Of a stretch of DNA of 64,000 bases, positions 1 to 64,000 are shown in pieces. The first letter of the stretch is position 1. Each line of letters starts with the position of its first letter. This DNA is from Streptomyces sp. NBC_00102 (GTDB taxonomy: Bacteria > Actinomycetota > Actinomycetes > Streptomycetales > Streptomycetaceae). The DNA is taken from assembly GCF_026343115.1 (NCBI RefSeq), contig NZ_JAPEMC010000002.1, positions 558,001-622,000 of the forward strand. The letters run 5' to 3'. Position numbers and translations under genes: made by a program. The notes beneath the pieces are model-generated. The model ran no database searches. It saw nothing but the letters and a program-made list of their open reading frames with translations, and was not told the origin of the DNA.

Positions 1-3000
1 TCCCGCGCAGCCCTGGTGAGGTCCGAAGCCTCCGTGTCGAACCGCTGCCACGCTGCCAGCGCGTCCGGGTCGAGTCCCGAGGGCTGACCTTCGGAGTCGA
101 AGTTCCAGAGCCCGAGGGTGCCGTCCTCGTACCGTACGACCAACTCGACCGGTTTCCCGGCCGTCGCCGCCGTCTGCGAGGCGGCGAACAGGGCGCGCCC
201 CAGCTCCTGCGGATCGGGCCGGGCGGGAGTCCCGTCCCCGGTCGCCGGGTCGGTGCCGACCGCGAGCCACAGTTGGGCCTCTGGGTCGGCGGGGTCGATC
301 TGGGACGCCAGGAGATCGGGCAGGGAGTCCAGCGGATGCGTCCGCCAGTCCCTCAGGTCCGCGGCGGCCCCGGCGGTCGACACCGACAGGTCCGCGCCCG
401 CCCGCACCATGGACGCCAGGTCGTACACCTGCGGATGGGTACGAGGCGGAGTGATGCCGTGACCGAGTACGTCCCGCTCCGCGACGCGCACGGTGGCGGT
501 GCCGGTGACATGCCGGGTTCCCTCCGGCCCTCGTACGGTCACGTGGGTGTCGACCAGCGCCTCATGGGGGCGGGTGCCGTGCGAGCCGTCCTTGGGGGCC
601 GACGTCCCTCCGGTCTTGAGCCATTCGCGTCGCCCCCCGGACGTACCGGCCGTGCCGCCCGTCGTCCGGGGCTGACGGGCCAGGACCGGGATGGTGGCAC
701 CACCGGACGCCTGGTTGGCGTTGTCGTGGCTGTAGATGCCTTGGAAGCTGATTCCGCCGGTCACGCCACCGTTGGACGACGAGCCGCCCACGGTGCTGCT
801 GAAACCGAGCCGGTCCAGGGTCACGTCCGACGCCTCGGTGACCCGGCGCGGGTTGTGCAGGGTGACGGACAGGGACGGCGGGGTATCGGGCGCCGACTCG
901 AACGGATAGGCGCCGGGCATGCTCTCGGTCAGCCCGGCCGCGGTGCGCGGATGGTCCAGACCGATCTCGCCCGCCTGGATCAGCTCGCCGATGCGGACGG
1001 CGGTGCTCTCCGCGGACGTGGAGGTGTCCAGGGAACGCCAGCCGCGATTCTGGCCGGGCGCGACGCTGTTCAACGCGCTGGTCAGTTCCGGCCAGGCGTT
1101 GAACTCGAAGACCGGGGCCGGCCCGGTCGGGACGAAGCGGTTTCCCTTCAGGGCGGGCGCGGTCTCCGAGACCTCGGGCAGCAGCGGCGGGTCCACCTCC
1201 TGGCCCTCGGCGGCCTCGCTGCCGGTGAACCTGAGCGTCACGCGGGCAGGCACGACGGCCGAGCGGCTGGGACGGCCGCTGAGCGTACGGCTGATCCAGC
1301 CGGCGACCCCGGAGCCGTCCTCCGGCGCGCCGGCAGACGGCAGGAACCAGCCCTGCACCATGCCGCCCAGCACGTTCGGCGGCCAGTCCGCGACGAGCTC
1401 GGAGCGGACGCCCGCCTCGTAGTCGTACTCCAGGTCGAAGTCGGCGGCACTGTCGGTGCGCAGCCAGAACCGGTCCTCGGCGGTGGTGGTGGCCTTCGTG
1501 CCGTGGGCGCGCGTGGTCGCGGCGCTCAGCACCGGGCCGCTGCGGTCGGTACGGGTGTCGTTGCCGGGCTGGGGATAGCGCGTGGTGGGATTGAAGGTGA
1601 GACCGTGCTGAGTGGTGTTCGTCGTCCCGGTGGCGACTCCCGCGGGCTGGTGCGCGTGATACTGCTCCAGGCCGCCGCCCGCACCGGCTCTCCGCCCGCG
1701 AATGGTGCGCCGTTCCTCGGCGTCGGCACGCGGTCTCGCGTTCAGGGTGACCTCGACCAGCCGGGCGCCGCCCTTCGCCAGATGGCGGAAGTGGAAGCGC
1801 TGCACGCCTCTCGGCCCACGACCGGGCAGGGCACGCAGTCCGGTGGGTGAGGTGTAGTCGGCGATCCGGGACGCCACGCCGGGAAGGTAGGCGGCGTGCC
1901 CCGGCTGCGTGACGCCCGGGGCCTCCGACTCGACCAGCGCGATCAACTCGTCGTAGAGCCGGTTCCGGCGCTCCACCGGAACGGGGTCTGCCGGATCGGC
2001 GGGAGTGCCGGGGGCCGCGGCCGTGTCTTCGGAGGTGGTGGAGGCCGGCGGTGGGGGCGTGCCTTCGGGGACGGCGGAGGGGGATGACACGGTCGTGTCC
2101 GCGTCCACGGGCTCGGAGTCGGCACGTGCGGCCTCCGGATTGCCGCGCGGGGTCCCGAGCTGGGTGACGGACAAGACGCCCGCCAGGCCCAGCTCTCCCG
2201 TACGGGCGAAGCGGCCGGGCAGCGGAAGGTCTTCCGGCGCCTGCTGCGGCGGGGTCAGCCCCTCGACGCCGGTGAACCACTCCCGATGCCGACCCAGTTG
2301 ATCGTTTGTCATCAGGAACTGGACGGCATCCGGCAGCTCCACGGCGATGGTCACCGGTTCCCCGCTGCCCAGACCGAGGGTGTTGCCGACCACGTTGCGG
2401 GTACCCCCGCGCACGGTGACCAGGATCAACGCGTCGGCGCCGATACGGTGACCCTCCGCCTTCTCGGTCGGGTTGCGGTTCACGGCGGTCGTGGTGGAAA
2501 GGGTCCCCGAGTCCTCCGACTTCGCGGTGTAGAGGTACTTCGCGGACGGCCCGAAGGTGTCCGGCCGCTTCAGGGGCGCGGCGGAGGGGGCGGTCGGCTC
2601 GGCCACCGCGGGTGCCCTGGTGCCGGTCACCGCGACCCCGCTCTGGTGGGCGCCGGAGGCGGACTTCTGCTGGGACGCGCTGTCGGAGGAGGAGACGCCG
2701 GATTCCACCTGCTGCGTGGCGCTCAGCATCAGACGGGGGTTGCGCAGCACCCCGCTGATCTCCAGGGAGTACTCTTGGTCGGCGCCGAGGCCGGGCAGGG
2801 TGACTCCCTCGATCACATAGCTGCCCTTGAAAATCTGGTGCCCCCGCGCGGTGAGGTTCGCCGGCGAGAGGGCCGCCTGTTGTACCTCGGCGGCGAGGGT
2901 GGTCGGATCGGTTACGCTCTGTCCGGCCGCGGACGTCGCCACCAGTGACGCCGCCGACTTGACGACCTCCGGGCTCATGCCGCTGATGGCGGTGCCCAGC

Positions 3001-6000
3001 CCGGTCGCCCAACCCGGCTGCGGGTGACCCGGATAGGTGCCCGCGGCTATCTGACGTATCGCCTCCTGGAGGTCGCCGGAGCCGCGGAACACGTCCAGGA
3101 CCGCGTCGTCCGGAAGCTTGGCGATCCCCTCCGACGGGCGGCCGTCGGGGCCCGTCGTCGCGAGCGCCTTCCGGTCCTCCTCCGTCACCTCCCGGATCTG
3201 TCCGTTCCGCGGGCGAGGGGCGGGGTCCGGGAGCGCCGCGAGGGTCCGGTGGTGCGGTACGGCGACCCTGATGCTGCCGGTGACGGCCGTCGGCGGCGGA
3301 CCGGCCGGGGGCGGGGTGGCGCCCGGTCCGACGTACGGCGTGGCGGCGGTGTGCTCGGCGAAGCGGACGGTGGGCTCGGTACCCGGACCGTCGTGCAGGT
3401 CGAGGGTGAACCGCGCCGGGATGTCGAAGACCTCGCCGCCCTGGTTCACGCCGACGAACTGCTGGTCCTGGCTCAGCCCCGAACCGACGTTGCCCGCGTG
3501 GGAGATCTGGCTGGTGTAGGCGTAGTCGGCGGCTGTGCCGAGGGTGCCGGAGCTGCCGGGGGCACTCACGGGGCCGCTGACGCTGCCCCCGAATCCGGCC
3601 GTCCAGCCGTAGCCGGAGGACTGCTGCTCCGAGCCGCTCATGACGAAGGATGTCAGGCCGATGAGGTGCAGGCCGGGCAGTGTGCGCACGTGTCGCGTCG
3701 GACGCGGGGCCGCCGGTGCCGGTGCCCTGTCGGGGGTCTCGGTGGCCGGTGCCGGTGCCGGTGCCGGTGTCGGTGCCGGTGCCGGTGCCGGTGTCGTGTC
3801 GGGTGTCGCGGTGACGGGTCCCGGCGTCGTGTCACGGGTGGCGCTCAGGTTCAGCCGGATGCGGCGGGTCCCGCCGCCCGTGGTGGGCTTCTCCAGCCAC
3901 AGGGCGTGACCGCCGTCGACCATCGCGTCCACGGCGGCCCGCAGCCCGACGTCCGAGCGGGCCTGCTCGAACCGGCGCAGGTTGTTCAACTGGGCCTGCA
4001 CCAGAGCCTCGTCGGGCAGCACCACGGTGCGGCTCGTCGTGGTCGCGGAAGCGGGCAGGAACCCGTTCGCCCGCAACCAGACCTCGGCGTGGGCGAAGAG
4101 CTGCTCCGGACCCTCCACGGCCAGCGGGGCCGCAGTGGTGCCGATGCTCCGGAGGTGTTCCAACTCAGTCGGCAGGTAACGGAGTTCATCGTCCTCGGGG
4201 ACCTTCCCCGCAGCGTCGGACCTGCTCAGCACGCGCAACTGCATGCCGTCGTCCCAGGGCCCGAATCTCCGCTCGGTCTCCCCGCCGCCGGGGCGCACGA
4301 GGGTGACGGTGTGCCGCACGCTCGCGGGGGTCAGCAGGTGACTGCGGCTGCTGCGCAGGGAGTGCGAGATGGTCGCGCTGCCCCCGCTGCCGAGGGTGTC
4401 GCTGGTCTGCCAGCGGACCCCGCCCTTGCCCAGGACGGATCCCGCGACCTTGCCCGCGGCGGCCGGGTGCCCCTTGGCGTGGCTGGCGGTGAACGCCGGG
4501 CCTACTCCGAGGTCCACTCCCACGCCGTTGGTGACCTTGGCCTGCCCGTCCATCTTGACGGTGTTGAGGAGATGGCTCTCCAGGTTGATCTTGCTGTCCT
4601 GGCTCTGATGCGTGGGCCTGCCCGGCGTGACCTCCGTTTCCACCTTCAGCATGCCGATCGCACGCCCGCTCGAGTCCAGCAGTAGTGGCGAGAAGATGCC
4701 GCCTGCCCGCTGCATGGGCAGCGTGCCGCGCAGCACCGGCTCGGAGAGGAAGGCTTGCAGCGCCTCCGCGGACGAGTCGGAGAGGCCGGCGAGGTCGCCG
4801 CGGAACTCGCCGTTGACCATCTCCAGGAGTTGGTGCGGTTCCTTGACGCTGTCCACGCCCCACAGCGGCAGTTCGTCCAGGTCGGCGGGTTCCGGCAACG
4901 GCTCGGCGTCGGCCGGCCGCTCCACGCTCAGATGCTCCGGGAACCAGATCGTGACCGGCCCGAGCTCGGAGCCGGGGCCCCAGTTGTCCATCGGGGCCAT
5001 ACGGGGCGTGTCGACCCGCGCCTGCCAGTTCGATCCGTAACCGAAGGCGTGCGAAGACTCGTTGCTGCGCTGTGCCGTCGTCGTCTGCACGGTCTGGGTG
5101 ACGGACGTCGACAGCGAGAGCTGATTGTGTGTCAGAGTCAGGGACGGTCCGAAGTCCACCCCGCGCACCGGCCCGGCGGCCGGGATCGGCAACGTCGCCG
5201 ACCAGGGCACCGACAGGGTCCGGATGTTGCCGGACGACTCGGTGTCGCCCGACTCCTGGGTACCGAGCCCGCGCCGCTCGACGTTCACGGCAGGGTCCGA
5301 GGGGTCACGCGTGCCCTGGCGGAGCGAGGACACGGGGTCGTGCAGGGACAGCCGTACGTCGACGGTCCGCCGCCTGCCTCCGACGTCCACGGTGACCCGG
5401 TGCCCCATGCTGCTGAGCAGATAGGGCAGGTTGATCACCAGTTGCTCGCCTCCCAGTTCACGGCGCAGCTGCGCACGAACGGGGTGCGTGGCCTGCTGGT
5501 CCGCCGGAATCCCCAGCAGGCTCATCACATGCTGGTGCAGGCCCTCGGCGATCCGCGGCGGCAGCGGTTCCACCTGCACCAAGCCCACGCTGCCGTCGCG
5601 CCGACTGCCGTAACTCCGGACGTACGGAGACGGGGCGAGCGGCGCGAGCGGGTCGGCGCCCTCGGACCGGGGGCGCGGTGGCATGGACCCGACGGTGTCG
5701 TCCGGGCCGCCGACGAGTGCGCTGAGCAGGGAGAGATGGCGGGGACGCAGACCGCCCTGGGCGTAACTGCCCTGCTGCTCCTCGGGGATGTCCTCGGTGA
5801 CCGGGCGTTGATAGGTGCCCATCAGGCTGCCGTCGACCTGGGGGCGCTGCGGCGCCGTGGCGTCCCGGTTCTCGTCGCGCAGGCCGAGTTGGTGGCCGAT
5901 CTCGTGGGCGAGGTCCTGCGCGGTGGCGTCGGACCGCCATACGTGCTGCGAGGTGCGGAGGCTGGAACCGGGGCCGGTCAACTCCACCGCCAGATGCGGC

Positions 6001-8774
6001 TGTCGGCCCGCGACCGCGGGCACGACGGTCACGTGCAGCCGCTCCCCGGTGGCGAGCCGGTGACCGGGATCGTTGAACGTCTGCCGCACCCCGGCCGCCA
6101 TCCGCTCCCACAGAGCCCGGCGTTCGGTGTCGCCGACCGTGTCGGCGCCGTCGAGGGCGACCTCGACGGTCAGGTCCACGACCGCCTCGCCGTCGTGCGT
6201 GAAGCGGCGTACGTCGAAGGAGGAGTCGACGGTGTAGCGGGTGGGTCTGCCCTCGGCGGTCCTCGGCATGGAGACCGGGTCCGTCCAGGTGTGGCTACGG
6301 GTGACGGGCGGTACGACGGACCGCGCCGCTTCCCAACCGCGCCTCTCCGCACCGGACGTGGTGGCTACGGGGGTTGCCGGGTCGGGTTCCGCCGGCACCG
6401 GGGTGGTGGCCGTGGGTACCGCTGTGGCCGACTTCGTGGCCGTGGGGGGCGCGGGATCGAGCTCCGCGGGTACGGACGTCGTGACCGTGGGGATCGCCGG
6501 GGCCGGTTCCTCCAGCGCGTTCGTGGCGGCGGACGTCGTCGGCGTCGGGGATGCCACGGTGTCCGGCGCCGCGTTCCGCCCGGGCGTCGTCGGTGGGCTC
6601 CCCTCGGACCGAGTGCTGAGGGGAGTGGGGGCGGAGGCGTCCGGGGCGCCGTCGGCGGAACGGCCCTTTTCGGTGCCGGGGCGTTCCGTGGCTCGCGCGG
6701 TCCGGGACGTTTCCGCCGAGGGCGGGGCCGACCGCGCCGTCTCCCGGCCCCCGGTACCGGCCGTCGGCGGAGCGGTGGCCGCGCCGGCCCCCGTGTCCTG
6801 GGCGACGCCAGGACGGACGTCCGAGTCGACGTCGGTACCCCCGTTCGCACCGCCATCCGTATCGGTTCCCGTGCCCCCGGCCGTATCGGCCCCGCCGTCC
6901 CCCGGCAGGAGCGTGGCCGTGGACGAAGTCCCGGGCCGGCTCGCGGACTCGGTGGAGGACTCGGGTGTGGACCCGTCCGCCGAACCGGGACCGGTGGCGT
7001 CCGGCGTCCCCTTGCTCGCGCGCTGCGGCGAACCCGTGCCGTTCACCTGATGTCCCTGCGTGGGCGTCCGCCCCTGTGCCGAGACCGTGTGGGCGGGCGC
7101 ACCGGCGTCCGGGGCGTGGTGAACCGGGGCGCCGGTGGCCGAGGCCGGGAGGAATGCGGCGCCGGCCGTATCGATCGTCGATACCGCCCCCTCGCTTGTC
7201 GCCGGGGCCTCCTCGTCCGTGCCGCGGGAGGCGGATTCCCGGGTGTCGGTGGACCGAGGGGCGGAGCCGGCACCCTGGCCGGTCGTCCCCGTACTCGGGG
7301 CGGTCGTGTCCGCGCCGTCGTCCGTCGCCCGAGGCGCGTCCTCGTCCGTGTCGGAGGCCGCCGGGTTCTCCGGTACGCCCTCGGACTCGTCGCTCCGCCG
7401 ATGGGTGGCGGGAGGCGGAGCGGACCGGCCGCTGCCGCCGCTCTGCGGTGTTCCGCTGCCGGACGTCGCGGGCGTACCGCCGGAGGACGAGGTGGGGACC
7501 GTACCGGTGCCGCCACCGCCGATGGCGCCGAGCGCGCCCACGCCGTCGGACCCGGCCCCGAGGCCGGCGTCGACGCCGCGGGGAGTGGTCACCGAGGTCG
7601 AGAGGTCCGTCGCGCCCTCGCGCGTCGGACCGGTGGAGGACGTGGTCGGCACCGCCTCCGGTGCGCGGTCGTCGTCGCGCCCGGTATTCCGCCCGTCGGC
7701 CGAGGCGCCGTCCTCACCGGTGACCGGCAGGACGTTGACGCTGCTGAAGTCGAATCCGGACCCGAACGCGCCGCCGAACTTCGCCGCCGCCCCGAACAGT
7801 GCCGAACCGACCACGGAGCTGACGCCCGCCCCGACGAACGTGTCCAGGTTGCCTTCCCACTTGCCGTGCAGGACGCCGGTGACGACGATCTCGGCCAGGG
7901 CCTCCGAACCACCCGCCACCAGGAACTCGTTGGTTCCGCTGCCGGTTGCCCGGACGAACCGGTCGCCGGCGGACCGCGGCGGCGGCTTGTCGATCTTGGA
8001 GGTGATGTCGTCGGTGATGTTCTTGGTGTTGGTCTTGCTGAACTGGGCGCCGTTCGGGCCGTCCAGGATGTTGCGGAAGCCCTTGCCGAGGTTCTTGGTC
8101 AGGGATTCGAAGGCGCCGTGGAACATGCCGGTGACGGCGCCGAAGAGGCCGTCCTCGACGATCTGCTTCCAGTCGAAGCCGTCGGGCCTGCGGCCCGGCG
8201 GGGCCATCGTCATCATGGCGAGCCGGACCACGAAGGTCTGGAACGCCTCGTCGAACGCCTCGGACAGACTCGGCAGCAGATGCGTCCGCTTGAGCAACTG
8301 GTCCAGGGAGGCGAGGATCGCCACCCTGCTGCGGGCCTTGGCGGTCGCGGTCTGGCTCGCGGAGGCGCCGCCGGTGAAGAACGACAGCGCCGCGATGATC
8401 GCCAACTCGATGAGAAGCCGCACCAGTTCGGCGATGATCGACCACTTGGCCTCCATGATGTCCATGGAGATCTTGACCCGGCCGTTGCCGACATCGTCCA
8501 ACTGCCGGGCGAACTCACGCAGATAGTTCGTCCCGCCGTTGTCCACGAACAGGCGCATGGCCCGGATGTACTGCTGTCCCACCTGCGGGGGCAGCGCCTG
8601 GCCCACGCCGAAGACCGACTGCTCGATCAGATCGGACAGTTCCCGGACATTTTTGCCGAGCCGCCGGTAGGGCTGGTGGCTCCGGTAGGCCAGGTCCTCG
8701 TCCGCTTGCAGCATCTTCTCGCCGATGAGTACGAAGAGCAGATTGTTGAGTTGGGGCGAGACGATGATGCTCAT
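1..8774 (-). CDS. Giant T7SS-associated multidomain protein, C-terminus beyond left edge
   Basis: One uninterrupted minus-strand frame runs from ATG at 8774 to the left edge, giving at least 2,924 residues. Residues 1 to about 320 are helical and hydrophobic and resemble the WXG100-like/CpnT-type N-terminal domain of large actinobacterial T7SS proteins. A Thr/Ser/Gly/Pro-rich linker follows (about 345-825). Residues about 830-1000 carry HEIGHQLGLRD at residue 957, an exact HExxHxxGxxD zinc motif of metzincin (snapalysin-type) proteases, with a SLMGTY Met-turn about 16 residues later. The rest is long, Gly/Ser/Thr-rich and probably beta-rich, with an Ala-Pro repeat near residue 1670. It starts 7 bp after the preceding small gene and is the last visible gene of the esx operon, so it is probably T7SS cargo. 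I infer a polymorphic, toxin-like or matrix protein; any C-terminal effector lies outside the window. Confidence 0.8.
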   Translation of the reverse strand, partial: MSIIVSPQLNNLLFVLIGEKMLQADEDLAYRSHQPYRRLGKNVRELSDLIEQSVFGVGQALPPQVGQQYIRAMRLFVDNGGTNYLREFARQLDDVGNGRVKISMDIMEAKWSIIAELVRLLIELAIIAALSFFTGGASASQTATAKARSRVAILASLDQLLKRTHLLPSLSEAFDEAFQTFVVRLAMMTMAPPGRRPDGFDWKQIVEDGLFGAVTGMFHGAFESLTKNLGKGFRNILDGPNGAQFSKTNTKNITDDITSKIDKPPPRSAGDRFVRATGSGTNEFLVAGGSEALAEIVVTGVLHGKWEGNLDTFVGAGVSSVVGSALFGAAAKFGGAFGSGFDFSSVNVLPVTGEDGASADGRNTGRDDDRAPEAVPTTSSTGPTREGATDLSTSVTTPRGVDAGLGAGSDGVGALGAIGGGGTGTVPTSSSGGTPATSGSGTPQSGGSGRSAPPPATHRRSDESEGVPENPAASDTDEDAPRATDDGADTTAPSTGTTGQGAGSAPRSTDTRESASRGTDEEAPATSEGAVSTIDTAGAAFLPASATGAPVHHAPDAGAPAHTVSAQGRTPTQGHQVNGTGSPQRASKGTPDATGPGSADGSTPESSTESASRPGTSSTATLLPGDGGADTAGGTGTDTDGGANGGTDVDSDVRPGVAQDTGAGAATAPPTAGTGGRETARSAPPSAETSRTARATERPGTEKGRSADGAPDASAPTPLSTRSEGSPPTTPGRNAAPDTVASPTPTTSAATNALEEPAPAIPTVTTSVPAELDPAPPTATKSATAVPTATTPVPAEPDPATPVATTSGAERRGWEAARSVVPPVTRSHTWTDPVSMPRTAEGRPTRYTVDSSFDVRRFTHDGEAVVDLTVEVALDGADTVGDTERRALWERMAAGVRQTFNDPGHRLATGERLHVTVVPAVAGRQPHLAVELTGPGSSLRTSQHVWRSDATAQDLAHEIGHQLGLRDENRDATAPQRPQVDGSLMGTYQRPVTEDIPEEQQGSYAQGGLRPRHLSLLSALVGGPDDTVGSMPPRPRSEGADPLAPLAPSPYVRSYGSRRDGSVGLVQVEPLPPRIAEGLHQHVMSLLGIPADQQATHPVRAQLRRELGGEQLVINLPYLLSSMGHRVTVDVGGRRRTVDVRLSLHDPVSSLRQGTRDPSDPAVNVERRGLGTQESGDTESSGNIRTLSVPWSATLPIPAAGPVRGVDFGPSLTLTHNQLSLSTSVTQTVQTTTAQRSNESSHAFGYGSNWQARVDTPRMAPMDNWGPGSELGPVTIWFPEHLSVERPADAEPLPEPADLDELPLWGVDSVKEPHQLLEMVNGEFRGDLAGLSDSSAEALQAFLSEPVLRGTLPMQRAGGIFSPLLLDSSGRAIGMLKVETEVTPGRPTHQSQDSKINLESHLLNTVKMDGQAKVTNGVGVDLGVGPAFTASHAKGHPAAAGKVAGSVLGKGGVRWQTSDTLGSGGSATISHSLRSSRSHLLTPASVRHTVTLVRPGGGETERRFGPWDDGMQLRVLSRSDAAGKVPEDDELRYLPTELEHLRSIGTTAAPLAVEGPEQLFAHAEVWLRANGFLPASATTTSRTVVLPDEALVQAQLNNLRRFEQARSDVGLRAAVDAMVDGGHALWLEKPTTGGGTRRIRLNLSATRDTTPGPVTATPDTTPAPAPAPTPAPAPAPATETPDRAPAPAAPRPTRHVRTLPGLHLIGLTSFVMSGSEQQSSGYGWTAGFGGSVSGPVSAPGSSGTLGTAADYAYTSQISHAGNVGSGLSQDQQFVGVNQGGEVFDIPARFTLDLHDGPGTEPTVRFAEHTAATPYVGPGATPPPAGPPPTAVTGSIRVAVPHHRTLAALPDPAPRPRNGQIREVTEEDRKALATTGPDGRPSEGIAKLPDDAVLDVFRGSGDLQEAIRQIAAGTYPGHPQPGWATGLGTAISGMSPEVVKSAASLVATSAAGQSVTDPTTLAAEVQQAALSPANLTARGHQIFKGSYVIEGVTLPGLGADQEYSLEISGVLRNPRLMLSATQQVESGVSSSDSASQQKSASGAHQSGVAVTGTRAPAVAEPTAPSAAPLKRPDTFGPSAKYLYTAKSEDSGTLSTTTAVNRNPTEKAEGHRIGADALILVTVRGGTRNVVGNTLGLGSGEPVTIAVELPDAVQFLMTNDQLGRHREWFTGVEGLTPPQQAPEDLPLPGRFARTGELGLAGVLSVTQLGTPRGNPEAARADSEPVDADTTVSSPSAVPEGTPPPPASTTSEDTAAAPGTPADPADPVPVERRNRLYDELIALVESEAPGVTQPGHAAYLPGVASRIADYTSPTGLRALPGRGPRGVQRFHFRHLAKGGARLVEVTLNARPRADAEERRTIRGRRAGAGGGLEQYHAHQPAGVATGTTNTTQHGLTFNPTTRYPQPGNDTRTDRSGPVLSAATTRAHGTKATTTAEDRFWLRTDSAADFDLEYDYEAGVRSELVADWPPNVLGGMVQGWFLPSAGAPEDGSGVAGWISRTLSGRPSRSAVVPARVTLRFTGSEAAEGQEVDPPLLPEVSETAPALKGNRFVPTGPAPVFEFNAWPELTSALNSVAPGQNRGWRSLDTSTSAESTAVRIGELIQAGEIGLDHPRTAAGLTESMPGAYPFESAPDTPPSLSVTLHNPRRVTEASDVTLDRLGFSSTVGGSSSNGGVTGGISFQGIYSHDNANQASGGATIPVLARQPRTTGGTAGTSGGRREWLKTGGTSAPKDGSHGTRPHEALVDTHVTVRGPEGTRHVTGTATVRVAERDVLGHGITPPRTHPQVYDLASMVRAGADLSVSTAGAAADLRDWRTHPLDSLPDLLASQIDPADPEAQLWLAVGTDPATGDGTPARPDPQELGRALFAASQTAATAGKPVELVVRYEDGTLGLWNFDSEGQPSGLDPDALAAWQRFDTEASDLTRAAR
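3745..3794 (-). repeat. Hexanucleotide repeat encoding Ala-Pro in the giant gene
   Basis: About eight copies of a GCCGGT-type hexamer, with occasional GTCGGT variants, encode an alternating Ala-Pro stretch in the giant protein. It is probably a stiff interdomain linker. The length is a multiple of three, so copy-number change would not break the frame. Confidence 0.8.
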
Positions 8775-8781
8775 CGGAGTG

Positions 8782-9117
8782 TCAGTGCTTTCCGCGGCGG
8801 GCCGAGTTGATCGAGTCGATCACGCCGCTCTGGGTGGTGCGGATGTTGTCCAGGTTGGCCAGGGTGCCGTCGGCGACTCCGGAAACCGCCTCGACGAGCG
8901 AGGTTCCGGTCTCCACAGCCATCGTGCGCTCACGCTTCTCCTGCGGGATCACTTCCTCGGCGAAGCTGTCGTCGTGGCCCGGCCAGCCGACCGTGCTGTT
9001 GAGGCCCATGGTGAAGTCGCGGAGCATCTCGTGGGCGAGCGTGCTGATCTGGTCGATCTGGCGCACACCGGCGGCCAGTCGTTCGGGCTCGGCGTAGTAC
9101 GCGTTTCCCTCGGGCAT
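8782..9117 (-). CDS. Small helical T7SS-operon protein (WXG100/EspC-like)
   Basis: This 111-residue protein is predicted to be mostly helical, with a G-W-P-G-H turn near its middle that resembles the WxG turn of WXG100-type helical hairpins. It lies 6 bp after the YbaB-like gene and 7 bp before the giant gene, so the three are very likely co-transcribed and translationally coupled. An AGGAGG sequence lies 11 nt upstream of the ATG. Small helical proteins directly ahead of large T7SS substrates are often the pairing partner that provides or completes the secretion signal, so I infer a partner or chaperone for the giant protein. No C-terminal YxxxD/E is evident. Confidence 0.65.
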   Translation of the reverse strand: MPEGNAYYAEPERLAAGVRQIDQISTLAHEMLRDFTMGLNSTVGWPGHDDSFAEEVIPQEKRERTMAVETGTSLVEAVSGVADGTLANLDNIRTTQSGVIDSINSARRGKH

Positions 9118-9123
9118 CGCTGA

Positions 9124-9582
9124 TCAGTCCTCCTGGTCCTCGTGGATCTCGTCGAGCAGTCGGCGCGACGAGGGGTGGCGGTCCCCGCCCGAGGGTCCGT
9201 CGAGGATCCCCGGGCCGAAGATCTTGTTCCAGTCGATGTTCACACCCGGCAGTTCGGGCACGGAATCGTGGGGCCGGGTGAACGGCTCGAAGGTCTCCAT
9301 CACCTGACGGGCCATCACCGACCGTGCCTCCTGGGCGGCCTCCAGAACACTGGCGGCCAGCTGCCCGGCGGGCATGGAGCGGTACTTGCCGTCCAGGAAA
9401 CGCAGGTCGGTCAGATCGCCCTGCGCACTGACGGTCACCTCGACCGAGCGGTCCAGGGAGCGGATCGTGCAGCTGGCGTGGCTCAGCTCCGCCTCCGCCT
9501 CCGCCACCGCGGCCGTCGTGGTCTCCAGGTCGGCCATGGCGCGGGCGAGCCGCTGCTCGATGGTCTCCTTCATGTCGCTCAT
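9124..9582 (-). CDS. YbaB/EbfC-family-like protein of the T7SS operon
   Basis: A 152-residue protein. Residues 1 to about 110 fit the YbaB/EbfC fold: a long N-terminal helix (TIEQRLARAMADLETTTAAV), a beta sheet containing VEVTVSAQGDLTDLRF, and a second helix. The C-terminal 40 residues are extra and acidic. Classical YbaB proteins bind DNA as dimers, but versions inside actinobacterial T7SS loci are common and probably act as substrate-associated or regulatory proteins. It lies between the repeat-bearing substrate gene and the small helical gene in one operon. A second in-frame ATG exists at 9573. The fold is moderately secure; the function here is unknown. Confidence 0.65.
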   Translation of the reverse strand: MSDMKETIEQRLARAMADLETTTAAVAEAEAELSHASCTIRSLDRSVEVTVSAQGDLTDLRFLDGKYRSMPAGQLAASVLEAAQEARSVMARQVMETFEPFTRPHDSVPELPGVNIDWNKIFGPGILDGPSGGDRHPSSRRLLDEIHEDQED

Positions 9583-9616
9583 GCCTGTGCCGTCCCTCTC
9601 GTCTCCCGCACGGTGC

Positions 9617-12310
9617 TCAGCGCCCGATCACGGCGGGCGCGCCGCCCTCGTCGGTTCCCCACACGTCCTCGTCCTCTTCCGTCCAGCTCACGCGGGCCCG
9701 GTCGCCGCTCCCGGTGGACCGGCCGTTCTGGCCGGCGCCTCCGGGGCCGGGAGCGAGCGCCCCCGATGCGGCGCCGGTCGTCGCCGTCCGGCCCCGGGCC
9801 ACCACCACGTCCTCGTCCTCGTCCGCGGCTCTGCGGGGCCGTGACCGGCCACGGCCGGCTGCCGCGGGCCCGGCGTCGGTCAGCACGTTGCGGACGCGCT
9901 CCCCGTTGTTGCCGCTGCCACCGCCACCTCCGCCCGATCCCATACCGCCCATACCGCCCATGCCGCCCATGCCCGGGAAGAGCGGGCTGCCCGCCCCGTC
10001 GGCCGCCGAGCCCGCCTCACCGGTCGCCGCGGCCGGGAGAGCGTCGCCGGGAGCGCGCAGCGCCCCGCCCGACAGCAGTTCCGCCGAAGTGGCGTCGTCG
10101 TAGTCGGCGTAGCCGGCGTCGCCGTACCCGCCGTCGCCGTACCCGCCGCCGAGGAGGGATGAGCCGCCGGTCAGCGCGAGGCCGTCACCGAGACCGGTGT
10201 TCGTGGCGAGGCCCGAGGTCAGGCCGTCCAGGTCCAGGCTGCTGGTGCTCGTCGTCGGTGTCAGGGAGTGGTTGGCGAGATCGAGGTCGCTCAGGGAGTC
10301 GCCGAGCCCCCTGCCGATGTTCCCGGTGGTGACGTTGCCGTCGGGGTCGCGGGTGGTCAGCGCCCCGGTCTCCGGGTCGATCGTGGTGGTCGTGCCGTCG
10401 GGGAACTTGGTGGTGAGGGTGCCGTCGGGGTTGAGCGTCGTCGTGCTGCCGTCGGGGTTGACGTGGCCGCCGGGGATGGTCAGGTCGCCCGTGGTCACCT
10501 TTCCGTCGGGAGACGTCGTCGTGACGATCCCCGTCTCCGGGTCGAGGAGCTGGGTGGTGCCGTCCGGGTACTTGGTCGTGAGGGTGCCGTCCGGGTTGAG
10601 CGTGGTGGTGCTGCCGTCGGGGTTGGTGAGCGTCGTCCCCTGCGTCTTGTCGTTGCCGTCGTCGCTCCCGTTCAGCAGGTTGCCGAGACCGGCACCCAGG
10701 CTGGAAGTGACGCCACCGGAGTCGGTGAGGCCGTCACCCAGGCCGTCACCGAGTCCGTCGCCCAGGCCGTTCAGGCTGTCACCGAGTCCGTCGCCCAGCC
10801 CGTCACCGAGCCCGTCGAGGCTGTCACCGAGCCCGTCGCCGAGGTTGCTGAAGCTGTCCCCGAGGCCGTCCCCGAGGTTGTCGAGACTGTCGCCGAGCCC
10901 GTCACCGAGGTTGTCGAAGTTGTCGCCGAGCCCGTCACTCAGGTTGTTCAGGCCGTCGCCCAGGTTGTTCCCGAGGTTGTTCAGGCCGTCGCCGAGGCCG
11001 TTGCCCAGATCGTTGAGGTTGTTGCCGAGGTTGTTCAGCGCGTTGTTGTACTCCTCCTGCTGCCGGTTCGCCTCGTCCTCGGCGATCTGGCGCTTGTCGT
11101 CCTCGTACGTCTCCGTCAGTGAGGAGGTGTCCTTGGTGCGGATCTCGCTGAAGGCGTCGGACACGTCGCTCCACGCCGTCTTGAGCGTGGTGAGCGAGGT
11201 CTTCGCCTTTTCGACCAGGACGTCCTCGACGTGCTTGTTCCACCGGGTCACGGCCTCTTCGCCGATCTTCACCCAGGTAGCCATGTCGTGGAGGTTGCCC
11301 CAGGGGGAGTGCTGCACGAACCCGGCGTCGGTGTTGTAGTCCTTCGCCGCACCGTTGGACGTCACACGGGTGTGTTTGATCTGGTGCTCCAGCACCCATA
11401 CGGAGACCTCCTGGAGGACCTCCATCAGGATCCTGTGCGCGTCGTGCCGGCCTCCGGCCGCCCAGGTGTCCCAGGCGTCGCTGAGCGCCTTGGCCTCCGT
11501 CATGAGAGCCGTCTGGGCGGTCGCCAGCGCCCGGCTGAGCTTCGACCGCGGCACATGACCGCCGAGCATGGCCGCCGCGGTGCCGGTGGCGTCGGCGGTG
11601 AGCTGGTCGACGTAACTGTCGTAGTTCTTGTGCAGCTGATGGATCAACTGCCAGAACAGGCCCGCCGCCTGGCCGTGCCAGGCCGCGTTCTCCTCCCCGA
11701 GGGAGTTCTCCCACTGCTCCAGGGTCGCCGCATGGTCTTCGAAGAACTTCAGAGTCCGGTCGTAGGCCTGCGCCGTGCGGTCGAAGGAGGTGGCATCGAC
11801 GGCCTCGGTGTCCTGGACGCTCAGACCGCTGAACTCGAAGCCCCGGGTGGTGTGGTCGGCGCGCAGTCTGTCGATCGCCGCCTTCGACCCGCTCTGGTAC
11901 TGCTGGAGCAGACTCAGGTCCCACTCGTTGCCCAGTACGCCGGTGAACTTTCCGGCGCTCCAGATCTCGCCCGCCTCCAGCAGCCGCCCCGTCCCGTCGG
12001 TGGTGGGGATGCCGATGAACACGATGGTCGCCTGATACAGGGTGCCGCCGTCGTGCTTGCCGTCGCCGCCCGCCTCGACGAACGCCAGGTCGTAGTCCTC
12101 ACCGTGCTGGGTGTGCCAGCCCACCAGGGCGGTGAAGTTCTGGGCGGTCAGCTCGGTCGACGCCAGGACCTCGAATCCCAGCCGCATCAGCGGTACGCCC
12201 TCGCTGCTCTTGAGGGTGTCGAACAGCTTCTTGCGGCTGGGGACGTTGTACCCGGTGTAGAGGGTGACCGCCTGACCCCAGTAGTCGCCGGGATCGGAGG
12301 TGACTGGCAT
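9617..12310 (-). CDS. AAWKG-type T7SS protein with two repeat blocks, probable substrate
   Basis: An 897-residue protein starting at MPVTSDPGDYWGQ; sequence upstream of this ATG in the same frame overlaps the neighbouring gene and looks non-coding. Residues about 1-500 form a helical domain with an NAAWHGQAAGLFWQ segment typical of what I recall as the Streptomyces AAWKG family. A block of LGDGL/NNLGDSL repeats follows, then two copies of a PDGT-type beta repeat (for example NPDGTLTTK), then a Gly-rich, disordered acidic tail. Lacking a Sec signal and lying in the esx operon, it is most likely exported by T7SS or structural at the cell surface. The family name is from memory and should be confirmed by profile search. 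Confidence 0.75.
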   Translation of the reverse strand: MPVTSDPGDYWGQAVTLYTGYNVPSRKKLFDTLKSSEGVPLMRLGFEVLASTELTAQNFTALVGWHTQHGEDYDLAFVEAGGDGKHDGGTLYQATIVFIGIPTTDGTGRLLEAGEIWSAGKFTGVLGNEWDLSLLQQYQSGSKAAIDRLRADHTTRGFEFSGLSVQDTEAVDATSFDRTAQAYDRTLKFFEDHAATLEQWENSLGEENAAWHGQAAGLFWQLIHQLHKNYDSYVDQLTADATGTAAAMLGGHVPRSKLSRALATAQTALMTEAKALSDAWDTWAAGGRHDAHRILMEVLQEVSVWVLEHQIKHTRVTSNGAAKDYNTDAGFVQHSPWGNLHDMATWVKIGEEAVTRWNKHVEDVLVEKAKTSLTTLKTAWSDVSDAFSEIRTKDTSSLTETYEDDKRQIAEDEANRQQEEYNNALNNLGNNLNDLGNGLGDGLNNLGNNLGDGLNNLSDGLGDNFDNLGDGLGDSLDNLGDGLGDSFSNLGDGLGDSLDGLGDGLGDGLGDSLNGLGDGLGDGLGDGLTDSGGVTSSLGAGLGNLLNGSDDGNDKTQGTTLTNPDGSTTTLNPDGTLTTKYPDGTTQLLDPETGIVTTTSPDGKVTTGDLTIPGGHVNPDGSTTTLNPDGTLTTKFPDGTTTTIDPETGALTTRDPDGNVTTGNIGRGLGDSLSDLDLANHSLTPTTSTSSLDLDGLTSGLATNTGLGDGLALTGGSSLLGGGYGDGGYGDAGYADYDDATSAELLSGGALRAPGDALPAAATGEAGSAADGAGSPLFPGMGGMGGMGGMGSGGGGGGSGNNGERVRNVLTDAGPAAAGRGRSRPRRAADEDEDVVVARGRTATTGAASGALAPGPGGAGQNGRSTGSGDRARVSWTEEDEDVWGTDEGGAPAVIGR
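10339..10640 (-). repeat. Two-copy PDGT beta-repeat block within the AAWKG-type gene
   Basis: Two near-identical stretches of about 45 residues each contain successive turns of PDGSTTT, NPDGTLTTK, FPDGTTTT and DPETGALTT type. The spacing suggests a beta-roll or stalk. The DNA copies are very similar, so recombination could change the copy number. Confidence 0.75.
10722..11040 (-). repeat. LGDGL/NNLGDSL repeat tract within the AAWKG-type gene
   Basis: About 100 residues are built from repeated four- to eleven-residue units such as LGDGL, NLGDSLD and NNLGDGLN. Leu and Gly recur at regular intervals, as in pentapeptide-like solenoids or elongated amphipathic stalks. The DNA consists of alternating CCGAGCCCGTC and CCGAGGTTGTC blocks. 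There are no unique spacers, so it is a coding repeat and not a CRISPR array. Confidence 0.85.
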
Positions 12311-12377
12311 GACGGGACTCCGCTGGGTGGAGGAGGAGGGACACGGAAAACGACGAGGTGCCGGGGGAGGCTGAGGG

Positions 12378-12818
12378 TCAGTCGTCGGTGTCGGGCCCTT
12401 CGAGGTCTTCGTCGACCCCGGACCAGACGTCCAGGAACTTCTCCCCGTTGATGCTCTCCAGGGAGGCGCCCTGGGTGTTGAGCAGCGTGGTGATGGTGGT
12501 GTCCAGGCTGTCGTCGATGTCGCCGAAGAGAACACCCTGGTCGCCGAGGACGTCGTCGATCGACTTCGCCGACTTGAGCGCGACGTCGATCAGCGTCTTG
12601 CCGTAGACCGTGTCGTCAGCCGTCATCAGGCCGATGCCGAGCACCGGGTTCTCCCCGATGTACTGCGCGGGGGTCGTGCCCCTGACGATGCTGTGCAGCG
12701 CGAGGACGCCGTTCGGATCGTCCTTCACGATGCCTTTCAGGTCGGTGATGAACGTGGCGAGATCGTGATCACGGAACTGCTTGAGTTTCTGTCCGTTCAG
12801 ATGGGTCAGGTCCGCCAT
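12378..12818 (-). CDS. T7SS-operon protein of unknown function, 146 aa
   Basis: The gene encodes 146 residues from MADLTHLNGQKLKQF to an acidic tail ending GPDTDD. There is no signal peptide or membrane segment, and the composition is mostly helical. It lies between the WXG100-type gene (155 bp upstream, after a hairpin) and the AAWKG-type gene (67 bp downstream), so it is probably part of the same operon. I believe homologues are annotated only as T7SS-associated. A cytosolic chaperone or regulator for the large downstream substrate is a reasonable inference, but no motif proves it. An upstream extension of this frame overlaps esx genes and is rejected. Confidence 0.65.
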   Translation of the reverse strand: MADLTHLNGQKLKQFRDHDLATFITDLKGIVKDDPNGVLALHSIVRGTTPAQYIGENPVLGIGLMTADDTVYGKTLIDVALKSAKSIDDVLGDQGVLFGDIDDSLDTTITTLLNTQGASLESINGEKFLDVWSGVDEDLEGPDTDD

Positions 12819-12902
12819 GGCGTGGTCCTCGTGGGTGCTCGGTCGGCGAGAGGGCAGGGGTCGAGAGGGGGAGGCCGGGCGAGGGAGAGCGGAGAGGTGC
12901 GG

Positions 12903-12943
12903 GAACCGGACGGCGATCGCGCTGGTGACCATCCGTCCGGTTC
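12903..12943 (-). terminator. Inverted repeat after the esx pair, possible attenuator
   Basis: GAACCGGACGG and CCGTCCGGTTC form an 11-bp perfect stem with a 19-nt loop, 31 bp past the stop codon of the second WXG100-type gene and before the 146-aa gene. No T-run follows, as is usual in Streptomyces. It could partly terminate transcription so that the two small Esx proteins are made in excess over downstream genes, or stabilise the esx mRNA 3' end. Confidence 0.5.
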
Positions 12944-12973
12944 GGCCGGGTACCGCACCGCGACCGTCCGCCG

Positions 12974-13297
12974 TCAGCGGCTGACGCGTACCTCGGACCA
13001 CATCTGGGACAGCGAGTTCTCGCTGTAGCGGTAGTTGTCGGAGATGTCCGTCAGCAGGCTGGAGTGCGAGGTCAGCAGTGTCTCCATGTTCTTCACCGCC
13101 TGGTCCCAGGCCGCCTGCTTCTGGCGGTACATGTTGGCGTCGTCGCCGTACCAGGACTTGATCAGCTCGTTCAGCTCCGCTTCCAGCGACGCGAGCGTGT
13201 TCGCTATCGCCTTGGTCTGCTGGACCATGTCGTCGGCGGCGTTGTTCATGTGGTTGTAGTCGACATAGATGTAGCCGTCGGTCAAGTTGTCGGGCAT
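12974..13297 (-). CDS. esxA: WXG100-family secreted protein (EsxA-like)
   Basis: This 107-residue protein has the WXG100 hallmarks: two long helices separated by the turn W49-Y50-G51, and a C-terminal Y89xxxE93 motif matching the YxxxD/E T7SS export signal. It follows the other esx gene by 60 bp and would pair with it as the co-secreted heterodimer recognised by EccC. It is the second gene after a predicted promoter and is followed by a stem-loop. Which partner corresponds to mycobacterial EsxA or EsxB is uncertain; here the YxxxE motif is in this protein, so the A/B label may be reversed. Confidence 0.85.
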   Translation of the reverse strand: MPDNLTDGYIYVDYNHMNNAADDMVQQTKAIANTLASLEAELNELIKSWYGDDANMYRQKQAAWDQAVKNMETLLTSHSSLLTDISDNYRYSENSLSQMWSEVRVSR

Positions 13298-13357
13298 GGG
13301 AGCCTCCTGATCGGTGGGAAGTGCGCGGTGGGGTCCGGACTCCGGGAAGCGGCCTGC

Positions 13358-13696
13358 TCAGCCTGCGAGTTGGTCGTACGCGGCCTGCGACTGGTTGTAG
13401 GCCGAGTTGATCGCCTCGTTCGAGGAACCCTGGGTCTTGCCGTGCTGGACGAGGCTCTGGTTCAGCTTGTCGACCATGTCCTCGAGGCCGCGCAGGATGC
13501 CGTTGCACTGATCGTCCCACTGCTTGAGTAGGGCGCCGAACTGGCCTCCGTCGCTGCCCTGGTAGCCCGAAGACAGGCCCGCACGGGTGTTGTCCACGTC
13601 CTGCCGGGACTTGAGGATGCCGCTGAAGGCGCTCTCCAGGGCCTGGATCCCGTTACGGGTCGCCTGCTCGTTCGACTGCTGTCCGGTCCCTGCCAT
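13358..13696 (-). CDS. esxB: WXG100-family protein (EsxB-like partner)
   Basis: A 112-residue helical-hairpin protein whose central turn is SSGYQGSDGGQF, with Tyr45-x-Gly47 replacing the usual Trp-x-Gly. It is the first gene of the esx pair, just downstream of eccB, and has its own candidate promoter. The C-terminus is rich in Tyr, Asn and Gln (YNQSQAAYDQLAG) but I do not see an exact YxxxD/E. I infer that it forms the heterodimer with the adjacent WXG100 protein. The Esx family is secure; the A/B name is tentative. Confidence 0.82.
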   Translation of the reverse strand: MAGTGQQSNEQATRNGIQALESAFSGILKSRQDVDNTRAGLSSGYQGSDGGQFGALLKQWDDQCNGILRGLEDMVDKLNQSLVQHGKTQGSSNEAINSAYNQSQAAYDQLAG

Positions 13697-13740
13697 GGGT
13701 CCGCCTTTCGATGGGGGTTGATACGACTGCGGCGCCGGTG

Positions 13741-13770
13741 AGCCTAAGTGCGCCCGAGAACAGGGTGCAA
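13741..13770 (-). promoter_or_regulatory. Candidate promoter of the esx pair
   Basis: On the minus strand TTGCAC (13770-13765) is followed after 18 bp by TAGGCT (13746-13741), close to the housekeeping -35/-10 consensus. It lies 45 bp upstream of the first esx ATG, in the 112-bp gap after eccB. This would let the Esx proteins be made independently of eccD-eccB. Confidence 0.45.
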
Positions 13771-13808
13771 CGCGGCACGATCGGTGTCGCGCATGATTTG
13801 GCGAATCG

Positions 13809-15401
13809 TCAACTATGTTTACTTGGAAGCAACTTGTTGTCGGCGGCGTCGGACGTCCCGACCCGCCCGGCGGGCCCGCCGGGAGAGTCCGCGGAGCCCT
13901 CTGCGCAGGCCCGTGCCGGAGACGCGGGTACCAGCCCGGTCGCCGCCTGCGGACTCAGGTCGGGGCCGGTCGGCAACATCGCCAGCAGCGGGGAGGGCAG
14001 CCCCCGGGCATCGGAATCCGTCCAACCGAGCGCCGTGAGCGCCTCCTTCGAGCCGACCCGGTACTTCACGCCGTCGTCGGCCACGAAATAGGTGGTGGCT
14101 CCGACCGTCCCGCCACCGGCGCCGAGCGCCCGCGCCAGCACACCGTGACCGGGCCGCACGACCACCGCGTCCACCGGCAGGCAGGCGTCCACCACCGCGT
14201 CCTTGCTGCGCTGGGCGACCGGGCCCAGCGCGCCGGTGGGCACCAGCACCGAGCTGATCCGCACACCGTCGCCGCCGGGTTGCACCCGTGCGCACACCGC
14301 GCTGCCGTCGGGCACCCGGGCGGCCCAGGGCGGATTGTCCGGCAGCCCGGCCACCGACGGGTCACGGCCGGTGGTGCCGGGCGCCTGGTGGTCCTTCAGC
14401 AGGTCCGCCCCGATGGGCAGCGCCGTCGGAGAGTCACCGTCGTACGCCTTCGACCGTACGGCGGGATCGCCCAGCAGCAGCGCCACGGCGGTCGAGGTCA
14501 CCGGGGAGAGGCCGGAATCCCCCAACAGGAAGTACTGGGCGCCGGCCTGTTCACCGGAACCCGTCGCCGAATCACCGGGCACCGTCACCCGGAATACCTG
14601 GCCGATTCTGGTCGCCGTACCGTCGAGGGAAGGGCCCTTCGACCCCAGCCCCTCCACCGACGGCGGCGCCAGGGCCGGGCCGGGCACGAACGAGTCCAGG
14701 AACGCGGCCGACACCGGGCGGGGCGTCACCGAGCTGTAGCCCAGCGACAGCAGTGCGCCGGACCTGGTGTCGAGCGGCAGCCGACTGCCCTGCCAGATCA
14801 GGTAGTTCCTCTTGTCGGGACCGCTCACCAACACCGCCTTGTCGGCCCCCAGCGCGGTCGAGCCCAGGGGGGCGCCCGCCGCCACCGCGGTCACCGCCCG
14901 CGTTTTCCTTCCCTCGCTCCCGGCGGCGCCGTCCGTCGCCGTCGCCGAACAGACCGCCCACGCGCCCGAATCCAGGTCGCCCGACGAGGGCACCCCGTCC
15001 GGCGCTCCCGGGATGCCGACCGCGGCACCCACCGGAGTGTCCCGCAGCGAGGCCGCCCCCACGTCCGTCGTCTCCAGGTCCGCACCGCCGATGAGCAGCG
15101 CGGAGGAGTAGTTGCGTACCGGGCGCAGCCGGCCGTCGAGGTAGAGGTAGCGGGCCCCGGTGTCACGGTTGACGATCAGGTTCTTGCCGCTGCGCCACGA
15201 GTCGTTGCCGCCCGGCGAGATCAGCCCGAACACCACCGCCCCCGCGGCGATCAGCACCCCGATCAGCATGCCGATGCCCGCCCCGCGGGTGGTGCGCCCC
15301 AGCGGGCTCTCGGGGGCGTCCGGGTCGGCGAGCAGCATGCCTGAGGTGAGGCGGCCCATGACGAAGGCGTGTGCCTGCACCTGGTCGCGCTTGGATTGCA
15401 T
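13809..15401 (-). CDS. eccB: T7SS core membrane component EccB
   Basis: A 530-residue protein beginning MQSKRDQVQAHAFVMGRL, the conserved EccB opening in which a short cytosolic helix precedes one membrane segment (about residues 40-62, GIGMLIGVLIAAGAVVFGL). The remaining ~460 residues are extracytoplasmic and form the Gly/Ala/Asp-rich repeat region typical of EccB. EccB is part of the inner-membrane T7SS complex with EccC and EccD. The gene follows eccD after 92 bp on the same strand and precedes the esx pair. Length matches the family. Confidence 0.93.
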   Translation of the reverse strand: MQSKRDQVQAHAFVMGRLTSGMLLADPDAPESPLGRTTRGAGIGMLIGVLIAAGAVVFGLISPGGNDSWRSGKNLIVNRDTGARYLYLDGRLRPVRNYSSALLIGGADLETTDVGAASLRDTPVGAAVGIPGAPDGVPSSGDLDSGAWAVCSATATDGAAGSEGRKTRAVTAVAAGAPLGSTALGADKAVLVSGPDKRNYLIWQGSRLPLDTRSGALLSLGYSSVTPRPVSAAFLDSFVPGPALAPPSVEGLGSKGPSLDGTATRIGQVFRVTVPGDSATGSGEQAGAQYFLLGDSGLSPVTSTAVALLLGDPAVRSKAYDGDSPTALPIGADLLKDHQAPGTTGRDPSVAGLPDNPPWAARVPDGSAVCARVQPGGDGVRISSVLVPTGALGPVAQRSKDAVVDACLPVDAVVVRPGHGVLARALGAGGGTVGATTYFVADDGVKYRVGSKEALTALGWTDSDARGLPSPLLAMLPTGPDLSPQAATGLVPASPARACAEGSADSPGGPAGRVGTSDAADNKLLPSKHS

Positions 15402-15493
15402 GAACCGCGGTCCTTCCGGTCAGCCGGTCCGCACCGGCTCCCGCGGTACGGGGCCGTTCGCGTCGAAGTGGTCGTTCGTGTCCGTGGCCGCGG

Positions 15494-16894
15494 TCAGCCG
15501 TTGATGGCGCGCAGCGCGGCGAAGACGCCGAGCGCCCACAGCGCCAGCGGCAGCAGGGAGATCGCCAGGAGCGACTGCGCCAGCTCCGCCGCCCTGCCCC
15601 AATAGGGCAGCATGCGCCGGCCGGGTACGGTCCAGGAAGCGACGGCCAGCGCGGCGGCCGACGCCAGCAGCCCGCCCACCACCAGGGGCCGGTCGGCCGC
15701 GGCGGTGTCGGCCGCGAGGGCCAGCACCAGCAGTGTCACGCCCCAGGCGCCGGGCAGGACCAGCGCCAGCCGCTGCCAGACGTTGACCATGCCCCGGCCG
15801 TGCACCAGCAGGAGCACGGCGAGCACCACCGCGGTCAGGACCTCGGGGAGTGCCGGGTTACGGCTCAGCGGCACCAGGCAGCCCGCGCACAGGATGCCGG
15901 AGGCGGCGTAGAGGCCGGTCATCCAGCCGCTCGCCAGTTCCGTGCGGGTCGTCACGTCCGCGCCGCCGTAGGGCTCGATGCCCTCCTGGAGCTGCTGCGG
16001 GTTGGTCGGCAGGGCCGGCATGCGCATCCCGGCCAGCCGGAAGGACAGGGCAGGCACGAAGCCGCCCAGCAGCACGGCCAGCGACGCCACGGCCGCCGCC
16101 GCACCGTCCACACTCAGGTCGAACAGGCTCATCAGGACACCCGCCAGCACCCCGGCCAGCGACACCAGCGCCGAGGCCACGAACAGCGGCGTGCGTACGG
16201 CGGTCAGGGCGAGTGCGAGCACCGCGCCGCCCGCGCAGGCGGCCGCGGCGGCCAGCAGCCGGGCGCCCAGCACCTGGTTGGCCTGGGGGCCCGCGATCTC
16301 ACCGCCCGGCTGCAACCAGCCGGCCAGGGCCAGGAACGGTCCGGCCATGAAGCCGAGCGCGGCGGCGGCAGCCGCGTCGCCCACCGCCCTGCTCGCGGAA
16401 GCGGCCCCGGCCAGCAGCAGCACTCCCGCCACACCGGCGGCGGCCATCCGCGGTCCGGCCGGACCGCCGGGCCAGGCCAGCACCGTCAGTCCCAGCGCCA
16501 GGGCGGCCACCGCCATGCCGAGCAGCAGGCGCCGGCCGGCCGTCACGTCCCAGTTGTGCAGCCGGTCCCGGGTCACCGTCGCCATACCGTCCACCAGGTC
16601 GTCGAGCCGTACTTCCGGCAGCGACTCGGTGTGCGGCCGCAGGTACAGGACCTCGCCGTGCTTGAGGTCCACCGCGGCCAGGGTGCTCTCGTCGTCCAGC
16701 GCGGCGCCGCCGAGGCGTTGCAGCACCCATCCGTCGTGCTCCAGGCCGTTCTCCTCGACCTCCTCGCCCGCGTAGTGCAGGACGGTGGGCAGCAGATCTG
16801 CGACGGGTACGTCGGAGGGCACCGCCAGGTCGATGGTCCTGGCCGGGGCTCTGACGGTGAGGCGGCAGAGGCCCGCAACGGAGGTGTCGGTCAT
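15494..16894 (-). CDS. eccD: T7SS membrane channel component EccD
   Basis: A 466-residue protein: residues about 5-90 form the ubiquitin-like cytosolic domain of EccD (LCRLTVRAPARTIDLAVPSD), followed by about eleven hydrophobic segments from residue ~125 to the end. EccD dimers form the membrane barrel around the T7SS pore. I prefer the ATG at 16894; a GTG four codons upstream (16906) is an alternative, but GGAG lies too close to it. It is divergent from eccC across about 240 bp, and is the first gene of the minus-strand T7SS operon. Confidence 0.92.
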   Translation of the reverse strand: MTDTSVAGLCRLTVRAPARTIDLAVPSDVPVADLLPTVLHYAGEEVEENGLEHDGWVLQRLGGAALDDESTLAAVDLKHGEVLYLRPHTESLPEVRLDDLVDGMATVTRDRLHNWDVTAGRRLLLGMAVAALALGLTVLAWPGGPAGPRMAAAGVAGVLLLAGAASASRAVGDAAAAAALGFMAGPFLALAGWLQPGGEIAGPQANQVLGARLLAAAAACAGGAVLALALTAVRTPLFVASALVSLAGVLAGVLMSLFDLSVDGAAAAVASLAVLLGGFVPALSFRLAGMRMPALPTNPQQLQEGIEPYGGADVTTRTELASGWMTGLYAASGILCAGCLVPLSRNPALPEVLTAVVLAVLLLVHGRGMVNVWQRLALVLPGAWGVTLLVLALAADTAAADRPLVVGGLLASAAALAVASWTVPGRRMLPYWGRAAELAQSLLAISLLPLALWALGVFAALRAING

Positions 16895-16973
16895 CGTGGG
16901 TCTCACGTCTCCATGAGTCGGGCCGGGACGGGCCAGAGGTCGGGTCCCGAACTGGCGCGGTACCGAAGGGGAT

Positions 16974-16991
16974 CAAGCAAGTTCCTGCTTG
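16974..16991. promoter_or_regulatory. Small palindrome between divergent eccD and eccC
   Basis: CAAGCA and TGCTTG flank a 6-nt spacer, 80 bp upstream of eccD and 142 bp upstream of eccC. The position suits a regulator controlling both T7SS arms. I cannot assign a family, and a 6-bp arm can arise by chance. Confidence 0.3.
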
Positions 16992-17132
16992 GACGTACGT
17001 GTCGCCGCCATGCAGACTACTGATGGGCCGTCGAACGGAATTATGGGCCCCTACCGGCGGCTTGTCACAACACCGGGGATTCAGCGACCCGTTGAGCGGC
17101 GCATAACCCCGATCCCCTAAGGAGAAGTTGCG

Positions 17133-20100
17133 TTGAGCGTGGTTCTCTTCCGCAGACCTGCCCGTCGCCGTGGCCCCGACATGCCAGAGGGCGAGCTGAA
17201 CCTGCAGGAACCCCCGACGCTTCCGGAGACCGTGCCGGACAGCTCGGCGGTGTGGACGTACATGCCGATGGCCATGATGTCCGTCTCCATGATGCTGATC
17301 TTCATCAAGCCGGGTGGCGGCAACAGTTCGTTCACCTACATCGCGCTGGGCATGATGGTGATGGCCTCCGGAGCGATGATGGTCGGCCAGGTGATGCGCA
17401 AGACGGGTGAGCGCAAGCAGCGGCTGCGCGGAGAGCGCCGGGACTATCTGCGCTATCTCACTCAGATCCGGCGCCAGGTCCACCGGGCGGTCGTCGAACA
17501 GCAACTGGCCCTCGCGTGGCGGCATCCGCACCCCCGGACGCTGCGCTCGATGGTCCGCACCACCAGGCTGTGGGAACGGCGGGTCAAGGACGAGGACTTC
17601 GGTGAGGTCCGGATCGCCGTCGGAGACCAGCAGTTCGCGATGAGGCTCAATCCGCTGTCCACCAAACCCGTCGAGGACTTGGAACCGCTCAGCGCACACG
17701 CCCTGCGCCGCTTCATCCGCGCCTACAGCACCGTGCCCGGCCAGCCCATCGCGCTCTATCTGCGCTCCTGGTCACGGGTACTGACCCGCGGCGACCAGGC
17801 CGCCACTCGCGCCATGGTCCGCGCCGCACTGAGCCAGCTGGCCGTGTTCCACCCGCCGGAGGAACTGTGGATCGCGCTGTGCGTGTCCGACGAGCGGCGC
17901 GCGGACTGGGAATGGGTCAAGTGGCTGCCGCACAACCTGCATCCGCAGGAGCAGGACGGCGCCGGATCCGCCCGCATGATGGCCGGCACCTTCAACGACC
18001 TGGAGGATCTGCTCGGCGCCGAATTCACCGAGCGCCCGGTCTTCGACCCGGACGCGGTGCCGGGCCGTGACGAGCCTTACACCGTGATCGTGGTCGACGG
18101 CGTCACCGTGCCCGCCGGTCACCGGCTGGACGGCCCCGGCTTCCGCAACACCGTCGTGCTGGACCTCTCCGAAGCCTTCGCCTGGCGCCCCGGCCGCACC
18201 ACCCTGCGCCTCGACGTGGCCCCCGACGCGGTCCGCCTGGTGCGCACCGACCGCAGCCGCAAGGAGCAGACCACCCTCCTCGGCCGCCCCGACCGGATCG
18301 GGCCCGCCGCCGCCGAGGCACTGGCCCGGCTGATCGCCCCGTACCGCATGAGCCTGGCCGCCGACATCGCCGAACCCCTCAGTACTGATGTGCAGTTGAC
18401 TACACTGCTGGGCATCCCCGATCTCTTCAGGCACACTCCCGACGCCCTCTGGAAGCGCCACGCCGGGGCCGCCCGGCTGCGGGTCCCGGTGGCCGTCGGC
18501 GCGGACGGCACACCCGTGGAACTCGACATCAAGGAGTCCGCGCAGGGCGGTATGGGCCCGCACGGCATGCTCATCGGCGCCACCGGCTCCGGCAAGAGCG
18601 AACTGCTGCGCACCCTGGTCCTCGGACTGGCCCTCACCAACTCCTCCGAGACCCTGAACTTCATCCTGGTCGACTTCAAGGGTGGTGCGACCTTCCTGGG
18701 CCTCGACGAACTCCCGCACACCTCCGCCGTCATCACCAACCTCGCCGACGAAGTCGCGCTGGTGGAACGTATGCAGGACGCCCTGCACGGCGAACTCATG
18801 CGCCGCCAGGAGCTGCTGCGCGCGGCGGGCAACTACACGTCCGCCCTGGAGTACGAGAGGGCCCGCGCCTCCGGCACCCCGCTCGAGCCACTGCCCAGCC
18901 TCTTCGTCGTGGTCGACGAGTTCAGTGAACTCCTGGCTGCTCACCGGGAGTTCATGGATCTCTTCGTGATGATCGGCAGGCTCGGCCGATCGCTCGGGGT
19001 GCACCTGCTGCTCGCCTCCCAGCGCCTGGACGAAGGGCGCATGCACCAGCTGGAGAGCCATCTCTCCTACCGGATCGGCCTGCGCACCTTCTCGGCCATG
19101 GAGAGCCGCGGGGTGCTCGGAGTCCCCGACGCCTACCAACTACCCTCGCAGCCCGGCGCCGGCTACCTCAAGAGCGGGGTGGAGGCACTCACCCGCTTCC
19201 GTGCCGCGTACGTCTCCGGTCCCTACCGGCACCGCCGTGGCGCCGCCGTCCAGGCCAGGGTCGCCAGCCAGGTCGTGCCCTGGACGGCCGGCTGGGTGGT
19301 CCCGCGGGCCTCCGCCGCCCCCGTTCCCGACCCGGCGGAGGAGGAGACGGAGTCCGCCGAGAGCCTGCTGGCCGTGGCCGTCGACCGGCTGCGCGACTCC
19401 GGCCCCGACGCGCACCAGGTGTGGCTGCCGCCGCTCGACGTACCGCCGACCCTGGACGGTCTGCTCCCCGGCATCCGACCCACCGCCGACCGTGGCCTCA
19501 GCGCCACCCGCTGGCCAGGTACCGGACGGCTCCGGGTCCCCGTCGGCCTGGTCGACAAGCCCTTCGACCAGCGGCGCGAACCGTTGGTGCTCGACCTGTC
19601 CGCGGGCGGCGGCCACATCGCCATCGCGGGTGGCTCGCAGAGCGGCAAGTCCACCGTGCTGCGCGCCCTCCTCGCCTCCCTCGCCCTCACCCACACCCCG
19701 GCCGAAGTGCAGTTCTACTGCCTTGACTTCGGCGGCGGCACTCTCTCCTCGCTCACCGGGATGCCGCACGTCGCCGGGGTCGCCTCCCGCCTCGACAGCG
19801 AGCGGATCAGCCGTACGGTGGCCGAGGTCACCACCGTGCTCAACCACCGTGAGCAGCTCTTCCTCGACCAGGGGATCGACTCCATGGCCACCTACCGGCG
19901 CCGGCGCGCGGCCGGGGAGTTCGCCGACGAGGCACACGGGGACGTCTTCCTCGTGGTGGACGGCTGGGCTCAGGTCAAGCAGAACTTCGACCACCTGCTG
20001 CCCACGTTCAACCAGCTCGCCACCGGCGGTCTCAACTACGGTATCCACCTGATCACCACCACCACCCGCTGGGTCGAACTGAGCGCGCAGGTACGTGACC

Positions 20101-21125
20101 AGAGCGCGACCCGGCTGGAACTGCGGCTCGGCGACCCCATGGACTCCGTGGTCGACGTACGCAAGGCGGCCCTCGTGCCCCGCCTGCCCGGACGCGGACT
20201 CACGGTCGACGGCAAACTGCACTTCCTGACCGCCCTGCCCCGCCTCGACGGCTTCACCACCACGGAGGACCTCGGCGAGGGCGTCACCGCCCTGGTGGAG
20301 AGGATCGCCGAACACTGGTCGGGAGAACCCGCGCCCGCCGTACGGATGCTGCCGCACCGGCTGCCCGCCTCGACGCTGCCCGCACCGGAGCTGGGCGACG
20401 GACTGCGACTTCCGCTGGGCCAGGACGAGGAGAAACTCGCCACGGTGTGGCACGACTTCAGCCGAACCCCGCACCTGGTGGCGGTCGGCGACACCGAGAG
20501 CGGCAAGACCAACCTGCTGCGGCTCGTCGCGAAGGCGGTCACCGACCGCTACGCCCCGACCGAGGCGCGGGTCCTCGTCGTCGACTACCGGCGCGAACTC
20601 GTCGACGCCGTCCCGCCGGAGTACCAGCTCGGGCACGCCGTCTCCGTCGACGCCCTCAAGGAACTCGTCGGCGGTTCGGCGCGCGCGCTCAAGACCCGGT
20701 TGCCGGGGCCGGACATCACCCCCGCCCGGATGCGGCTCGCCGACTGGTGGAAGGGACCCAGGCTGTTCGTGCTCGTGGACGACTACGACATGGTGGTCGG
20801 CAGCAACAACTTCGACCACCCCTTCGCACCGCTCTTCGACCACCTGGCCCTGGGGCACGAACTGGGACTGCACGTCATCGCCGTCCGCTCCGCCACCGGC
20901 GCCGGCCGCGGCCTCAACGACCAGTTGCTGCGCCGCCTCGACGAGGCCAACACCCCGGGCGTACTGCTGTCGTGCCCGCCGTCGGAGGGCTATGTCTTCG
21001 GCAACATCAAGCCGCGCAACCTGCCTGCGGGACGTGCGCAGTACATCGCCAGGCGCAAGGCGACACTGATCCAGACGGCTCTCGCGGAGACGGCGGAGTC
21101 CTCCGGCGGAGGGGACCGGGCCTGA
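17133..21125 (+). CDS. eccC: T7SS motor ATPase EccC (fused, three FtsK/SpoIIIE domains)
   Basis: A 1,330-residue ATPase that recognises Esx-type signals and drives export. Two membrane segments lie at about residues 48-63 and 70-88. Three FtsK/SpoIIIE domains follow, with Walker A motifs GATGSGKSE (about 481), GGSQSGKST (about 834) and GDTESGKTN (about 1118). Walker B-like strands include LNFILVDF, LFVVVDEF, DVFLVVD and RLFVLVDD. The start is TTG, with AAGGAG 8 nt upstream; a GTG two codons later has poorer spacing. The gene is a single fused form rather than split EccCa/EccCb. It stands alone on the plus strand, divergent from eccD and convergent with mycP. Confidence 0.95.
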   Translation: MSVVLFRRPARRRGPDMPEGELNLQEPPTLPETVPDSSAVWTYMPMAMMSVSMMLIFIKPGGGNSSFTYIALGMMVMASGAMMVGQVMRKTGERKQRLRGERRDYLRYLTQIRRQVHRAVVEQQLALAWRHPHPRTLRSMVRTTRLWERRVKDEDFGEVRIAVGDQQFAMRLNPLSTKPVEDLEPLSAHALRRFIRAYSTVPGQPIALYLRSWSRVLTRGDQAATRAMVRAALSQLAVFHPPEELWIALCVSDERRADWEWVKWLPHNLHPQEQDGAGSARMMAGTFNDLEDLLGAEFTERPVFDPDAVPGRDEPYTVIVVDGVTVPAGHRLDGPGFRNTVVLDLSEAFAWRPGRTTLRLDVAPDAVRLVRTDRSRKEQTTLLGRPDRIGPAAAEALARLIAPYRMSLAADIAEPLSTDVQLTTLLGIPDLFRHTPDALWKRHAGAARLRVPVAVGADGTPVELDIKESAQGGMGPHGMLIGATGSGKSELLRTLVLGLALTNSSETLNFILVDFKGGATFLGLDELPHTSAVITNLADEVALVERMQDALHGELMRRQELLRAAGNYTSALEYERARASGTPLEPLPSLFVVVDEFSELLAAHREFMDLFVMIGRLGRSLGVHLLLASQRLDEGRMHQLESHLSYRIGLRTFSAMESRGVLGVPDAYQLPSQPGAGYLKSGVEALTRFRAAYVSGPYRHRRGAAVQARVASQVVPWTAGWVVPRASAAPVPDPAEEETESAESLLAVAVDRLRDSGPDAHQVWLPPLDVPPTLDGLLPGIRPTADRGLSATRWPGTGRLRVPVGLVDKPFDQRREPLVLDLSAGGGHIAIAGGSQSGKSTVLRALLASLALTHTPAEVQFYCLDFGGGTLSSLTGMPHVAGVASRLDSERISRTVAEVTTVLNHREQLFLDQGIDSMATYRRRRAAGEFADEAHGDVFLVVDGWAQVKQNFDHLLPTFNQLATGGLNYGIHLITTTTRWVELSAQVRDQSATRLELRLGDPMDSVVDVRKAALVPRLPGRGLTVDGKLHFLTALPRLDGFTTTEDLGEGVTALVERIAEHWSGEPAPAVRMLPHRLPASTLPAPELGDGLRLPLGQDEEKLATVWHDFSRTPHLVAVGDTESGKTNLLRLVAKAVTDRYAPTEARVLVVDYRRELVDAVPPEYQLGHAVSVDALKELVGGSARALKTRLPGPDITPARMRLADWWKGPRLFVLVDDYDMVVGSNNFDHPFAPLFDHLALGHELGLHVIAVRSATGAGRGLNDQLLRRLDEANTPGVLLSCPPSEGYVFGNIKPRNLPAGRAQYIARRKATLIQTALAETAESSGGGDRA

Positions 21126-21131
21126 CCCGAC

Positions 21132-21182
21132 GCGCCGCCGGAAGCTGACGGGCGGCTGCCGCCCGTCAGCTTCCGGCGGCGC
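21132..21182. terminator. Bidirectional terminator hairpin between eccC and mycP
   Basis: A perfect 25-bp inverted repeat surrounds a single T (21157), starting 7 bp past the eccC stop. The right arm contains the mycP stop codon (21166-21168) and its last codons. It would terminate both converging genes. The loop is tight, so the actual RNA hairpin would open a few central pairs. Confidence 0.85.
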
Positions 21183-22413
21183 CGCCCTCCTCGGCGGCAG
21201 GGGTGCCCGCCGGCCGCCACCGGCGCGTGCGGGCCCGGGGGAGGGTCAGGGCGGCCCAGGCCACCAGGAGGATCAGCGCCGCGCCTGCCGCCGCGAACAG
21301 CGTGGCCCGGCGGACCGGCGGGGCCGCGTCGTCATCGGGCAGCCGTACGGCGGCTTCCGGCGCCGGGGCCGCGGCGCCGGAAGCGTTCCCCGGCGTCACC
21401 TCCGTCACGGCCGCGAACGGATCGAGCCGGGGGACGACGTCGGGGTAGGCGCTCGCGGTGATCCGGGCGGCGGTCTCCGCGCCGGTGAGGCCGGGGTGGG
21501 AGGAGCGCACCAGAGCCGCCGCCCCGGCCACGTACGCGGCGGCGAGAGAGGCACCCGAACCGATGTAGTGCCCGGTGCCGCGCGCGCCGATCCCGACCAC
21601 TCCGGCACCGGGCGCCGCCAGGTCGGCGGAGACCGGAAGCAGGGCTTCGTCCGGACGCAGCCCCTGCGCGTCGACGTCCAGCACCGACAGAACACCGGGC
21701 TGCGCCGCGGGCCAGTAGTCCCGCGGGGTCGGCTCCTCGCCCTGCGCCGAGGACTTGGCCTCGGGGTCGGGCACGGCCGCCGCGATCACCAGTACGTCCT
21801 TCGCGAGGGCCGCCTCGACGGCCTTCGTCAGCCCGTCCGACCCCCGCACCAGAGCCGGCGAGACGGTGATCACGTCGGCGCCCGCCGCCGTCGCCGCGGC
21901 GATTCCCGACGCGACGCTCTGCGCGGTGGCCGCACCCCGTTCGTCCGTGCCGCGCACCGCGAGAATCCTCGCCCGCTGGGCGACCCCCGCGAACCGCACC
22001 CCGTCGACGGTGGCCGCGGCGACCAGCCCCGCGACGAAAGTCCCATGCCCCACGCAGTCCTGATCCGCAGGACCCACCGCGGTCACCCGGCCGGACAGGG
22101 CGGACGCCGTCGTGGACACCCCGGTGTCGACCACCGCCACCGTCACCCCGGAGCCGTCCGAGAACGGCCAGGTGCGCGTCAGCTGGAGACTCCGCTGCTC
22201 CCAGGGCACGGTCGTGGCCCGCTGGGCGGAGGCGCCGGTGCAGACCGCGTCGGCGTCCAGCCGGGCGGGCATCACGGGCAGCCGTACCGGCGTGTCGTCC
22301 GCTGCGGACGCCTCGGGCCCGCAGACCAGCGACAGCAAGGTTCCCAGGCACAGACACACGGTCAACATGCGTGCTGTGTGCGGGAGATGAGCCAGAGGAG
22401 GACGCTGAGTCAT
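21166..22413 (-). CDS. mycP: T7SS membrane-anchored subtilisin-like protease, mycosin
   Basis: A 415-residue S8 protease. After an N-terminal signal peptide (MLTVCLCLGTLLSLVCG) come the catalytic Asp (VAVVDTGV), His (GHGTFVAG) and Ser (GASLAAAYVAG, Ala replacing the usual Thr before Ser). A C-terminal transmembrane helix (ATLFAAAGAALILLVAWAAL) and a short basic tail anchor it. Mycosins stabilise the T7SS membrane complex and cleave some substrates on the outer face. I chose ATG 22413, which has AGGA 8 nt upstream; ATG 22422 would add three residues. The gene is 36 bp downstream-facing from the EccA-like gene start side and probably lies in an operon after other minus-strand T7SS genes no longer adjacent. 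Confidence 0.92.
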   Translation of the reverse strand: MTQRPPLAHLPHTARMLTVCLCLGTLLSLVCGPEASAADDTPVRLPVMPARLDADAVCTGASAQRATTVPWEQRSLQLTRTWPFSDGSGVTVAVVDTGVSTTASALSGRVTAVGPADQDCVGHGTFVAGLVAAATVDGVRFAGVAQRARILAVRGTDERGAATAQSVASGIAAATAAGADVITVSPALVRGSDGLTKAVEAALAKDVLVIAAAVPDPEAKSSAQGEEPTPRDYWPAAQPGVLSVLDVDAQGLRPDEALLPVSADLAAPGAGVVGIGARGTGHYIGSGASLAAAYVAGAAALVRSSHPGLTGAETAARITASAYPDVVPRLDPFAAVTEVTPGNASGAAAPAPEAAVRLPDDDAAPPVRRATLFAAAGAALILLVAWAALTLPRARTRRWRPAGTPAAEEGGAAGS

Positions 22414-22458
22414 GTTCCGCATCCTACGGGCAGCCGGCCGATGCGAGCGGCTCTCCCC

Positions 22459-25400
22459 TCACCCCTCCGGCGTCGGCGTCCGCACCCCCGGCACGTCGGC
22501 GGGCAGCAGGAGACGCAGGTCGTCCAGGCCCGGTGCGGCCATGGCGCTGACCCGGCCCGCCTGCCTGGTCATCATGGACTCCAGGACCTGCCGGGCCAGC
22601 CGTCCGTTGCCGAAGAAGCGGTCGCGCGGCAGGGAGTCGAAGTACTCCCGCAGCAGCCCGCCGACGCCGGGTCCGCATTCGTAGCCCGAACCGTCCGCGT
22701 GCATGCGGACGATCGTGACCAGCTCGTCGGAGGTGTAGTCGGCGAACTCCACACGCCGCGAGAACCGGGACGACAGACCCGGGTTCGACGCCAGGAAGGA
22801 CTCCATCTCCCGGGTGTAGCCGGCCACGATGACCACCACCTCGTCACGGTGGTCCTCCATCAGCTTCAGCAAGGTGTCCACGGCCTCCTGGCCGAAGTCC
22901 GAGCCGGAGGAGCCGCTTCCGGGCGTGAGCGTGTAGGCCTCGTCGATGAACAGCACGCCCCCGCGGGCCCGTTCGAAGACCTCGCGGGTCAACTGAGCGG
23001 TGTGGCCGACGAACCGGCCCACCAGGTCGGCCCGCGCCACCTCGACGAGCTGCCCCTGGGGCAGCACGCCCAGCGAGACGAGCAGCTCGCCGTAGAGGCG
23101 GGCGACGGTGGTCTTTCCGGTGCCGGGCGGGCCGGTGAAGACCAGATGGTGGCTGACCCGGGGACTCGGCAGCCCGGCCGCCTCCCGCCGGCGGGCGGTC
23201 GACAGCAGATTGACCAGATCGGTGACATCGCGTTTGACGGCCGCCAGCCCCACCATGTCGCCGAGCCGGGACAGGGCGTCACCGCGGTCCGCCTCGCCCG
23301 CATCCCCGTGCGGTCCGGCCGGGACCTGTGTCCCCACATCCTCGGGGACCAGCAGACTCAGATCCCGCTCGCTCACCTCGGGCTGGGTGGCCAGTCGTAC
23401 GGCCTGCCGGTCGACCATCTCCTCGAACACCTGGCGTGCGGCACGGCCGTTGCCGAACGTGGCGTCCTTGGGCATGCGCTCGAAGTGCACGGCGAGTGCC
23501 GCGGCGGTTCCCTCGCCGAGCTCGTACTGGTGCCGGGCGCACATGGTCTCCATGATGGCCACCAGCTCGTGCACCGCGTAGTTCTCGAACTCCACGGTCC
23601 GCGAGAAGCGGGACGCCAGACCGGGGTTGCTGTTGAGGAAGGACTGCATCTCCCCGGAGTAGCCCGCTGCGACGACCACCACGTCCTCGCGGTGGTCCTC
23701 CATCAGCTTCAGCAGGGTGTCCACCGCCTCCCGCCCGAAGTCGGGCCCAGAACGCCCGCTGTCGGTGGTCAGGGTGTACGCCTCGTCGATGAACAGCACC
23801 CCGCCCAGCGCCCTGTTGAAGGTCTCGGTGGTCTTGATGGCGGTACCGCCGATGACCTGGGCGACCAGATCGGCCCGCGAGACCTCGACCAGGTGCCCGG
23901 AACGCAGCGCGCCCAACTGGGCCAGCACGGTGCCGTAGAGGCGGGCGACGGTGGTCTTGCCGGTGCCGGGTGGGCCCGCGAAGACCAGGTGACGGCTCAT
24001 CGGCGGCGCGGACATTCCCAACTTAGCTCTACGCTGGGCTAGTTGCGTGAGATTGACGAGAGTGCGGACCTGCTGCTTGACGTTGGCGAGGCCGATCAGC
24101 CCCTCCAGCTCTGCGAGCGGGCCGCTCTCCCCGGGCGCGTCCACGCCGTCGGGCACGGTCCCGGCCGGATCGGTGCCCTCGGCCTCGCCGTAACCCCAGG
24201 CGTCCCGGCGGCCGTTGCCACTGGTGGTGAGGCCCTCGACGGCCAGCCGGTCGCCGGGCTGGGACTGGACCAGGCCGCTGCCCGCGTTGTCGCGGACCGT
24301 GCAGTTGACGACGGACACCGGCAGGGTGGTCTCCACCCGCAGTCCGTCCTTGCCGCTGCCTGCCAGGGTGCACCCGTTGAGCGAGGCGCGCCCGCCCTGC
24401 CGGATCACGGCGCCGCACTCCGGGGCGCCGACCACCTGGAGCCTCGTGCCGGTCAGTTCGCCCTCCGCCTCGACGACCACGCCGTCCGCTCCGGCTTCGC
24501 GGATCTCGCAGTCGCGGGCCGTGAGGATGCCGTCGGTGCCCACGGACAGGCCCGCGGTGGCCGGCGCGAGCACGGTGGTGCCCCCGACGTAGAGGTTGCC
24601 CGCATTCTCCACGTGGACGCCCGCCGCGCCGGTCCTGGCGATCTCGCTGTCCTCCAGCCGTCCCCGGCCGTCCTTGGCGACCTCGACGCCGTTGCCGCCC
24701 GCGCCGCTGATCCGTGCGCGGCGGATCATCGGGTTGGCGCCGGTCGCGATCCGGATACCGGCGCCCGCGGTGTCGACCACCTCCACCCGGTCGAGTTCGG
24801 CGGTGGACTCCTCCTCCAGCAGCAGCCCTGACGTGGCCGCGCAGTCCCGCACGGTCAGCGAGGTCAGCGACGGCGATCCGGACCCGGTCACCCGCAGCGC
24901 GGGCGCCTGGGAGGAGTCCAGCCAGCAGTCCTCGTAGGTGCCGCGGCCCCGGTCGGTGACCAGCAGACCGTTGCCCCCGGTGCGGGCCGTACGGCACCGG
25001 CGCAGCAACGGGTCGCTGCCCTGCGAGACGACGAAGGCCGGACCGGTGGTCGCGGTGACCCTGATGTCCTCCAGGACGGTGCGGGAGGCACTTGTCAGAT
25101 GCACGCCGATCGCGACGTCGTGGACGACCGTGCGCAGGACCCGCGTGGTGCAGCGGCCCTCCAGCGCTACGGCCGGCTGGTCGGTGGAGGAGATGTCGCA
25201 GTCCTCGACGGATCCCTGGGCGTCGCCGTTGGCCAGGATCCCGTTGGCCCGCGCGTCGCGCACGGTACAGCCGCGCACCGAGACCCGGCCGCGTTCCCCG
25301 ATCACCACACCCGACGTGCCCAGATGCTCGACGGTGCAGGACTCCAGGGAGCTTTCCACGGCGGAGGTGACGACCACCCCGGCCCCCACGCGGTTGCTGA

Positions 25401-25791
25401 TCCGGCAGTCGCGCATCGCCAGCGACCCGGTCTCCCGGGCGAGAACGGCCGTCCACGCGGACCCGGTGACCTCGCAGCCGTCCATGGCCACCTGGCCGCG
25501 GACCGCGTCCACGGCGGGCACGTCCTCGTCCCTGCCGCGCAGCACCAGATCGGTGAGCATCACGGCGTCGGCGCGCAGACTGACCGCGCTGCCGCGCCGG
25601 GGGCGTATCTCCACCGTCCCCCGCGACTGTTCGGCGACGATGGTCACCCGTATGCCGACGACGAGGCTCTCCTCGTACGTCCCGGGACCCACGCTGATCA
25701 CCGCGCCGCTGCGCGCCCCCGCGAGCGCCTCACCGATCGTGCGGAAGCCGCCGGTTCCGTCGGGTCGGACCGTCAGTACCTGGCGTGACAC
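22459..25791 (-). CDS. Beta-helix protein fused to two EccA/CbbX-type AAA+ ATPase domains
   Basis: A 1,110-residue protein. Residues 1 to about 520 are a right-handed parallel beta-helix of about 22-residue coils (pectate-lyase/NosD type), opening with LTVRPDGTGGFRTIGEAL. Two AAA+ domains follow, each with GPPGTGKTT Walker A (about 603 and 883) and VLFIDEAYTL Walker B (about 663 and 943), in the CbbX/SpoVK/EccA class. The protein has no signal peptide and is therefore cytosolic. EccA-type ATPases act on T7SS substrates in the cytosol. The start is GTG with GGAGAG just upstream. It lies 45 bp upstream of mycP on the same strand, so the two probably form an operon. The tandem AAA+ arrangement differs from mycobacterial EccA (TPR plus one AAA+). 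Confidence 0.88.
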   Translation of the reverse strand: MSRQVLTVRPDGTGGFRTIGEALAGARSGAVISVGPGTYEESLVVGIRVTIVAEQSRGTVEIRPRRGSAVSLRADAVMLTDLVLRGRDEDVPAVDAVRGQVAMDGCEVTGSAWTAVLARETGSLAMRDCRISNRVGAGVVVTSAVESSLESCTVEHLGTSGVVIGERGRVSVRGCTVRDARANGILANGDAQGSVEDCDISSTDQPAVALEGRCTTRVLRTVVHDVAIGVHLTSASRTVLEDIRVTATTGPAFVVSQGSDPLLRRCRTARTGGNGLLVTDRGRGTYEDCWLDSSQAPALRVTGSGSPSLTSLTVRDCAATSGLLLEEESTAELDRVEVVDTAGAGIRIATGANPMIRRARISGAGGNGVEVAKDGRGRLEDSEIARTGAAGVHVENAGNLYVGGTTVLAPATAGLSVGTDGILTARDCEIREAGADGVVVEAEGELTGTRLQVVGAPECGAVIRQGGRASLNGCTLAGSGKDGLRVETTLPVSVVNCTVRDNAGSGLVQSQPGDRLAVEGLTTSGNGRRDAWGYGEAEGTDPAGTVPDGVDAPGESGPLAELEGLIGLANVKQQVRTLVNLTQLAQRRAKLGMSAPPMSRHLVFAGPPGTGKTTVARLYGTVLAQLGALRSGHLVEVSRADLVAQVIGGTAIKTTETFNRALGGVLFIDEAYTLTTDSGRSGPDFGREAVDTLLKLMEDHREDVVVVAAGYSGEMQSFLNSNPGLASRFSRTVEFENYAVHELVAIMETMCARHQYELGEGTAAALAVHFERMPKDATFGNGRAARQVFEEMVDRQAVRLATQPEVSERDLSLLVPEDVGTQVPAGPHGDAGEADRGDALSRLGDMVGLAAVKRDVTDLVNLLSTARRREAAGLPSPRVSHHLVFTGPPGTGKTTVARLYGELLVSLGVLPQGQLVEVARADLVGRFVGHTAQLTREVFERARGGVLFIDEAYTLTPGSGSSGSDFGQEAVDTLLKLMEDHRDEVVVIVAGYTREMESFLASNPGLSSRFSRRVEFADYTSDELVTIVRMHADGSGYECGPGVGGLLREYFDSLPRDRFFGNGRLARQVLESMMTRQAGRVSAMAAPGLDDLRLLLPADVPGVRTPTPEG

Positions 25792-26144
25792 GCGCTCTCC
25801 ATCTCTCGCAGACTCACAGCGCCGATCACCCTTGGCAGGGTGCAGACCGCCCCATCATGCCTGTCTCTGCGAGGTGTTGACACGTCGGCCCGAGTCGGGG
25901 TCCTCAACTTTCCCGTCGGACGCGCCAGATCGCCGGGCTCGGCCGGCGCCGGCGCGGCAGGCGGACGCCGGCCCCCCGGTCGTTCTCGGGGGCCGTACGG
26001 GGATCAACGGCCCTGACCGGGGCGGCGGGCCCTCGGCCTCCGGAAGCGGCCCGCGGGCGACGTTCTCCTCCGCTCCGTTGTTGCCGGGACATTGCCGCAG
26101 GTGAAGGCGTGTGGGCACCTCTTGACACCCTTTTCCGGGGCGCC
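25792..26144. other. Gene-free stretch upstream of the EccA-like gene
   Basis: I see no convincing coding frame in these 353 bp; short frames lack ribosome binding sites and are shadow-like. It should hold the promoter of the minus-strand EccA-like gene, which I cannot place. Its right end holds the -35 element of the cupin promoter (26122-26127). Confidence 0.6.
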
Positions 26145-26148
26145 CTAG
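26122..26148 (+). promoter_or_regulatory. Orphaned -35 half of the cupin promoter
   Basis: A perfect TTGACA at 26122-26127 is followed by 18 bp and then TAG (26146-26148), where the IS element begins. Across the IS, the duplicated TAG continues as TAGCGT. Before insertion this would have been TTGACA-N18-TAGCGT. At present the left junction reads TAGTAG, which lacks the final T of a -10. Confidence 0.6.
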
Positions 26149-26164
26149 TAGGGCTTGGTCAGGT
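26149..26164 (+). repeat. Left terminal inverted repeat of the IS
   Basis: TAGGGCTTGGTCAGGT, identical over 16 bp to the reverse complement of the right end, with weaker similarity continuing inward. Confidence 0.9.
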
Positions 26165-26167
26165 TGA

Positions 26168-27478
26168 TTGTGGCGGTGCGTGTCTTTGTGTTCGGTGTCG
26201 CGTTGGAAGGGTGTGACTCCGGACGAGATTGCGGCTTTGCGTGGTGAGTTGGAGGATTTCGCGGCGGAGGTTTTTGAGCCGTTCGCGAGGAACGATCAGC
26301 GTCGGTGGGGGCAGGTCTATCTGCGGGGCCTGCTCATGGACGGGCGGCGCAAGTCGGTCGAGCCGATGGCCGCCCGGCTGGGCGAGGACGGGAACCGTCA
26401 GGCACTGGCCCACTTCATCACCACCAGCCCGTGGGATCCCGCACACGTGAGAGCCAAGCTGGCCTGGAGGATGGAACAGGCGATCCGGCCCACCGCGCTG
26501 GTCTTCGACGACACCGGGTTCCTCAAGGACGGCAGTGCCTCGGCGTGCGTGTCACGGCAGTACACCGGAACCGCCGGGAAGGTCACCAACTGCCAGGTCG
26601 GCGTCTCCCTGCACATGGCCTGTGACCATGCTTCGGCGGCGGTGGACTGGCGGCTGTTCCTGCCCGAGACCTGGGCGCCCGGATCCGTGAAGGCGGACCC
26701 GGACAAGGTCGCCCGCCGCACCGCCTGCGGCATCCCCGACGACATCGGGCACGTGGAGAAATGGCAGCTCGCGCTCGACATGCTCGACGAGACCCGCTCA
26801 TGGGGCATCGAGGTCCCGCTGGCTGTCGCGGATGCCGGATACGGCGACGCCGCGGCCTTCCGCCTCGGCCTCCAGGCCCGCGGGCTCAACTACGTGGTGG
26901 GCATCTCGACCACCATGTCGGCCCACCCCGGCCACGCCGCACCGGTGACCGAACCGTACTCCGGGAACGGACGCCCACCGGTCGCGAAGTACCCCGACAA
27001 GCCACAGTCCGTGAAACAGCTGACCATGGCCGTCGGACGCAGAGCGGCGAAGCCGGTGCAATGGCGTGAGGGCTCCCGGCCCGGCAGTGGCCGCAGCGGC
27101 TTCAAGCGGATGTACTCACGCTTCGTGGCCCTGCGGATCCGGCCTGCCGGACGCGAGGTCCGCCAGGCCGCCGATGGCCCGGAACTGCCCGAGTGCTGGG
27201 TCCTGGCCGAGTGGCCGGCCGGCAGGGAAGAACCTGTTCAGTTCTGGCTCTCCGACCTCCCGGCCGACACCCCGCTGACCACCCTGGTCCGCCTCGCCAA
27301 ACTCCGCTGGCGCATCGAACACGACTACCGCGAGATGAAACAGGCCCTGGGCCTGGCCCACTTCGAGGGCCGCACCTGGAGTGGCTGGCACCATCACGTC
27401 ACCCTCGTCTCCGTCGCGCACGCCTTCTGCACCCTGCAACGACTGGCCAGAGCCCCAAAAGACACGGCGCCGGCCTGA
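26168..27478 (+). CDS. IS701-family transposase
   Basis: About 420-436 residues depending on the start. Conserved IS701 features are VTPDEIAALRGELEDF near the N-terminus, LVFDDTGFLKDGSASAC (first catalytic Asp region), VADAGYGD (second Asp) and the C-terminal LRWRIEHDYREMKQALGL with its YREMK-type Glu. These give a DDE/RNase H-fold enzyme that moves DNA by cut and paste. The longest frame begins at TTG 26168; GTG at 26180, 26195 or 26213 are plausible alternatives, the last giving the usual VTPDEIA opening. No ribosome binding site decides. The frame is undamaged. Confidence 0.92.
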   Translation: MWRCVSLCSVSRWKGVTPDEIAALRGELEDFAAEVFEPFARNDQRRWGQVYLRGLLMDGRRKSVEPMAARLGEDGNRQALAHFITTSPWDPAHVRAKLAWRMEQAIRPTALVFDDTGFLKDGSASACVSRQYTGTAGKVTNCQVGVSLHMACDHASAAVDWRLFLPETWAPGSVKADPDKVARRTACGIPDDIGHVEKWQLALDMLDETRSWGIEVPLAVADAGYGDAAAFRLGLQARGLNYVVGISTTMSAHPGHAAPVTEPYSGNGRPPVAKYPDKPQSVKQLTMAVGRRAAKPVQWREGSRPGSGRSGFKRMYSRFVALRIRPAGREVRQAADGPELPECWVLAEWPAGREEPVQFWLSDLPADTPLTTLVRLAKLRWRIEHDYREMKQALGLAHFEGRTWSGWHHHVTLVSVAHAFCTLQRLARAPKDTAPA

Positions 27479-27573
27479 GCCTCTACCGAGTCGTCCGCGA
27501 GCTACAGATACTCCTCGCGACCTGGACCGGCGCCTGCCCCACCTGCCACCGCGACATACCCACAGCCGCACCG

Positions 27574-27589
27574 ACCTGACCAAGCCCTA
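27574..27589 (-). repeat. Right terminal inverted repeat of the IS
   Basis: Reads ACCTGACCAAGCCCTA on the plus strand, the exact reverse complement of the left end, and is followed at once by CTAG. Confidence 0.9.
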
Positions 27590-27590
27590 C

Positions 27591-27603
27591 TAGCGTCCCA
27601 GCC
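27591..27603 (+). promoter_or_regulatory. -10 element of the cupin gene, leaderless start
   Basis: TAGCGT (27591-27596) fits TANNNT and lies exactly 7 nt before the cupin ATG, the geometry of a leaderless transcript starting at the ATG. No ribosome binding site precedes the ATG, which agrees. The TAG is part of the duplicated CTAG, so this -10 survived insertion but its original -35 is now 1.46 kb away. No -35-like hexamer lies 17-19 bp upstream inside the IS end. Confidence 0.55.
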
Positions 27604-28122
27604 ATGAGCGAGCCGCTGACGACCCCCGGTGAGGGGTTCCACCCTCATCTCCACACGGCCCGGGGCACCTCGACGGCCTCCCCGCGCACCCGCCTCCACC
27701 ACGTCCGGGCGGACGAACTCGACGGGGACACCGCGCAGACCGGCGGCATGCGCAGATTCGGTGCGGTCAGCGGTAAGACCGTCGGCTCCGAGAAGCTGTG
27801 GATGGGCCAGACCCACGTGGCCCCGGCGACCGCATCCTCCGACCACCACCACGGAGAGTCCGAGACCGCCATCCATGTGGTCAGCGGACACCCGGAGTTC
27901 GTCTTCCTGGACGACTCGGGCGAGCAGCCGGAGGAAGTGCGGCTGCGCACTTCGCCGGGCGACTACATCTTCGTCCCCCCGTTCGTGCCGCACCGCGAGG
28001 AGAACCCGGACCCCACCGAGGAGGCCGTGGTCGTCATCGCCCGGAGCACGCAGGAGGCGATCGTGGTCAACCTGCCGCGGCTGTACGCCCTGGAGCCGGA
28101 CGTGCCGGACGGAGACGCCTGA
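27604..28122 (+). CDS. Cupin-fold metal-binding protein
   Basis: A 172-residue single-domain cupin. Motif 1 is seen as DHHHGESETAIHVVSG (HxH...E...G) and motif 2 as GDYIFVPPFVPHREEN (P...H...N), which supply the three-His/one-Glu metal site of the barrel. Substrate cannot be told from sequence; small actinobacterial cupins include isomerases, dioxygenases and uncharacterised sugar or hydroxyacid binders. It is monocistronic, ending before a hairpin. Its promoter appears to be interrupted by the upstream IS element, so expression may be reduced. Confidence 0.85.
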   Translation: MSEPLTTPGEGFHPHLHTARGTSTASPRTRLHHVRADELDGDTAQTGGMRRFGAVSGKTVGSEKLWMGQTHVAPATASSDHHHGESETAIHVVSGHPEFVFLDDSGEQPEEVRLRTSPGDYIFVPPFVPHREENPDPTEEAVVVIARSTQEAIVVNLPRLYALEPDVPDGDA

Positions 28123-28154
28123 CGGACGTACCTCCCGGCTCGCGGGAGCCGTAG

Positions 28155-28184
28155 GGCCGGTCCGGTGGAAACCCGGGACCGGCC
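28155..28184 (+). terminator. Terminator-like hairpin after the cupin gene
   Basis: GGCCGGTCC and GGACCGGCC form a 9-bp stem with a 12-nt loop, 33 bp past the stop codon. Confidence 0.6.
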
Positions 28185-28300
28185 TTCGGCATTCCTGAGG
28201 CTGGTCGGCTGGTCGGCTGGTCGGCTGGCGGGACAGCGGGCGGCGGGCGGAAACGGGCAATGGGTGGGATGAATTCTGTTCGCAGGATCGAATGATGAAG

Positions 28301-28315
28301 TCACCTTCATGGTGA
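28301..28315. promoter_or_regulatory. Small inverted repeat upstream of the RbsD/FucU gene
   Basis: TCACC-TTCAT-GGTGA lies in the A+T-rich zone 122 bp before the start codon. It could be an operator, but a 5-bp arm is weak evidence. Confidence 0.25.
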
Positions 28316-28436
28316 ACCTGTGAATCAATGGTGTGATGGAAGTCTGTTGGACAAAACACTGCCAGTCGCCTTACATACATCCCATCTCTGTACGCGGTCT
28401 TCCCCGACCGTAGCCAACCCGCCGTGGAGGAACTCC

Positions 28437-28862
28437 GTGCTTCTGACCGAACTGATCCACCCCGGCCTGCTGGAAGCCCTGGCCGGTGCCGGACACGGTG
28501 CCCGCGTGCTGCTCACCGACGGGCACTACCCCGCGAGCACGGCTGTCGGGCCGAACGCCCGGATCGTGCACCTCAACGTGGCACCCGGCCTGCTCGACGT
28601 CCCGCCGGTGCTCGACGTGCTGCTGCGGACCATTCCCGTCGAATCGGCCCAGGTGATGGTGCCGCCGAAGGGCGAGCCCGAGCCCGCTGCCATCGCCGAC
28701 TACCGCGCCCGGCTCGGCGGGGTACCGGTGGAGGAACTCGACCGGTACGCCTTCTACGACGCGGCCCGCACCCCGGACGTGGCCCTGGCGGTCGTCACCG
28801 CGGACACCCGCACGTACGCCAACCTGCTGCTGACCATCGGCGTTCGGGCGGCGGGACTCTGA
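28437..28862 (+). CDS. RbsD/FucU-family sugar mutarotase or pyranase
   Basis: This 141-residue protein matches the usual length of the family, which interconverts anomeric or ring forms of ribose or fucose. Typical features are LIHPGLLEALAGAGHGARVL at the N-terminus with the conserved His, DGHYPAS, and a C-terminal DTRTYANLLLTIGV strand carrying the active-site Tyr/Asn. I take the GTG at 28437, with GGAGG 6 nt upstream; the longer frame beginning at 28320 reads through A+T-rich non-coding sequence. No sugar kinase or transporter adjoins it, so the sugar is not indicated. Confidence 0.88.
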   Translation: MLLTELIHPGLLEALAGAGHGARVLLTDGHYPASTAVGPNARIVHLNVAPGLLDVPPVLDVLLRTIPVESAQVMVPPKGEPEPAAIADYRARLGGVPVEELDRYAFYDAARTPDVALAVVTADTRTYANLLLTIGVRAAGL

Positions 28863-29044
28863 CGGTGCGATGACCGGGCGCCGTCCACCGCGCGACGGGC
28901 CGCGATCGGCGGGCATGTCCCGTGCCTGCCCGGAAGGCGTCCGGACGACACGGGACAGGTGCGTGGGGGTGCAGGGGCAGGGACGCCGACCGTTGCGAGC
29001 GCCGCGAAGTGAACCCGGCGTCCGGCAGCCCCGCCCGCCCGGCC

Positions 29045-29899
29045 TCAGTGGCGCAGGCGGGCCCGTACGAGGACGGCGTCGTGGTCCGTGTAGGTGGCGG
29101 GCTCGACCGTCACCTCGGGGGAGGCGAGGTTGCCGTAGACGTGCTGGATGCCGGGGGACTGGGTGGCGGCGTCGTCCGTCAGCGTCCACATGCCCTCGGG
29201 GGCGCAGGAGGCATGCCGGTTGACGTCACCGGCGAAGATCGTCTGCCGGCCCCGGGCGGCGAGGACCGCGGAGAGCTCGGAGCACTGGACGGAGTTGGTG
29301 CTGTCGGCGGCCTCGCCGTCGGTCGACAGGTGGCTAGTGCACACGTTCACCCGGCGAGCCGTCGTGACGCACAGCCAGCGGCGCTCCTCGACACCGCTGA
29401 ACGCCGAGTACGCGGCGTCCTCCCCGGCGCGGATGGCGTCCTTGGTCAGGACCGCGTTGCCGAAGACGCCGCGTCCGGTGGGCGTCTTGCAGTCGAGCGG
29501 CGCGCCCCGGTAGATGACCGTGGCGAACCGGTACCGGTAGCCGGTGCGGGCCGCGATCTCGGCGACGTCCGCGCTGCACGCCTCGTTGAGGGTGACGGCG
29601 TCGACGCGGTGGGCCTGCACGCGTTCGACGACCTCGTCGAGGACCTTCGGATACTCGGTGCGGGCGTAACAGCCCGCGTACCCGCTGGAACAGACGTTCA
29701 TCTGGAGGAGCGAGAACGCCCGGTCGTCCCGGTGCCCGTGCGCGGAGGCGGCGTGCGAGCCGTGGGCCTCGTGCGAGGCGTGCGAGGAGCCGGGGGTGTG
29801 AGCGGTGGCCGAGGCGGCGGTGGGTGACACCAGGAGCGCGGCGGACGCCGACAGAACGAGAACGAGGGCGCGCAGACGCGCCGCAGTGAAGTGGATCAT
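29045..29899 (-). CDS. Secreted endonuclease/exonuclease/phosphatase-fold protein
   Basis: A 284-residue protein with a clear Sec signal peptide (basic start, hydrophobic core LVLVLSASAALLV, then ASA). Next comes a His-rich stretch (residues about 35-58, HASHEAHGSHAASAHGH) that could bind metal. The remainder has EEP-fold landmarks: LLQMNVCSSG, LNEAC (catalytic Glu region), GDVNRH (Asp/Asn) and YTDHDAVLV (terminal Asp/His). Six or more cysteines suggest disulphides outside the cell. Candidates are a secreted nuclease or phosphoesterase. It is monocistronic; no strong ribosome binding site precedes the ATG. Confidence 0.85.
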   Translation of the reverse strand: MIHFTAARLRALVLVLSASAALLVSPTAASATAHTPGSSHASHEAHGSHAASAHGHRDDRAFSLLQMNVCSSGYAGCYARTEYPKVLDEVVERVQAHRVDAVTLNEACSADVAEIAARTGYRYRFATVIYRGAPLDCKTPTGRGVFGNAVLTKDAIRAGEDAAYSAFSGVEERRWLCVTTARRVNVCTSHLSTDGEAADSTNSVQCSELSAVLAARGRQTIFAGDVNRHASCAPEGMWTLTDDAATQSPGIQHVYGNLASPEVTVEPATYTDHDAVLVRARLRH

Positions 29900-30117
29900 G
29901 ACGCGAGTGTGCGCACCGGGCCGCGGCGTGAGAAGTGCGGCGAGGATCTGTTAACCGATGCTTCCGGCGCCCGTCACCGGCTTCCCGTACCGGCCACCTC
30001 CCGTTGCCCCGCCCGCCATCCGCGCTCCGCCGTGACGGCCCCGCACGCTCCAGGAGCCCGGGGAGCGCCGGTCCGGAACGCCTGCCGCCGCGCCCCGTCG
30101 CACACCGGAGGGATCGC

Positions 30118-30954
30118 TCAGATCCCGAGGACCTCCTTGATGGTGCGCAGGACCCCGTTCTCGGTGTGGGCCGGGGCCGTGTGGCGGGCGCGGCCGAGGA
30201 TGTCCGGGTGGGCGTTGGCCATGGCGAAGGACCAGTCGGCGGCGTCGAGCATTTCCAGGTCGTTGAGGTAGTCCCCGAACGCCATGGTCTGCTCCGGTCC
30301 GATGCCCATCGCCTGCTGGAGGCGGCGCACGGCCACGCCCTTGTCGGCGGTGCGGTTCATGACGTCGATCCAGTGCCTGCCCGAGACGACCACCCGGTGG
30401 GTGTCGGAGAACTCCGCCAGGGCGGGGGCGGAGCCTTCGGCCCCGCCGAAGTCGAGGACGGCGACCTTGATGATCTCGTCGTCGACGGCGGTGGCGTCGT
30501 CCACGAGCCGGTGCGCCCGGTAGTACTTCGCGACCTCGGCGAGGAACGCCTCGTCGCCGCGTTCGGTGTACGCCGAGCGCTTGCCGCAGACCACCACGCC
30601 GACGTCTCCGCCCTTCTCGGCGAGCTGCCGGACGCGGGTGACCAGACGGGCGGAGACCGCGGGGTCGAGCGGGTCCGAGGAGAGCTCGGCCCCGTCGCGG
30701 ACGACGAGGGTGCCGTTCTCCGCGATGTAGACCATGCCCGCGTCCACACCCTCGAACAGGTGGGCCAGGGTGGCGTACTGGCGGCCGCTGGCCGGGCTGA
30801 AGACGATGCCGCGGCGGCGCAGCTCGTCCAGCAGGGGCCACAGGCCCGCCGGTACGTTGCCGTCGGCGTCGAGGAGGGTGCCGTCCATGTCCGTGACGAT
30901 GAGCCGGATGTCGGGGTGGCCGGCGGGCGGACGCGCGTCGCGTCGGGTGTGCAT
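30118..30954 (-). CDS. HAD-superfamily Cof-type hydrolase
   Basis: A 278-residue phosphatase of the Cof/YidA class. Motif I is IVTDMDGTLLD, motif II lies in SPASGR, the conserved Lys is in NRTADKGVAVRRL, and motif IV is AFGDYLNDLEML with the metal-binding Asp pair. Such enzymes dephosphorylate sugar phosphates and related cofactors. ATG 30954 has AGGA 5 nt upstream and restores normal family length; upstream sequence in this frame is non-coding. It stands alone. Confidence 0.9.
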   Translation of the reverse strand: MHTRRDARPPAGHPDIRLIVTDMDGTLLDADGNVPAGLWPLLDELRRRGIVFSPASGRQYATLAHLFEGVDAGMVYIAENGTLVVRDGAELSSDPLDPAVSARLVTRVRQLAEKGGDVGVVVCGKRSAYTERGDEAFLAEVAKYYRAHRLVDDATAVDDEIIKVAVLDFGGAEGSAPALAEFSDTHRVVVSGRHWIDVMNRTADKGVAVRRLQQAMGIGPEQTMAFGDYLNDLEMLDAADWSFAMANAHPDILGRARHTAPAHTENGVLRTIKEVLGI

Positions 30955-31055
30955 GGTGTTCCTGAGGTCGGCGGGTCGGGGCGGAGACCGTCCCGCGGGA
31001 CGGCCTCCGCCCGCAACGTAACCATGTCCGGCGGCCTGGCCGGGGACCGGGTACG

Positions 31056-31099
31056 CGTGCGGCGGTGCCCGGTCATGATCGACCGGGCACCGCCGCACG
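31056..31099 (-). terminator. Strong hairpin after the DUF2510 gene
   Basis: A 19-bp perfect stem with a 6-nt loop, 18 bp past the stop codon of the DUF2510 gene. No T-run follows, as is common in Streptomyces. Confidence 0.75.
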
Positions 31100-31117
31100 T
31101 CTGTCCGGTACCTCTGT

Positions 31118-32098
31118 CTACGCGGTCTGCCCGTTGCCCGAACCGCTCACCGAGGCCGCCTTGATGCCCTTGGTGATGGTGTCCAGCACGGAGAGCTCCG
31201 GCGCCTTGGCGTTGATGTCGAATCCGGAGCGGATGACGACCATCAGGTCTTTGCTGTTGGGGGAGGGGAAGGCGAGCGATTCGACGTATCCGTCGTCGCC
31301 CTTCTTCGTCACCACCTTCCAGCGCACGAGGTAGCCCTTCTGGCCCGCCACGGTGACGGCCTCGGACTTCAGCTCCTGGTGGGAGGTGATCCCCTCGTAG
31401 ATCTTCGCGCCGTAGGACTCCTCGGCGTTGGCCGAGATGTCCTTTTTCGCGGCCGCCTCGGCGGTCTTCTCGGTGTTCTCCAGCGCCGCCGCGGGCGCCG
31501 AGAACACGCCTCCGCGCACGCACTTCTGGCTGGTGTCGCCGGGGCAGGCGTACTCGCCGGTCGTCAGGTTGGCGCCGACCGTGCCGGATTCGCCGGTCCA
31601 GCCGTCCGGCACCGGCAGGCTGATGCCGCTGGCGACATCGGTGGCGTAGCCGTCCTCGGTCGGGATCTGCGGCTCGGGCGCCTGGTCCTGGCCACCACTG
31701 CCGTCGCCGCCGTCACCGTTCTGACCGCTTCCCCCGTCGCTGCCGCCGCTCTGGCCGCCGCCGAAGCCGCCGATGCCGCCGCTCTCGCCGCTGCCGCCGG
31801 GCCCGCCCTGGCGTCCGTCGCCGCCGGACGGTGGGCCTCCGGACCGTGCGACCGAGGGGGTGGCGGAGTCCTTGCCGTCGCCGTGCCCCAGTGCGTACGC
31901 GCCACCGCCGACGGCGGCGAGGACCACCACGCCGACGGTGATGCCGACACCGATGCGGATACGGCGGCTACGGACGGCGGCGGGTGCCACGCGGAGCTGG
32001 TCGGTCCACTGGGTGCCGTCCCACCAGCGCTCCTGCGCGGGGCCTATTCCTGAATACCCGGGGTCTGGATGCCAGCCGGGCGGGCTCGTCTGGTTCAC
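31118..32098 (-). CDS. DUF2510-domain membrane protein
   Basis: About 326 residues. The N-terminal DUF2510 motif (PGWHPDPGYSG, then RWWDGTQWT) is cytosolic and is followed by one membrane segment (IGVGITVGVVVLAAVGGGAYAL), a long Gly/Ser-rich linker and an extracellular domain (about 160-326) with two cysteines. Function is unknown; the family is common in Streptomyces envelopes. I start at GTG 32098, as homologues open with xNQTSPPGW; a GTG at 32131 would add 11 residues. Neither has a clear ribosome binding site. Confidence 0.82.
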   Translation of the reverse strand: MNQTSPPGWHPDPGYSGIGPAQERWWDGTQWTDQLRVAPAAVRSRRIRIGVGITVGVVVLAAVGGGAYALGHGDGKDSATPSVARSGGPPSGGDGRQGGPGGSGESGGIGGFGGGQSGGSDGGSGQNGDGGDGSGGQDQAPEPQIPTEDGYATDVASGISLPVPDGWTGESGTVGANLTTGEYACPGDTSQKCVRGGVFSAPAAALENTEKTAEAAAKKDISANAEESYGAKIYEGITSHQELKSEAVTVAGQKGYLVRWKVVTKKGDDGYVESLAFPSPNSKDLMVVIRSGFDINAKAPELSVLDTITKGIKAASVSGSGNGQTA

Positions 32099-32195
32099 AG
32101 CCGTACCGTATGCGGACTGAGTGAGAATCACATGAAATGGCTGGTGTTCTTTCTCTCAAGACGGCGCGCCGCACACCCCGGCGACCCCTCCTGCC

Positions 32196-33116
32196 TCAGC
32201 CCAGCAGGGCCGCCGTGGTGACCGTGACCGGCGCCGCGAGCACCGTGGAGAGCAGGATCGACTCCCGGGCCAGCCGCACGCCCGTCCCGTAGTGCGAGGC
32301 ATACGTGAAGAGGTTCTGGGCGGCGGGGAGGCCGCTGGTCACCACCACCGCGAACAGCGGCGCGCCCTCCAGTCCGAACACCCCGGCGGCGATGGCCCAG
32401 GCGGTCAGCGGCTGGGCGAAGCTCTTCAGCGCCACCGAGAGGAGCACCGGCCCCCGGTCCTTGCCGCGACCGGGCATCTCGCTCCCGCGCAGCGAGATGC
32501 CGAAGGCGAGGAGCACGCCCGGCACCGCGATTCCCGCGATCAGGGTCACCGGTTCCAGTACGGGCCCGGGGACGGGCCGGCCCAGCACGCTGACCGCGAC
32601 CCCGGCGAGCGAGGCCAGGACGATCGGGTTGCGGAACGGTGTGGTCAGCAGCCGGACCACGGACTCCCGCTCGCCGGGGCGCGAGGTCTCGATGACGGTG
32701 AGGGCCACGGGTGAGACGACCAGCTGTTGGAAGAGCAGGATCGGTGCGATGAGGGTCGCGTCCCCCAGTACGTAGACGGCGATGGGGATACCGAGATTAC
32801 CGGCGTTGACGTAGCAGGAGCAGAGCGCGCCTATCGTCGTACGGCCGACGCTCCAGCCGCGTACGGCTCCCACCGCGACGAAGGCGCCCGCCACCACCAG
32901 CGTGGAGAGTGCGGTCACCAGCAGGGGCAGCGAGACCATGACCGACAGGTCGGCCTTGGTCATGGTGGTGAACAGCAGGGCGGGCGAGGCCACATGGAAG
33001 GACAGCCGGGTGAGCACGGGCTGCCCGTGCTCACCCAGCAGGTTCCAGCGGCCGATCAGATAACCGACGGCGATGATGCTCGCGATGACCCCGAAACCCT
33101 CCAGGACACCGGTCAT
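32196..33116 (-). CDS. AEC-family transporter
   Basis: A 306-residue membrane protein with about ten hydrophobic helices and the two-bundle AEC (auxin efflux carrier/MdcF) pattern, including the NAGNLGIPIAVYVLG motif of the discontinuous helix and GLPAAQNLF in the second repeat. AEC members move malonate, malate, lactate or similar anions. It is divergent from a FadR-type regulator, and the gap contains a palindrome that reappears upstream of lutA, so an organic-acid substrate such as lactate is a reasonable inference. I use ATG 33116; the longer frame adds an Arg/Pro-rich non-conserved stretch. Confidence 0.88.
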   Translation of the reverse strand: MTGVLEGFGVIASIIAVGYLIGRWNLLGEHGQPVLTRLSFHVASPALLFTTMTKADLSVMVSLPLLVTALSTLVVAGAFVAVGAVRGWSVGRTTIGALCSCYVNAGNLGIPIAVYVLGDATLIAPILLFQQLVVSPVALTVIETSRPGERESVVRLLTTPFRNPIVLASLAGVAVSVLGRPVPGPVLEPVTLIAGIAVPGVLLAFGISLRGSEMPGRGKDRGPVLLSVALKSFAQPLTAWAIAAGVFGLEGAPLFAVVVTSGLPAAQNLFTYASHYGTGVRLARESILLSTVLAAPVTVTTAALLG

Positions 33117-33263
33117 CGGCGGCGGCCGGCGGAGCGGGCGCCTTCGGCGCGGAAGGAGCTGGGGCGGAGGGCGGCATGGACCGGCGGATTTCGGTGTGGC
33201 ATGCACGCAACGTTAGGGAGCGCCGGGTCCTCCGCACAAGGCGTCACTGATCATCCCGGTCTT

Positions 33264-33274
33264 TGGTCCGACCA
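33264..33274. promoter_or_regulatory. FadR-type operator between AEC and regulator genes
   Basis: TGGTCCGACCA is a perfect palindrome matching the TGGT-N3-ACCA core of FadR/LldR-type operators. The same core recurs inside a longer palindrome ahead of lutA. It is 148 bp from the AEC start and 112 bp from the regulator start. Confidence 0.7.
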
Positions 33275-33386
33275 CAGGCCGTGTGTGACATAGTCGGGAC
33301 GGAACGCCCCGAGGGCCTGGGCGGTGAAAGCCGGGCCGCGGAAGGCGCGGACCGCCGGCTCGGCCGGCCCAGGCAGGGAGTGGCCG

Positions 33387-34109
33387 ATGCCCGTCGAATG
33401 GGAACCCGTGCGGCAGTCCCGTACCCACGAACTCGTGCTGCGGAGCATCGAGGAGCGGGTGTTCGCCGGCGAACTCAAGGCGGGCGACCGCCTCCCGCCG
33501 GAGCGCGAGCTCGCCCCCGTCCTCGGCGTCAGCCGCTCCGCCCTGCGTGAGGCGCTGCGGGTGCTGGAGACCATCGGCGTCCTGGTCGCCCAGCCCGGCC
33601 GGGGACCCGACTCGGGGGCACGGATCGTGCGCAACCCGGACGACGCGCTCGGGCGGCTGCTGCGGCTGCACTTCGCGCTGGGCAGCTACAGCCTGGAGGA
33701 CGTCATGGAGGCCCGGGTCGTCCTGGAGCGGTCCGGATTCGAGGCCGCCGTCACGCACGCCCGCGACGAGGATCTCGACGAGGCCGCGTCCCTGGTCGAG
33801 GGCATGGCCGCCCCCGGTATCGGCGTCGCCGCCTTCAACGACCTGGACACCCGCTTCCACGTGCGGATCGCCCGCTGCTCCGGCAACGCGCTGACCTCCA
33901 CCCTCACTTCGGCCGTGCGCGAGTCCGTGCGTCCGCTGATCCTGCGGGCGCTCGAAGAGGCCGAGGACTGGCCGGCCACCGCCGCCGAGCTCAACGCCGA
34001 ACACACCGAACTGCTCAGGCTGGTACGCGCCGGACGGGGCGCGGAGGCGGCTGACCTGGTCGAGCGCCACATCCGCAGCCTGCACGGCACGCTGGTCGAC
34101 GACAAGTAA
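33387..34109 (+). CDS. GntR/FadR-family repressor, likely of lactate utilisation
   Basis: A 240-residue regulator. Residues about 10-75 form the GntR winged helix-turn-helix (LKAGDRLPPERELAPVLGVS, then SALREALRVLETIG). Residues about 90-235 form the all-helical FCD ligand domain with metal-type His residues (FHVRIARCSGN and ERHIRSLH). ATG 33387 has GGGAG 8 nt upstream. It lies 136 bp upstream of lutA on the same strand, with its presumed operator between them. By analogy with LldR and LutR it should release DNA upon binding lactate or another hydroxyacid. Confidence 0.88.
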   Translation: MPVEWEPVRQSRTHELVLRSIEERVFAGELKAGDRLPPERELAPVLGVSRSALREALRVLETIGVLVAQPGRGPDSGARIVRNPDDALGRLLRLHFALGSYSLEDVMEARVVLERSGFEAAVTHARDEDLDEAASLVEGMAAPGIGVAAFNDLDTRFHVRIARCSGNALTSTLTSAVRESVRPLILRALEEAEDWPATAAELNAEHTELLRLVRAGRGAEAADLVERHIRSLHGTLVDDK

Positions 34110-34196
34110 CGCGGTGGCCGGAGGCCGGTAGGGGCGGGAGGGGAGGGGCGCGCGCCCCTTTCCGCCCCGGGAACTTCACGCGGAGGCTCATCGAGA

Positions 34197-34213
34197 GTAT
34201 GGTCCGACCATAC
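34197..34213. promoter_or_regulatory. 17-bp operator palindrome upstream of lutABC
   Basis: GTATGGTCCGACCATAC is a perfect palindrome centred at 34205, 33 bp before lutA. Its centre is identical to the palindrome at 33264. Its position near the probable promoter suits repression of lutABC. Confidence 0.75.
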
Positions 34214-34245
34214 AAAGGACGTAGAGAAACGATCGAGGAGGCTCC

Positions 34246-35016
34246 ATGCGCGTCGGGCTCTTCGCCACCTGTCTGGGAGACACCCTGTTTCCCGAGGCGG
34301 TGAAATCCACCGCGGTGCTGCTCGCCCGCCTGGGCCACGAGGTGGTGTTCCCGCCGGGACAGACCTGCTGCGGCCAGATGCACGTCAACACCGGCTACCA
34401 GCGCGAGCCCGTACCCCTGGTGCGCAACTTCGCCGAACAGTTCGGCGACACCTCCATCGAGGCCATCGTCATGCCGTCCGGCTCCTGCGCGGGCTCCGTC
34501 CGCCACCAGCACAGACTCGTCGCCGAGCGGTACGGCGACGCCGCGCTGCGCGCCGGGGTGGCCACGGTCGAGGCCAAGACCTACGAGCTGTCGGAGTTCC
34601 TCGTCGACGTCCTCGACGCCACCGGAGTCGGCGCGTACTTCCCGCACCGCGTCACCTACCACCCCACCTGCCACTCGCTGCGGATGCTCCGCGTCGGCGA
34701 GAAGCCGCTGCGACTGCTGCGCGCCGTCGACTCCATCGACCTCGTGGAACTGCCCGAGGCCGACTCCTGCTGCGGGTTCGGCGGCACCTTCGCGGTGAAG
34801 AACGCCGAGACGTCCTCCGCGATGCTCCAGGACAAGATGCGCACCATCGGCTCCACCGGCGCCGACGTCTGCACCGCCGGCGACTCCTCCTGCCTGATGC
34901 ACATCGGCGGCGGGCTCCACCGCATCAAGTCCGGCACCCGCACCCTGCACCTCGCGCAGATCCTCGCCTCGACCCGTACCGCGCCGTACGCCATGACGGA
35001 GGCAGCCACCGTATGA
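34246..35016 (+). CDS. lutA: LutA, iron-sulphur subunit of L-lactate oxidation complex
   Basis: A 256-residue protein with two cysteine-rich CCG domains (YkgE/LutA type): the first ends TCCGQMH and the second contains HPTCHSLRM and SCCGFGG. LutABC together oxidise L-lactate to pyruvate in the cytosol and pass electrons to the respiratory chain. The ATG has GGAGG 5 nt upstream. The stop overlaps the lutB start as ATGA, indicating translational coupling. Confidence 0.93.
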   Translation: MRVGLFATCLGDTLFPEAVKSTAVLLARLGHEVVFPPGQTCCGQMHVNTGYQREPVPLVRNFAEQFGDTSIEAIVMPSGSCAGSVRHQHRLVAERYGDAALRAGVATVEAKTYELSEFLVDVLDATGVGAYFPHRVTYHPTCHSLRMLRVGEKPLRLLRAVDSIDLVELPEADSCCGFGGTFAVKNAETSSAMLQDKMRTIGSTGADVCTAGDSSCLMHIGGGLHRIKSGTRTLHLAQILASTRTAPYAMTEAATV

Positions 35017-36560
35017 GCACCTTCCTCGGCATGCCCGCCGCCCCGCCCCGCTCCCCGTACGGCACCGGAAACCTGCGCGGCGAGCGGAAGTTCCCCGCCG
35101 CCGCCCACGACGAACTGCGCAACGAACAGCTCCGCCGCAACCTCGGCAAGGCCACCCGCACCATCCGCACCAAGCGCCTGGGCGTCACCGGCGAACTCCC
35201 CGACTGGGAGCGGCTGCGCGACGCCGGAGCGGCGATCAAGACCGACACCATGAACCGGCTGCCCGAACTCCTGGAGCAGCTGGAGGCGAAGGTCACCGAG
35301 CACGGCGGCACCGTCCACTGGGCGCGCGACGGCGCCGAGGCCAACGAGATCGTCACCCGCCTCATCAGGGCGACCGGCAGCAGCGACGTCATCAAGGTCA
35401 AGTCGATGGCCACCCAGGAGATCGGTCTCAACGAGCACCTCGAATCGGTCGGCATCACCCCGTACGAGACCGACCTCGCCGAACTCATCGTGCAGCTGGC
35501 CCACGACAAGCCCTCGCACATCCTCGTCCCCGCGATCCACCGCAACCGCGACGAGATCCGGGAGATCTTCCTCAAGGAGATCCCCGGCGTCGACCCGGAC
35601 CTCGACAACGTGCCCGCGCACCTCGCCGCCGCCGCGCGCGCCTACCTGCGCGAGAAGTTCATGACCACCAAGGTGGCCGTCTCCGGCGCCAACTTCGGCA
35701 TCGCCGAGACCGGCACCCTCTCCGTCGTGGAGTCCGAGGGCAACGGCCGGATGTGCCTCACCCTGCCCGACACCCTGATCACGGTGATGGGCATCGAGAA
35801 GGTGCTGCCGCGCTACACCGACCTCGAAGTCTTCCTCCAGCTCCTGCCCCGCTCCTCCACCGGCGAGCGGATGAACCCGTACACCTCGATGTGGACCGGG
35901 GTGACCCCCGGCGACGGCCCGCAGGACTTCCACCTGGTGCTGCTCGACAACGGCCGGACCGCGGCCCTCGCCGACAAGGTCGGCCGCGAGGCGCTGAACT
36001 GCATCCGCTGCTCCGCCTGCCTCAACGTCTGCCCGGTGTACGAACGCGCCGGCGGACACGCCTACGGTTCGACCTACCCCGGCCCCATCGGCGCGGTCCT
36101 CACCCCGCAGCTCGCCGGGATGCACGCCGCCAAGGACGACCCGAACAGCTCGCTGCCGTACGCCTCCAGCCTCTGCGGCGCCTGCTTCGACGCCTGCCCG
36201 GTCAAGATCGACATCCCGTCGCTCCTGGTCGAACTGCGCCACCAGAACACCGAGCAGTCCGGTACGACGGCGGAGAAGCTCGCCATGAAGGCCGCCGCCA
36301 CGGTGATGAAGAGCCCGAAGCTGTTCACGGCGGCCCAGAAGGCCGCCGGTCTCGGACGGGTCGTCGCCGGTAAGGACGGCACCATCGGGCGGGTGCCCGC
36401 GCCCTTCGACGGCTGGAGCGACAGCCGGGACACCCCGGCACCGCCGAAGCAGACGTTCCGCGCCTGGCTCGCCTCGGCCGAGGGAGCCGCCACGATGAAG
36501 GCGGCCGCCGAGGAGGGTGTGGCCACACACCCGGAAGACTCCACGGAGGACGAGAAGTGA
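35013..36560 (+). CDS. lutB: LutB, [4Fe-4S] subunit of L-lactate oxidation complex
   Basis: A 515-residue protein. Residues about 60-300 form the LUD domain (GANFGIAETGTL is its hallmark), and the C-terminal part carries two ferredoxin-type clusters, CIRCSACLNVCPVYE (about 330) and CGACFDACPVKIDIP (about 390). It is the central electron-transfer subunit. It overlaps lutA by 4 bp and lutC by 4 bp. Length is normal for the family. Confidence 0.94.
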   Translation: MSTFLGMPAAPPRSPYGTGNLRGERKFPAAAHDELRNEQLRRNLGKATRTIRTKRLGVTGELPDWERLRDAGAAIKTDTMNRLPELLEQLEAKVTEHGGTVHWARDGAEANEIVTRLIRATGSSDVIKVKSMATQEIGLNEHLESVGITPYETDLAELIVQLAHDKPSHILVPAIHRNRDEIREIFLKEIPGVDPDLDNVPAHLAAAARAYLREKFMTTKVAVSGANFGIAETGTLSVVESEGNGRMCLTLPDTLITVMGIEKVLPRYTDLEVFLQLLPRSSTGERMNPYTSMWTGVTPGDGPQDFHLVLLDNGRTAALADKVGREALNCIRCSACLNVCPVYERAGGHAYGSTYPGPIGAVLTPQLAGMHAAKDDPNSSLPYASSLCGACFDACPVKIDIPSLLVELRHQNTEQSGTTAEKLAMKAAATVMKSPKLFTAAQKAAGLGRVVAGKDGTIGRVPAPFDGWSDSRDTPAPPKQTFRAWLASAEGAATMKAAAEEGVATHPEDSTEDEK

Positions 36561-37189
36561 CGACCGCACGCGACACCGTCCTCGGCCGGGTGCGCGACGC
36601 CCTGGCCCTCGCCCCGGCCCGCCCGGTCACCGTCCCGCGCGACTACCGCACCGGGCGCACCCTGCCCGACGCCGAACGGCTCGGCCTCCTCACCGACCGG
36701 CTGGTCGACTACAAGGCGCAGGTCCACCCCTGCACCTCCGACCGGACCGCCGAGGTGATCGCCGAGGTGCTGCGGGAACGCGGCGCCCACCGGATCGGAG
36801 TGCCCGCCGGGCTCGACGCCGCGTGGCTGGCGGCCTGGGACGGAGAGGTCCAGCGGGACTCCGCCGACATCCCGGCACCCACCCTCGGCGAACTCGACGG
36901 TGTGGTGACGGCGTCCGCCGTCAGCTGCGCGGAGACCGGCACCATCTTCCTGGACGGCTCCGAGGACCAGGGGCGCCGCGCGCTCTCCCTCGTACCCGAC
37001 CTGCACGTCTGCGTCGTCGACCTCTCCACCGTGGAGGTCGGGGTCCCCGAAGCGGTCGCGCGACTGGTCCCGGAGCGGCCGACGACCCTGATCAGCGGGC
37101 CCTCGGCCACCTCGGACATCGAACTGGAGCGGGTGGAAGGGGTGCACGGCCCCCGCACGCTGGTGGTGGTCGTCCGCACCGACGTCTGA
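36557..37189 (+). CDS. lutC: LutC, LUD-domain subunit of L-lactate oxidation complex
   Basis: A 210-residue LUD-domain protein with the typical VSCAETGTIFLDG core and a C-terminal ISGPSATSDIELERVEGVHG motif. It starts at GTG 36557, overlapping the lutB stop. It is the last gene of the lut operon and is followed by a strong hairpin. Confidence 0.93.
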   Translation: MTTARDTVLGRVRDALALAPARPVTVPRDYRTGRTLPDAERLGLLTDRLVDYKAQVHPCTSDRTAEVIAEVLRERGAHRIGVPAGLDAAWLAAWDGEVQRDSADIPAPTLGELDGVVTASAVSCAETGTIFLDGSEDQGRRALSLVPDLHVCVVDLSTVEVGVPEAVARLVPERPTTLISGPSATSDIELERVEGVHGPRTLVVVVRTDV

Positions 37190-37205
37190 CACCGCCGCAC
37201 ACGAC

Positions 37206-37248
37206 CGGCGGGGCGTGGCGACGGCCGACCCGTCGCCCCGCCCCGCCG
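37206..37248. terminator. Bidirectional terminator between lutC and the DUF2264 gene
   Basis: CGGCGGGGCG-T-GGCGACGG pairs with its complement across a 5-nt loop, with only one mismatch in 19 positions. It sits in the 66-bp gap between converging genes and so serves both. Confidence 0.75.
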
Positions 37249-37255
37249 CTTCCGT

Positions 37256-39208
37256 TCAGCGCGTGCCGTGCTCCACGGACACGGACACCGGCGCGGACGC
37301 GGAGGCCCCGGGACCGAAGGCGATCCGGGTGACCGCCCCGTCCTCGGCCCAGGCCACCTCCACGGTGTCGCCCGAACCCCGTTCGTCCGCGGCCACGTTC
37401 ACCCCGCTCACCGCCGTGCCCACCGGCGCCGGGTCGGCCTCGCCGGTCAGCGAGGCCAGGGCCACCAGGACCACCGTGCCCTCGGCGTCGACCGCCAGCC
37501 GGCGCAGCACCGCCCACCGGGTGTACGCCGTGCCCTGCGGGGCGCGCACCTCCTCCTCCCACTCCCAGCCGTACAGCCCGTGCAGTACGGAGCGCGGCGA
37601 AGCGCCGGGGGCCGTCGCCCAGCCGGTCTGCTCGACGCGGGCACCCGCCGGGACACCGAGGAGCCGGTGGACCCGGAGTTCGTACCGGCCCCGCACGAAG
37701 GTGACGCTCTCCGCCCGCAGCCCGGGAACGGCCGGCGGCTGACCGGGAAAGACCGGCATGTGCCAGGAGGCCGCCCAGCCCCAGCCGTCCCCGTGCCCGG
37801 CGCCCAGCGGATGGATACGGCGGCGGACGCTGCGGGCGGAACCGACCCTGACGGAGAGGTGGTTGTCCGCCACGTTCACCGCCGACGAGGGACCGGTCGC
37901 AGTCGAGTACGCGAACCGCCCGTAGTGCGGGTCCGCCTCCGCCGCCGACTCGCCCTCGTGCGGCCGGACATGGTCGCTGCCGTGGTTGTGCAGCCGTACG
38001 ATCCCGTCCGCCCGGGTCGACTGCACCAGCAGCCCCGGCGCCGGCAGGGACAGCACCCGGTCCGGGCCCTCGCTCGGCGCGGCCTCCTCCGGCGCGGTCC
38101 ACAACGGGTGCTCCGCCGGTGCGAGCAGCGAGACGAACGCCTTCGACGCCCAGTACGGCGAGGCCGGACCCGAGTAGTGCTGGAGCGTCGCCCCGTGCGG
38201 ACCGTGCCACCCGAGGCTCAACAGACCGTCCTCGCCGGTGGCCCCGTGCTCCAGGAAGTACCGCAGCGAACCGCTCACCAGCCGCCGGGACGCCCCGGGG
38301 GAGAGCGGGGTGTGCCCCGAGACCGCGCCCATGCCGACCGCCGCGCCCGCCGCGAACCGGTAGGCCAGGGAGCGCCCGAAGTGCAGCGGCGCCCCGTCCG
38401 CGCCGAACATCAGCGAGAAGCTCTCCAGGTGCTCGCGCAGCCGCCCGCCGTAATGGGCGAGGAGCTCCTGGTCGCCCGAGAGATGGGCGTCCAGCACCGG
38501 ATAGAGATGCAGCGCCCAGCCGTTGTAGTGGTCGAAGGCGCGCCCGTCCCCGTCCGCGTACCAGCCGTCGCCCCGGTACCAGCCCTCCAGCAGGTCCAGC
38601 GCGCGTTCCCGCGCCCGCCCGGTCTCCGCGTCGCCCCGCCCCACGGACTCAAGGAACCCGGCGACGGCGAAGGGGAACAGGTACCAGTTGTTCGGCGCGG
38701 GGGTGTGCCGCAGCGATCCGCGCAGCCACTCCTCCGCACGGTCCTGGGTGCCGGAGTCGAGCCGGTCCCAGAGCCACGGCCGGGTCAGCCGCAGGCCGAG
38801 GGCGACCGACGCCGACTCCACCATGGGCTGGCCGAAGACGGTGTGGTCGCGGATGAGCGGCCAGGACTCGGCGTCGTCGCGCCCGGGGGTCTTCGTACCG
38901 ACGGCGAGACCGTCCGCGTACCGGTCCAGCCAGCCGTACGGGTCCTTGCCCCCGGCCCCCGCGACCCGGAACGCGGCGGCGAGGAAGGTGCGCGCGTACC
39001 CCTCCAGCCCGTCGGAGCGGACGCCGGACCCCGAGGGCCGTCCGGGCAGGTCGAGCAGGGCACGGCCGGGGGTCGCCCACTGCCAGGCCGCGTGCAGCAG
39101 ACCGTCCGCGGCGGCCTCCCAGTGCGCCCGGCTGTAGCCGGTGAGGGGGCTGAGCGAGCGGTCGTCGGAGGGGAGCTCGAAGGGGAGGGAGAGCGGGGCG
39201 GTGGTCAT
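37256..39208 (-). CDS. DUF2264-domain protein, probable glycan-active enzyme
   Basis: A 650-residue protein covering the full DUF2264 region: an alpha/alpha-toroid N-terminal half (about 10-400, with GYSRAHWEAAADGLL, NNWYLFPFAV and DHYNGWALHLYPVLD) and a beta-rich C-terminal half. There is no signal peptide. Its proximity to a carbohydrate ABC importer suggests intracellular action on imported oligosaccharide, possibly uronic-acid containing. It overlaps the dehydrogenase stop by 4 bp (ATGA) and is the last gene of the operon. The exact reaction is not established from sequence. Confidence 0.85.
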   Translation of the reverse strand: MTTAPLSLPFELPSDDRSLSPLTGYSRAHWEAAADGLLHAAWQWATPGRALLDLPGRPSGSGVRSDGLEGYARTFLAAAFRVAGAGGKDPYGWLDRYADGLAVGTKTPGRDDAESWPLIRDHTVFGQPMVESASVALGLRLTRPWLWDRLDSGTQDRAEEWLRGSLRHTPAPNNWYLFPFAVAGFLESVGRGDAETGRARERALDLLEGWYRGDGWYADGDGRAFDHYNGWALHLYPVLDAHLSGDQELLAHYGGRLREHLESFSLMFGADGAPLHFGRSLAYRFAAGAAVGMGAVSGHTPLSPGASRRLVSGSLRYFLEHGATGEDGLLSLGWHGPHGATLQHYSGPASPYWASKAFVSLLAPAEHPLWTAPEEAAPSEGPDRVLSLPAPGLLVQSTRADGIVRLHNHGSDHVRPHEGESAAEADPHYGRFAYSTATGPSSAVNVADNHLSVRVGSARSVRRRIHPLGAGHGDGWGWAASWHMPVFPGQPPAVPGLRAESVTFVRGRYELRVHRLLGVPAGARVEQTGWATAPGASPRSVLHGLYGWEWEEEVRAPQGTAYTRWAVLRRLAVDAEGTVVLVALASLTGEADPAPVGTAVSGVNVAADERGSGDTVEVAWAEDGAVTRIAFGPGASASAPVSVSVEHGTR

Positions 39209-40248
39209 GCGAGGAAGGCCAGCCTTTCCGGTCGTACGGGATGGGCGAAACCGTCGCCCGCGGCCCAGCGCGCGACCTCACCGGTCGCCAGATCGGCCAG
39301 CCGCCGCCATTCGTTGCCCTGGGACCCGGCGAGATGCGGGGTGATCAGCGCGTTCTCGCACTCCCAGAGCGGGTGGCCGGCGGGCAGCGGGTCCGGGTCG
39401 GTGACGTCGACGACGGCCCGGATGCGCTTGCCGCGGAGCACGTCGGTGAGGGCGTCCTGGTCGACCACCGCGCCGCGCGCGGTGTTGATCAGCGTGGCGT
39501 CCGGCCGCATGGAGGTGAGCAGTTCGCGGCTGACGAGCCCGCGGGTGGTGGGGAGCAGCGGGGTGTGGACGCTCACCACGTCGCTGCGGGCGAAGAGTTC
39601 GGCGAGTCCGACCGGCTCGACGCCCAGCACCGCCGCCTCCTCGGCCGACACGTACGGATCGTGCAGTAGCACCCGCAGGTCGTAAGGGCGCAGCAGCTCG
39701 ATCACCCGCCGGCCGATCAGCGAGGCGGACAGGATGCCCACGGTGCGGTGGTAGTTGCCGACCTCGTCGGGGAGCCGCAGCCAGTTGCTCCGCTCGCGCG
39801 TCACTCGGAACTCCCGGGCCCGTTCCAGCACCCGCTTGCCGGAGAGCAGGACCATGGCGAGGGTGTACTCCGCCACCGGCAGCGCGTTCGCCGCGGCGGC
39901 CGAGGAGACCGCGATCCCGCGCGCCCAGCAGGCGTCGGTGACGAGGCCGCGCACCGAGCCTGCCGTGTGGACGACGGCCCGCAGCTTCGGTGCCGCCGCG
40001 AGCACCCCCTCGTCGATCGGCGGACAGCCCCAGCCGGTGACCAGGATCTCCGCGTCGGCCAGAGCCGCCCGGGCCCGGTCGGTGGTGAAGTCGTCCAGGG
40101 CGGGCGGCGGCGCGAGATCGCAGACCTCGCCGAGCGCCGCGAGCGCCTCCGGCGGAAGCACCGCCGCCGCCGCGTCCGGCTTCATGGCGAGTACGGCACG
40201 CGGCCGGCGGGGCGTGCGCGGTGCGAGGGGGGCAGCGGAACTGTGCAT
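39205..40248 (-). CDS. D-2-hydroxyacid dehydrogenase family protein
   Basis: A 347-residue NAD(P)-dependent dehydrogenase. The Rossmann region is modified (TVGILSASLIGRRVIELL replaces the usual GxGxxG with GxLSxxxG). The catalytic Arg is in LINTARGAVVDQDAL, a Glu/Asp in VVDVTDPDPLPAGHPLW, and the His in ITPHLAGS. ATG 40248 has AGGAGAG upstream; the longer frame upstream is a shadow of the permease region. Together with the importer and DUF2264 protein it probably handles a sugar-acid product. Confidence 0.88.
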   Translation of the reverse strand: MHSSAAPLAPRTPRRPRAVLAMKPDAAAAVLPPEALAALGEVCDLAPPPALDDFTTDRARAALADAEILVTGWGCPPIDEGVLAAAPKLRAVVHTAGSVRGLVTDACWARGIAVSSAAAANALPVAEYTLAMVLLSGKRVLERAREFRVTRERSNWLRLPDEVGNYHRTVGILSASLIGRRVIELLRPYDLRVLLHDPYVSAEEAAVLGVEPVGLAELFARSDVVSVHTPLLPTTRGLVSRELLTSMRPDATLINTARGAVVDQDALTDVLRGKRIRAVVDVTDPDPLPAGHPLWECENALITPHLAGSQGNEWRRLADLATGEVARWAAGDGFAHPVRPERLAFLA

Positions 40249-40337
40249 GTCTCTCCTGGTACGGGGCGGCCCGCGACGGCCGCCGGTACGGGGCGGCCGG
40301 CGCGGCCCGCCCCGGGGGACGGGCCGCGCCGACCGCG

Positions 40338-41237
40338 CTACTTCACGGCGCCCGCGGTGAGCCCCGACCGCCAGAAACGCTGGAGCAGGGCGAACGCGAG
40401 GATGAGCGGGACGATGGCGAGCAACGAGCCCATGATGACGACGGGGTAGTACTCGGGGGAGACCGACGCCGAGCTGTTCCAGGTGTACAGGCCGAGGCTG
40501 ACCGGATACAGGTCCTGGTTCGACAGCATCACCATCGGCAGGAAGAAGTTGTTCCAGATGGCGGTGAGCTGGAAGAGGAAGACCGTGACCAGGCCGGGCC
40601 CCAGCATCCGCATCGCCACCTTGAAGTAGGTGGCCAGCTCGCCCGCCCCGTCCACCCGGGCCGCCTCCAGCACCTCGTTCGGTACGTAACCCTGGCTGAA
40701 GATGCGGCCCAGGTACACGCCGAAGGGGTTGAAGAGCACCGGGATGAAGACGGCCCAGAAGGTGTTGACGATCCCCACTTTGGACGCCATCAGATAGAGC
40801 GGCAGCGCCAGGACGGTCTGCGGCACCATGACGGCCGCTAGCACCAGACCGAAGAGCTTCTCCTTGTGGCGGAAGCGGTACTTGTCGAAGGCGTACCCGG
40901 CGGCGATGCTGATCAGCGCACCCAGAGCCGCGCCCAGCACGGCGTACAGCAGGCTGTTGGCGTACCAGCGCCCGTACAGGCCCGCGTCCATGGAGAACAC
41001 GTCCTTGAGGTTCTGGACGAACGAAAAACCCTTCAGGGAGAGGACGTTGCTCTGGAAGAGCGCGTCGCGGTCCTTGGTCGCGGCGAGCACCAGCCACAGC
41101 ACCGGCAGCAGGGTGTACAGCACCGAGATGCCCACCACGAGGTTGACGACGGCCCGTCCGGTCAGCCCCGGCCGCCGGGCGGCGGAGGCGGAACCGGAGA
41201 GACGGGAGGTGGTACGGGGTACGGCCGGAGCGCTCAT
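40338..41237 (-). CDS. Carbohydrate ABC transporter permease (MalG type)
   Basis: A 299-residue inner-membrane protein with six predicted helices and the EAA loop EAARVDGAGELATYFKVAM that contacts the ATPase. The short basic N-terminal tail fits the MalG/CUT1 group. Its start overlaps the stop of the other permease gene by 4 bp. No ATPase gene is present in the operon; in Streptomyces such CUT1 importers usually share the MsiK ATPase encoded elsewhere. Confidence 0.92.
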   Translation of the reverse strand: MSAPAVPRTTSRLSGSASAARRPGLTGRAVVNLVVGISVLYTLLPVLWLVLAATKDRDALFQSNVLSLKGFSFVQNLKDVFSMDAGLYGRWYANSLLYAVLGAALGALISIAAGYAFDKYRFRHKEKLFGLVLAAVMVPQTVLALPLYLMASKVGIVNTFWAVFIPVLFNPFGVYLGRIFSQGYVPNEVLEAARVDGAGELATYFKVAMRMLGPGLVTVFLFQLTAIWNNFFLPMVMLSNQDLYPVSLGLYTWNSSASVSPEYYPVVIMGSLLAIVPLILAFALLQRFWRSGLTAGAVK

Positions 41238-42235
41238 CGGGCGTCCTCCTCGGCTGCGTCGGCACGGTTCGTCCACCGGGTGACGCCGTAGGAGAGCGCC
41301 ACCGTGAAGGCCAGCAGGATCACCGAAGCGGCAGCCGCCAGACCGTAGTTGTTGCGGGTGAACGCGGCGTCGTAGATGTACATGCTGGGCGAGAAACGGG
41401 AGTTGATCATCGGGGTGGACTGACCGAGCAGCATCGGCTCGGTGAAGAGCTGGAGCGCGAAGATCAGCGTGAACATCGCCACCATCACGATGGAGGAACG
41501 CACCAGCGGTGCCTTCACCTGGAGCGCGGTGCGCACCGGGCCCGCCCCGTCGACGACGGACGCCTCGATCACCTCGCGCGGCACGGCCTGCAACGCGGCG
41601 TAGAAGACGACCATGTTGTAGCCGAGATTGCTCCACAACGCGATGTTCACGATCGAGGGAACCACGGTGTGCACCCCGAGGAAGTCGACCGTGATGTCGG
41701 CCTTGCCGAGCAGGTCGATCACCGGGCTGAGCCCTGGGGTGTACAGGTACAGCCAGATGATCGCGGCGATGATGCCCGGCACCGCGTGCGGCAGGAAGAG
41801 CGCCAGCTGCGCCGAGGCGCGCAGCCGCACCACGCCCGAGTCCAGCAGCAGGGCCAGCGCGAGCGCGCTGACCACGATCAACGGTATGTAGATCAGGCAG
41901 TACAGCGCGACGATACCGAGCCCGCCGAGGAACGTCGGGTCGGTGAGGACCGCGACATAACTGCGCACTCCGACGAAGACGGTCTTCTCGGGGCCGAAGC
42001 CGAGTCCGGGCTGGTCGTCGCTGAAGAAGCTCAGCCAGATCGCGGTGCCGACCGGGATGAGGAAGACGGTCGTCAGGAGGACGAAGAACGGCGTCATCAG
42101 GGCGCCGGCGGCGCCGAGTTCGCGCCGTCGCGCCGTCGCGCGGCCGGACGCCGCCCGGGCGGGGGAGGCCGGACGGGTGGTCCGCCCCGCACCGCTCACG
42201 GGGACGACGGGCGGGGTGGTGCTGGTGCTGGCCAT
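41234..42235 (-). CDS. Carbohydrate ABC transporter permease (MalF type)
   Basis: A 333-residue membrane protein with a long charged N-terminal tail, six helices and an EAA-type loop (EASVVDGAGPVRTALQVKAP). I start at ATG 42235; a longer frame to 42343 has poor, Pro/Arg-rich coding character. It follows the solute-binding protein gene by 91 bp. Confidence 0.92.
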   Translation of the reverse strand: MASTSTTPPVVPVSGAGRTTRPASPARAASGRATARRRELGAAGALMTPFFVLLTTVFLIPVGTAIWLSFFSDDQPGLGFGPEKTVFVGVRSYVAVLTDPTFLGGLGIVALYCLIYIPLIVVSALALALLLDSGVVRLRASAQLALFLPHAVPGIIAAIIWLYLYTPGLSPVIDLLGKADITVDFLGVHTVVPSIVNIALWSNLGYNMVVFYAALQAVPREVIEASVVDGAGPVRTALQVKAPLVRSSIVMVAMFTLIFALQLFTEPMLLGQSTPMINSRFSPSMYIYDAAFTRNNYGLAAAASVILLAFTVALSYGVTRWTNRADAAEEDAR

Positions 42236-42326
42236 GGGGGTCACCTGCCTCTCTGCTGCGTAGGGGCACCGGTACGGCGTGGCGGGAGACCGGCGGCGCG
42301 GTGGTGCGAGGGCACCCGGGGGCGGC

Positions 42327-43718
42327 TCACGTGGAACGCTCACTGGTGGCGAGGCCGAGCGCCCGCAGATCGGGCATGGTGCCCTTCTGGGCGGCCTCGA
42401 TCGAGCTCAGCAGCGAGCCCTTGCCGCCGCTCGCCCGGGCGAAACCGTCCTGCATGACCTTGCCGGTGGCGGTCATCCGGGGACCCCAGACCCAGCCGTC
42501 CCGGACGATGCGCGCCTGCTCCTCGAAGACCCGGTAGATGTCCTGGCCCGCGTAGTAGGAACGGTCGAACGCCTGGCTGCCCACGGAGACGAGGCCGGGT
42601 GCGGCCGGGTACTGGCTGCTCGCCCCGCTGGAGAGCCGGGCCCGCAGCGCGTCCGGGTGCGAGACCTGCCACTCGATGAACTCCATCGCGGCCTCCGGGT
42701 GCCGGCAGTCCTTCGTCACCGAGAAGGTGGACCCGCCGTGCGTCCCGTTGGACGGGTTCGCCGTGTCCCACTGCGGGAACGGCGCGATCGCCCACTGCCC
42801 CTTCTGGCCCGGGCGGGCCTTCATCTGGGCCCCCGCGTCCCAGGCGCCGCTGAGGCGGGCGAGGACCAGGCCGTTGCCGATCTGCGCGTCGCTCTGCCGG
42901 CTCTCCACGGCGTTCATGAACACCTGGTCCCGGTCGATGAGCCGCTGCCAGTACGCGGCGACCCGCCGGGTCGGGGCGTCGGCGAGCGAGACGTTCCAGG
43001 TGCCACCGGTGGTGGAGAACCACTGGGCGCCCGCCTGCCAGGCGTACGCGGCCATCTGCGTCGCGCCGTCCGTGGGGAAGAGGACGAGCCGCCGCTCACC
43101 GCCCTTGCGCCGTACGGTCGCCGCCGTCTCCTCGAACTCGTCCCAGGTGCGTGGCACCCGCAGCCCGTACTCCTCGAACAGATCGGTGCGGTAGTGCATC
43201 ACCATCGGCTCGATGTCGAGCGGGACGGAGAAGATCTTCTTGTCGAACGTGGTGAGCCCCAGCGCCTGCGGCAGCAGTTTCGCGCGGAGCGTGTCGCTGA
43301 CGAGACCGGTCAGGTCCCGGGCGACACCGTCGATGGCGAACCCCGGTACCTGCGGGTACTCCAGGGTGGCCACGTCCGGGGCGTTTCCGGCCCGGGCGGC
43401 GTTGCTGAGCTTCGCGTAACCGCCCTGACCGCCCGAGGGGATCTGCTGGAAATCGACCTCGATGGTGCGGTGACCGCGGTTGAAGGCGTCCACCACCTCC
43501 TGACTGCCCCGCAGGGACGACCAGAAGGTGATGCGGACCTTGCCGCCCTTGCTGCTGGTGTTGCCGGCGTTGCTGGTACCGCTCGTGTTGCTCGTGCTGT
43601 CTGTACTGCTCGTGCTCTGCCCCGATGCCCCGCCACCGGAGCAGGCGCTGAGTGCACCTGCCACCGGCAGCGAGACGATCGTGGCCAGCACGGACCGACG
43701 ACTCTGTCGATCAGGCAT
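42327..43718 (-). CDS. Extracellular solute-binding lipoprotein of the sugar importer
   Basis: A 463-residue CUT1-type binding protein. The N-terminus has paired arginines, a hydrophobic core and lipobox GALSAC, so it should be lipid-anchored; the RR pair (SRRSV) allows Tat export. A Ser/Thr/Asn-rich tether precedes the binding domain, which starts VRITFWSSLRGSQEVVDAF. It is the first gene of the operon and is controlled from the 93-bp gap behind the DeoR/LacI hybrid regulator. The ligand is probably an oligosaccharide. Confidence 0.92.
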   Translation of the reverse strand: MPDRQSRRSVLATIVSLPVAGALSACSGGGASGQSTSSTDSTSNTSGTSNAGNTSSKGGKVRITFWSSLRGSQEVVDAFNRGHRTIEVDFQQIPSGGQGGYAKLSNAARAGNAPDVATLEYPQVPGFAIDGVARDLTGLVSDTLRAKLLPQALGLTTFDKKIFSVPLDIEPMVMHYRTDLFEEYGLRVPRTWDEFEETAATVRRKGGERRLVLFPTDGATQMAAYAWQAGAQWFSTTGGTWNVSLADAPTRRVAAYWQRLIDRDQVFMNAVESRQSDAQIGNGLVLARLSGAWDAGAQMKARPGQKGQWAIAPFPQWDTANPSNGTHGGSTFSVTKDCRHPEAAMEFIEWQVSHPDALRARLSSGASSQYPAAPGLVSVGSQAFDRSYYAGQDIYRVFEEQARIVRDGWVWGPRMTATGKVMQDGFARASGGKGSLLSSIEAAQKGTMPDLRALGLATSERST

Positions 43719-43757
43719 GCGCGCCTCCCGCGGCTCCTGTTCGGGACAACGGGAATC

Positions 43758-43795
43758 CTGATCGCCTGATCGGATACGGTCAATAGATCGATCAG
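43758..43795. promoter_or_regulatory. Candidate operator ahead of the sugar importer operon
   Basis: Two direct CTGATCG copies (43758 and 43766) face an inverted CGATCAG (43789), so CTGATCG-N16-CGATCAG forms an inverted pair. It lies 40-77 bp upstream of the binding-protein start, and GATCG motifs continue into the end of the regulator gene. Confidence 0.5.
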
Positions 43796-43811
43796 AAGAA
43801 AATCAAAGCGG

Positions 43812-44987
43812 TCAAACGATCGGATCGTGCGGCGGAATGCCCACCGCCCGCGCGGAACCGCGCACCTTCAGCTCCGGCAGCAACTCCGTACGCCGCACTG
43901 GCCCTTCCGCCCCGGCGGAACCACCCAGCCGGTACAGCATCAACTCGGCGGCCGCCCGCCCGATCTCTGCCTTCGGTGGTGACACCGCGGTCAACGGCGT
44001 GGTGCCCAGTGCCGCCACGACATCGTCGTACGCCACCACCGAGCAGTCCTCCGGCACCCGCACCCCGCTCTCGGAGAGCCGCTGGACCAGCATCAACGCG
44101 TCGACGTCGCCGTGCAGTACGGCCCCGGTTGCCCGCCGCTCCCGCAGCACGGCCGCCAGGTCCACCGCCGCACCGGTGACCTCGCCGGCCTTTCCGTCGC
44201 CTTCTCCGTCGTCCGCGCCGTACCAGCCGTCGGAGGCGACCGCGTCCGGCGAACTGAGCACCACGTGCCAGTCCTCCACCTCCGGCCGTGCGGCGGCGAT
44301 CTCCGCGAACGCCGCCCTGATGCTCCGCGCGGTCGGGCTGTCGTTCCGGGCCGCCAGCACGATGCGACGGTGCCCCAGGGACACCAGGTGGTCCACGGCG
44401 AGATGGACCCCGTACCAGTGGTCGGAACAGACCGAGTCCAGGGCGTGCAGCGCGCTCCCCGGCCGGGGTCTGCGCTCCATCAGCACCGTGGGCACCCCCA
44501 CGTCGGCGAGCCACTCGGAGTCGGACTCCTCCCACGCGGCGCTGCGCCAGCGCGGAGCGATCAGCAGCCCGCGGGCGCCACCTGCCAGTGCTTGCTCCAC
44601 CAGGGGCCGTTCGGTCCCCCGGGCCTGCGGCGCGATGTGCAGAGCGACCCGGATGCCGTGCTCGTCCAGCACCGAACGGGCCCCGTGCAGCGTCTCGTAC
44701 AGGTACGAATGGCGCTCCGGCACGACGAGCGCGACCGGGCCGCCCTCGCCGGCCGCGTCGAGCCGGGGCGCCGCCGGAGCGGGGGCCGGGTCTTGCGCCA
44801 GGGCGGTGGACCGCGCCACTCCGTGCCCGCGCCTGAGCCGTCCCGTGCGGGCCAGTTCCTCCACGTCCCGGCGTACCGTGACGACGGAGACGTCGAGTTC
44901 CTCGGCGAGCGCGGTCACCTTCACCGCCCCTCGCGACCGCACCACCGCGAGGATTCGCTGCCGCCTGAGTTCCACCGGCTCCCGCAT
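43812..44987 (-). CDS. DeoR-type HTH fused to LacI-type sugar-binding domain, transcriptional regulator
   Basis: A 391-residue regulator. Residues 1 to about 60 are a DeoR winged helix (LAEELDVSVVTVRRDVEELA, then GRLRRGHG) rather than the LacI HTH. Residues about 85-390 follow the LacI/periplasmic-binding fold (VALVVPERHSYLYETLHGA, HLVSLGHRRIVLAA, SVVAYDDVVAALGTTPLT). It lies 93 bp upstream of the importer operon on the same strand and very likely represses it until sugar binds. This hybrid type is known in actinobacteria. Confidence 0.9.
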   Translation of the reverse strand: MREPVELRRQRILAVVRSRGAVKVTALAEELDVSVVTVRRDVEELARTGRLRRGHGVARSTALAQDPAPAPAAPRLDAAGEGGPVALVVPERHSYLYETLHGARSVLDEHGIRVALHIAPQARGTERPLVEQALAGGARGLLIAPRWRSAAWEESDSEWLADVGVPTVLMERRPRPGSALHALDSVCSDHWYGVHLAVDHLVSLGHRRIVLAARNDSPTARSIRAAFAEIAAARPEVEDWHVVLSSPDAVASDGWYGADDGEGDGKAGEVTGAAVDLAAVLRERRATGAVLHGDVDALMLVQRLSESGVRVPEDCSVVAYDDVVAALGTTPLTAVSPPKAEIGRAAAELMLYRLGGSAGAEGPVRRTELLPELKVRGSARAVGIPPHDPIV

Positions 44988-45352
44988 GCTGTTGGCCCCT
45001 TACCCCGTACTGCCGCATGGTGTGCGATTTTCGTTTGAGCGATTCTTCGATCGCTCGCGGGCGCAGCATAGGCAGATGGTCCCGGCGGGGCGCCAGGGGG
45101 TGTGGCGGGGAAGGCTTCGCCGGTCGGTGGGGGCCGGTTCCGCGGCGGGTGACTGTTCGGTGGCGGGTGAGGGCCGGCGGGTTGTACGCGCGAGCTGTGC
45201 TCCCGTGCGCTGGGCCTTCGCACGGTGCTTTCGGCGGCGCACTCGTGTGTGGTGCCGTCCTGTGCTGGCTCTCGTGTGCGGTGCCCTCGCGTGCGGGCGC
45301 CCGGTGGGCGATGGATCACACCGGGATCGATCTGTTTAGCATTCGATCTGCA
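44988..45352. other. Divergent intergenic region, regulator to TauE/SafE gene
   Basis: This 365-bp region separates the minus-strand regulator from the plus-strand exporter. It holds the inverted repeat at 45037-45056. The rest is G/T-rich on the plus strand, with frames that look like chance extensions of the exporter frame. Confidence 0.5.
45037..45056. promoter_or_regulatory. Inverted repeat upstream of the DeoR/LacI hybrid regulator
   Basis: GAGCGAT-N6-ATCGCTC lies 50 bp upstream of the regulator start. It shares CGAT/ATCG elements with the repeat ahead of the importer operon, so it may be the autoregulatory site. Confidence 0.5.
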
Positions 45353-46174
45353 ATGGATACCCTCACGCTTTTCCAACTGGCCGTGCTTGCCGCGGCATCA
45401 GCCCTCGTCGGCTTCTCGAAGACCTCGATCAACGGCGCCAACACGATCAGCCTCGCGGTCTTCGCGGCCGTGCTCCCCGCCCGCGAGTCCACCGGCGTGC
45501 TGCTTCCCCTCCTGATCGCCGGTGACGTCCTGGCCGTATTCGTCTACAGGCGGCACGCGCACTGGCCGACACTGCTGCGGCTCTTCCCCGCCGTGGCCGT
45601 CGGCCTGGTCGCCGGAACGCTCTTCCTCAAGTTCGCGGGCGACGGCGCGGTACGGGCGTCGATCGGGGCCATCCTGCTGGTCATGGTCGGCGTCACGCTC
45701 CGGCGGCGACGGCGCCCCGGGCCGGTGGAGGGCGGGGAAGCGGTGGACGGCGCCGGTGCGGCCGGGGGAGAAGCGGCTGGAGCGGGCCCGACCGCCTCCG
45801 GCCGCCGGGCCCGCAACGCCGCACGCACTCGGGCGGGAACCTACGGGGTGCTCGGAGGCTTCACCACCATGGTGGCCAATGCGGCCGGCCCCGTCATGTC
45901 GCTCTATCTGCTCTCCTCCGGGATGCGCAAGCTCGGCTTCCTCGGCACGTCCGCCTGGTTCTTCCTGATCGTCAACGTGACCAAGGTGCCGTTCAGCGTG
46001 GGACTCGGCCTCATCGACGGACGCTCTCTGCTGCTCGACGCGGTTCTGGTGCTCTTCGTCCTGCCCGGCGCCTGGCTGGGCCGCCGATGTGTCGGCCGGA
46101 TCAACCAGCGGCTCTTCGAACGGATCGTGCTCGTGGCGACGGTGGTGGGCGGACTCCAACTCCTCCTGCTGTGA
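45353..46174 (+). CDS. TauE/SafE-family anion exporter
   Basis: A 273-residue membrane protein with two four-helix repeats separated by a charged, Gly/Ala-rich cytosolic loop (about 105-155). Family marks are ALVGFSKTSINGAN near the first helix and GGFTTMVANAAGPVMSLYLL in the second repeat. Members export sulphite, sulphoacetate or related organosulphonates. ATG 45353 gives normal length; ATG 45311 would add 14 residues. Neither has a strong ribosome binding site. Confidence 0.88.
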   Translation: MDTLTLFQLAVLAAASALVGFSKTSINGANTISLAVFAAVLPARESTGVLLPLLIAGDVLAVFVYRRHAHWPTLLRLFPAVAVGLVAGTLFLKFAGDGAVRASIGAILLVMVGVTLRRRRRPGPVEGGEAVDGAGAAGGEAAGAGPTASGRRARNAARTRAGTYGVLGGFTTMVANAAGPVMSLYLLSSGMRKLGFLGTSAWFFLIVNVTKVPFSVGLGLIDGRSLLLDAVLVLFVLPGAWLGRRCVGRINQRLFERIVLVATVVGGLQLLLL

Positions 46175-46256
46175 GGGTCGCCCGGTACCGGTCGGACGTG
46201 CGTGCACCGGCGGACGTGGTGTGACCGTGGTGGCGCCGCGCCCGCGCCGCCGTTGC

Positions 46257-46877
46257 TCAGGGAAGCAGCAGCCAGTCCGTCCCGACGGCGGCCAGCAGGA
46301 CGATCCCGAGTAGCCAACTCGCGAGCCGTGTGCGTCCGTTGCGGCTGAGTTCCATCACCACTCCGCACAGGACCAGGGCGAGCCCGTAGACGCCGACGAC
46401 CAGGACCGACGAACGGCTGGCGATGCGCATCCACAGGACCACGGCCATCGCCGCCATGCCCGCCGAGGACAGGGCGACGCGCAAACGCCGTGCCTGACGT
46501 GGCGTCAATCGTTTGACGCCCGCGCCCGTTTCGTCATCGTCCGAGGCGTTCTCCGGCTCGTCGGTCGACTCGTCGACCGGCCCGCCGTCGACCGGCCCGC
46601 CGTCGACCGGCCCGCCGTCGACCGGCCCGCCGTCGACCGGCCCGCCGTCGGCCGGCTCGTCGACGGCCGGTGCGGTGATCTCCGACTCCGGGTCGCCGGC
46701 CCTGGTTTCCGAGCCAGGGCCTGACGGGGCCGCAGGGGCCGCGGCGTTCGTGACCTCGGTGTCGTCCTCCCGGGCCCGGTCCTTGTCCCTGTTCCGCTCC
46801 CGGTGCGCGTCCTCGTCGCCGTTCCCGTCCTCGACCTGGACCTGTGCCCGAACCTGTTCCTGGTCAGCAGTGCTCAT
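46257..46877 (-). CDS. Small membrane protein with acidic GGPVD-repeat tail
   Basis: A 206-residue protein. The N-terminal ~120 residues are charged and disordered, with five exact GGPVD repeats, and the C-terminal ~85 residues carry about three membrane helices (LSSAGMAAMAVVLWMRIA, then VLVVGVYGLALVLCGVVM, then LASWLLGIVLLAAVG). A basic KRLTPRQARRLR precedes the first helix, so the tail is cytosolic. The membrane part resembles actinobacterial proteins of unknown function. ATG 46877 is chosen; upstream sequence in this frame is non-coding. Confidence 0.75.
   Translation of the reverse strand: MSTADQEQVRAQVQVEDGNGDEDAHRERNRDKDRAREDDTEVTNAAAPAAPSGPGSETRAGDPESEITAPAVDEPADGGPVDGGPVDGGPVDGGPVDGGPVDESTDEPENASDDDETGAGVKRLTPRQARRLRVALSSAGMAAMAVVLWMRIASRSSVLVVGVYGLALVLCGVVMELSRNGRTRLASWLLGIVLLAAVGTDWLLLP
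46571..46645 (-). repeat. Five perfect 15-bp tandem repeats
   Basis: CGTCGACCGGCCCGC occurs five times in tandem with a degenerate sixth copy. It encodes the GGPVD repeats of the membrane protein. The unit is a multiple of three, so copy-number change would keep the frame. Confidence 0.9.
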
Positions 46878-47088
46878 GGAGCCGGATCGTAACGGCTGTC
46901 GGCCTTCGCCGTACGGTGAGCCCTGGCGGATACGGCCCGCAGCCCCGCTCGGCCGCCCCGGCCCCGTGGTGCGGACGGGGCCGGCGAAGGCATGTGTCAT
47001 CGGGAGTCCCGTATCCGAACCGGTGGCCGCCTCGGCGGACATGGCGGACTTGGCCGAAACCAGCCGTTCCGCGATCCCCGGGGTGTGC

Positions 47089-47634
47089 CTACGGCCGGAG
47101 CCGAGGCGCCTCCGCGGCGGCATCCAGGCCGGCCGCCGGGCGTCCGCCGCCCGCCGAAGAGGCCGCTGCCGGGGTCCCCGACCCCCCACCCGCCGTGTCC
47201 GGGGACTCGACCCGTCCCGCCAGTTCCCGGGCCCAGTCGATCAGCCCGCCGACGCCGATTCCGTACGGTTCGCGTGTGCGGTACCCGGCGAGCACGCTCG
47301 CCCCCCGGCGCAGCAGCCGGGCCCCTCCCACCGTGTTGCCGCGTGCCGAATGTGTCAATCCGACCGCCAACTGGGCCATGGCGCGCCAGAGTTCGCGGTC
47401 CTCCTCGGGGCCGGACTTCCAGGCGTCCTCGAAGACCTCGTGCGCGTGGAAGGGCATGCCCGCGTCGAGCAGCCGCTGGGCCTCCCGCAGCGTCTCCTCG
47501 GGGGAGCGCACCACGCCTTCGGGCTGGCGTTCCACTCCCTCCGTCCCGTAGGGCAGCGGGCGCCCCAGCCCGTCCCTGGGGCGTGCGTTGCGGGCTCGGC
47601 CTTCGGCGTCGCGGTCCCTGTGCGTCTCGTCCAC
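47089..47634 (-). CDS. DUF309-domain protein
   Basis: A 181-residue protein. The DUF309 helical bundle spans about residues 40-140, with the signature FHAHEVFEDAWK and LTHSARGNTVGGARLLRRG. It starts at GTG 47634 by comparison with the usual family opening. The C-terminal 40 residues are Gly/Ala/Ser-rich and disordered. Function is unknown; the HExxE-type motif suggests metal binding. Confidence 0.82.
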   Translation of the reverse strand: MDETHRDRDAEGRARNARPRDGLGRPLPYGTEGVERQPEGVVRSPEETLREAQRLLDAGMPFHAHEVFEDAWKSGPEEDRELWRAMAQLAVGLTHSARGNTVGGARLLRRGASVLAGYRTREPYGIGVGGLIDWARELAGRVESPDTAGGGSGTPAAASSAGGGRPAAGLDAAAEAPRLRP

Positions 47635-47788
47635 GGCTTGATTGTGCCCCGCGGGGCCTTGCGTCCGGACCATGCGGGGCTCGCGGTTCGGGGGTCCCAC
47701 CTGCGGCGAACTGCACGAACCACCACCCGCGCGGTCCCGCGCGCGACTACGCTCGGCCCTGTCCGCATCACCTTGGGGAAGGGGAGGC

Positions 47789-50434
47789 ATGAAGCCGTCC
47801 CGGCCGTTGTACGAGCGCGAGCCCGAACTCGCCGTCGCAGCAAGCGCGGTGGCCGCGCTCTGTGGCGCGCAGGCCGTCGGTGGTCTGCTGGTCTGCAGCG
47901 GGGAGGCGGGACTCGGCAAGACCGCGCTGCTGGCGGAGGTCCAGGCCATGGCCGCCGACCGCTGCACCGTCTGGTCGGCGCGCGGTGGTGAGACCGTCAC
48001 GTCGGTGCCGTTCCACGTCGTACGCCAACTGCTCCAGCCCGCGCTCGTCCAGATCGCGCCCGACCAGCTCCGCGAGTTGTTCGGCGACTGGTTCGAGACG
48101 ACCGCGCCCGCCCTCGGACTCGCCGAGCCCAGTGGACCGCAGCCCGACCCCCAGGGCGTCCGGGACGGTCTCGACCACGTCGTCCGCCAACTCGCGGTCC
48201 GCCACAGCCACAAGCCCCTGCTGCTCATCGTCGACGACGCGCACTGGGCCGACGGCGAATCCCTCGACTGGCTCTCTTCGTTCACCGAGAACCTCGGCGA
48301 TCTGCCTTTACTCGCCGTTCCCGCCTACCGCCCGCGCGAAATGGCCGAGCGGGGCAGGGTCGGGGCCTTCGACCCGACCGCGTCGAGCGACCCCGCCAAA
48401 CTGGTCCGGGTTCCCCTGAGCGCGTTCACCCCGGACGCCACCGCCCGTCTCGTCCGGGAGACCCTCGGGGATCACGCGGACGACCCGTTCTGCCGTGAGG
48501 TCTGGGCGGTCACCGGCGGCAACCCGTACGAAGCGGTCGAACTGGTCGCCAAGGTGCAGGACGAGGACATGCCGCCGGTGGAGGACTCCGCCGGCCAGCT
48601 GCGCGAACTCGGCGCCTCGGCCCGGGGCCGCGGACTCGTCGCCCGCCTGGAGCGGCTGGGAACCAACGCCAACCGGTTCGCCTGGGCCGCCGCCGTACTG
48701 GGCACGGAGATCTCGCGGGACATCGCGGCCAACCTGGCCGGGATGAGCGCGGCGGAAGCCGCCGACTGCACCGCCAAGCTCCGGGAAGCCCGTATCGTCA
48801 CCGGCTTCGACCCGCTGGAATTCGTCCACCCGCTCATCGCCTCGACCATCTACGACTCGATCCCCGGAGCCACCCGTACGGCCATGCACGGAAGGGCCGC
48901 CTGGGCCCTCACCGACGCCGGACTCGGTGTCGCGGCGGCCTCGCGCCACCTGCTCGAAGTCCACCCGGACGACGACCAAGGAGTGGTGCAGCAGCTCCGG
49001 GACGCGGCCAGACACCATCTCGCGGTCGGAGCCCCGGAAGCCGCCCAGCGCTGCCTGGCGCGTGCCGTCGAGGAGCCGCCCCGGCCCGAGGACCACGCGC
49101 TGATCCTCTACGAACTGGGCTGCGCGACGCTCCTCAGCTCGCCCGCCACCACGGTGCGCCATCTGCGCAACGCCCTGGACACGCCAGGGCTGGACGACCG
49201 CGAGCGGGTCGACGCCACCTTCCGGCTCGCCGCCGCGCTCGCCCACAACAACGAACTCAAGGAGGCGGCCGACACCCTCGCGGCGGAGTCGGCACGCACC
49301 GCCCCGGGGCCGGGCCTGATGCGCCTGCAGGCCGCGCACTTCCAGTGGGAAGGGATGCAGCGCGAGGAGTACGACGGGGCGGCCCGCTCGCGTCGTCTCG
49401 CCGGCAACGCGGACCATCTGGAAGGCCGGGACAACCCCGAGCGCGCCCTGATCACCCTGCGGGCCTTCGACGCCATGATGCGGGGCGAGAGCGCCGACCT
49501 CGTCGTCGAGTTCTGCGAACGCGCCCTCGTCGACGGCAGCCCTGCCCGGGGCCTCGGCTGGACGGACTCGGAGTGGGGATTCGAGTTCCCCACCATGGTC
49601 GGCATCACCTACGCCTTCACCGACCAGTACGAGCGGGCCCAGAGCCTGTTCGGCGAAGCGGTGCGGGCCTTCGAGATCTCCGGCTGGAGCGGCGCGCACC
49701 TCGCCTTCGCCCACACCCTGCTCGGCCTCGTCGCCCGCCGTCGCGGAAGACTCGCGGAGGCCGAGGACTTCCTGCGCGAGGGGCTGCGGCTCGCCGACCG
49801 TGTCGGCACCGGCCTTCCCGTCCACTGGGACGCGGCATGTCTCCTCATCGACACCCTGCTCGCGCGAGGCCGCACTGCCGAGGCCCGCGTGGTCGCGGAC
49901 CAGTACGAGTTCGGTGCCCCGTACCCCAGCGCCATGGTCCTCCCGGACGCCCCGTGCGTCAGTGGCCGCCTGCTCCTGGCCGAGGGGCGGACCGAGGAAG
50001 CCGTCGCCGAGCTCGAAGCGGCGGGCCTCGCCCTGGAAGCGCGCGAGCGCCACAACGGTGTCTGGGCACCCTGGGCGTTCGATCTGGCCCGCGCCCTGCT
50101 CGACACCGACCCCGCCAGGGGCGCCGAGATCGCGGTCCGGGCCAGGAAGCACGCGGAACGCTTCGGAACGGACACGGCGATCGGAGAGGCCCTGCGCTGC
50201 CTCGCCGTGTTCGCGCCCGCCGCAGAGGCCGAGAAGCTGCTGGCCGACGCCGTCCGCCACCTGGAGGCGTCCTCCTCGGAGTACGAGCACGCGCTCGCCC
50301 GGTACGAGTACGGCCTCGCGATCCGCAGCACCCACGAGCTCGCCCGCGCCCAGAGACTGGCCCTCGCCTGCGGTGCCGACGGACTCGCCGCCCGCGCCCA
50401 TCAGGCACGCGCGTCAATCCGGCCCTCGGAGTGA
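47789..50434 (+). CDS. STAND-type ATPase resembling LuxR-family (LAL) regulators but lacking the HTH
   Basis: An 881-residue protein. Residues about 10-240 form an AAA ATPase with Walker A CSGEAGLGKTALLAE and Walker B LLLIVDDAHWADGESLDWL, followed by a winged-helix region and TPR-like helices (about 430-860). This is the layout of LAL regulators, which normally end in a LuxR HTH. Here the protein ends after the TPR-like part (HQARASIRPSE), with no HTH. It has an in-frame TTA codon (codon 174, 48308-48310), so translation should need the bldA tRNA. ATG 47789 follows GGGGAGG. Confidence 0.85.
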   Translation: MKPSRPLYEREPELAVAASAVAALCGAQAVGGLLVCSGEAGLGKTALLAEVQAMAADRCTVWSARGGETVTSVPFHVVRQLLQPALVQIAPDQLRELFGDWFETTAPALGLAEPSGPQPDPQGVRDGLDHVVRQLAVRHSHKPLLLIVDDAHWADGESLDWLSSFTENLGDLPLLAVPAYRPREMAERGRVGAFDPTASSDPAKLVRVPLSAFTPDATARLVRETLGDHADDPFCREVWAVTGGNPYEAVELVAKVQDEDMPPVEDSAGQLRELGASARGRGLVARLERLGTNANRFAWAAAVLGTEISRDIAANLAGMSAAEAADCTAKLREARIVTGFDPLEFVHPLIASTIYDSIPGATRTAMHGRAAWALTDAGLGVAAASRHLLEVHPDDDQGVVQQLRDAARHHLAVGAPEAAQRCLARAVEEPPRPEDHALILYELGCATLLSSPATTVRHLRNALDTPGLDDRERVDATFRLAAALAHNNELKEAADTLAAESARTAPGPGLMRLQAAHFQWEGMQREEYDGAARSRRLAGNADHLEGRDNPERALITLRAFDAMMRGESADLVVEFCERALVDGSPARGLGWTDSEWGFEFPTMVGITYAFTDQYERAQSLFGEAVRAFEISGWSGAHLAFAHTLLGLVARRRGRLAEAEDFLREGLRLADRVGTGLPVHWDAACLLIDTLLARGRTAEARVVADQYEFGAPYPSAMVLPDAPCVSGRLLLAEGRTEEAVAELEAAGLALEARERHNGVWAPWAFDLARALLDTDPARGAEIAVRARKHAERFGTDTAIGEALRCLAVFAPAAEAEKLLADAVRHLEASSSEYEHALARYEYGLAIRSTHELARAQRLALACGADGLAARAHQARASIRPSE

Positions 50435-50484
50435 GGTAATGTTTTCCCTGCGCGGCCGACCGGGAACACCGGGAGGAAACGCAG

Positions 50485-50558
<74 letters not shown>

Positions 50559-50573
50559 CTGGAGACAGTCGTA

Positions 50574-50616
50574 GATCAGGGCCGGTTTCGGAGCAATCCG
50601 AGACCGGCCCTTGATC
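50574..50616 (+). terminator. Terminator hairpin of tRNA-Pro
   Basis: GATCAGGGCCGG...TCGG pairs with CCGAGACCGGCCCTTGATC over about 18 bp, with one mismatch and one bulge, around a 6-nt loop. It is followed by CTTTTCC, and lies 16 bp after the tRNA. Confidence 0.85.
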
Positions 50617-50730
50617 TTTTCCGGGGACCAGTTGGGGACCGGCCGGGGTCTGGGCGTCCATGACCGGGTCAGCGGGTCATGGCGATTCTCTGGCCCCGAA
50701 ACGTGCCGGTCTGTGCCGATCCATGCCGGT

Positions 50731-50790
50731 CCGTGCCGGTCCTCGCCGTCCCGTGCCGGTCCTCGCCGTCCCGTGCCGGTCCTCGCCGTC
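50731..50790 (+). repeat. Three perfect 20-bp tandem repeats
   Basis: CCGTGCCGGTCCTCGCCGTC occurs three times in tandem, preceded by degenerate 10-bp half-units (GTGCCGGTCT, GTGCCGATCC and similar) and followed by a diverged copy. It is non-coding, between the tRNA terminator and the small ORF. Confidence 0.9.
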
Positions 50791-50865
50791 CCGTGCCGGT
50801 CCGTCCCGTTCCGGTCCGTACGGACGCGGAGAGTGCGGGGCGCCCCCACGCCGCGAGGAGTCACC

Positions 50866-51156
50866 ATGCGGCAGCAGTCCGGCCGGCCTTCGGCCCCCTT
50901 CGGTGAAGCGCGCGACGCGTACGAGGCGCACCGCCGGGCATGCCGTCAGTGTCGGGTGAACGGGCTGCCCCGTCCTGCGGCCGAGCATCCGCGTCGCGCG
51001 CACAGCAACGCGCTCCGTGCGGCCCGTTCCGCCCCGGCCGGTCGGTCGCCGCCCGGCCCGTCCCGAGGCGGCGTCCCGCCCCGGTCACCCCGTCGAACTG
51101 GCCCTGGAAAGAGGCGGGTTGAGCTACCGCGTCCACCCTCGCCGCCCTCCTCGTGA
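50866..51156 (+). CDS. Small Cys-containing hypothetical protein
   Basis: A possible 96-residue protein beginning MRQQSGRPSAPFGEARDAY with GAGGAG 6 nt upstream. It holds YEAHRRACRQC, resembling small Streptomyces proteins with a Y..H...CxxC pattern, and then becomes Pro/Arg-rich. Compositional bias in the second half is suspicious. It may be a real gene whose end has drifted, or chance. Confidence 0.4.
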   Translation: MRQQSGRPSAPFGEARDAYEAHRRACRQCRVNGLPRPAAEHPRRAHSNALRAARSAPAGRSPPGPSRGGVPPRSPRRTGPGKRRVELPRPPSPPSS

Positions 51157-51440
51157 GGGTCCGGCGGTGCCGGTCGGAGGTGTTGCGCCGGCACCCGTGG
51201 CCCATGGTTGTCCGACAGTGCACTGCTTCTGCTTGATCGTGCATGGACCACCGGGTTGGGCGGGGCTGATGCCCCGTGAGCTGTGATGATCGGAATCGAG
51301 AGAAGAGAGCACGTACTCCACGACTCCGTCGGTCCGGCACACCGGGCGGACCTGCCCGATCGGCGAAGGTGCGGATTCCGGGCCGTCACGGGACCTGTGC
51401 GCTCCTTCCGCGCGGTATCGCGCCCTCGACAAGGAGTCCC

Positions 51441-52091
51441 ATGGCTGATCAAACCGACGAAGCGCGCGCCGTCCCGGGAGTCGTCGTACAGGCCGACGAT
51501 CTCCTCACCCGCGACGGGACGGCCGCATTTCTGGGCGCGGACAGCCGGGTCACACTGCTGGAGGCCGACCGGATCGCCGACGCCGACATCCTGGTCGTCC
51601 TCACGGCCACGGTGAGCGGCAAGACCCTCTCCACGATGAGCCGGGCCAGCCAGGCCACCGAAGGCCGGATCCGGATCGTGCTCGTCGCCGACCACATCTC
51701 GGAACAGCAGCTCGCGCTGGCGGTCAACCACGGCCTGGTGAGCTTCCTGGTGCGCCCCTTCACCAGCTTCAGCCGGATCCTCTCGGCCGCCGTCGAGGCG
51801 CATCGGGGGCGCGCCGCCCTGCCGCCGATCCTGATGAACATGCTGCTGGACCGGATGCGCACCATGCAGAAGGACGAGTGCCCCACCGGCCTGCTGCCGG
51901 TCGAACTCTCGCAGCGCGAACTCGACGTGCTCCAGCTCCTCGCGGAAGGGATGGACACCGTCGAGATAGCCAACAAGCTCAGCTACTCGGAGCGCCTGAT
52001 CAAGAGCGTCATCCAGGCCGTGATCAAGCGGCTCGACCTGCGCAACCGCACCCACGCCGTCGCCTACGCCATCCGTATGGGCATTCTCTGA
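51441..52091 (+). CDS. LuxR-type response regulator with atypical receiver domain
   Basis: A 216-residue regulator. Residues about 10-125 follow the receiver fold, but the position of the phospho-accepting Asp (strand ILVVLTATV) is Thr, so it probably does not work by phosphorylation. Residues about 150-216 are a LuxR HTH (LSQRELDVLQLLAEGMDTVE, then IANKLSYSERLIKSVIQAV). ATG 51441 has AAGGAG 4 nt upstream. No sensor kinase is adjacent. It directly precedes the lectin/ART-like cluster and is the obvious candidate regulator of it. Confidence 0.88.
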   Translation: MADQTDEARAVPGVVVQADDLLTRDGTAAFLGADSRVTLLEADRIADADILVVLTATVSGKTLSTMSRASQATEGRIRIVLVADHISEQQLALAVNHGLVSFLVRPFTSFSRILSAAVEAHRGRAALPPILMNMLLDRMRTMQKDECPTGLLPVELSQRELDVLQLLAEGMDTVEIANKLSYSERLIKSVIQAVIKRLDLRNRTHAVAYAIRMGIL

Positions 52092-52266
52092 CCGACGGTC
52101 CGCTCCGGCCGAAGGTGTCGAGAAGGGTACGGGTGATGTGCGTCCGTGCAGGCCCGCTCCGCACCGGTCCACCCCCCTACCCGCTCTCCCTAAGCTTCCC
52201 GGAGAGTCGTCGCCATGTGAGCGGCTGGGCCGATGACCGCACCACCTGGACCGGGAAGGCATGGAG

Positions 52267-53403
52267 ATGAACCACCGCGAGCCACAGGCCGGACACTCCG
52301 ACGAGTTCGCCGGAGCGCCGGACGGGCAGGCGGTATGGGAGGGCGAACTGCCCTGGCAGCTCCCGCATCCGGACCAGGCGGGGGAGGAGAGCCCGCTCCA
52401 CGCGACCCCCGAGGCACGCGCGGCCGCAGAGGTCCCGCCCACGAACCCCGATGCGACCGCTGTCCGTCCCGTCGCGCAAGGCCCGCTCTCGGACGCGACC
52501 GCTGTCCCTCCCGTCGCGCACGGCCCGGTCTCCGACACGTCCACCCATGCCCCCACCGGTACGCCCTCCGGTGCCGAGGGCGAGTCGACGGGCCGCCGTA
52601 CGAGCCGGCCCGCGACCTCCCCGCAGCCGACGGGCGGCGGCGGACGACGTCGGCGGTCCGCCGGCGCAGGAGGGCGGCGGCCGGGTTCGCGCGGTCACCT
52701 CGCCAAGCCGATTCTGGCCGGAGCCGGCCTGCTCAGTGCGCTGCTGCTGCTCGCCCCGCACCTCTTCGGCGACGACGCGCCCCTGCAGACGGTCAAGGCC
52801 GGCGCGGAGGACAGAGAACCGGAGACCGACACCGCACCCGACCCGGGCCACCCCGACGCCGCGAAGACGTCACCGGGCCCGGCGGCGTCCGCCACGCAGC
52901 GAGGCAAGGACTCCGCGGGCGGCGGGCACGACGCCATCGTCGAGGTGGCGGCGACCGTGCCGACCGAGTCGGCGAAACCCGCCACCGGGCCGACGGCCGT
53001 CCCGAGCGCGACCAGGAGCGCCACGCCCACCAAGGCCGCCCCCGCACCGGCCGCGACGACGGAACAGTGGACGACCACCGTGGTGAACGGCACCCGAGTG
53101 CTGGATCCGGGCCAGCTGTGGTCCACCAACCGCATCGGCCTGAACTTCCAGGGCGACGGCAATCTGGTGCTCTACGACACCAAGGGCACCCCGCTGTGGT
53201 GGTCCGGGACGGTCGGGCAAGGCGGGGTACGGGCCGTCTTCCAGGCCGACGGCAACCTCGCCGTCTACAGCCAGGACTCGCGGACCGTCTGGTCCTCGCA
53301 CACCGAGGGCCACGACGGCGCCCGGCTGGTGCTCCGGGCCGACGGGAACATGGTCATCGAGCAGGGCGGCACCGTGCTGTGGTCCACCGGTACGGCGATG
53401 TGA
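52267..53403 (+). CDS. Membrane-anchored B-lectin protein
   Basis: A 378-residue type II membrane protein: a disordered N-terminal ~140 residues in the cytosol ending in a basic RRRRS cluster, one membrane helix (ILAGAGLLSALLLLAPHLF), an Ala/Pro/Thr-rich linker, and a C-terminal bulb-type (B-) lectin of about 110 residues. The three mannose-binding-like motifs read FQGDGNLVLYD, FQADGNLAVYS and LRADGNMVIEQ (canonical QxDxNxVxY), so sites one and two look the more intact. ATG 52267 has better ribosome binding spacing than ATG 52261. It is followed by an ART-like gene. Confidence 0.85.
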   Translation: MNHREPQAGHSDEFAGAPDGQAVWEGELPWQLPHPDQAGEESPLHATPEARAAAEVPPTNPDATAVRPVAQGPLSDATAVPPVAHGPVSDTSTHAPTGTPSGAEGESTGRRTSRPATSPQPTGGGGRRRRSAGAGGRRPGSRGHLAKPILAGAGLLSALLLLAPHLFGDDAPLQTVKAGAEDREPETDTAPDPGHPDAAKTSPGPAASATQRGKDSAGGGHDAIVEVAATVPTESAKPATGPTAVPSATRSATPTKAAPAPAATTEQWTTTVVNGTRVLDPGQLWSTNRIGLNFQGDGNLVLYDTKGTPLWWSGTVGQGGVRAVFQADGNLAVYSQDSRTVWSSHTEGHDGARLVLRADGNMVIEQGGTVLWSTGTAM

Positions 53404-53631
53404 CCTGCTCCGCAACCTTTCTGACGGACTGTCGGTCCCGCCCGGTCCGTCCCCGCACGAGCGGACGCCCCCTCGCGTGCCGGTCAGAACGAGCCCGTAG
53501 GGTGATCCAGCCGGCGGCGGCGGAGCGAAACTCGGCGGAGCGGACCGGAGTTGGCCGTTGATCCCTGCGTGGAACCGGCCGATCACGCCCGCTCACCGGC
53601 GGGCAGACCCGCTTGCACGGAGAAGCCGGCC

Positions 53632-55683
53632 ATGAGTGGCAATCACACAGGAGTTACCGCCCCCGGTGGAGGGGCGGTGCCGCCGCCCGTACCGGGGCCT
53701 CGCCAGGGCCCGGGCCGACCGGACCCGGACGCGCCGTCCGTCGGCGGCGCTCCCGCTTTCGGGCGCCAGGGTGTCGGCGGCCCGCGTTTCACCGCCCACC
53801 GCGCGGGTGGGGCCTGGCTGGTGGCCCCGGTCGGCCCGGTGGATCCGCGCGCTCTCGCCTTCACGGCCGGGCTCGCCCCGGACGCCGAGTGCACCGTCGT
53901 CGTGGCGGACCTGCCCGACGGGTCGGACGACGCGACCCTGGACCGGCTCGTCCGGGCGATCCCCGCCGGGTCGGACGACCTGAGGTTCGTGTTCGGCCGG
54001 CCGCTGCGGCGTGACGCCGTGACGGTCGCCCAGCATCTCGCCGGACGACTGGGCCGGACGGTCATCGCCGCGGCAGGCGCACCACTGCCCACCCCCGGCG
54101 GAGGTCTCTGGGTGGGTCCGGACAGCGGACCGGGATGGATGCGCTGCGCGCCCGGAGGCCCCCGGACGCAGGACTCCAGGGCCTTCCCGAAACCCTCGTG
54201 GGAACCCACCGTCCCACCGCGCCCGTGGGCGATCGGCAGAAGCGTGGCGGAGCCCCTGCCCGCCGGCGTCTGGCTGAGGCCCTCGACGGAGGACCCCGCC
54301 CGCTCCGCCCGGTGGACGCGGCTCGCCGGAGGGCCCGCGGTGTCCACCGAGCTGATGACCGTGGCGATCGGCGCCCCCGGGGCCCCGGCGCTGCCGGTGG
54401 CGGACATCGCCCGGTTCTGGGAGGACCTTCCCCCGTGGCTCCGGCCGGCGGTCCGCTTCCTCTGCTACGGACCCGCCCGGCTGAGCGGCGGACGGCACCT
54501 CGGAGACGTCCTCGCCCAAGTGGTCGGCGAGCCGGTGCGTTTCCTCAGCGGCATGCCACAGGACACGGGCGACCGGCGGGAGGTGGTGCTGACGACGGAC
54601 GACGGCACGCCGGGCCGCCCGCTCCGGGCCCACGAGTTCGTCCACCTGCCCCCGGCCGGATTCCCCGCTCCGCCGCCCTCCCCGTTCGCGGCGGCCCACC
54701 GATGGCCCCTCGGCGCGTTCCCGGAGATCCGGCCCGGTACCCACCGCCTCGCCGACGACGTCGTCGTCGAAGTGGTCCGCAGCGGCCTGTGGGTGCGGCC
54801 GACACCGGCCCCCGCGCACGCCCCGCAGATGCGGGACGCCGACCCGGACCCCGCACACGAACGCGTGCTCTGCGACGCCGCGTCGGAGGAGCACCTTCCG
54901 CGGCTCCGCCGGCTCGCGCAGGACCTGGTGCGCTCCTTTCCCCCCGGACTGCGCGGCTCGGTGCGCCTGGGTACCGGCCGCCCCACGGCCCCGGCCGGCC
55001 GTGCGTCCTCGCAAGCCTTCCGGGCCCCTCTCCCCGGCGCGGCCCGGTCGCCCGCCGCCCCGTACCCCGGGCCCGTGGGCCGTACCTCCCCCGCGGCCGA
55101 GGCGCCGCGCGGAAACCCCGGACCGGCCGAGGGCGCCCCGGACCCCTCCGACGCCCTCGCGGCCGTCCTGCGCCGACTGGCGGGAGAGGGCGCGCCGGAC
55201 GTACCGGTGACGTCCATGGTCGGGAACACGCCCGGCCCCACCGAGGACGTCCTGCTGGGCAGGGGGCTGCGGATGCTTCCCCTCCTCCCCGGGCCGACCG
55301 GCCTGCGGGCCACCCTCGACGAGCCGATGCGCCGCTGGTACGCCGAACAGGCCGTGGTGACCGACCCGCACGCCTGCGAGGCGTCGACGCTGGGCCCCGC
55401 CGGGGCGCCCGGCAACACCGCCTTCCTGATCCTGTCCGTGAACGGCCGCAGCACGGAATCGCTCGACCCGCTCCGACCGGACCGGGTGATCTTCCTGCCC
55501 GGCTCCCGGTTCCGGGTGCTGGAAGCCGGGCCCGGTGCCACGGGCGTGGTCATGATGAGGGAGCTGGCGCCCGAGGAGCCGCCCCTCGACCGCGTACGCG
55601 ACGCGGCGGCGGTACGGGAACTCACCCGGGCCTGGCAGGACTGGCGGGCGGGGCGGCCCGGCACCCGGCCGGGCCGCCACTGA
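53632..55683 (+). CDS. Multidomain protein with alpha/beta repeats and ART-like C-terminus (paralogue 1)
   Basis: A 683-residue protein that I do not recognise as a named family. Residues about 45-440 contain about three alpha/beta units, each ending in a Gly-x-Trp-x-x-Pro strand (GGGLWVGPDSG, AGVWLRPSTED, SGLWVRPTPAP). A PxPSWE motif lies near residue 195. A Pro/Ala-rich linker (about 450-520) leads to a C-terminal domain (about 530-660) with CEAST and PDRVIFLPGSRFRVL, patterned like the end of R-S-E type ADP-ribosyltransferases, where ExEVLFPPGTRF is typical. The catalytic Glu position is Arg here, so it may be inactive. ATG 53632 has GGAGAAG upstream. No signal peptide is seen. Confidence 0.7.
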   Translation: MSGNHTGVTAPGGGAVPPPVPGPRQGPGRPDPDAPSVGGAPAFGRQGVGGPRFTAHRAGGAWLVAPVGPVDPRALAFTAGLAPDAECTVVVADLPDGSDDATLDRLVRAIPAGSDDLRFVFGRPLRRDAVTVAQHLAGRLGRTVIAAAGAPLPTPGGGLWVGPDSGPGWMRCAPGGPRTQDSRAFPKPSWEPTVPPRPWAIGRSVAEPLPAGVWLRPSTEDPARSARWTRLAGGPAVSTELMTVAIGAPGAPALPVADIARFWEDLPPWLRPAVRFLCYGPARLSGGRHLGDVLAQVVGEPVRFLSGMPQDTGDRREVVLTTDDGTPGRPLRAHEFVHLPPAGFPAPPPSPFAAAHRWPLGAFPEIRPGTHRLADDVVVEVVRSGLWVRPTPAPAHAPQMRDADPDPAHERVLCDAASEEHLPRLRRLAQDLVRSFPPGLRGSVRLGTGRPTAPAGRASSQAFRAPLPGAARSPAAPYPGPVGRTSPAAEAPRGNPGPAEGAPDPSDALAAVLRRLAGEGAPDVPVTSMVGNTPGPTEDVLLGRGLRMLPLLPGPTGLRATLDEPMRRWYAEQAVVTDPHACEASTLGPAGAPGNTAFLILSVNGRSTESLDPLRPDRVIFLPGSRFRVLEAGPGATGVVMMRELAPEEPPLDRVRDAAAVRELTRAWQDWRAGRPGTRPGRH

Positions 55684-55702
55684 GGCCCCGTCGCCCCGAA
55701 GC

Positions 55703-57802
55703 TCAGTCGTCGTAGGTGGTGGTGCACGTGTCGTCGTGGAAGAGCGCGCCCTCGGTGACGGGGAGATCGTCGGCCGGGTCCTGGACGACGGTGGTCAGCC
55801 CGGTCAGACGGTCCGCGCACGCGTGGGCGGCGGAGTCGCTGTCGCCGCTGCCGCCTCCGAGGTACATGTCCAGCCAGGTCGTGGCTCCTTCGGGAGCGGT
55901 GTCCAGGCTGTGGCAGGGCCCGTTCTGCGGGCTGCCGCCGTCACCGCAGGCGTCCTCGACGATGAAGTACCGCCGCACCTTGGGTATGTAGAAGCGTGTT
56001 CCCGCCGGGTAGTCCAGCGTGTCCTCGCCGCCCTCGGTGGTGTGGCCGACCGCGAGGGTGATCGGGTCTTCCCACGTACCCGTACCACCGGCCTGGTCGT
56101 GGATGACGGGGGCGGAGATCTGCGCACTGCCCCGGGGCGTGTTGTCGAACCAGGTGTAACCCGTCGTGAACGCGTTGCTGATCGTCTTCCCGGAACCACC
56201 CGCACCACCCGAACCACCCGGAGACCCCGCACCCGCACGGCCGGAGGGCGGGACGGTGGACGCGGGCCCGGCGGGAGCCCGTCGCGCCGACGGCTCCTGC
56301 GACGACGACGGTGAGGCTGACGCCTGCGACGAGCCCGCGGGGAGCGGATCGACCATGCCCTCCGGCAGTGTCGCGGGAACCCTCTCCTGATCGGTGGTGT
56401 TCACCGCGCCGAACGTCTTCAGGAACTGGTGCTCGCTCTGCTCGGTGCCGCTGCAGTCCTCGGACAGGGTTCCCGCCTCCGGGCACGCCCTGTCCCGGCC
56501 CAGCGACCAGAACGCCAGCTGCTGGATCCCCTTCTCCACCGCGAAGTCCGCCAGCCGGGACGCGTCGTCCGTGGTGAACACCTCGCCCTCGGTGTCGTTC
56601 ACCCCGATCATGGGCGTGTTCCCCTCCATCGCCCACAGTTCCGCGTCCGACTTCGACGGCCAGATCCGCCCCAACTGCCCGTGCAGCGCCGTCGCCGCGT
56701 CGATCGCGGCCTGCCCCATGTCCGCCACCGCGGACCCGTAGTCCATCGTCATGATGTTCACCAGTGACACCCGCACCCCGGCCCGCTCCGCGTCCTGGAG
56801 CATCTCCACCCCGTCCGCCTCCAGCCCGGCCGCACCCGACGGCAACGTGAACTGCACGTCCAACCGTCCGCCCGCGCCCTCGACATCCTTCTGCAACGCC
56901 GCCAACGCCTCGTTACGACGCCCGTACGCCTCCGTGTCCGCCAGCGCCGCGCCTTCGAGGTCGAAGTCCAGCCGCGAAAGCCCCAACACGTCGACGACCG
57001 ACCGGTACTGACTCTCCAGCGCGTCGACCGAGCCGCACGCCGAGGCGAGTTCCGTCCCCGACGCACCACCGAACGACGCGATCACCTCGCCCCCCGAACC
57101 ACGCAGGCCCTCGATCGCCGACAGCCAGCCCTCGTCCGAGACCGGCGTGTCCCCGTTGAACATCGCCTTGCAGCCCCCACCGTCCAGCACGAACCCCAAG
57201 GTCGCGTACCGCAACCCAGCCGCCCGCGCCTCCTCCAGCACCGACGGCGATCCCCACGTCTCCACGTACGGCGCCGCGAACCGCGACGGGAAGGCCGAAC
57301 CCGTCGCGAGCGGGGGGTTCCCCGGCGCGAGGGCGGGGTCGGACGAGGACGAAGAGGACGGGCGGGTGATCTCCCTGCCGTCGTCGGTGACGAACTTCCA
57401 GGTGATGCCCTGCACCAGCCCCTCGTCGAGCGGCGCGAGCCGCTCGAACGCCGTCCGGCTGAGGTCGAGATGGTCGGCGTCACAGGAGGGGCACTGGTCC
57501 CTGACCGGCACGGTGATGGACTTGCCCTCGTACGACACCTCGACGGAGACACCGTCGCAGATCGGGTCCTCGTTGGGGTCGTCGGTCGTCCACCACTCGT
57601 GGGACACCGCCACGAGATCCTCGGTCGCGGCGTCGACGACGTCTCCGCAGGCGCCGTAGCCGGCGGCGTCGTAGTACGTCATCCGGCCGGTCATCTCCTG
57701 GTTGGCGGCCGGGTCGTCGGCCAGGGCCAGGGACACACCGCCCAAGGTGACGGCCAGCAGCGCGACCGCGCCGCCCGCGATGATCCGATTCCGGAAGGAC
57801 AC
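55703..57802 (-). CDS. Secreted DPBB (expansin-like) and GH18 chitinase-like protein
   Basis: A 699-residue protein with a signal peptide (IIAGGAVALLAVTLGGVSLALA). Residues about 40-150 form a double-psi beta-barrel like expansin/RlpA (TYYDAAGYGACGD, then VRDQCPSCDADHLDLS). Residues about 170-440 are a GH18-type TIM barrel whose active-site strand reads LSRLDFDLEG, with the catalytic Glu present and the first Asp of DxxDxDxE replaced by Ser. A Ser/Pro/Gly linker precedes a C-terminal domain (about 545-699) with paired cysteines and WFDN, ISAPVIHDQAGG motifs. It should act on cell-wall or environmental glycans. GTG 57802 follows AGGAG. Confidence 0.85.
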   Translation of the reverse strand: MSFRNRIIAGGAVALLAVTLGGVSLALADDPAANQEMTGRMTYYDAAGYGACGDVVDAATEDLVAVSHEWWTTDDPNEDPICDGVSVEVSYEGKSITVPVRDQCPSCDADHLDLSRTAFERLAPLDEGLVQGITWKFVTDDGREITRPSSSSSSDPALAPGNPPLATGSAFPSRFAAPYVETWGSPSVLEEARAAGLRYATLGFVLDGGGCKAMFNGDTPVSDEGWLSAIEGLRGSGGEVIASFGGASGTELASACGSVDALESQYRSVVDVLGLSRLDFDLEGAALADTEAYGRRNEALAALQKDVEGAGGRLDVQFTLPSGAAGLEADGVEMLQDAERAGVRVSLVNIMTMDYGSAVADMGQAAIDAATALHGQLGRIWPSKSDAELWAMEGNTPMIGVNDTEGEVFTTDDASRLADFAVEKGIQQLAFWSLGRDRACPEAGTLSEDCSGTEQSEHQFLKTFGAVNTTDQERVPATLPEGMVDPLPAGSSQASASPSSSQEPSARRAPAGPASTVPPSGRAGAGSPGGSGGAGGSGKTISNAFTTGYTWFDNTPRGSAQISAPVIHDQAGGTGTWEDPITLAVGHTTEGGEDTLDYPAGTRFYIPKVRRYFIVEDACGDGGSPQNGPCHSLDTAPEGATTWLDMYLGGGSGDSDSAAHACADRLTGLTTVVQDPADDLPVTEGALFHDDTCTTTYDD

Positions 57803-58236
57803 GGTTTCTCCTGTCGGTGTGGTGAGTCGTGGGCCGGCCGCTCGGCCCGAGGGGTCGGGCGGATGCGGCAGGCCGTTCGGGGGCCCGTCGGGCACACAGG
57901 ACGGGCCGGGGTACGGGGCCGGGCGTGAACGCGCGCCGGGCCGATCATGGGAGATCGGGGGAGTGCGTGGCGGGGAAGCGCCGGTCGTCTGCCCGGCGGG
58001 CCACCCACTGCGCCTCTTCGGTCACCGTGCCGCCCTGTTGCCGCGCCGGGCGGGGTCGTGGTGCCGTCGCGGACGACGTGGCCACTCGTGCACGGCCGGC
58101 CCGCAAAAGGGCAGTGCCCCGCCACCGGCCTTGTCGGTCTCCGGGGCTCTCTGCTGCGATGGGCCGGGTCGGGTGCGGCCGCCGGTCACCGGGGACACGC
58201 ACACAGGACGGCGAAGACGGCGAGCGGTGAGAAGGC
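57803..58236. other. Gene-free stretch upstream of the DPBB-GH18 gene
   Basis: No frame here has both a ribosome binding site and typical third-position GC, apart from an implausible 97-codon frame at 57947-58240. It presumably holds divergent promoters. Confidence 0.5.
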
Positions 58237-58425
58237 ATGAGCGAGACTCCCGGCCGGCTCACCGGCTGCCGGCGCACCGGGGGCCCGCTCCCGTGCCGCG
58301 CCGGCACGGCCACCGGCCCCGACTCCGCCACGGAGCGCGCCACGCGCACCCGGTCGTCCACCGCCGCCCGGCCCCGGCGCGGTGACGGCACGACGTACGG
58401 GGGCGGTACGCCGTGCGTCGGCTGA
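58237..58425 (+). CDS. Possible small ORF preceding ART-like paralogue 2
   Basis: This 62-codon frame starts at ATG with GAGAAGG upstream, has about 95% G/C at third positions and overlaps the next gene's GTG by 13 bp. The predicted peptide is Arg/Thr/Gly-rich with four cysteines and no recognisable domain. Second-position GC is also very high, so it may be chance. Confidence 0.3.
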   Translation: MSETPGRLTGCRRTGGPLPCRAGTATGPDSATERATRTRSSTAARPRRGDGTTYGGGTPCVG

Positions 58426-61277
58426 CCGGTGGGCTCGGCCCCCTGCGGACGCTCGCGGCGAGACTCGGGGGCGCTCCAGGGGCCGCCGGCTCCGGGCCCG
58501 TCGTCCTGCTCACCTCCGACAACGACGAGTCGGCCGGTCTCACGGCGACCGTCGACGCCCTGCGGCACGAGGACCCGGACCACGCGACCGTGGTGGTCGC
58601 GGCGGGCCTCGAAGGGTCCAGGGCCCTCTGGCGTCAACTCACCCCGGTGCTCGACGGTTTCAGGAAGTCCGGCATCACCGTCGTACGGCTGGTGTGGGCG
58701 GGCGCGGGCGCCGACGAGCCCGGACGTCCCGCCCCCGCGCGGCGGATACGCGACGACTGGCGGCTGGAGGTCGTCGCTCCCGCCGGCCCGGTGGTGGTCG
58801 CGCCCGGCGGATCGCTGTTCGCACCGTCCGGAGTCGGCGGTACCGGCGGGTGGTGGCGCTTCGCCCCGGACCTGGGGCCGCAGCCTTTGGGCCTGCGCCA
58901 TCCCGTACCGAGCTGGGAGGACGCCGCGGCCCACCTCGCCTCCGACGCCGTCGAGGGCCATGTGGTCGAGTCCGTCCCCGCGGGCGTGCTGATCCGCCGG
59001 GCCGAACCGCTGCCGCCGGCCGCGCTGTCGGTCGGCGCCTCCATTCCCGTGGACGGCCACCGGCTCGCGGTCGTGGTCGGCATCCCCGGCGCCTCCCCGG
59101 TCACCTCCCGTGCCGTGACCGAGCTCCTGACCCGGCTGCCCCCTCGCGCCCGGTCGGCCGCGCGGCTGATCCCCGGAGACGGGCGCGACCTGCTCGCCAC
59201 CGGTCAGGAAGCCGCCGATCTGCTGGGCACCGAGGTGGAGATCGTCAGCGGCGTGCCCGCCCTGCTGGAATCGGCGGACGGCACGGAGACCGAACCGGCC
59301 GTGGTGCTCATCGGACCGGACGGCGAACCGTCGTGGCGGCCCTACGCGGAGACGGTCGCCTGCCTGCCCGCCCAGGACGGCCGCACCCCCGCACCGCGCA
59401 TCGTGCGCCGGCGGTCCCCCGTCGCGGGCTCGGCTCCCGTACCCGAGGGCGGGGCACTGCCGTTGGGCGACCGGTGGGGGGTCGTCGTCACCCGCTCGGG
59501 GCTGTGGGTGGGGCCCCGCGAAAGCTCCCGGCCCGAGACCCTCGGCCTGCTCCTCGACCCCGACACCATGGTCGTCGACATCGGCGTCCCCGGACGGCCC
59601 GTGGACGACGGACTCTGGCCGGTGCTCGACACCTTCCTGGACGAACTGGAACCGGCCGTGGTCGAGCGCACGACGCTCCACCTCAGGGGCGCCTGCACCG
59701 CGCAGGGCGGACGGCAGGCACGACGCCTCGCCGACCGGCGCGGACTCACCCTGGAGCACGACGAGGAGCCGGCGGCCGAGCACCGCACGACGGGCGGCGC
59801 GCCACGGGCGAGGGAGGGGGACGCCTCGGCGCGGGAAGCGGCGCGGAGGGAGGCGGCCCCCGAAGTACCCTGGCACGCCTCGCCGATGAGCGTACGCATC
59901 CGGCACGTGGCCGCGCACCCCCCGGCCGCCACCGGCGACCGGCCCTCCGCGGTCGCGGCGGCCGACGGGCGGGCGGTACGCCTCACGTCGACGGCGGGCG
60001 GTGGAGGCGATGCCTCGCCCTCCCGGACCGCGGACGGTCCGGGGGCCTCTTCCCCGGCCCCGGCTCCTTCCTCCTCCCCGGCACGGGTGGGTGGCCCCAC
60101 CGCGCTCGGCGTCGGGATGCCTGCCGCACTCGGCGTCGGGATGCCCACCGGCCGGATCGCGTTCACGGCTCCGGCGCCGGCGCCGGCAGTCACGACCGCA
60201 CCACCCGGGGCGCCGACGAGCACCACCGGCACCCCGGACGCCCACTCCGCGTCCCCCGCTTACGCCGCCTCCTCCGCGTACGGCGCCGGAGCGCCGCTGC
60301 CACCGGGGTTCGCCGAGGCGTTCGCCGCCAGTCGGCCCGTGGGCGCTCGGCCCGTGGGCGGACCGGCTGAGGGCGCCGTGTCGGCGTGGGCTCCGGCCGC
60401 CCCGGAAACCGCCCGGGCCGCCCCGCCGGAAGGCACCCCGCCCGCCCCCTCGGCACCGAACCCGCCGTCCGCGCCCTCGCGTTCGGCCGCCCCTGCCGCG
60501 CGCGTCGGCCCTCTCCACCGGAGCGGTCCCGTCGAACAGCAGGCGCTGCGCGCGCTGGCCGGGGAGCAGTGGTGGCAGCAACAGGCCGCGGTGGCGCGCA
60601 CCTTGACGGTGATGCCCGGTCTGCGCGGGCAGGACCAGGACGACGCCGTACTCGCCGACCTGATCGCCGTACGCTCCTTCCTCACGCTCGACGACTCCCC
60701 GCTCGGCCGACGCTGGCTGGAACACCGCCTGGCGGCCGGGTCCGCCGACGCCTACCCCAGCCTGGTCGGTCTGGCGTCCGGTCTGCGGAGGCTCCCGTCG
60801 TACCGGGGGATCGTCGTGCGCGACGTGGCGACGTTCTCCCCGGAGGCGCGCGCACTGACGGCCGGTACGGAACTGTGCCACCCGGGGCCGGTCGGCGCGT
60901 ACGTGCTGGAGGGCGCACCCGCGTCGGCGGGCGACCGGTATCTGATCTGGTCGACGACCGGGCGCAGGGTGCGCAGCCTGACCGGGCCGGCCGCGCGGCC
61001 GGGACAGGGCGAAGAGGTCGTCTTCGGTCCCGGCACCCGCTTCCGGTTCCTCGGTACGCGGGGTGGGCACGGCGCCTCCACGGTGCTGCTGCGCGAGGTG
61101 GCACCCGCCGACCCGGTCGCCCGCTCCGGCGAACAGGACGCCTCGGACCGGGGCGTACGCGAGCAGCTCTCGGCAGCCGCGGACAGCCACCCCACGACCG
61201 AGGGCGCCGCGCCCTGGCCCGACCGGTTCTCCGGCCGGCTCCCCGAACGGGCCCCGCACCGCGACGACCACGTCTGA
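58413..61277 (+). CDS. Multidomain protein with alpha/beta repeats and ART-like C-terminus (paralogue 2)
   Basis: A 954-residue paralogue of the protein at 53632. Three alpha/beta units (about 25-440) share its landmarks: HPVPSWE near 165, PAGVLIRR near 190 and SGLWVGPRES near 365. A long Pro/Ala/Thr linker (about 450-710) precedes a C-terminal ART-like domain (about 720-910): LPSYRGIVVRD supplies the Arg of the R-S-E pattern and GEEVVFGPGTRFRF keeps a Glu directly before VVF. Of the three paralogues this looks the most likely to be active, if the fold assignment is right. It starts at GTG 58413, without a strong ribosome binding site. A lectin gene follows 53 bp later, probably in the same operon. 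Confidence 0.7.
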   Translation: MRRLTGGLGPLRTLAARLGGAPGAAGSGPVVLLTSDNDESAGLTATVDALRHEDPDHATVVVAAGLEGSRALWRQLTPVLDGFRKSGITVVRLVWAGAGADEPGRPAPARRIRDDWRLEVVAPAGPVVVAPGGSLFAPSGVGGTGGWWRFAPDLGPQPLGLRHPVPSWEDAAAHLASDAVEGHVVESVPAGVLIRRAEPLPPAALSVGASIPVDGHRLAVVVGIPGASPVTSRAVTELLTRLPPRARSAARLIPGDGRDLLATGQEAADLLGTEVEIVSGVPALLESADGTETEPAVVLIGPDGEPSWRPYAETVACLPAQDGRTPAPRIVRRRSPVAGSAPVPEGGALPLGDRWGVVVTRSGLWVGPRESSRPETLGLLLDPDTMVVDIGVPGRPVDDGLWPVLDTFLDELEPAVVERTTLHLRGACTAQGGRQARRLADRRGLTLEHDEEPAAEHRTTGGAPRAREGDASAREAARREAAPEVPWHASPMSVRIRHVAAHPPAATGDRPSAVAAADGRAVRLTSTAGGGGDASPSRTADGPGASSPAPAPSSSPARVGGPTALGVGMPAALGVGMPTGRIAFTAPAPAPAVTTAPPGAPTSTTGTPDAHSASPAYAASSAYGAGAPLPPGFAEAFAASRPVGARPVGGPAEGAVSAWAPAAPETARAAPPEGTPPAPSAPNPPSAPSRSAAPAARVGPLHRSGPVEQQALRALAGEQWWQQQAAVARTLTVMPGLRGQDQDDAVLADLIAVRSFLTLDDSPLGRRWLEHRLAAGSADAYPSLVGLASGLRRLPSYRGIVVRDVATFSPEARALTAGTELCHPGPVGAYVLEGAPASAGDRYLIWSTTGRRVRSLTGPAARPGQGEEVVFGPGTRFRFLGTRGGHGASTVLLREVAPADPVARSGEQDASDRGVREQLSAAADSHPTTEGAAPWPDRFSGRLPERAPHRDDHV

Positions 61278-61330
61278 TTCCGCGGACCGGCCCCGCTGCG
61301 CCGGTCGCACCCATCGCAGAGGAGAAGAGC

Positions 61331-63022
61331 ATGTCCGCCGATCGAAGGACGCCGCAGCGCGGCACACCGCCGGAGGCCGCCGACCAGTTGCGGATGCGGC
61401 GGGCCGTCGTGCTGTCCGCCCCCTCCGCCGGCCCCGGCCCCGACCCCGGCCCCGAGCCGGAGACGGGGAACCGGGGGACCGAAGGCGCGCACCGCGAGGG
61501 CCGGAACCCAGGGCGGCAGGACGGCCGCGAGCGCGGAAGGCACGACGGACCGGGCGGCGGTACGGAGGGGGGCGCGCCCGCGCCCGCCAAGGGCAACCAC
61601 CGGCCGATGCTCGCCGCCGCCGCGGTGGCCGGTGCCGTGCTGGTCGCGTTGCCGCTGGCCCTGAGCGGCAACGACAAGAACGACCACGAGCTCGACTACG
61701 AGGCTTCGGGCCGGGAGACCGCCTCCCCGCCGGGCAGCGGCCCGAACTTCACCCTCGACGTGATGACGCCGACGCCCTCGGAGAGGACACGCGTCCACGA
61801 GGGCGACAACGCTCCCGGGACGACCCCGTTCTCCCCGTCGAGGGCTCCCTCCTCGTCCGCGCCTTCGGCCTCCCCCTCTCCTGCCGCGTCGTCGGCCACC
61901 CCCGCCATCCCGGTCTCGCCCCGGAAGACGTACCAGGGCCCCGGAATACGTGCCCCGCACGCCTCCGTACGGGAGAGCACGCACCCCTCCACCCCGACGG
62001 CCCGGTCCGCGACGCCGAGCCCCGAGCCCGGCCGGGTCCAGGTCGCCCGCGTCGAGGCCGAGAAGCCGGACACCGCGGCGGCCGTCGAGGCCGGCCGGGG
62101 GCCCACCGCGGAGCCCAGCACGGGGCCGGGCTCCGGACCCACGACGGGTCCGGGCTCCGAGCCCACGACGGGGCCCGCGACCCCGGCGGAAACCCCCGTA
62201 CTGCTGTCCGCACGGGTGGCGGAGCCCGTGACGGTGCCGACGCCGACGCCGGGTCAGGAGCACGCGGAGGAAGGACACTCGGAGGAAGGACACACGGAGG
62301 AGGGGCGTACGCAGGAGCTCGCCGCGCAGGAGGCGGCGGCCCAGGAGGCGCAGAGGGCGACGACGCCCGAGGGCGGCCCCACCGGACCCGCCGGACCGGA
62401 CGCGCCGACCACGTCCACCATCACGTCCACCGGTCCAAGCACGGCAGCCGCCCCCAGCGCGCCGACGGACCCCCACGTACCGACCGATCCCGGCACGCCG
62501 ATGGACCCCTCCACGGCGACCGGTCCCGCCACGCCGACCCCAGAGACCGCAGCGACCCCGACGACCGAAGAGATCCCACCGACGGTAGAGACCCCACCGA
62601 CCGTCGGGACCACGGTGACGGACCCCACCGTCCGGACCACGGAGACCCTTCCGGGTGGTCAGGACGCGGGGGCCGCCGTTCCGCAGGACGCGGGCGACAC
62701 GGTCGTACGGGCGACCCGGGTCCTGGAGAGTGGCGAGACGATCGAGTCCGAGCGGGCCGCCCTCTCCATGGGCGAGGACGGCAACCTGGTCGTCACCGAC
62801 GAGAACGGCCTCGTCCGCTGGTCCTCGCACACCGAAGGCCGGGGCCACAAGGCGGTGTTCCAGGCGGACGGCCACCTCGTCGTCTACACGAGCGACGACC
62901 GGACCGCGTGGTCCTCCGGCACGGCGGGGCACGACGGTGCCGAGCTGGTGTTGCAGAGCGACGGTGACGTGGTGATCGAGCAGGACGGCGCCGTCCTGTG
63001 GGTCAGCGGAACCGCCCACTGA
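61331..63022 (+). CDS. Membrane-anchored B-lectin protein, second copy
   Basis: A 563-residue protein with the architecture of the lectin at 52267: a cytosolic charged N-terminus (about 90 residues), a membrane helix (MLAAAAVAGAVLVALPLAL), a very long extracellular Pro/Thr/Ala/Glu-rich stalk (about 125-450) and a C-terminal B-lectin. Binding motifs read MGEDGNLVVTD, FQADGHLVVYT and LQSDGDVVIEQ; the second and third depart from QxDxNxVxY at the Asn position (His, Asp), so affinity may be low or altered. ATG 61331 follows GAGGAGAAG. Its last 20 bp overlap the converging gene. Confidence 0.85.
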   Translation: MSADRRTPQRGTPPEAADQLRMRRAVVLSAPSAGPGPDPGPEPETGNRGTEGAHREGRNPGRQDGRERGRHDGPGGGTEGGAPAPAKGNHRPMLAAAAVAGAVLVALPLALSGNDKNDHELDYEASGRETASPPGSGPNFTLDVMTPTPSERTRVHEGDNAPGTTPFSPSRAPSSSAPSASPSPAASSATPAIPVSPRKTYQGPGIRAPHASVRESTHPSTPTARSATPSPEPGRVQVARVEAEKPDTAAAVEAGRGPTAEPSTGPGSGPTTGPGSEPTTGPATPAETPVLLSARVAEPVTVPTPTPGQEHAEEGHSEEGHTEEGRTQELAAQEAAAQEAQRATTPEGGPTGPAGPDAPTTSTITSTGPSTAAAPSAPTDPHVPTDPGTPMDPSTATGPATPTPETAATPTTEEIPPTVETPPTVGTTVTDPTVRTTETLPGGQDAGAAVPQDAGDTVVRATRVLESGETIESERAALSMGEDGNLVVTDENGLVRWSSHTEGRGHKAVFQADGHLVVYTSDDRTAWSSGTAGHDGAELVLQSDGDVVIEQDGAVLWVSGTAH

Positions 63023-64000
63023 GCGCGACCGGCCGGCCACCCGCGACCGGCCGGCCCGACACGGCGGCAGGACCGACCGGACCGACCGGACCGACCGGAC
63101 CGGCCGGACCGACCGGACCGGCCGGACCGGCCGGACCGGCGGGTCTGCGCGGACCGTCCGGCCCTTCCGCGCCACTCGCACCGTCCGCACCGTCGCGGGC
63201 GGGCGGGCCGTCCGGCGTGGGCGGCGTGGCGAACGGGTCCCGCACCGGACCACGCACCACGCCGCTCGCCTCGTCCTCGCGCCAGAGCCGCAGCGCCGCC
63301 ACGAGTTCGCGCAGGGCGGCCTCCCCGGTGGCGCCTGCCCCGCAGAAGCCGGCGGGCGGGAGTTCGCCCATCAGCACCACCGCGCGCTCACCCGGCCGGG
63401 CACGGACCTGGAGGACCTCGAACCGTGTGCCGGGCGGGAACAGCACCCGGTCCGGCTGCTCGGGTTCGAGGAGGGCGGTCCGGCGACCGGTGGCGGAGCG
63501 GATGAGGACGTCGGTGTTGCCGGGGCGGCCCGGCGTGCCCGTGAGCGACGCCGCGCACACGCCGTACGCGGTGGCGAACCGGTGCGCCCGGTAACGCCGG
63601 AGCGCCGCCGGGTCCAGCTCGGCGCGCAGGACCACCACCCCGGCGTAGGCGGGGAGCAGGGACAAGGCCGCCAGCGCGGACGGATCGGCCGTCGCCGGGG
63701 TGGAGGTACGGACGCGCCCGGGTTCCTCCCCGTCCGGCCGGGCATGGGCGGCGAACCGCATTCGTACGGCGGTGAGTCCGGCGCGCACGGTCTCGGGCGG
63801 CAGCAGTCCGCCCAGCCCGGGTTCGTGGCGCAGCGCCAGGTCGACGACCGCGGCGTCCGCGGGCGACCCCGCGGCAGGGCCGGGGTGTACGAGGAGGGGG
63901 GCGGCGGGAAACCCGGGGCCGCCCCGACCGGAGGCCGGGACGTGCGCGGCAGAGCCCGGCGCGGCAGGGACGTGCGCGGCCGGGGCCGGCGCGGCGGCCG
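63003..64000 (-). CDS. ART-like paralogue 3 with collagen-like tail, N-terminus beyond right edge
   Basis: The frame is open from the right edge to the stop at 63003, giving at least 332 residues without a start. It contains a Pro/Ala-rich linker and then the ART-like domain found in the proteins at 53632 and 58413: LRRYRAHRF, CAASL, and PDRVLFPPGTRFEVL with Arg in place of the catalytic Glu. After it comes a unique tail of about nine Gly-Pro-Ala/Val triplets, like a bacterial collagen segment, and then a basic end. Converging with the lectin gene, it shares 20 bp with it. Third paralogue of the cluster. Confidence 0.7.
   Translation of the reverse strand, partial: AAAPAPAAHVPAAPGSAAHVPASGRGGPGFPAAPLLVHPGPAAGSPADAAVVDLALRHEPGLGGLLPPETVRAGLTAVRMRFAAHARPDGEEPGRVRTSTPATADPSALAALSLLPAYAGVVVLRAELDPAALRRYRAHRFATAYGVCAASLTGTPGRPGNTDVLIRSATGRRTALLEPEQPDRVLFPPGTRFEVLQVRARPGERAVVLMGELPPAGFCGAGATGEAALRELVAALRLWREDEASGVVRGPVRDPFATPPTPDGPPARDGADGASGAEGPDGPRRPAGPAGPAGPVGPAGPVGPVGPVGPAAVSGRPVAGGRPVALSGRFR
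63071..63142 (-). repeat. Eight 9-bp tandem repeats encoding Gly-Pro-Val/Ala
   Basis: Units of GACCGACCG or GACCGGCCG type repeat eight times and encode the collagen-like GP(V/A) tail of the minus-strand gene. The start lies 49 bp past the stop of the converging lectin gene. Confidence 0.85.

What the first reader, a model, noticed from the sequence alone, without database searches (positions are those of the whole stretch)
51441..64000. Lectin/ART-like gene set: candidate undescribed surface or secretion-linked system
Two type II membrane B-lectins (52267, 61331) each adjoin a paralogous multidomain protein (53632, 58413), and a third paralogue (63003) converges on the second lectin. An atypical response regulator precedes them and a DPBB-GH18 enzyme lies between. 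The paralogues share PxPSWE and Gly-x-Trp-x-x-Pro strands and one C-terminal domain, so the unit looks duplicated. Repeated pairing of a sugar-binding anchor with a possible NAD-dependent fold suggests a functional module, perhaps acting at the cell surface during development or against competitors.
Basis: partly seen in the sequence, partly recalled or inferred. Interest (0 to 1): 0.75.

Follow-up and report, generated by a model that had tools for sequence, protein, structure and literature searches.

The report
Lectin-paired accessory genes of type-VII secretion
These genes are the edge of a large bacterial protein-export (type VII secretion) locus in an actinomycete, where membrane-anchored sugar-binding proteins are paired with an unannotated protein family whose toxin-like domain has in most members lost its catalytic residue and which in many other genomes sits inside the secretion operon itself.

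Summary
The three paralogues (here m1, m2, m3) share a C-terminal ADP-ribosyltransferase (ART) fold and an N-terminal module of internal repeats without a convincing Pfam or PDB sequence match. One is inside the window; the other starts just past its right edge and holds a fourth paralogue (m4) between EccB and an EccA-like AAA gene, a third TM-lectin and a 10,589-aa ORF. Of 109 family genes in 92 loci, 45 adjoin EccB, 42 of these also the beta-helix-AAA gene; 82 have a secretion core gene in the fetched stretch. The 12 B-lectin ORFs found in these loci all adjoin a family gene. Two clades largely, not strictly, follow two secretion-system types. In the m1/m3/m4 clade 0 of 80 ART domains keep the catalytic Glu (69 have Arg); in the m2 clade 11 of 16 keep Arg and Glu. 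Most likely: soluble adaptors of a type VII secretion variant, built on toxin folds, with membrane lectins as glycan anchors. Only linkage, fold and residues are shown. T7SS and giant actinobacterial proteins are known; nine literature searches found no account of this family or its lectin pairing.

The parts
51441..52091 (+). NarL/LuxR-type response regulator with degenerate receiver
   Evidence: GerE 46.8 bits; receiver columns in 47 sequences; the same family lies near EccC or next to a family gene in other loci
52261..53403 (+). l1: type II membrane B-lectin (TM 151-169; one exact QxDxNxVxY site)
53632..55683 (+). m1: soluble by hydropathy; N-terminal repeat module (about residues 50-455) plus ART fold (484-650) with Arg at the catalytic Glu position
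55703..57895 (-). DPBB/papain-inhibitor-like plus GH18-like protein with an N-terminal hydrophobic segment; a similar protein lies at the far end of the second T7SS locus (C2:682277-684493)
58413..61277 (+). m2: paralogue of the other clade; ART domain keeps Arg and Glu, no STS motif
61331..63022 (+). l2: type II membrane B-lectin (TM 93-111; no exact QxDxNxVxY site)
63003..64000 (-). m3: C-terminal part of the third paralogue, in the sister group of m1; gene continues to about C2:623351-623417
13809..15401 (-). EccB of the first T7SS locus (T1) inside the window
   Evidence: PF05108 346.7 bits
15494..16906 (-). EccD of T1
   Evidence: PF19053 298.7 bits
17133..21125 (+). EccC of T1; nearer than the T2 EccC to those beside m2-clade genes at L008, L009, L111
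   Evidence: PF01580 285.5 bits
21166..22422 (-). subtilase (mycosin position) of T1
   Evidence: PF00082 87.9 bits
22459..25791 (-). right-handed beta-helix fused to AAA domains, T1
   Evidence: PF13229 151 bits, PF00004 135 bits; 45% identical to the T2 protein
1..8774 (-). start of a 6,638-aa ORF, giant candidate substrate of T1 (continues left of the window)
   Evidence: ORF at C2:546858-566774; never domain-scanned (one search failed)

Best explanation
The cluster is the accessory arm of a type VII secretion (T7SS) variant. Shown: the m family is genetically tied to T7SS loci that carry a beta-helix-AAA gene, in many of them as EccC-EccD-EccB-m-AAA; its C-terminal domain is an ART fold; its two clades differ in keeping or losing the catalytic Glu; membrane lectins adjoin it. 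Inferred: m proteins are cytosolic adaptors that work with the AAA protein (often translationally coupled) to present a giant substrate to the EccBCD channel, using the repeat module and the ART fold as binding surfaces. In the m1/m3/m4 clade the ART domain is a non-catalytic docking module; m2 may retain activity. The type II lectins hold the machine or substrate to mannose-type glycans of the own wall or of neighbouring hyphae. The DPBB-GH18 proteins and the glycosyltransferases further right would remodel the wall, and the atypical regulator, probably without phosphorylation, controls the set.
For: Right flank: PMT-like and GT2 glycosyltransferases, YbaB-like, 117-aa ORF, 10,589-aa ORF with weak WXG-like start, TM-lectin l3, EccC, EccD, EccB, m4, beta-helix-AAA, WXG100-like, LAxTG protein. 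Context of 109 m genes in 92 loci, sorted in this order: 45 adjoin EccB (42 of them also the beta-helix-AAA gene), then 19 a lectin, then 17 the regulator, 17 more have a T7SS core gene in the stretch; 82 of 109 have one in all. The m stop overlaps the AAA start by 4 bp in 20 of 33 measured junctions. In 41 genomes (own included) 9 of 10 with m have a near-full-length beta-helix-AAA against 2 of 31 without (Fisher 1.5e-6, table made by hand). ART fold; Glu kept in 0 of 80 of the m1/m3/m4 clade. B-lectin adjacency 12 of 12, binomial p 2e-6 (loci not independent). Same order regulator-l1-m1-gh-m2-l2-m3-PMT in S. griseoviridis (L024), partly in L025 and L027.
Against: No experiment; interaction with AAA protein or giant is inferred from gene order. 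T1 in the same genome has no m gene beside it, so m is not needed by every such T7SS. 11 of 109 m genes had no T7SS gene, lectin or regulator adjoining in the stretch fetched, and 15 of the 19 lectin-adjoining ones have no T7SS gene in theirs. 31 of 41 genomes lack m although 36 have EccB. Clade-to-system matching is not strict: L094 EccC is 54 vs 55% and eight Pseudonocardiaceae loci hold m1/m3/m4-clade genes near an AAA gene slightly nearer to T1. 11 of 12 B-lectin loci are streptomycete by tree label or plasmid record and the other is the unnamed same-genus genome G020, so the lectin link is shown for Streptomycetaceae only. The m2 clade keeps Arg and Glu, which argues for catalysis there.
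Confidence: 0.55

Rival explanations
1. The m proteins are themselves T7SS effectors: ART toxins, with the N-terminal repeats as a delivery or receptor part, and the lectins as immunity or targeting partners.
For: ART fold nearest to interbacterial and effector ARTs; m2 clade keeps Arg and Glu in 11 of 16, 5 of these with a Ser motif nearby; ART domains are known in giant actinobacterial toxins (PMC3482391, passages).
Against: 0 of 80 in the larger clade keep the Glu; no WXG model hit in m1-m3 and no hydrophobic N-terminal segment in m1-m4 by hydropathy (no signal-peptide program was run); position inside the core operon, coupled to the AAA gene, would be unusual for effectors (the last point is my general knowledge).
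Confidence: 0.22
2. The m proteins are immunity or decoy proteins: toxin-like folds that bind and neutralise the catalytic domains carried by the giant secreted proteins.
For: Toxin fold without catalytic residue in the larger clade; lies near giant ORFs in several loci.
Against: The 8,757 of 10,589 residues of the second-locus giant that were scanned have no Pfam family; m keeps its place in the operon across families, which immunity genes rarely do (general knowledge).
Confidence: 0.08
3. One reading: a free-standing surface or developmental unit of lectin plus NAD-dependent enzyme, only by chance near the T7SS.
For: 15 of 19 lectin-adjoining m genes have no T7SS core gene within the fetched stretch.
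Against: Family-wide T7SS linkage (82 of 109) and co-occurrence with the beta-helix-AAA gene; in the window's genome the set lies about 6-20 kb from the giant ORF, and l3 lies in the T7SS locus itself.
Confidence: 0.1

Closest known systems
ESX / T7SSa of Actinomycetota (EccB, EccC, EccD, EccA, MycP, WXG100)
   Same: EccB, EccC, EccD above curated cut-offs; EccA-like AAA domain at T2 (TIGR03922 260 bits, below its cut-off 467) and a WXG100-like protein below cut-off.
   Different: AAA domain fused to a beta-helix; no EccE hit on C2, both EccE hits lie on C1; no subtilase found at T2 with three subtilase queries; an m gene between EccB and AAA; membrane lectins.
T7SS variants c-j of Garrett et al. 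2024 (PMC11217815; abstract and passages seen)
   Same: Idea of T7SS subtypes with extra components.
   Different: Seven of the eight are of Bacillota by the abstract; the words lectin, right-handed and YbaB do not occur in the main text.
Giant actinobacterial toxins with ART and caspase domains, Zhang et al. 2012 (PMC3482391; passages seen)
   Same: Giant Streptomyces proteins; ART domains.
   Different: Here ART domains sit in separate 683-986-aa proteins and mostly lack the Glu; the 83% of the T2 giant that was scanned has no Pfam domain.
R-S-E clade ARTs, such as PDB 6dre (Tre1, name recalled) and XopAI (6k93)
   Different: Catalytic triad incomplete in all four copies of this region.
Lectin-like bacteriocins, putidacin L1 family (NF033557)
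   Same: B-lectin domain, 78-92 bits.
   Different: Far below cut-off 275; one short lectin domain on a membrane anchor.
C80 cysteine protease domains of large toxins
   Same: Best structural rows for the N-terminal module, first and second repeat separately.

Membership tests
Type VII secretion locus (flanking loci T1 and T2) | EccC-type ATPase plus EccB and EccD | tested here: met
   PF01580, PF05108, PF19053 above cut-offs at both loci; TIGR03924/03925 above cut-off at T2
Type VII secretion locus (flanking loci T1 and T2) | WXG100 proteins | tested here: inconclusive
   WXG100_ESAT6 29.5 bits at T2, below cut-off 44.85; small ORFs of T1 not scanned
Mycobacterial-type ESX | EccE | tested here: not met
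   PF11203 hits two places in the genome, both on C1, none at T1 or T2; some ESX-4 variants also lack EccE (PMC11217815)
Mycobacterial-type ESX | Mycosin-like subtilase | tested here: inconclusive
   Present at T1 (PF00082); not found at T2 by tblastn in C2:538001-715000
ADP-ribosyltransferase fold (m1) | ART fold | tested here: met
Active R-S-E ART (m1, m3, m4) | Catalytic Glu of the C-terminal motif | tested here: not met
   Arg at the column in m1, m3, m4; 0 of 80 in the clade keep Glu; columns placed by recalled motif knowledge
Active R-S-E ART (m2) | Arg, STS Ser and Glu | tested here: inconclusive
   Arg (with a one-column shift) and Glu present, no Ser motif
B-lectin (l1, l2, l3) | B_lectin domain over cut-off with QxDxNxVxY sites (motif recalled) | tested here: inconclusive
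   l1 met: 35.1 bits over cut-off 32.4, one exact site; l3 30.2 bits under cut-off but two exact sites; l2 27.9 bits, no exact site
C80 cysteine protease (N-terminal module) | C80 fold | tested here: inconclusive
Phosphorylatable response regulator | Phospho-acceptor Asp in the receiver | tested here: not met
   0 of 47 at the column chosen; some have an Asp one or two columns further
GH18 chitinase-like (55703-57895) | GH18 domain over cut-off | tested here: inconclusive
   21.7 vs 29.6 bits

The most novel reading that the evidence does not exclude
A new core-associated component of an actinobacterial T7SS subtype: a conserved scaffold made of degenerate toxin folds (a pseudo-ART and protease-like repeats) that hands a giant secreted protein to a beta-helix-AAA motor, and that is tied to the cell surface by membrane lectins; one clade (m2) may still be an ADP-ribosyltransferase that modifies the machine or its cargo.
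Probability: 0.4. Interest if true: 0.78.

Novelty: new variant of a known kind. Interest (0 to 1): 0.62.

Why it matters
T7SS outside mycobacteria and Bacillota is little understood, and what exports the giant proteins of streptomycetes is open (my general knowledge). Here is a compact, testable set (EccCDB, m, beta-helix-AAA, lectin, giant) whose unannotated m family occurs in five actinobacterial families among the loci fetched. A toxin fold conserved with its catalytic residue replaced would be a clear case of an enzyme fold recruited as a secretion part.

Tried and rejected
Simple duplication of a lectin+m unit: rejected by the tree. m as a strict EccE replacement: T1 also lacks an EccE hit yet has no m beside it. 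N-terminal module as a known family: in 61 members the best Pfam E-value was 0.0026 (GGDEF_2, 3 members), and PDB sequence hits (best E 0.016) are mostly antibody chains, taken as chance; whole-model Foldseek gave nothing at E 0.001; the C80 resemblance is weak. The first and third repeats match each other poorly (probability 20.5). Search for the repeats outside the m family in the ORFs of the 92 loci and 177 kb of the genome, T2 giant included: none at E 0.01. The T2 giant's own repeats: no self-hits. An ART profile from the m family does not hit the T2 giant or the L018 giant piece. My first triad census put the m2-clade Arg one column off and counted 0 of 96 with Arg and Glu; with a shift allowed it is 11 of 16 in the m2 clade, and the report uses that. 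The ricin-type adjacency (5 of 9) is weak evidence: four of the five are sequences the profile was seeded with. Nine literature searches showed no paper on this set in their listings; preprints and most subscription papers are not covered.
Full report
What is there. l1 and l2 are type II membrane proteins with one hydrophobic segment and a C-terminal B-lectin domain, over the Pfam cut-off in l1 only. m1, m2 and m3 have no Pfam or NCBIfam hit over a cut-off; m3 shows a collagen-like repeat tail and a weak XopAI-family hit (E 0.0027) on the ART part.

The missing context. The window is G000:C2:558001-622000 of an 8.6-Mb genome. Reading on to the right gives m3's other end, two glycosyltransferases, a YbaB-like gene, a 117-aa ORF, a 10,589-aa ORF that begins with a weak WXG100-like stretch (17.6 bits, cut-off 44.85), a third TM-lectin (l3), EccC, EccD, EccB, m4, a beta-helix protein with EccA/CbbX-like AAA domains (260 bits to EccA, cut-off 467), a WXG100-like gene (29.5 bits, below cut-off), a LAxTG-type surface protein and a second DPBB-GH18-like protein. 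I call this locus T2. The window itself holds the core of another T7SS locus, T1, at about 1-26 kb. The genome has five EccB genes.

Family context. One peptide pattern matched 85 stretches in the collection of 84,980 species genomes; 71 were confirmed and all 71 loci were used. I added 12 plasmid loci of the 29 hit rows, and 9 stretches around m genes of related genomes (two of them from G000): 92 loci. They hold 109 m genes in 90 loci (adjoining means within 600 bp, 1.5 kb for lectins; classes assigned in this order): 45 adjoin EccB, 42 of those also the beta-helix-AAA gene; 19 adjoin a lectin; 17 adjoin the atypical regulator; 17 more have a T7SS core gene in the stretch; 11 have none of these. 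In all, 82 of 109 have a T7SS core gene in the stretch. The loci were chosen by similarity to m, not by context, but related genomes are not independent. In 41 genomes (own included) m is in 10 and EccB in 36. The five strong hits in other genomes G023, G030, G031, G034, G037 all have EccB directly upstream; a sixth, G035, is a partial hit near the start of a contig with no EccB hit. Near-full-length beta-helix-AAA genes (E at most 1e-117, picked by hand; in G005 the parts lie in two ORFs) are in 9 of 10 genomes with m and 2 of 31 without (Fisher p 1.5e-6); counting a weaker hit in G010 would make it 3 of 31.

Two clades, two systems. The N-domain tree (108 rows, quick method) splits m2-type (21 rows) from m1/m3/m4-type (87 rows) with full support; the tool warns of long branches. 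At three T7SS loci with m2-clade genes EccC is nearer to T1 (L008 65 vs 50%, L009 59 vs 51%, L111 67 vs 51%); at the EccB-adjacent loci that hold EccC it is nearer to T2 (57-72% vs 46-55%). The match is not strict: at L094 EccC is 54 vs 55%, and eight Pseudonocardiaceae loci (L063, L065, L071, L073, L076, L080, L088, L094) hold m1/m3/m4-clade genes although their AAA gene scores somewhat higher with T1. That the window's m2-l2 pair belongs to a T1-type system placed among T2-type relatives is an inference.

Lectins. In the 92 loci 12 B-lectin ORFs were found with a profile seeded on the genome's own three lectins, and all 12 lie within 1.5 kb of an m gene (chance about one in three each). Of 9 ricin-type ORFs 5 do, but four of those five were seeds of the profile. 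B-lectin and ricin-type genes follow m2-clade genes at the same place on different plasmids (L007, L008 against L006, L020), which suggests that sugar binding is what is kept. In the 41 genomes, of the four lectin hits outside G000 with E under 1e-24, three lie near EccB or an AAA gene of this kind (G005, G014, G022) and one does not (G018); a weaker one, G020, does; the other weak hits were not examined.

Regulator. The 51441 regulator belongs to a family of 47 in these loci without an Asp at the phospho-acceptor column (with the caveat given above); it lies near EccC or an m gene in many.

Mechanism. Shown: linkage, fold, residue loss, no TM segment in m1, m2 and m4 by hydropathy (m3 has one window over the limit, inside the ART core), frequent 4-bp overlap of m with the AAA gene (20 of 33 junctions; in this genome there is a 4-bp gap instead). 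Inferred: m as adaptor between giant substrate, AAA motor and EccBCD; lectin as surface anchor; wall enzymes as helpers.

Literature. Giant actinobacterial proteins with ART and caspase domains were reported in 2012 (PMC3482391, passages). T7SS variants c-j (PMC11217815, abstract and passages), exported alarmone synthetases near T7SS genes (PMC12691689, passages) and the lipocone survey (PMC12419801, passages) do not describe this set in what I read. The nine search listings showed no paper on it (see Tried and rejected).

Noticed in passing
window 1-25791: Core of a T7SS locus (EccB, EccD, EccC, subtilase, beta-helix-AAA, giant ORF of 6,638 aa running out of the window) that the finding does not mention.
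   Followed up: partly
L011:14509 to L013:6278 (C2:629509-661278): One ORF of 10,589 aa with a weak WXG100-like start; no Pfam family in the 8,757 residues scanned and no internal self-similarity by BLASTP.
   Followed up: partly
L020 (NZ_CP109179.1 175202-265261): Annotated CDS of about 90 kb (about 30,000 aa) named glycosyltransferase, upstream of an m gene and a ricin-type lectin on a Streptomyces plasmid.
   Followed up: no
window 51441-52091 and 46 relatives in other loci: T7SS-linked family of NarL-type regulators without an Asp at the phospho-acceptor column and with Lys to Arg.
   Followed up: partly
window 50485-50559: tRNA-Pro (ggg) directly left of the cluster; could mark an island border.
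   Followed up: no
window 22459-25791 and L107:11470-14886: Fusion of a right-handed beta-helix with AAA domains, near-full-length copies in 11 of 41 genomes by hand count; the one literature search that named the beta-helix found no paper.
   Followed up: partly
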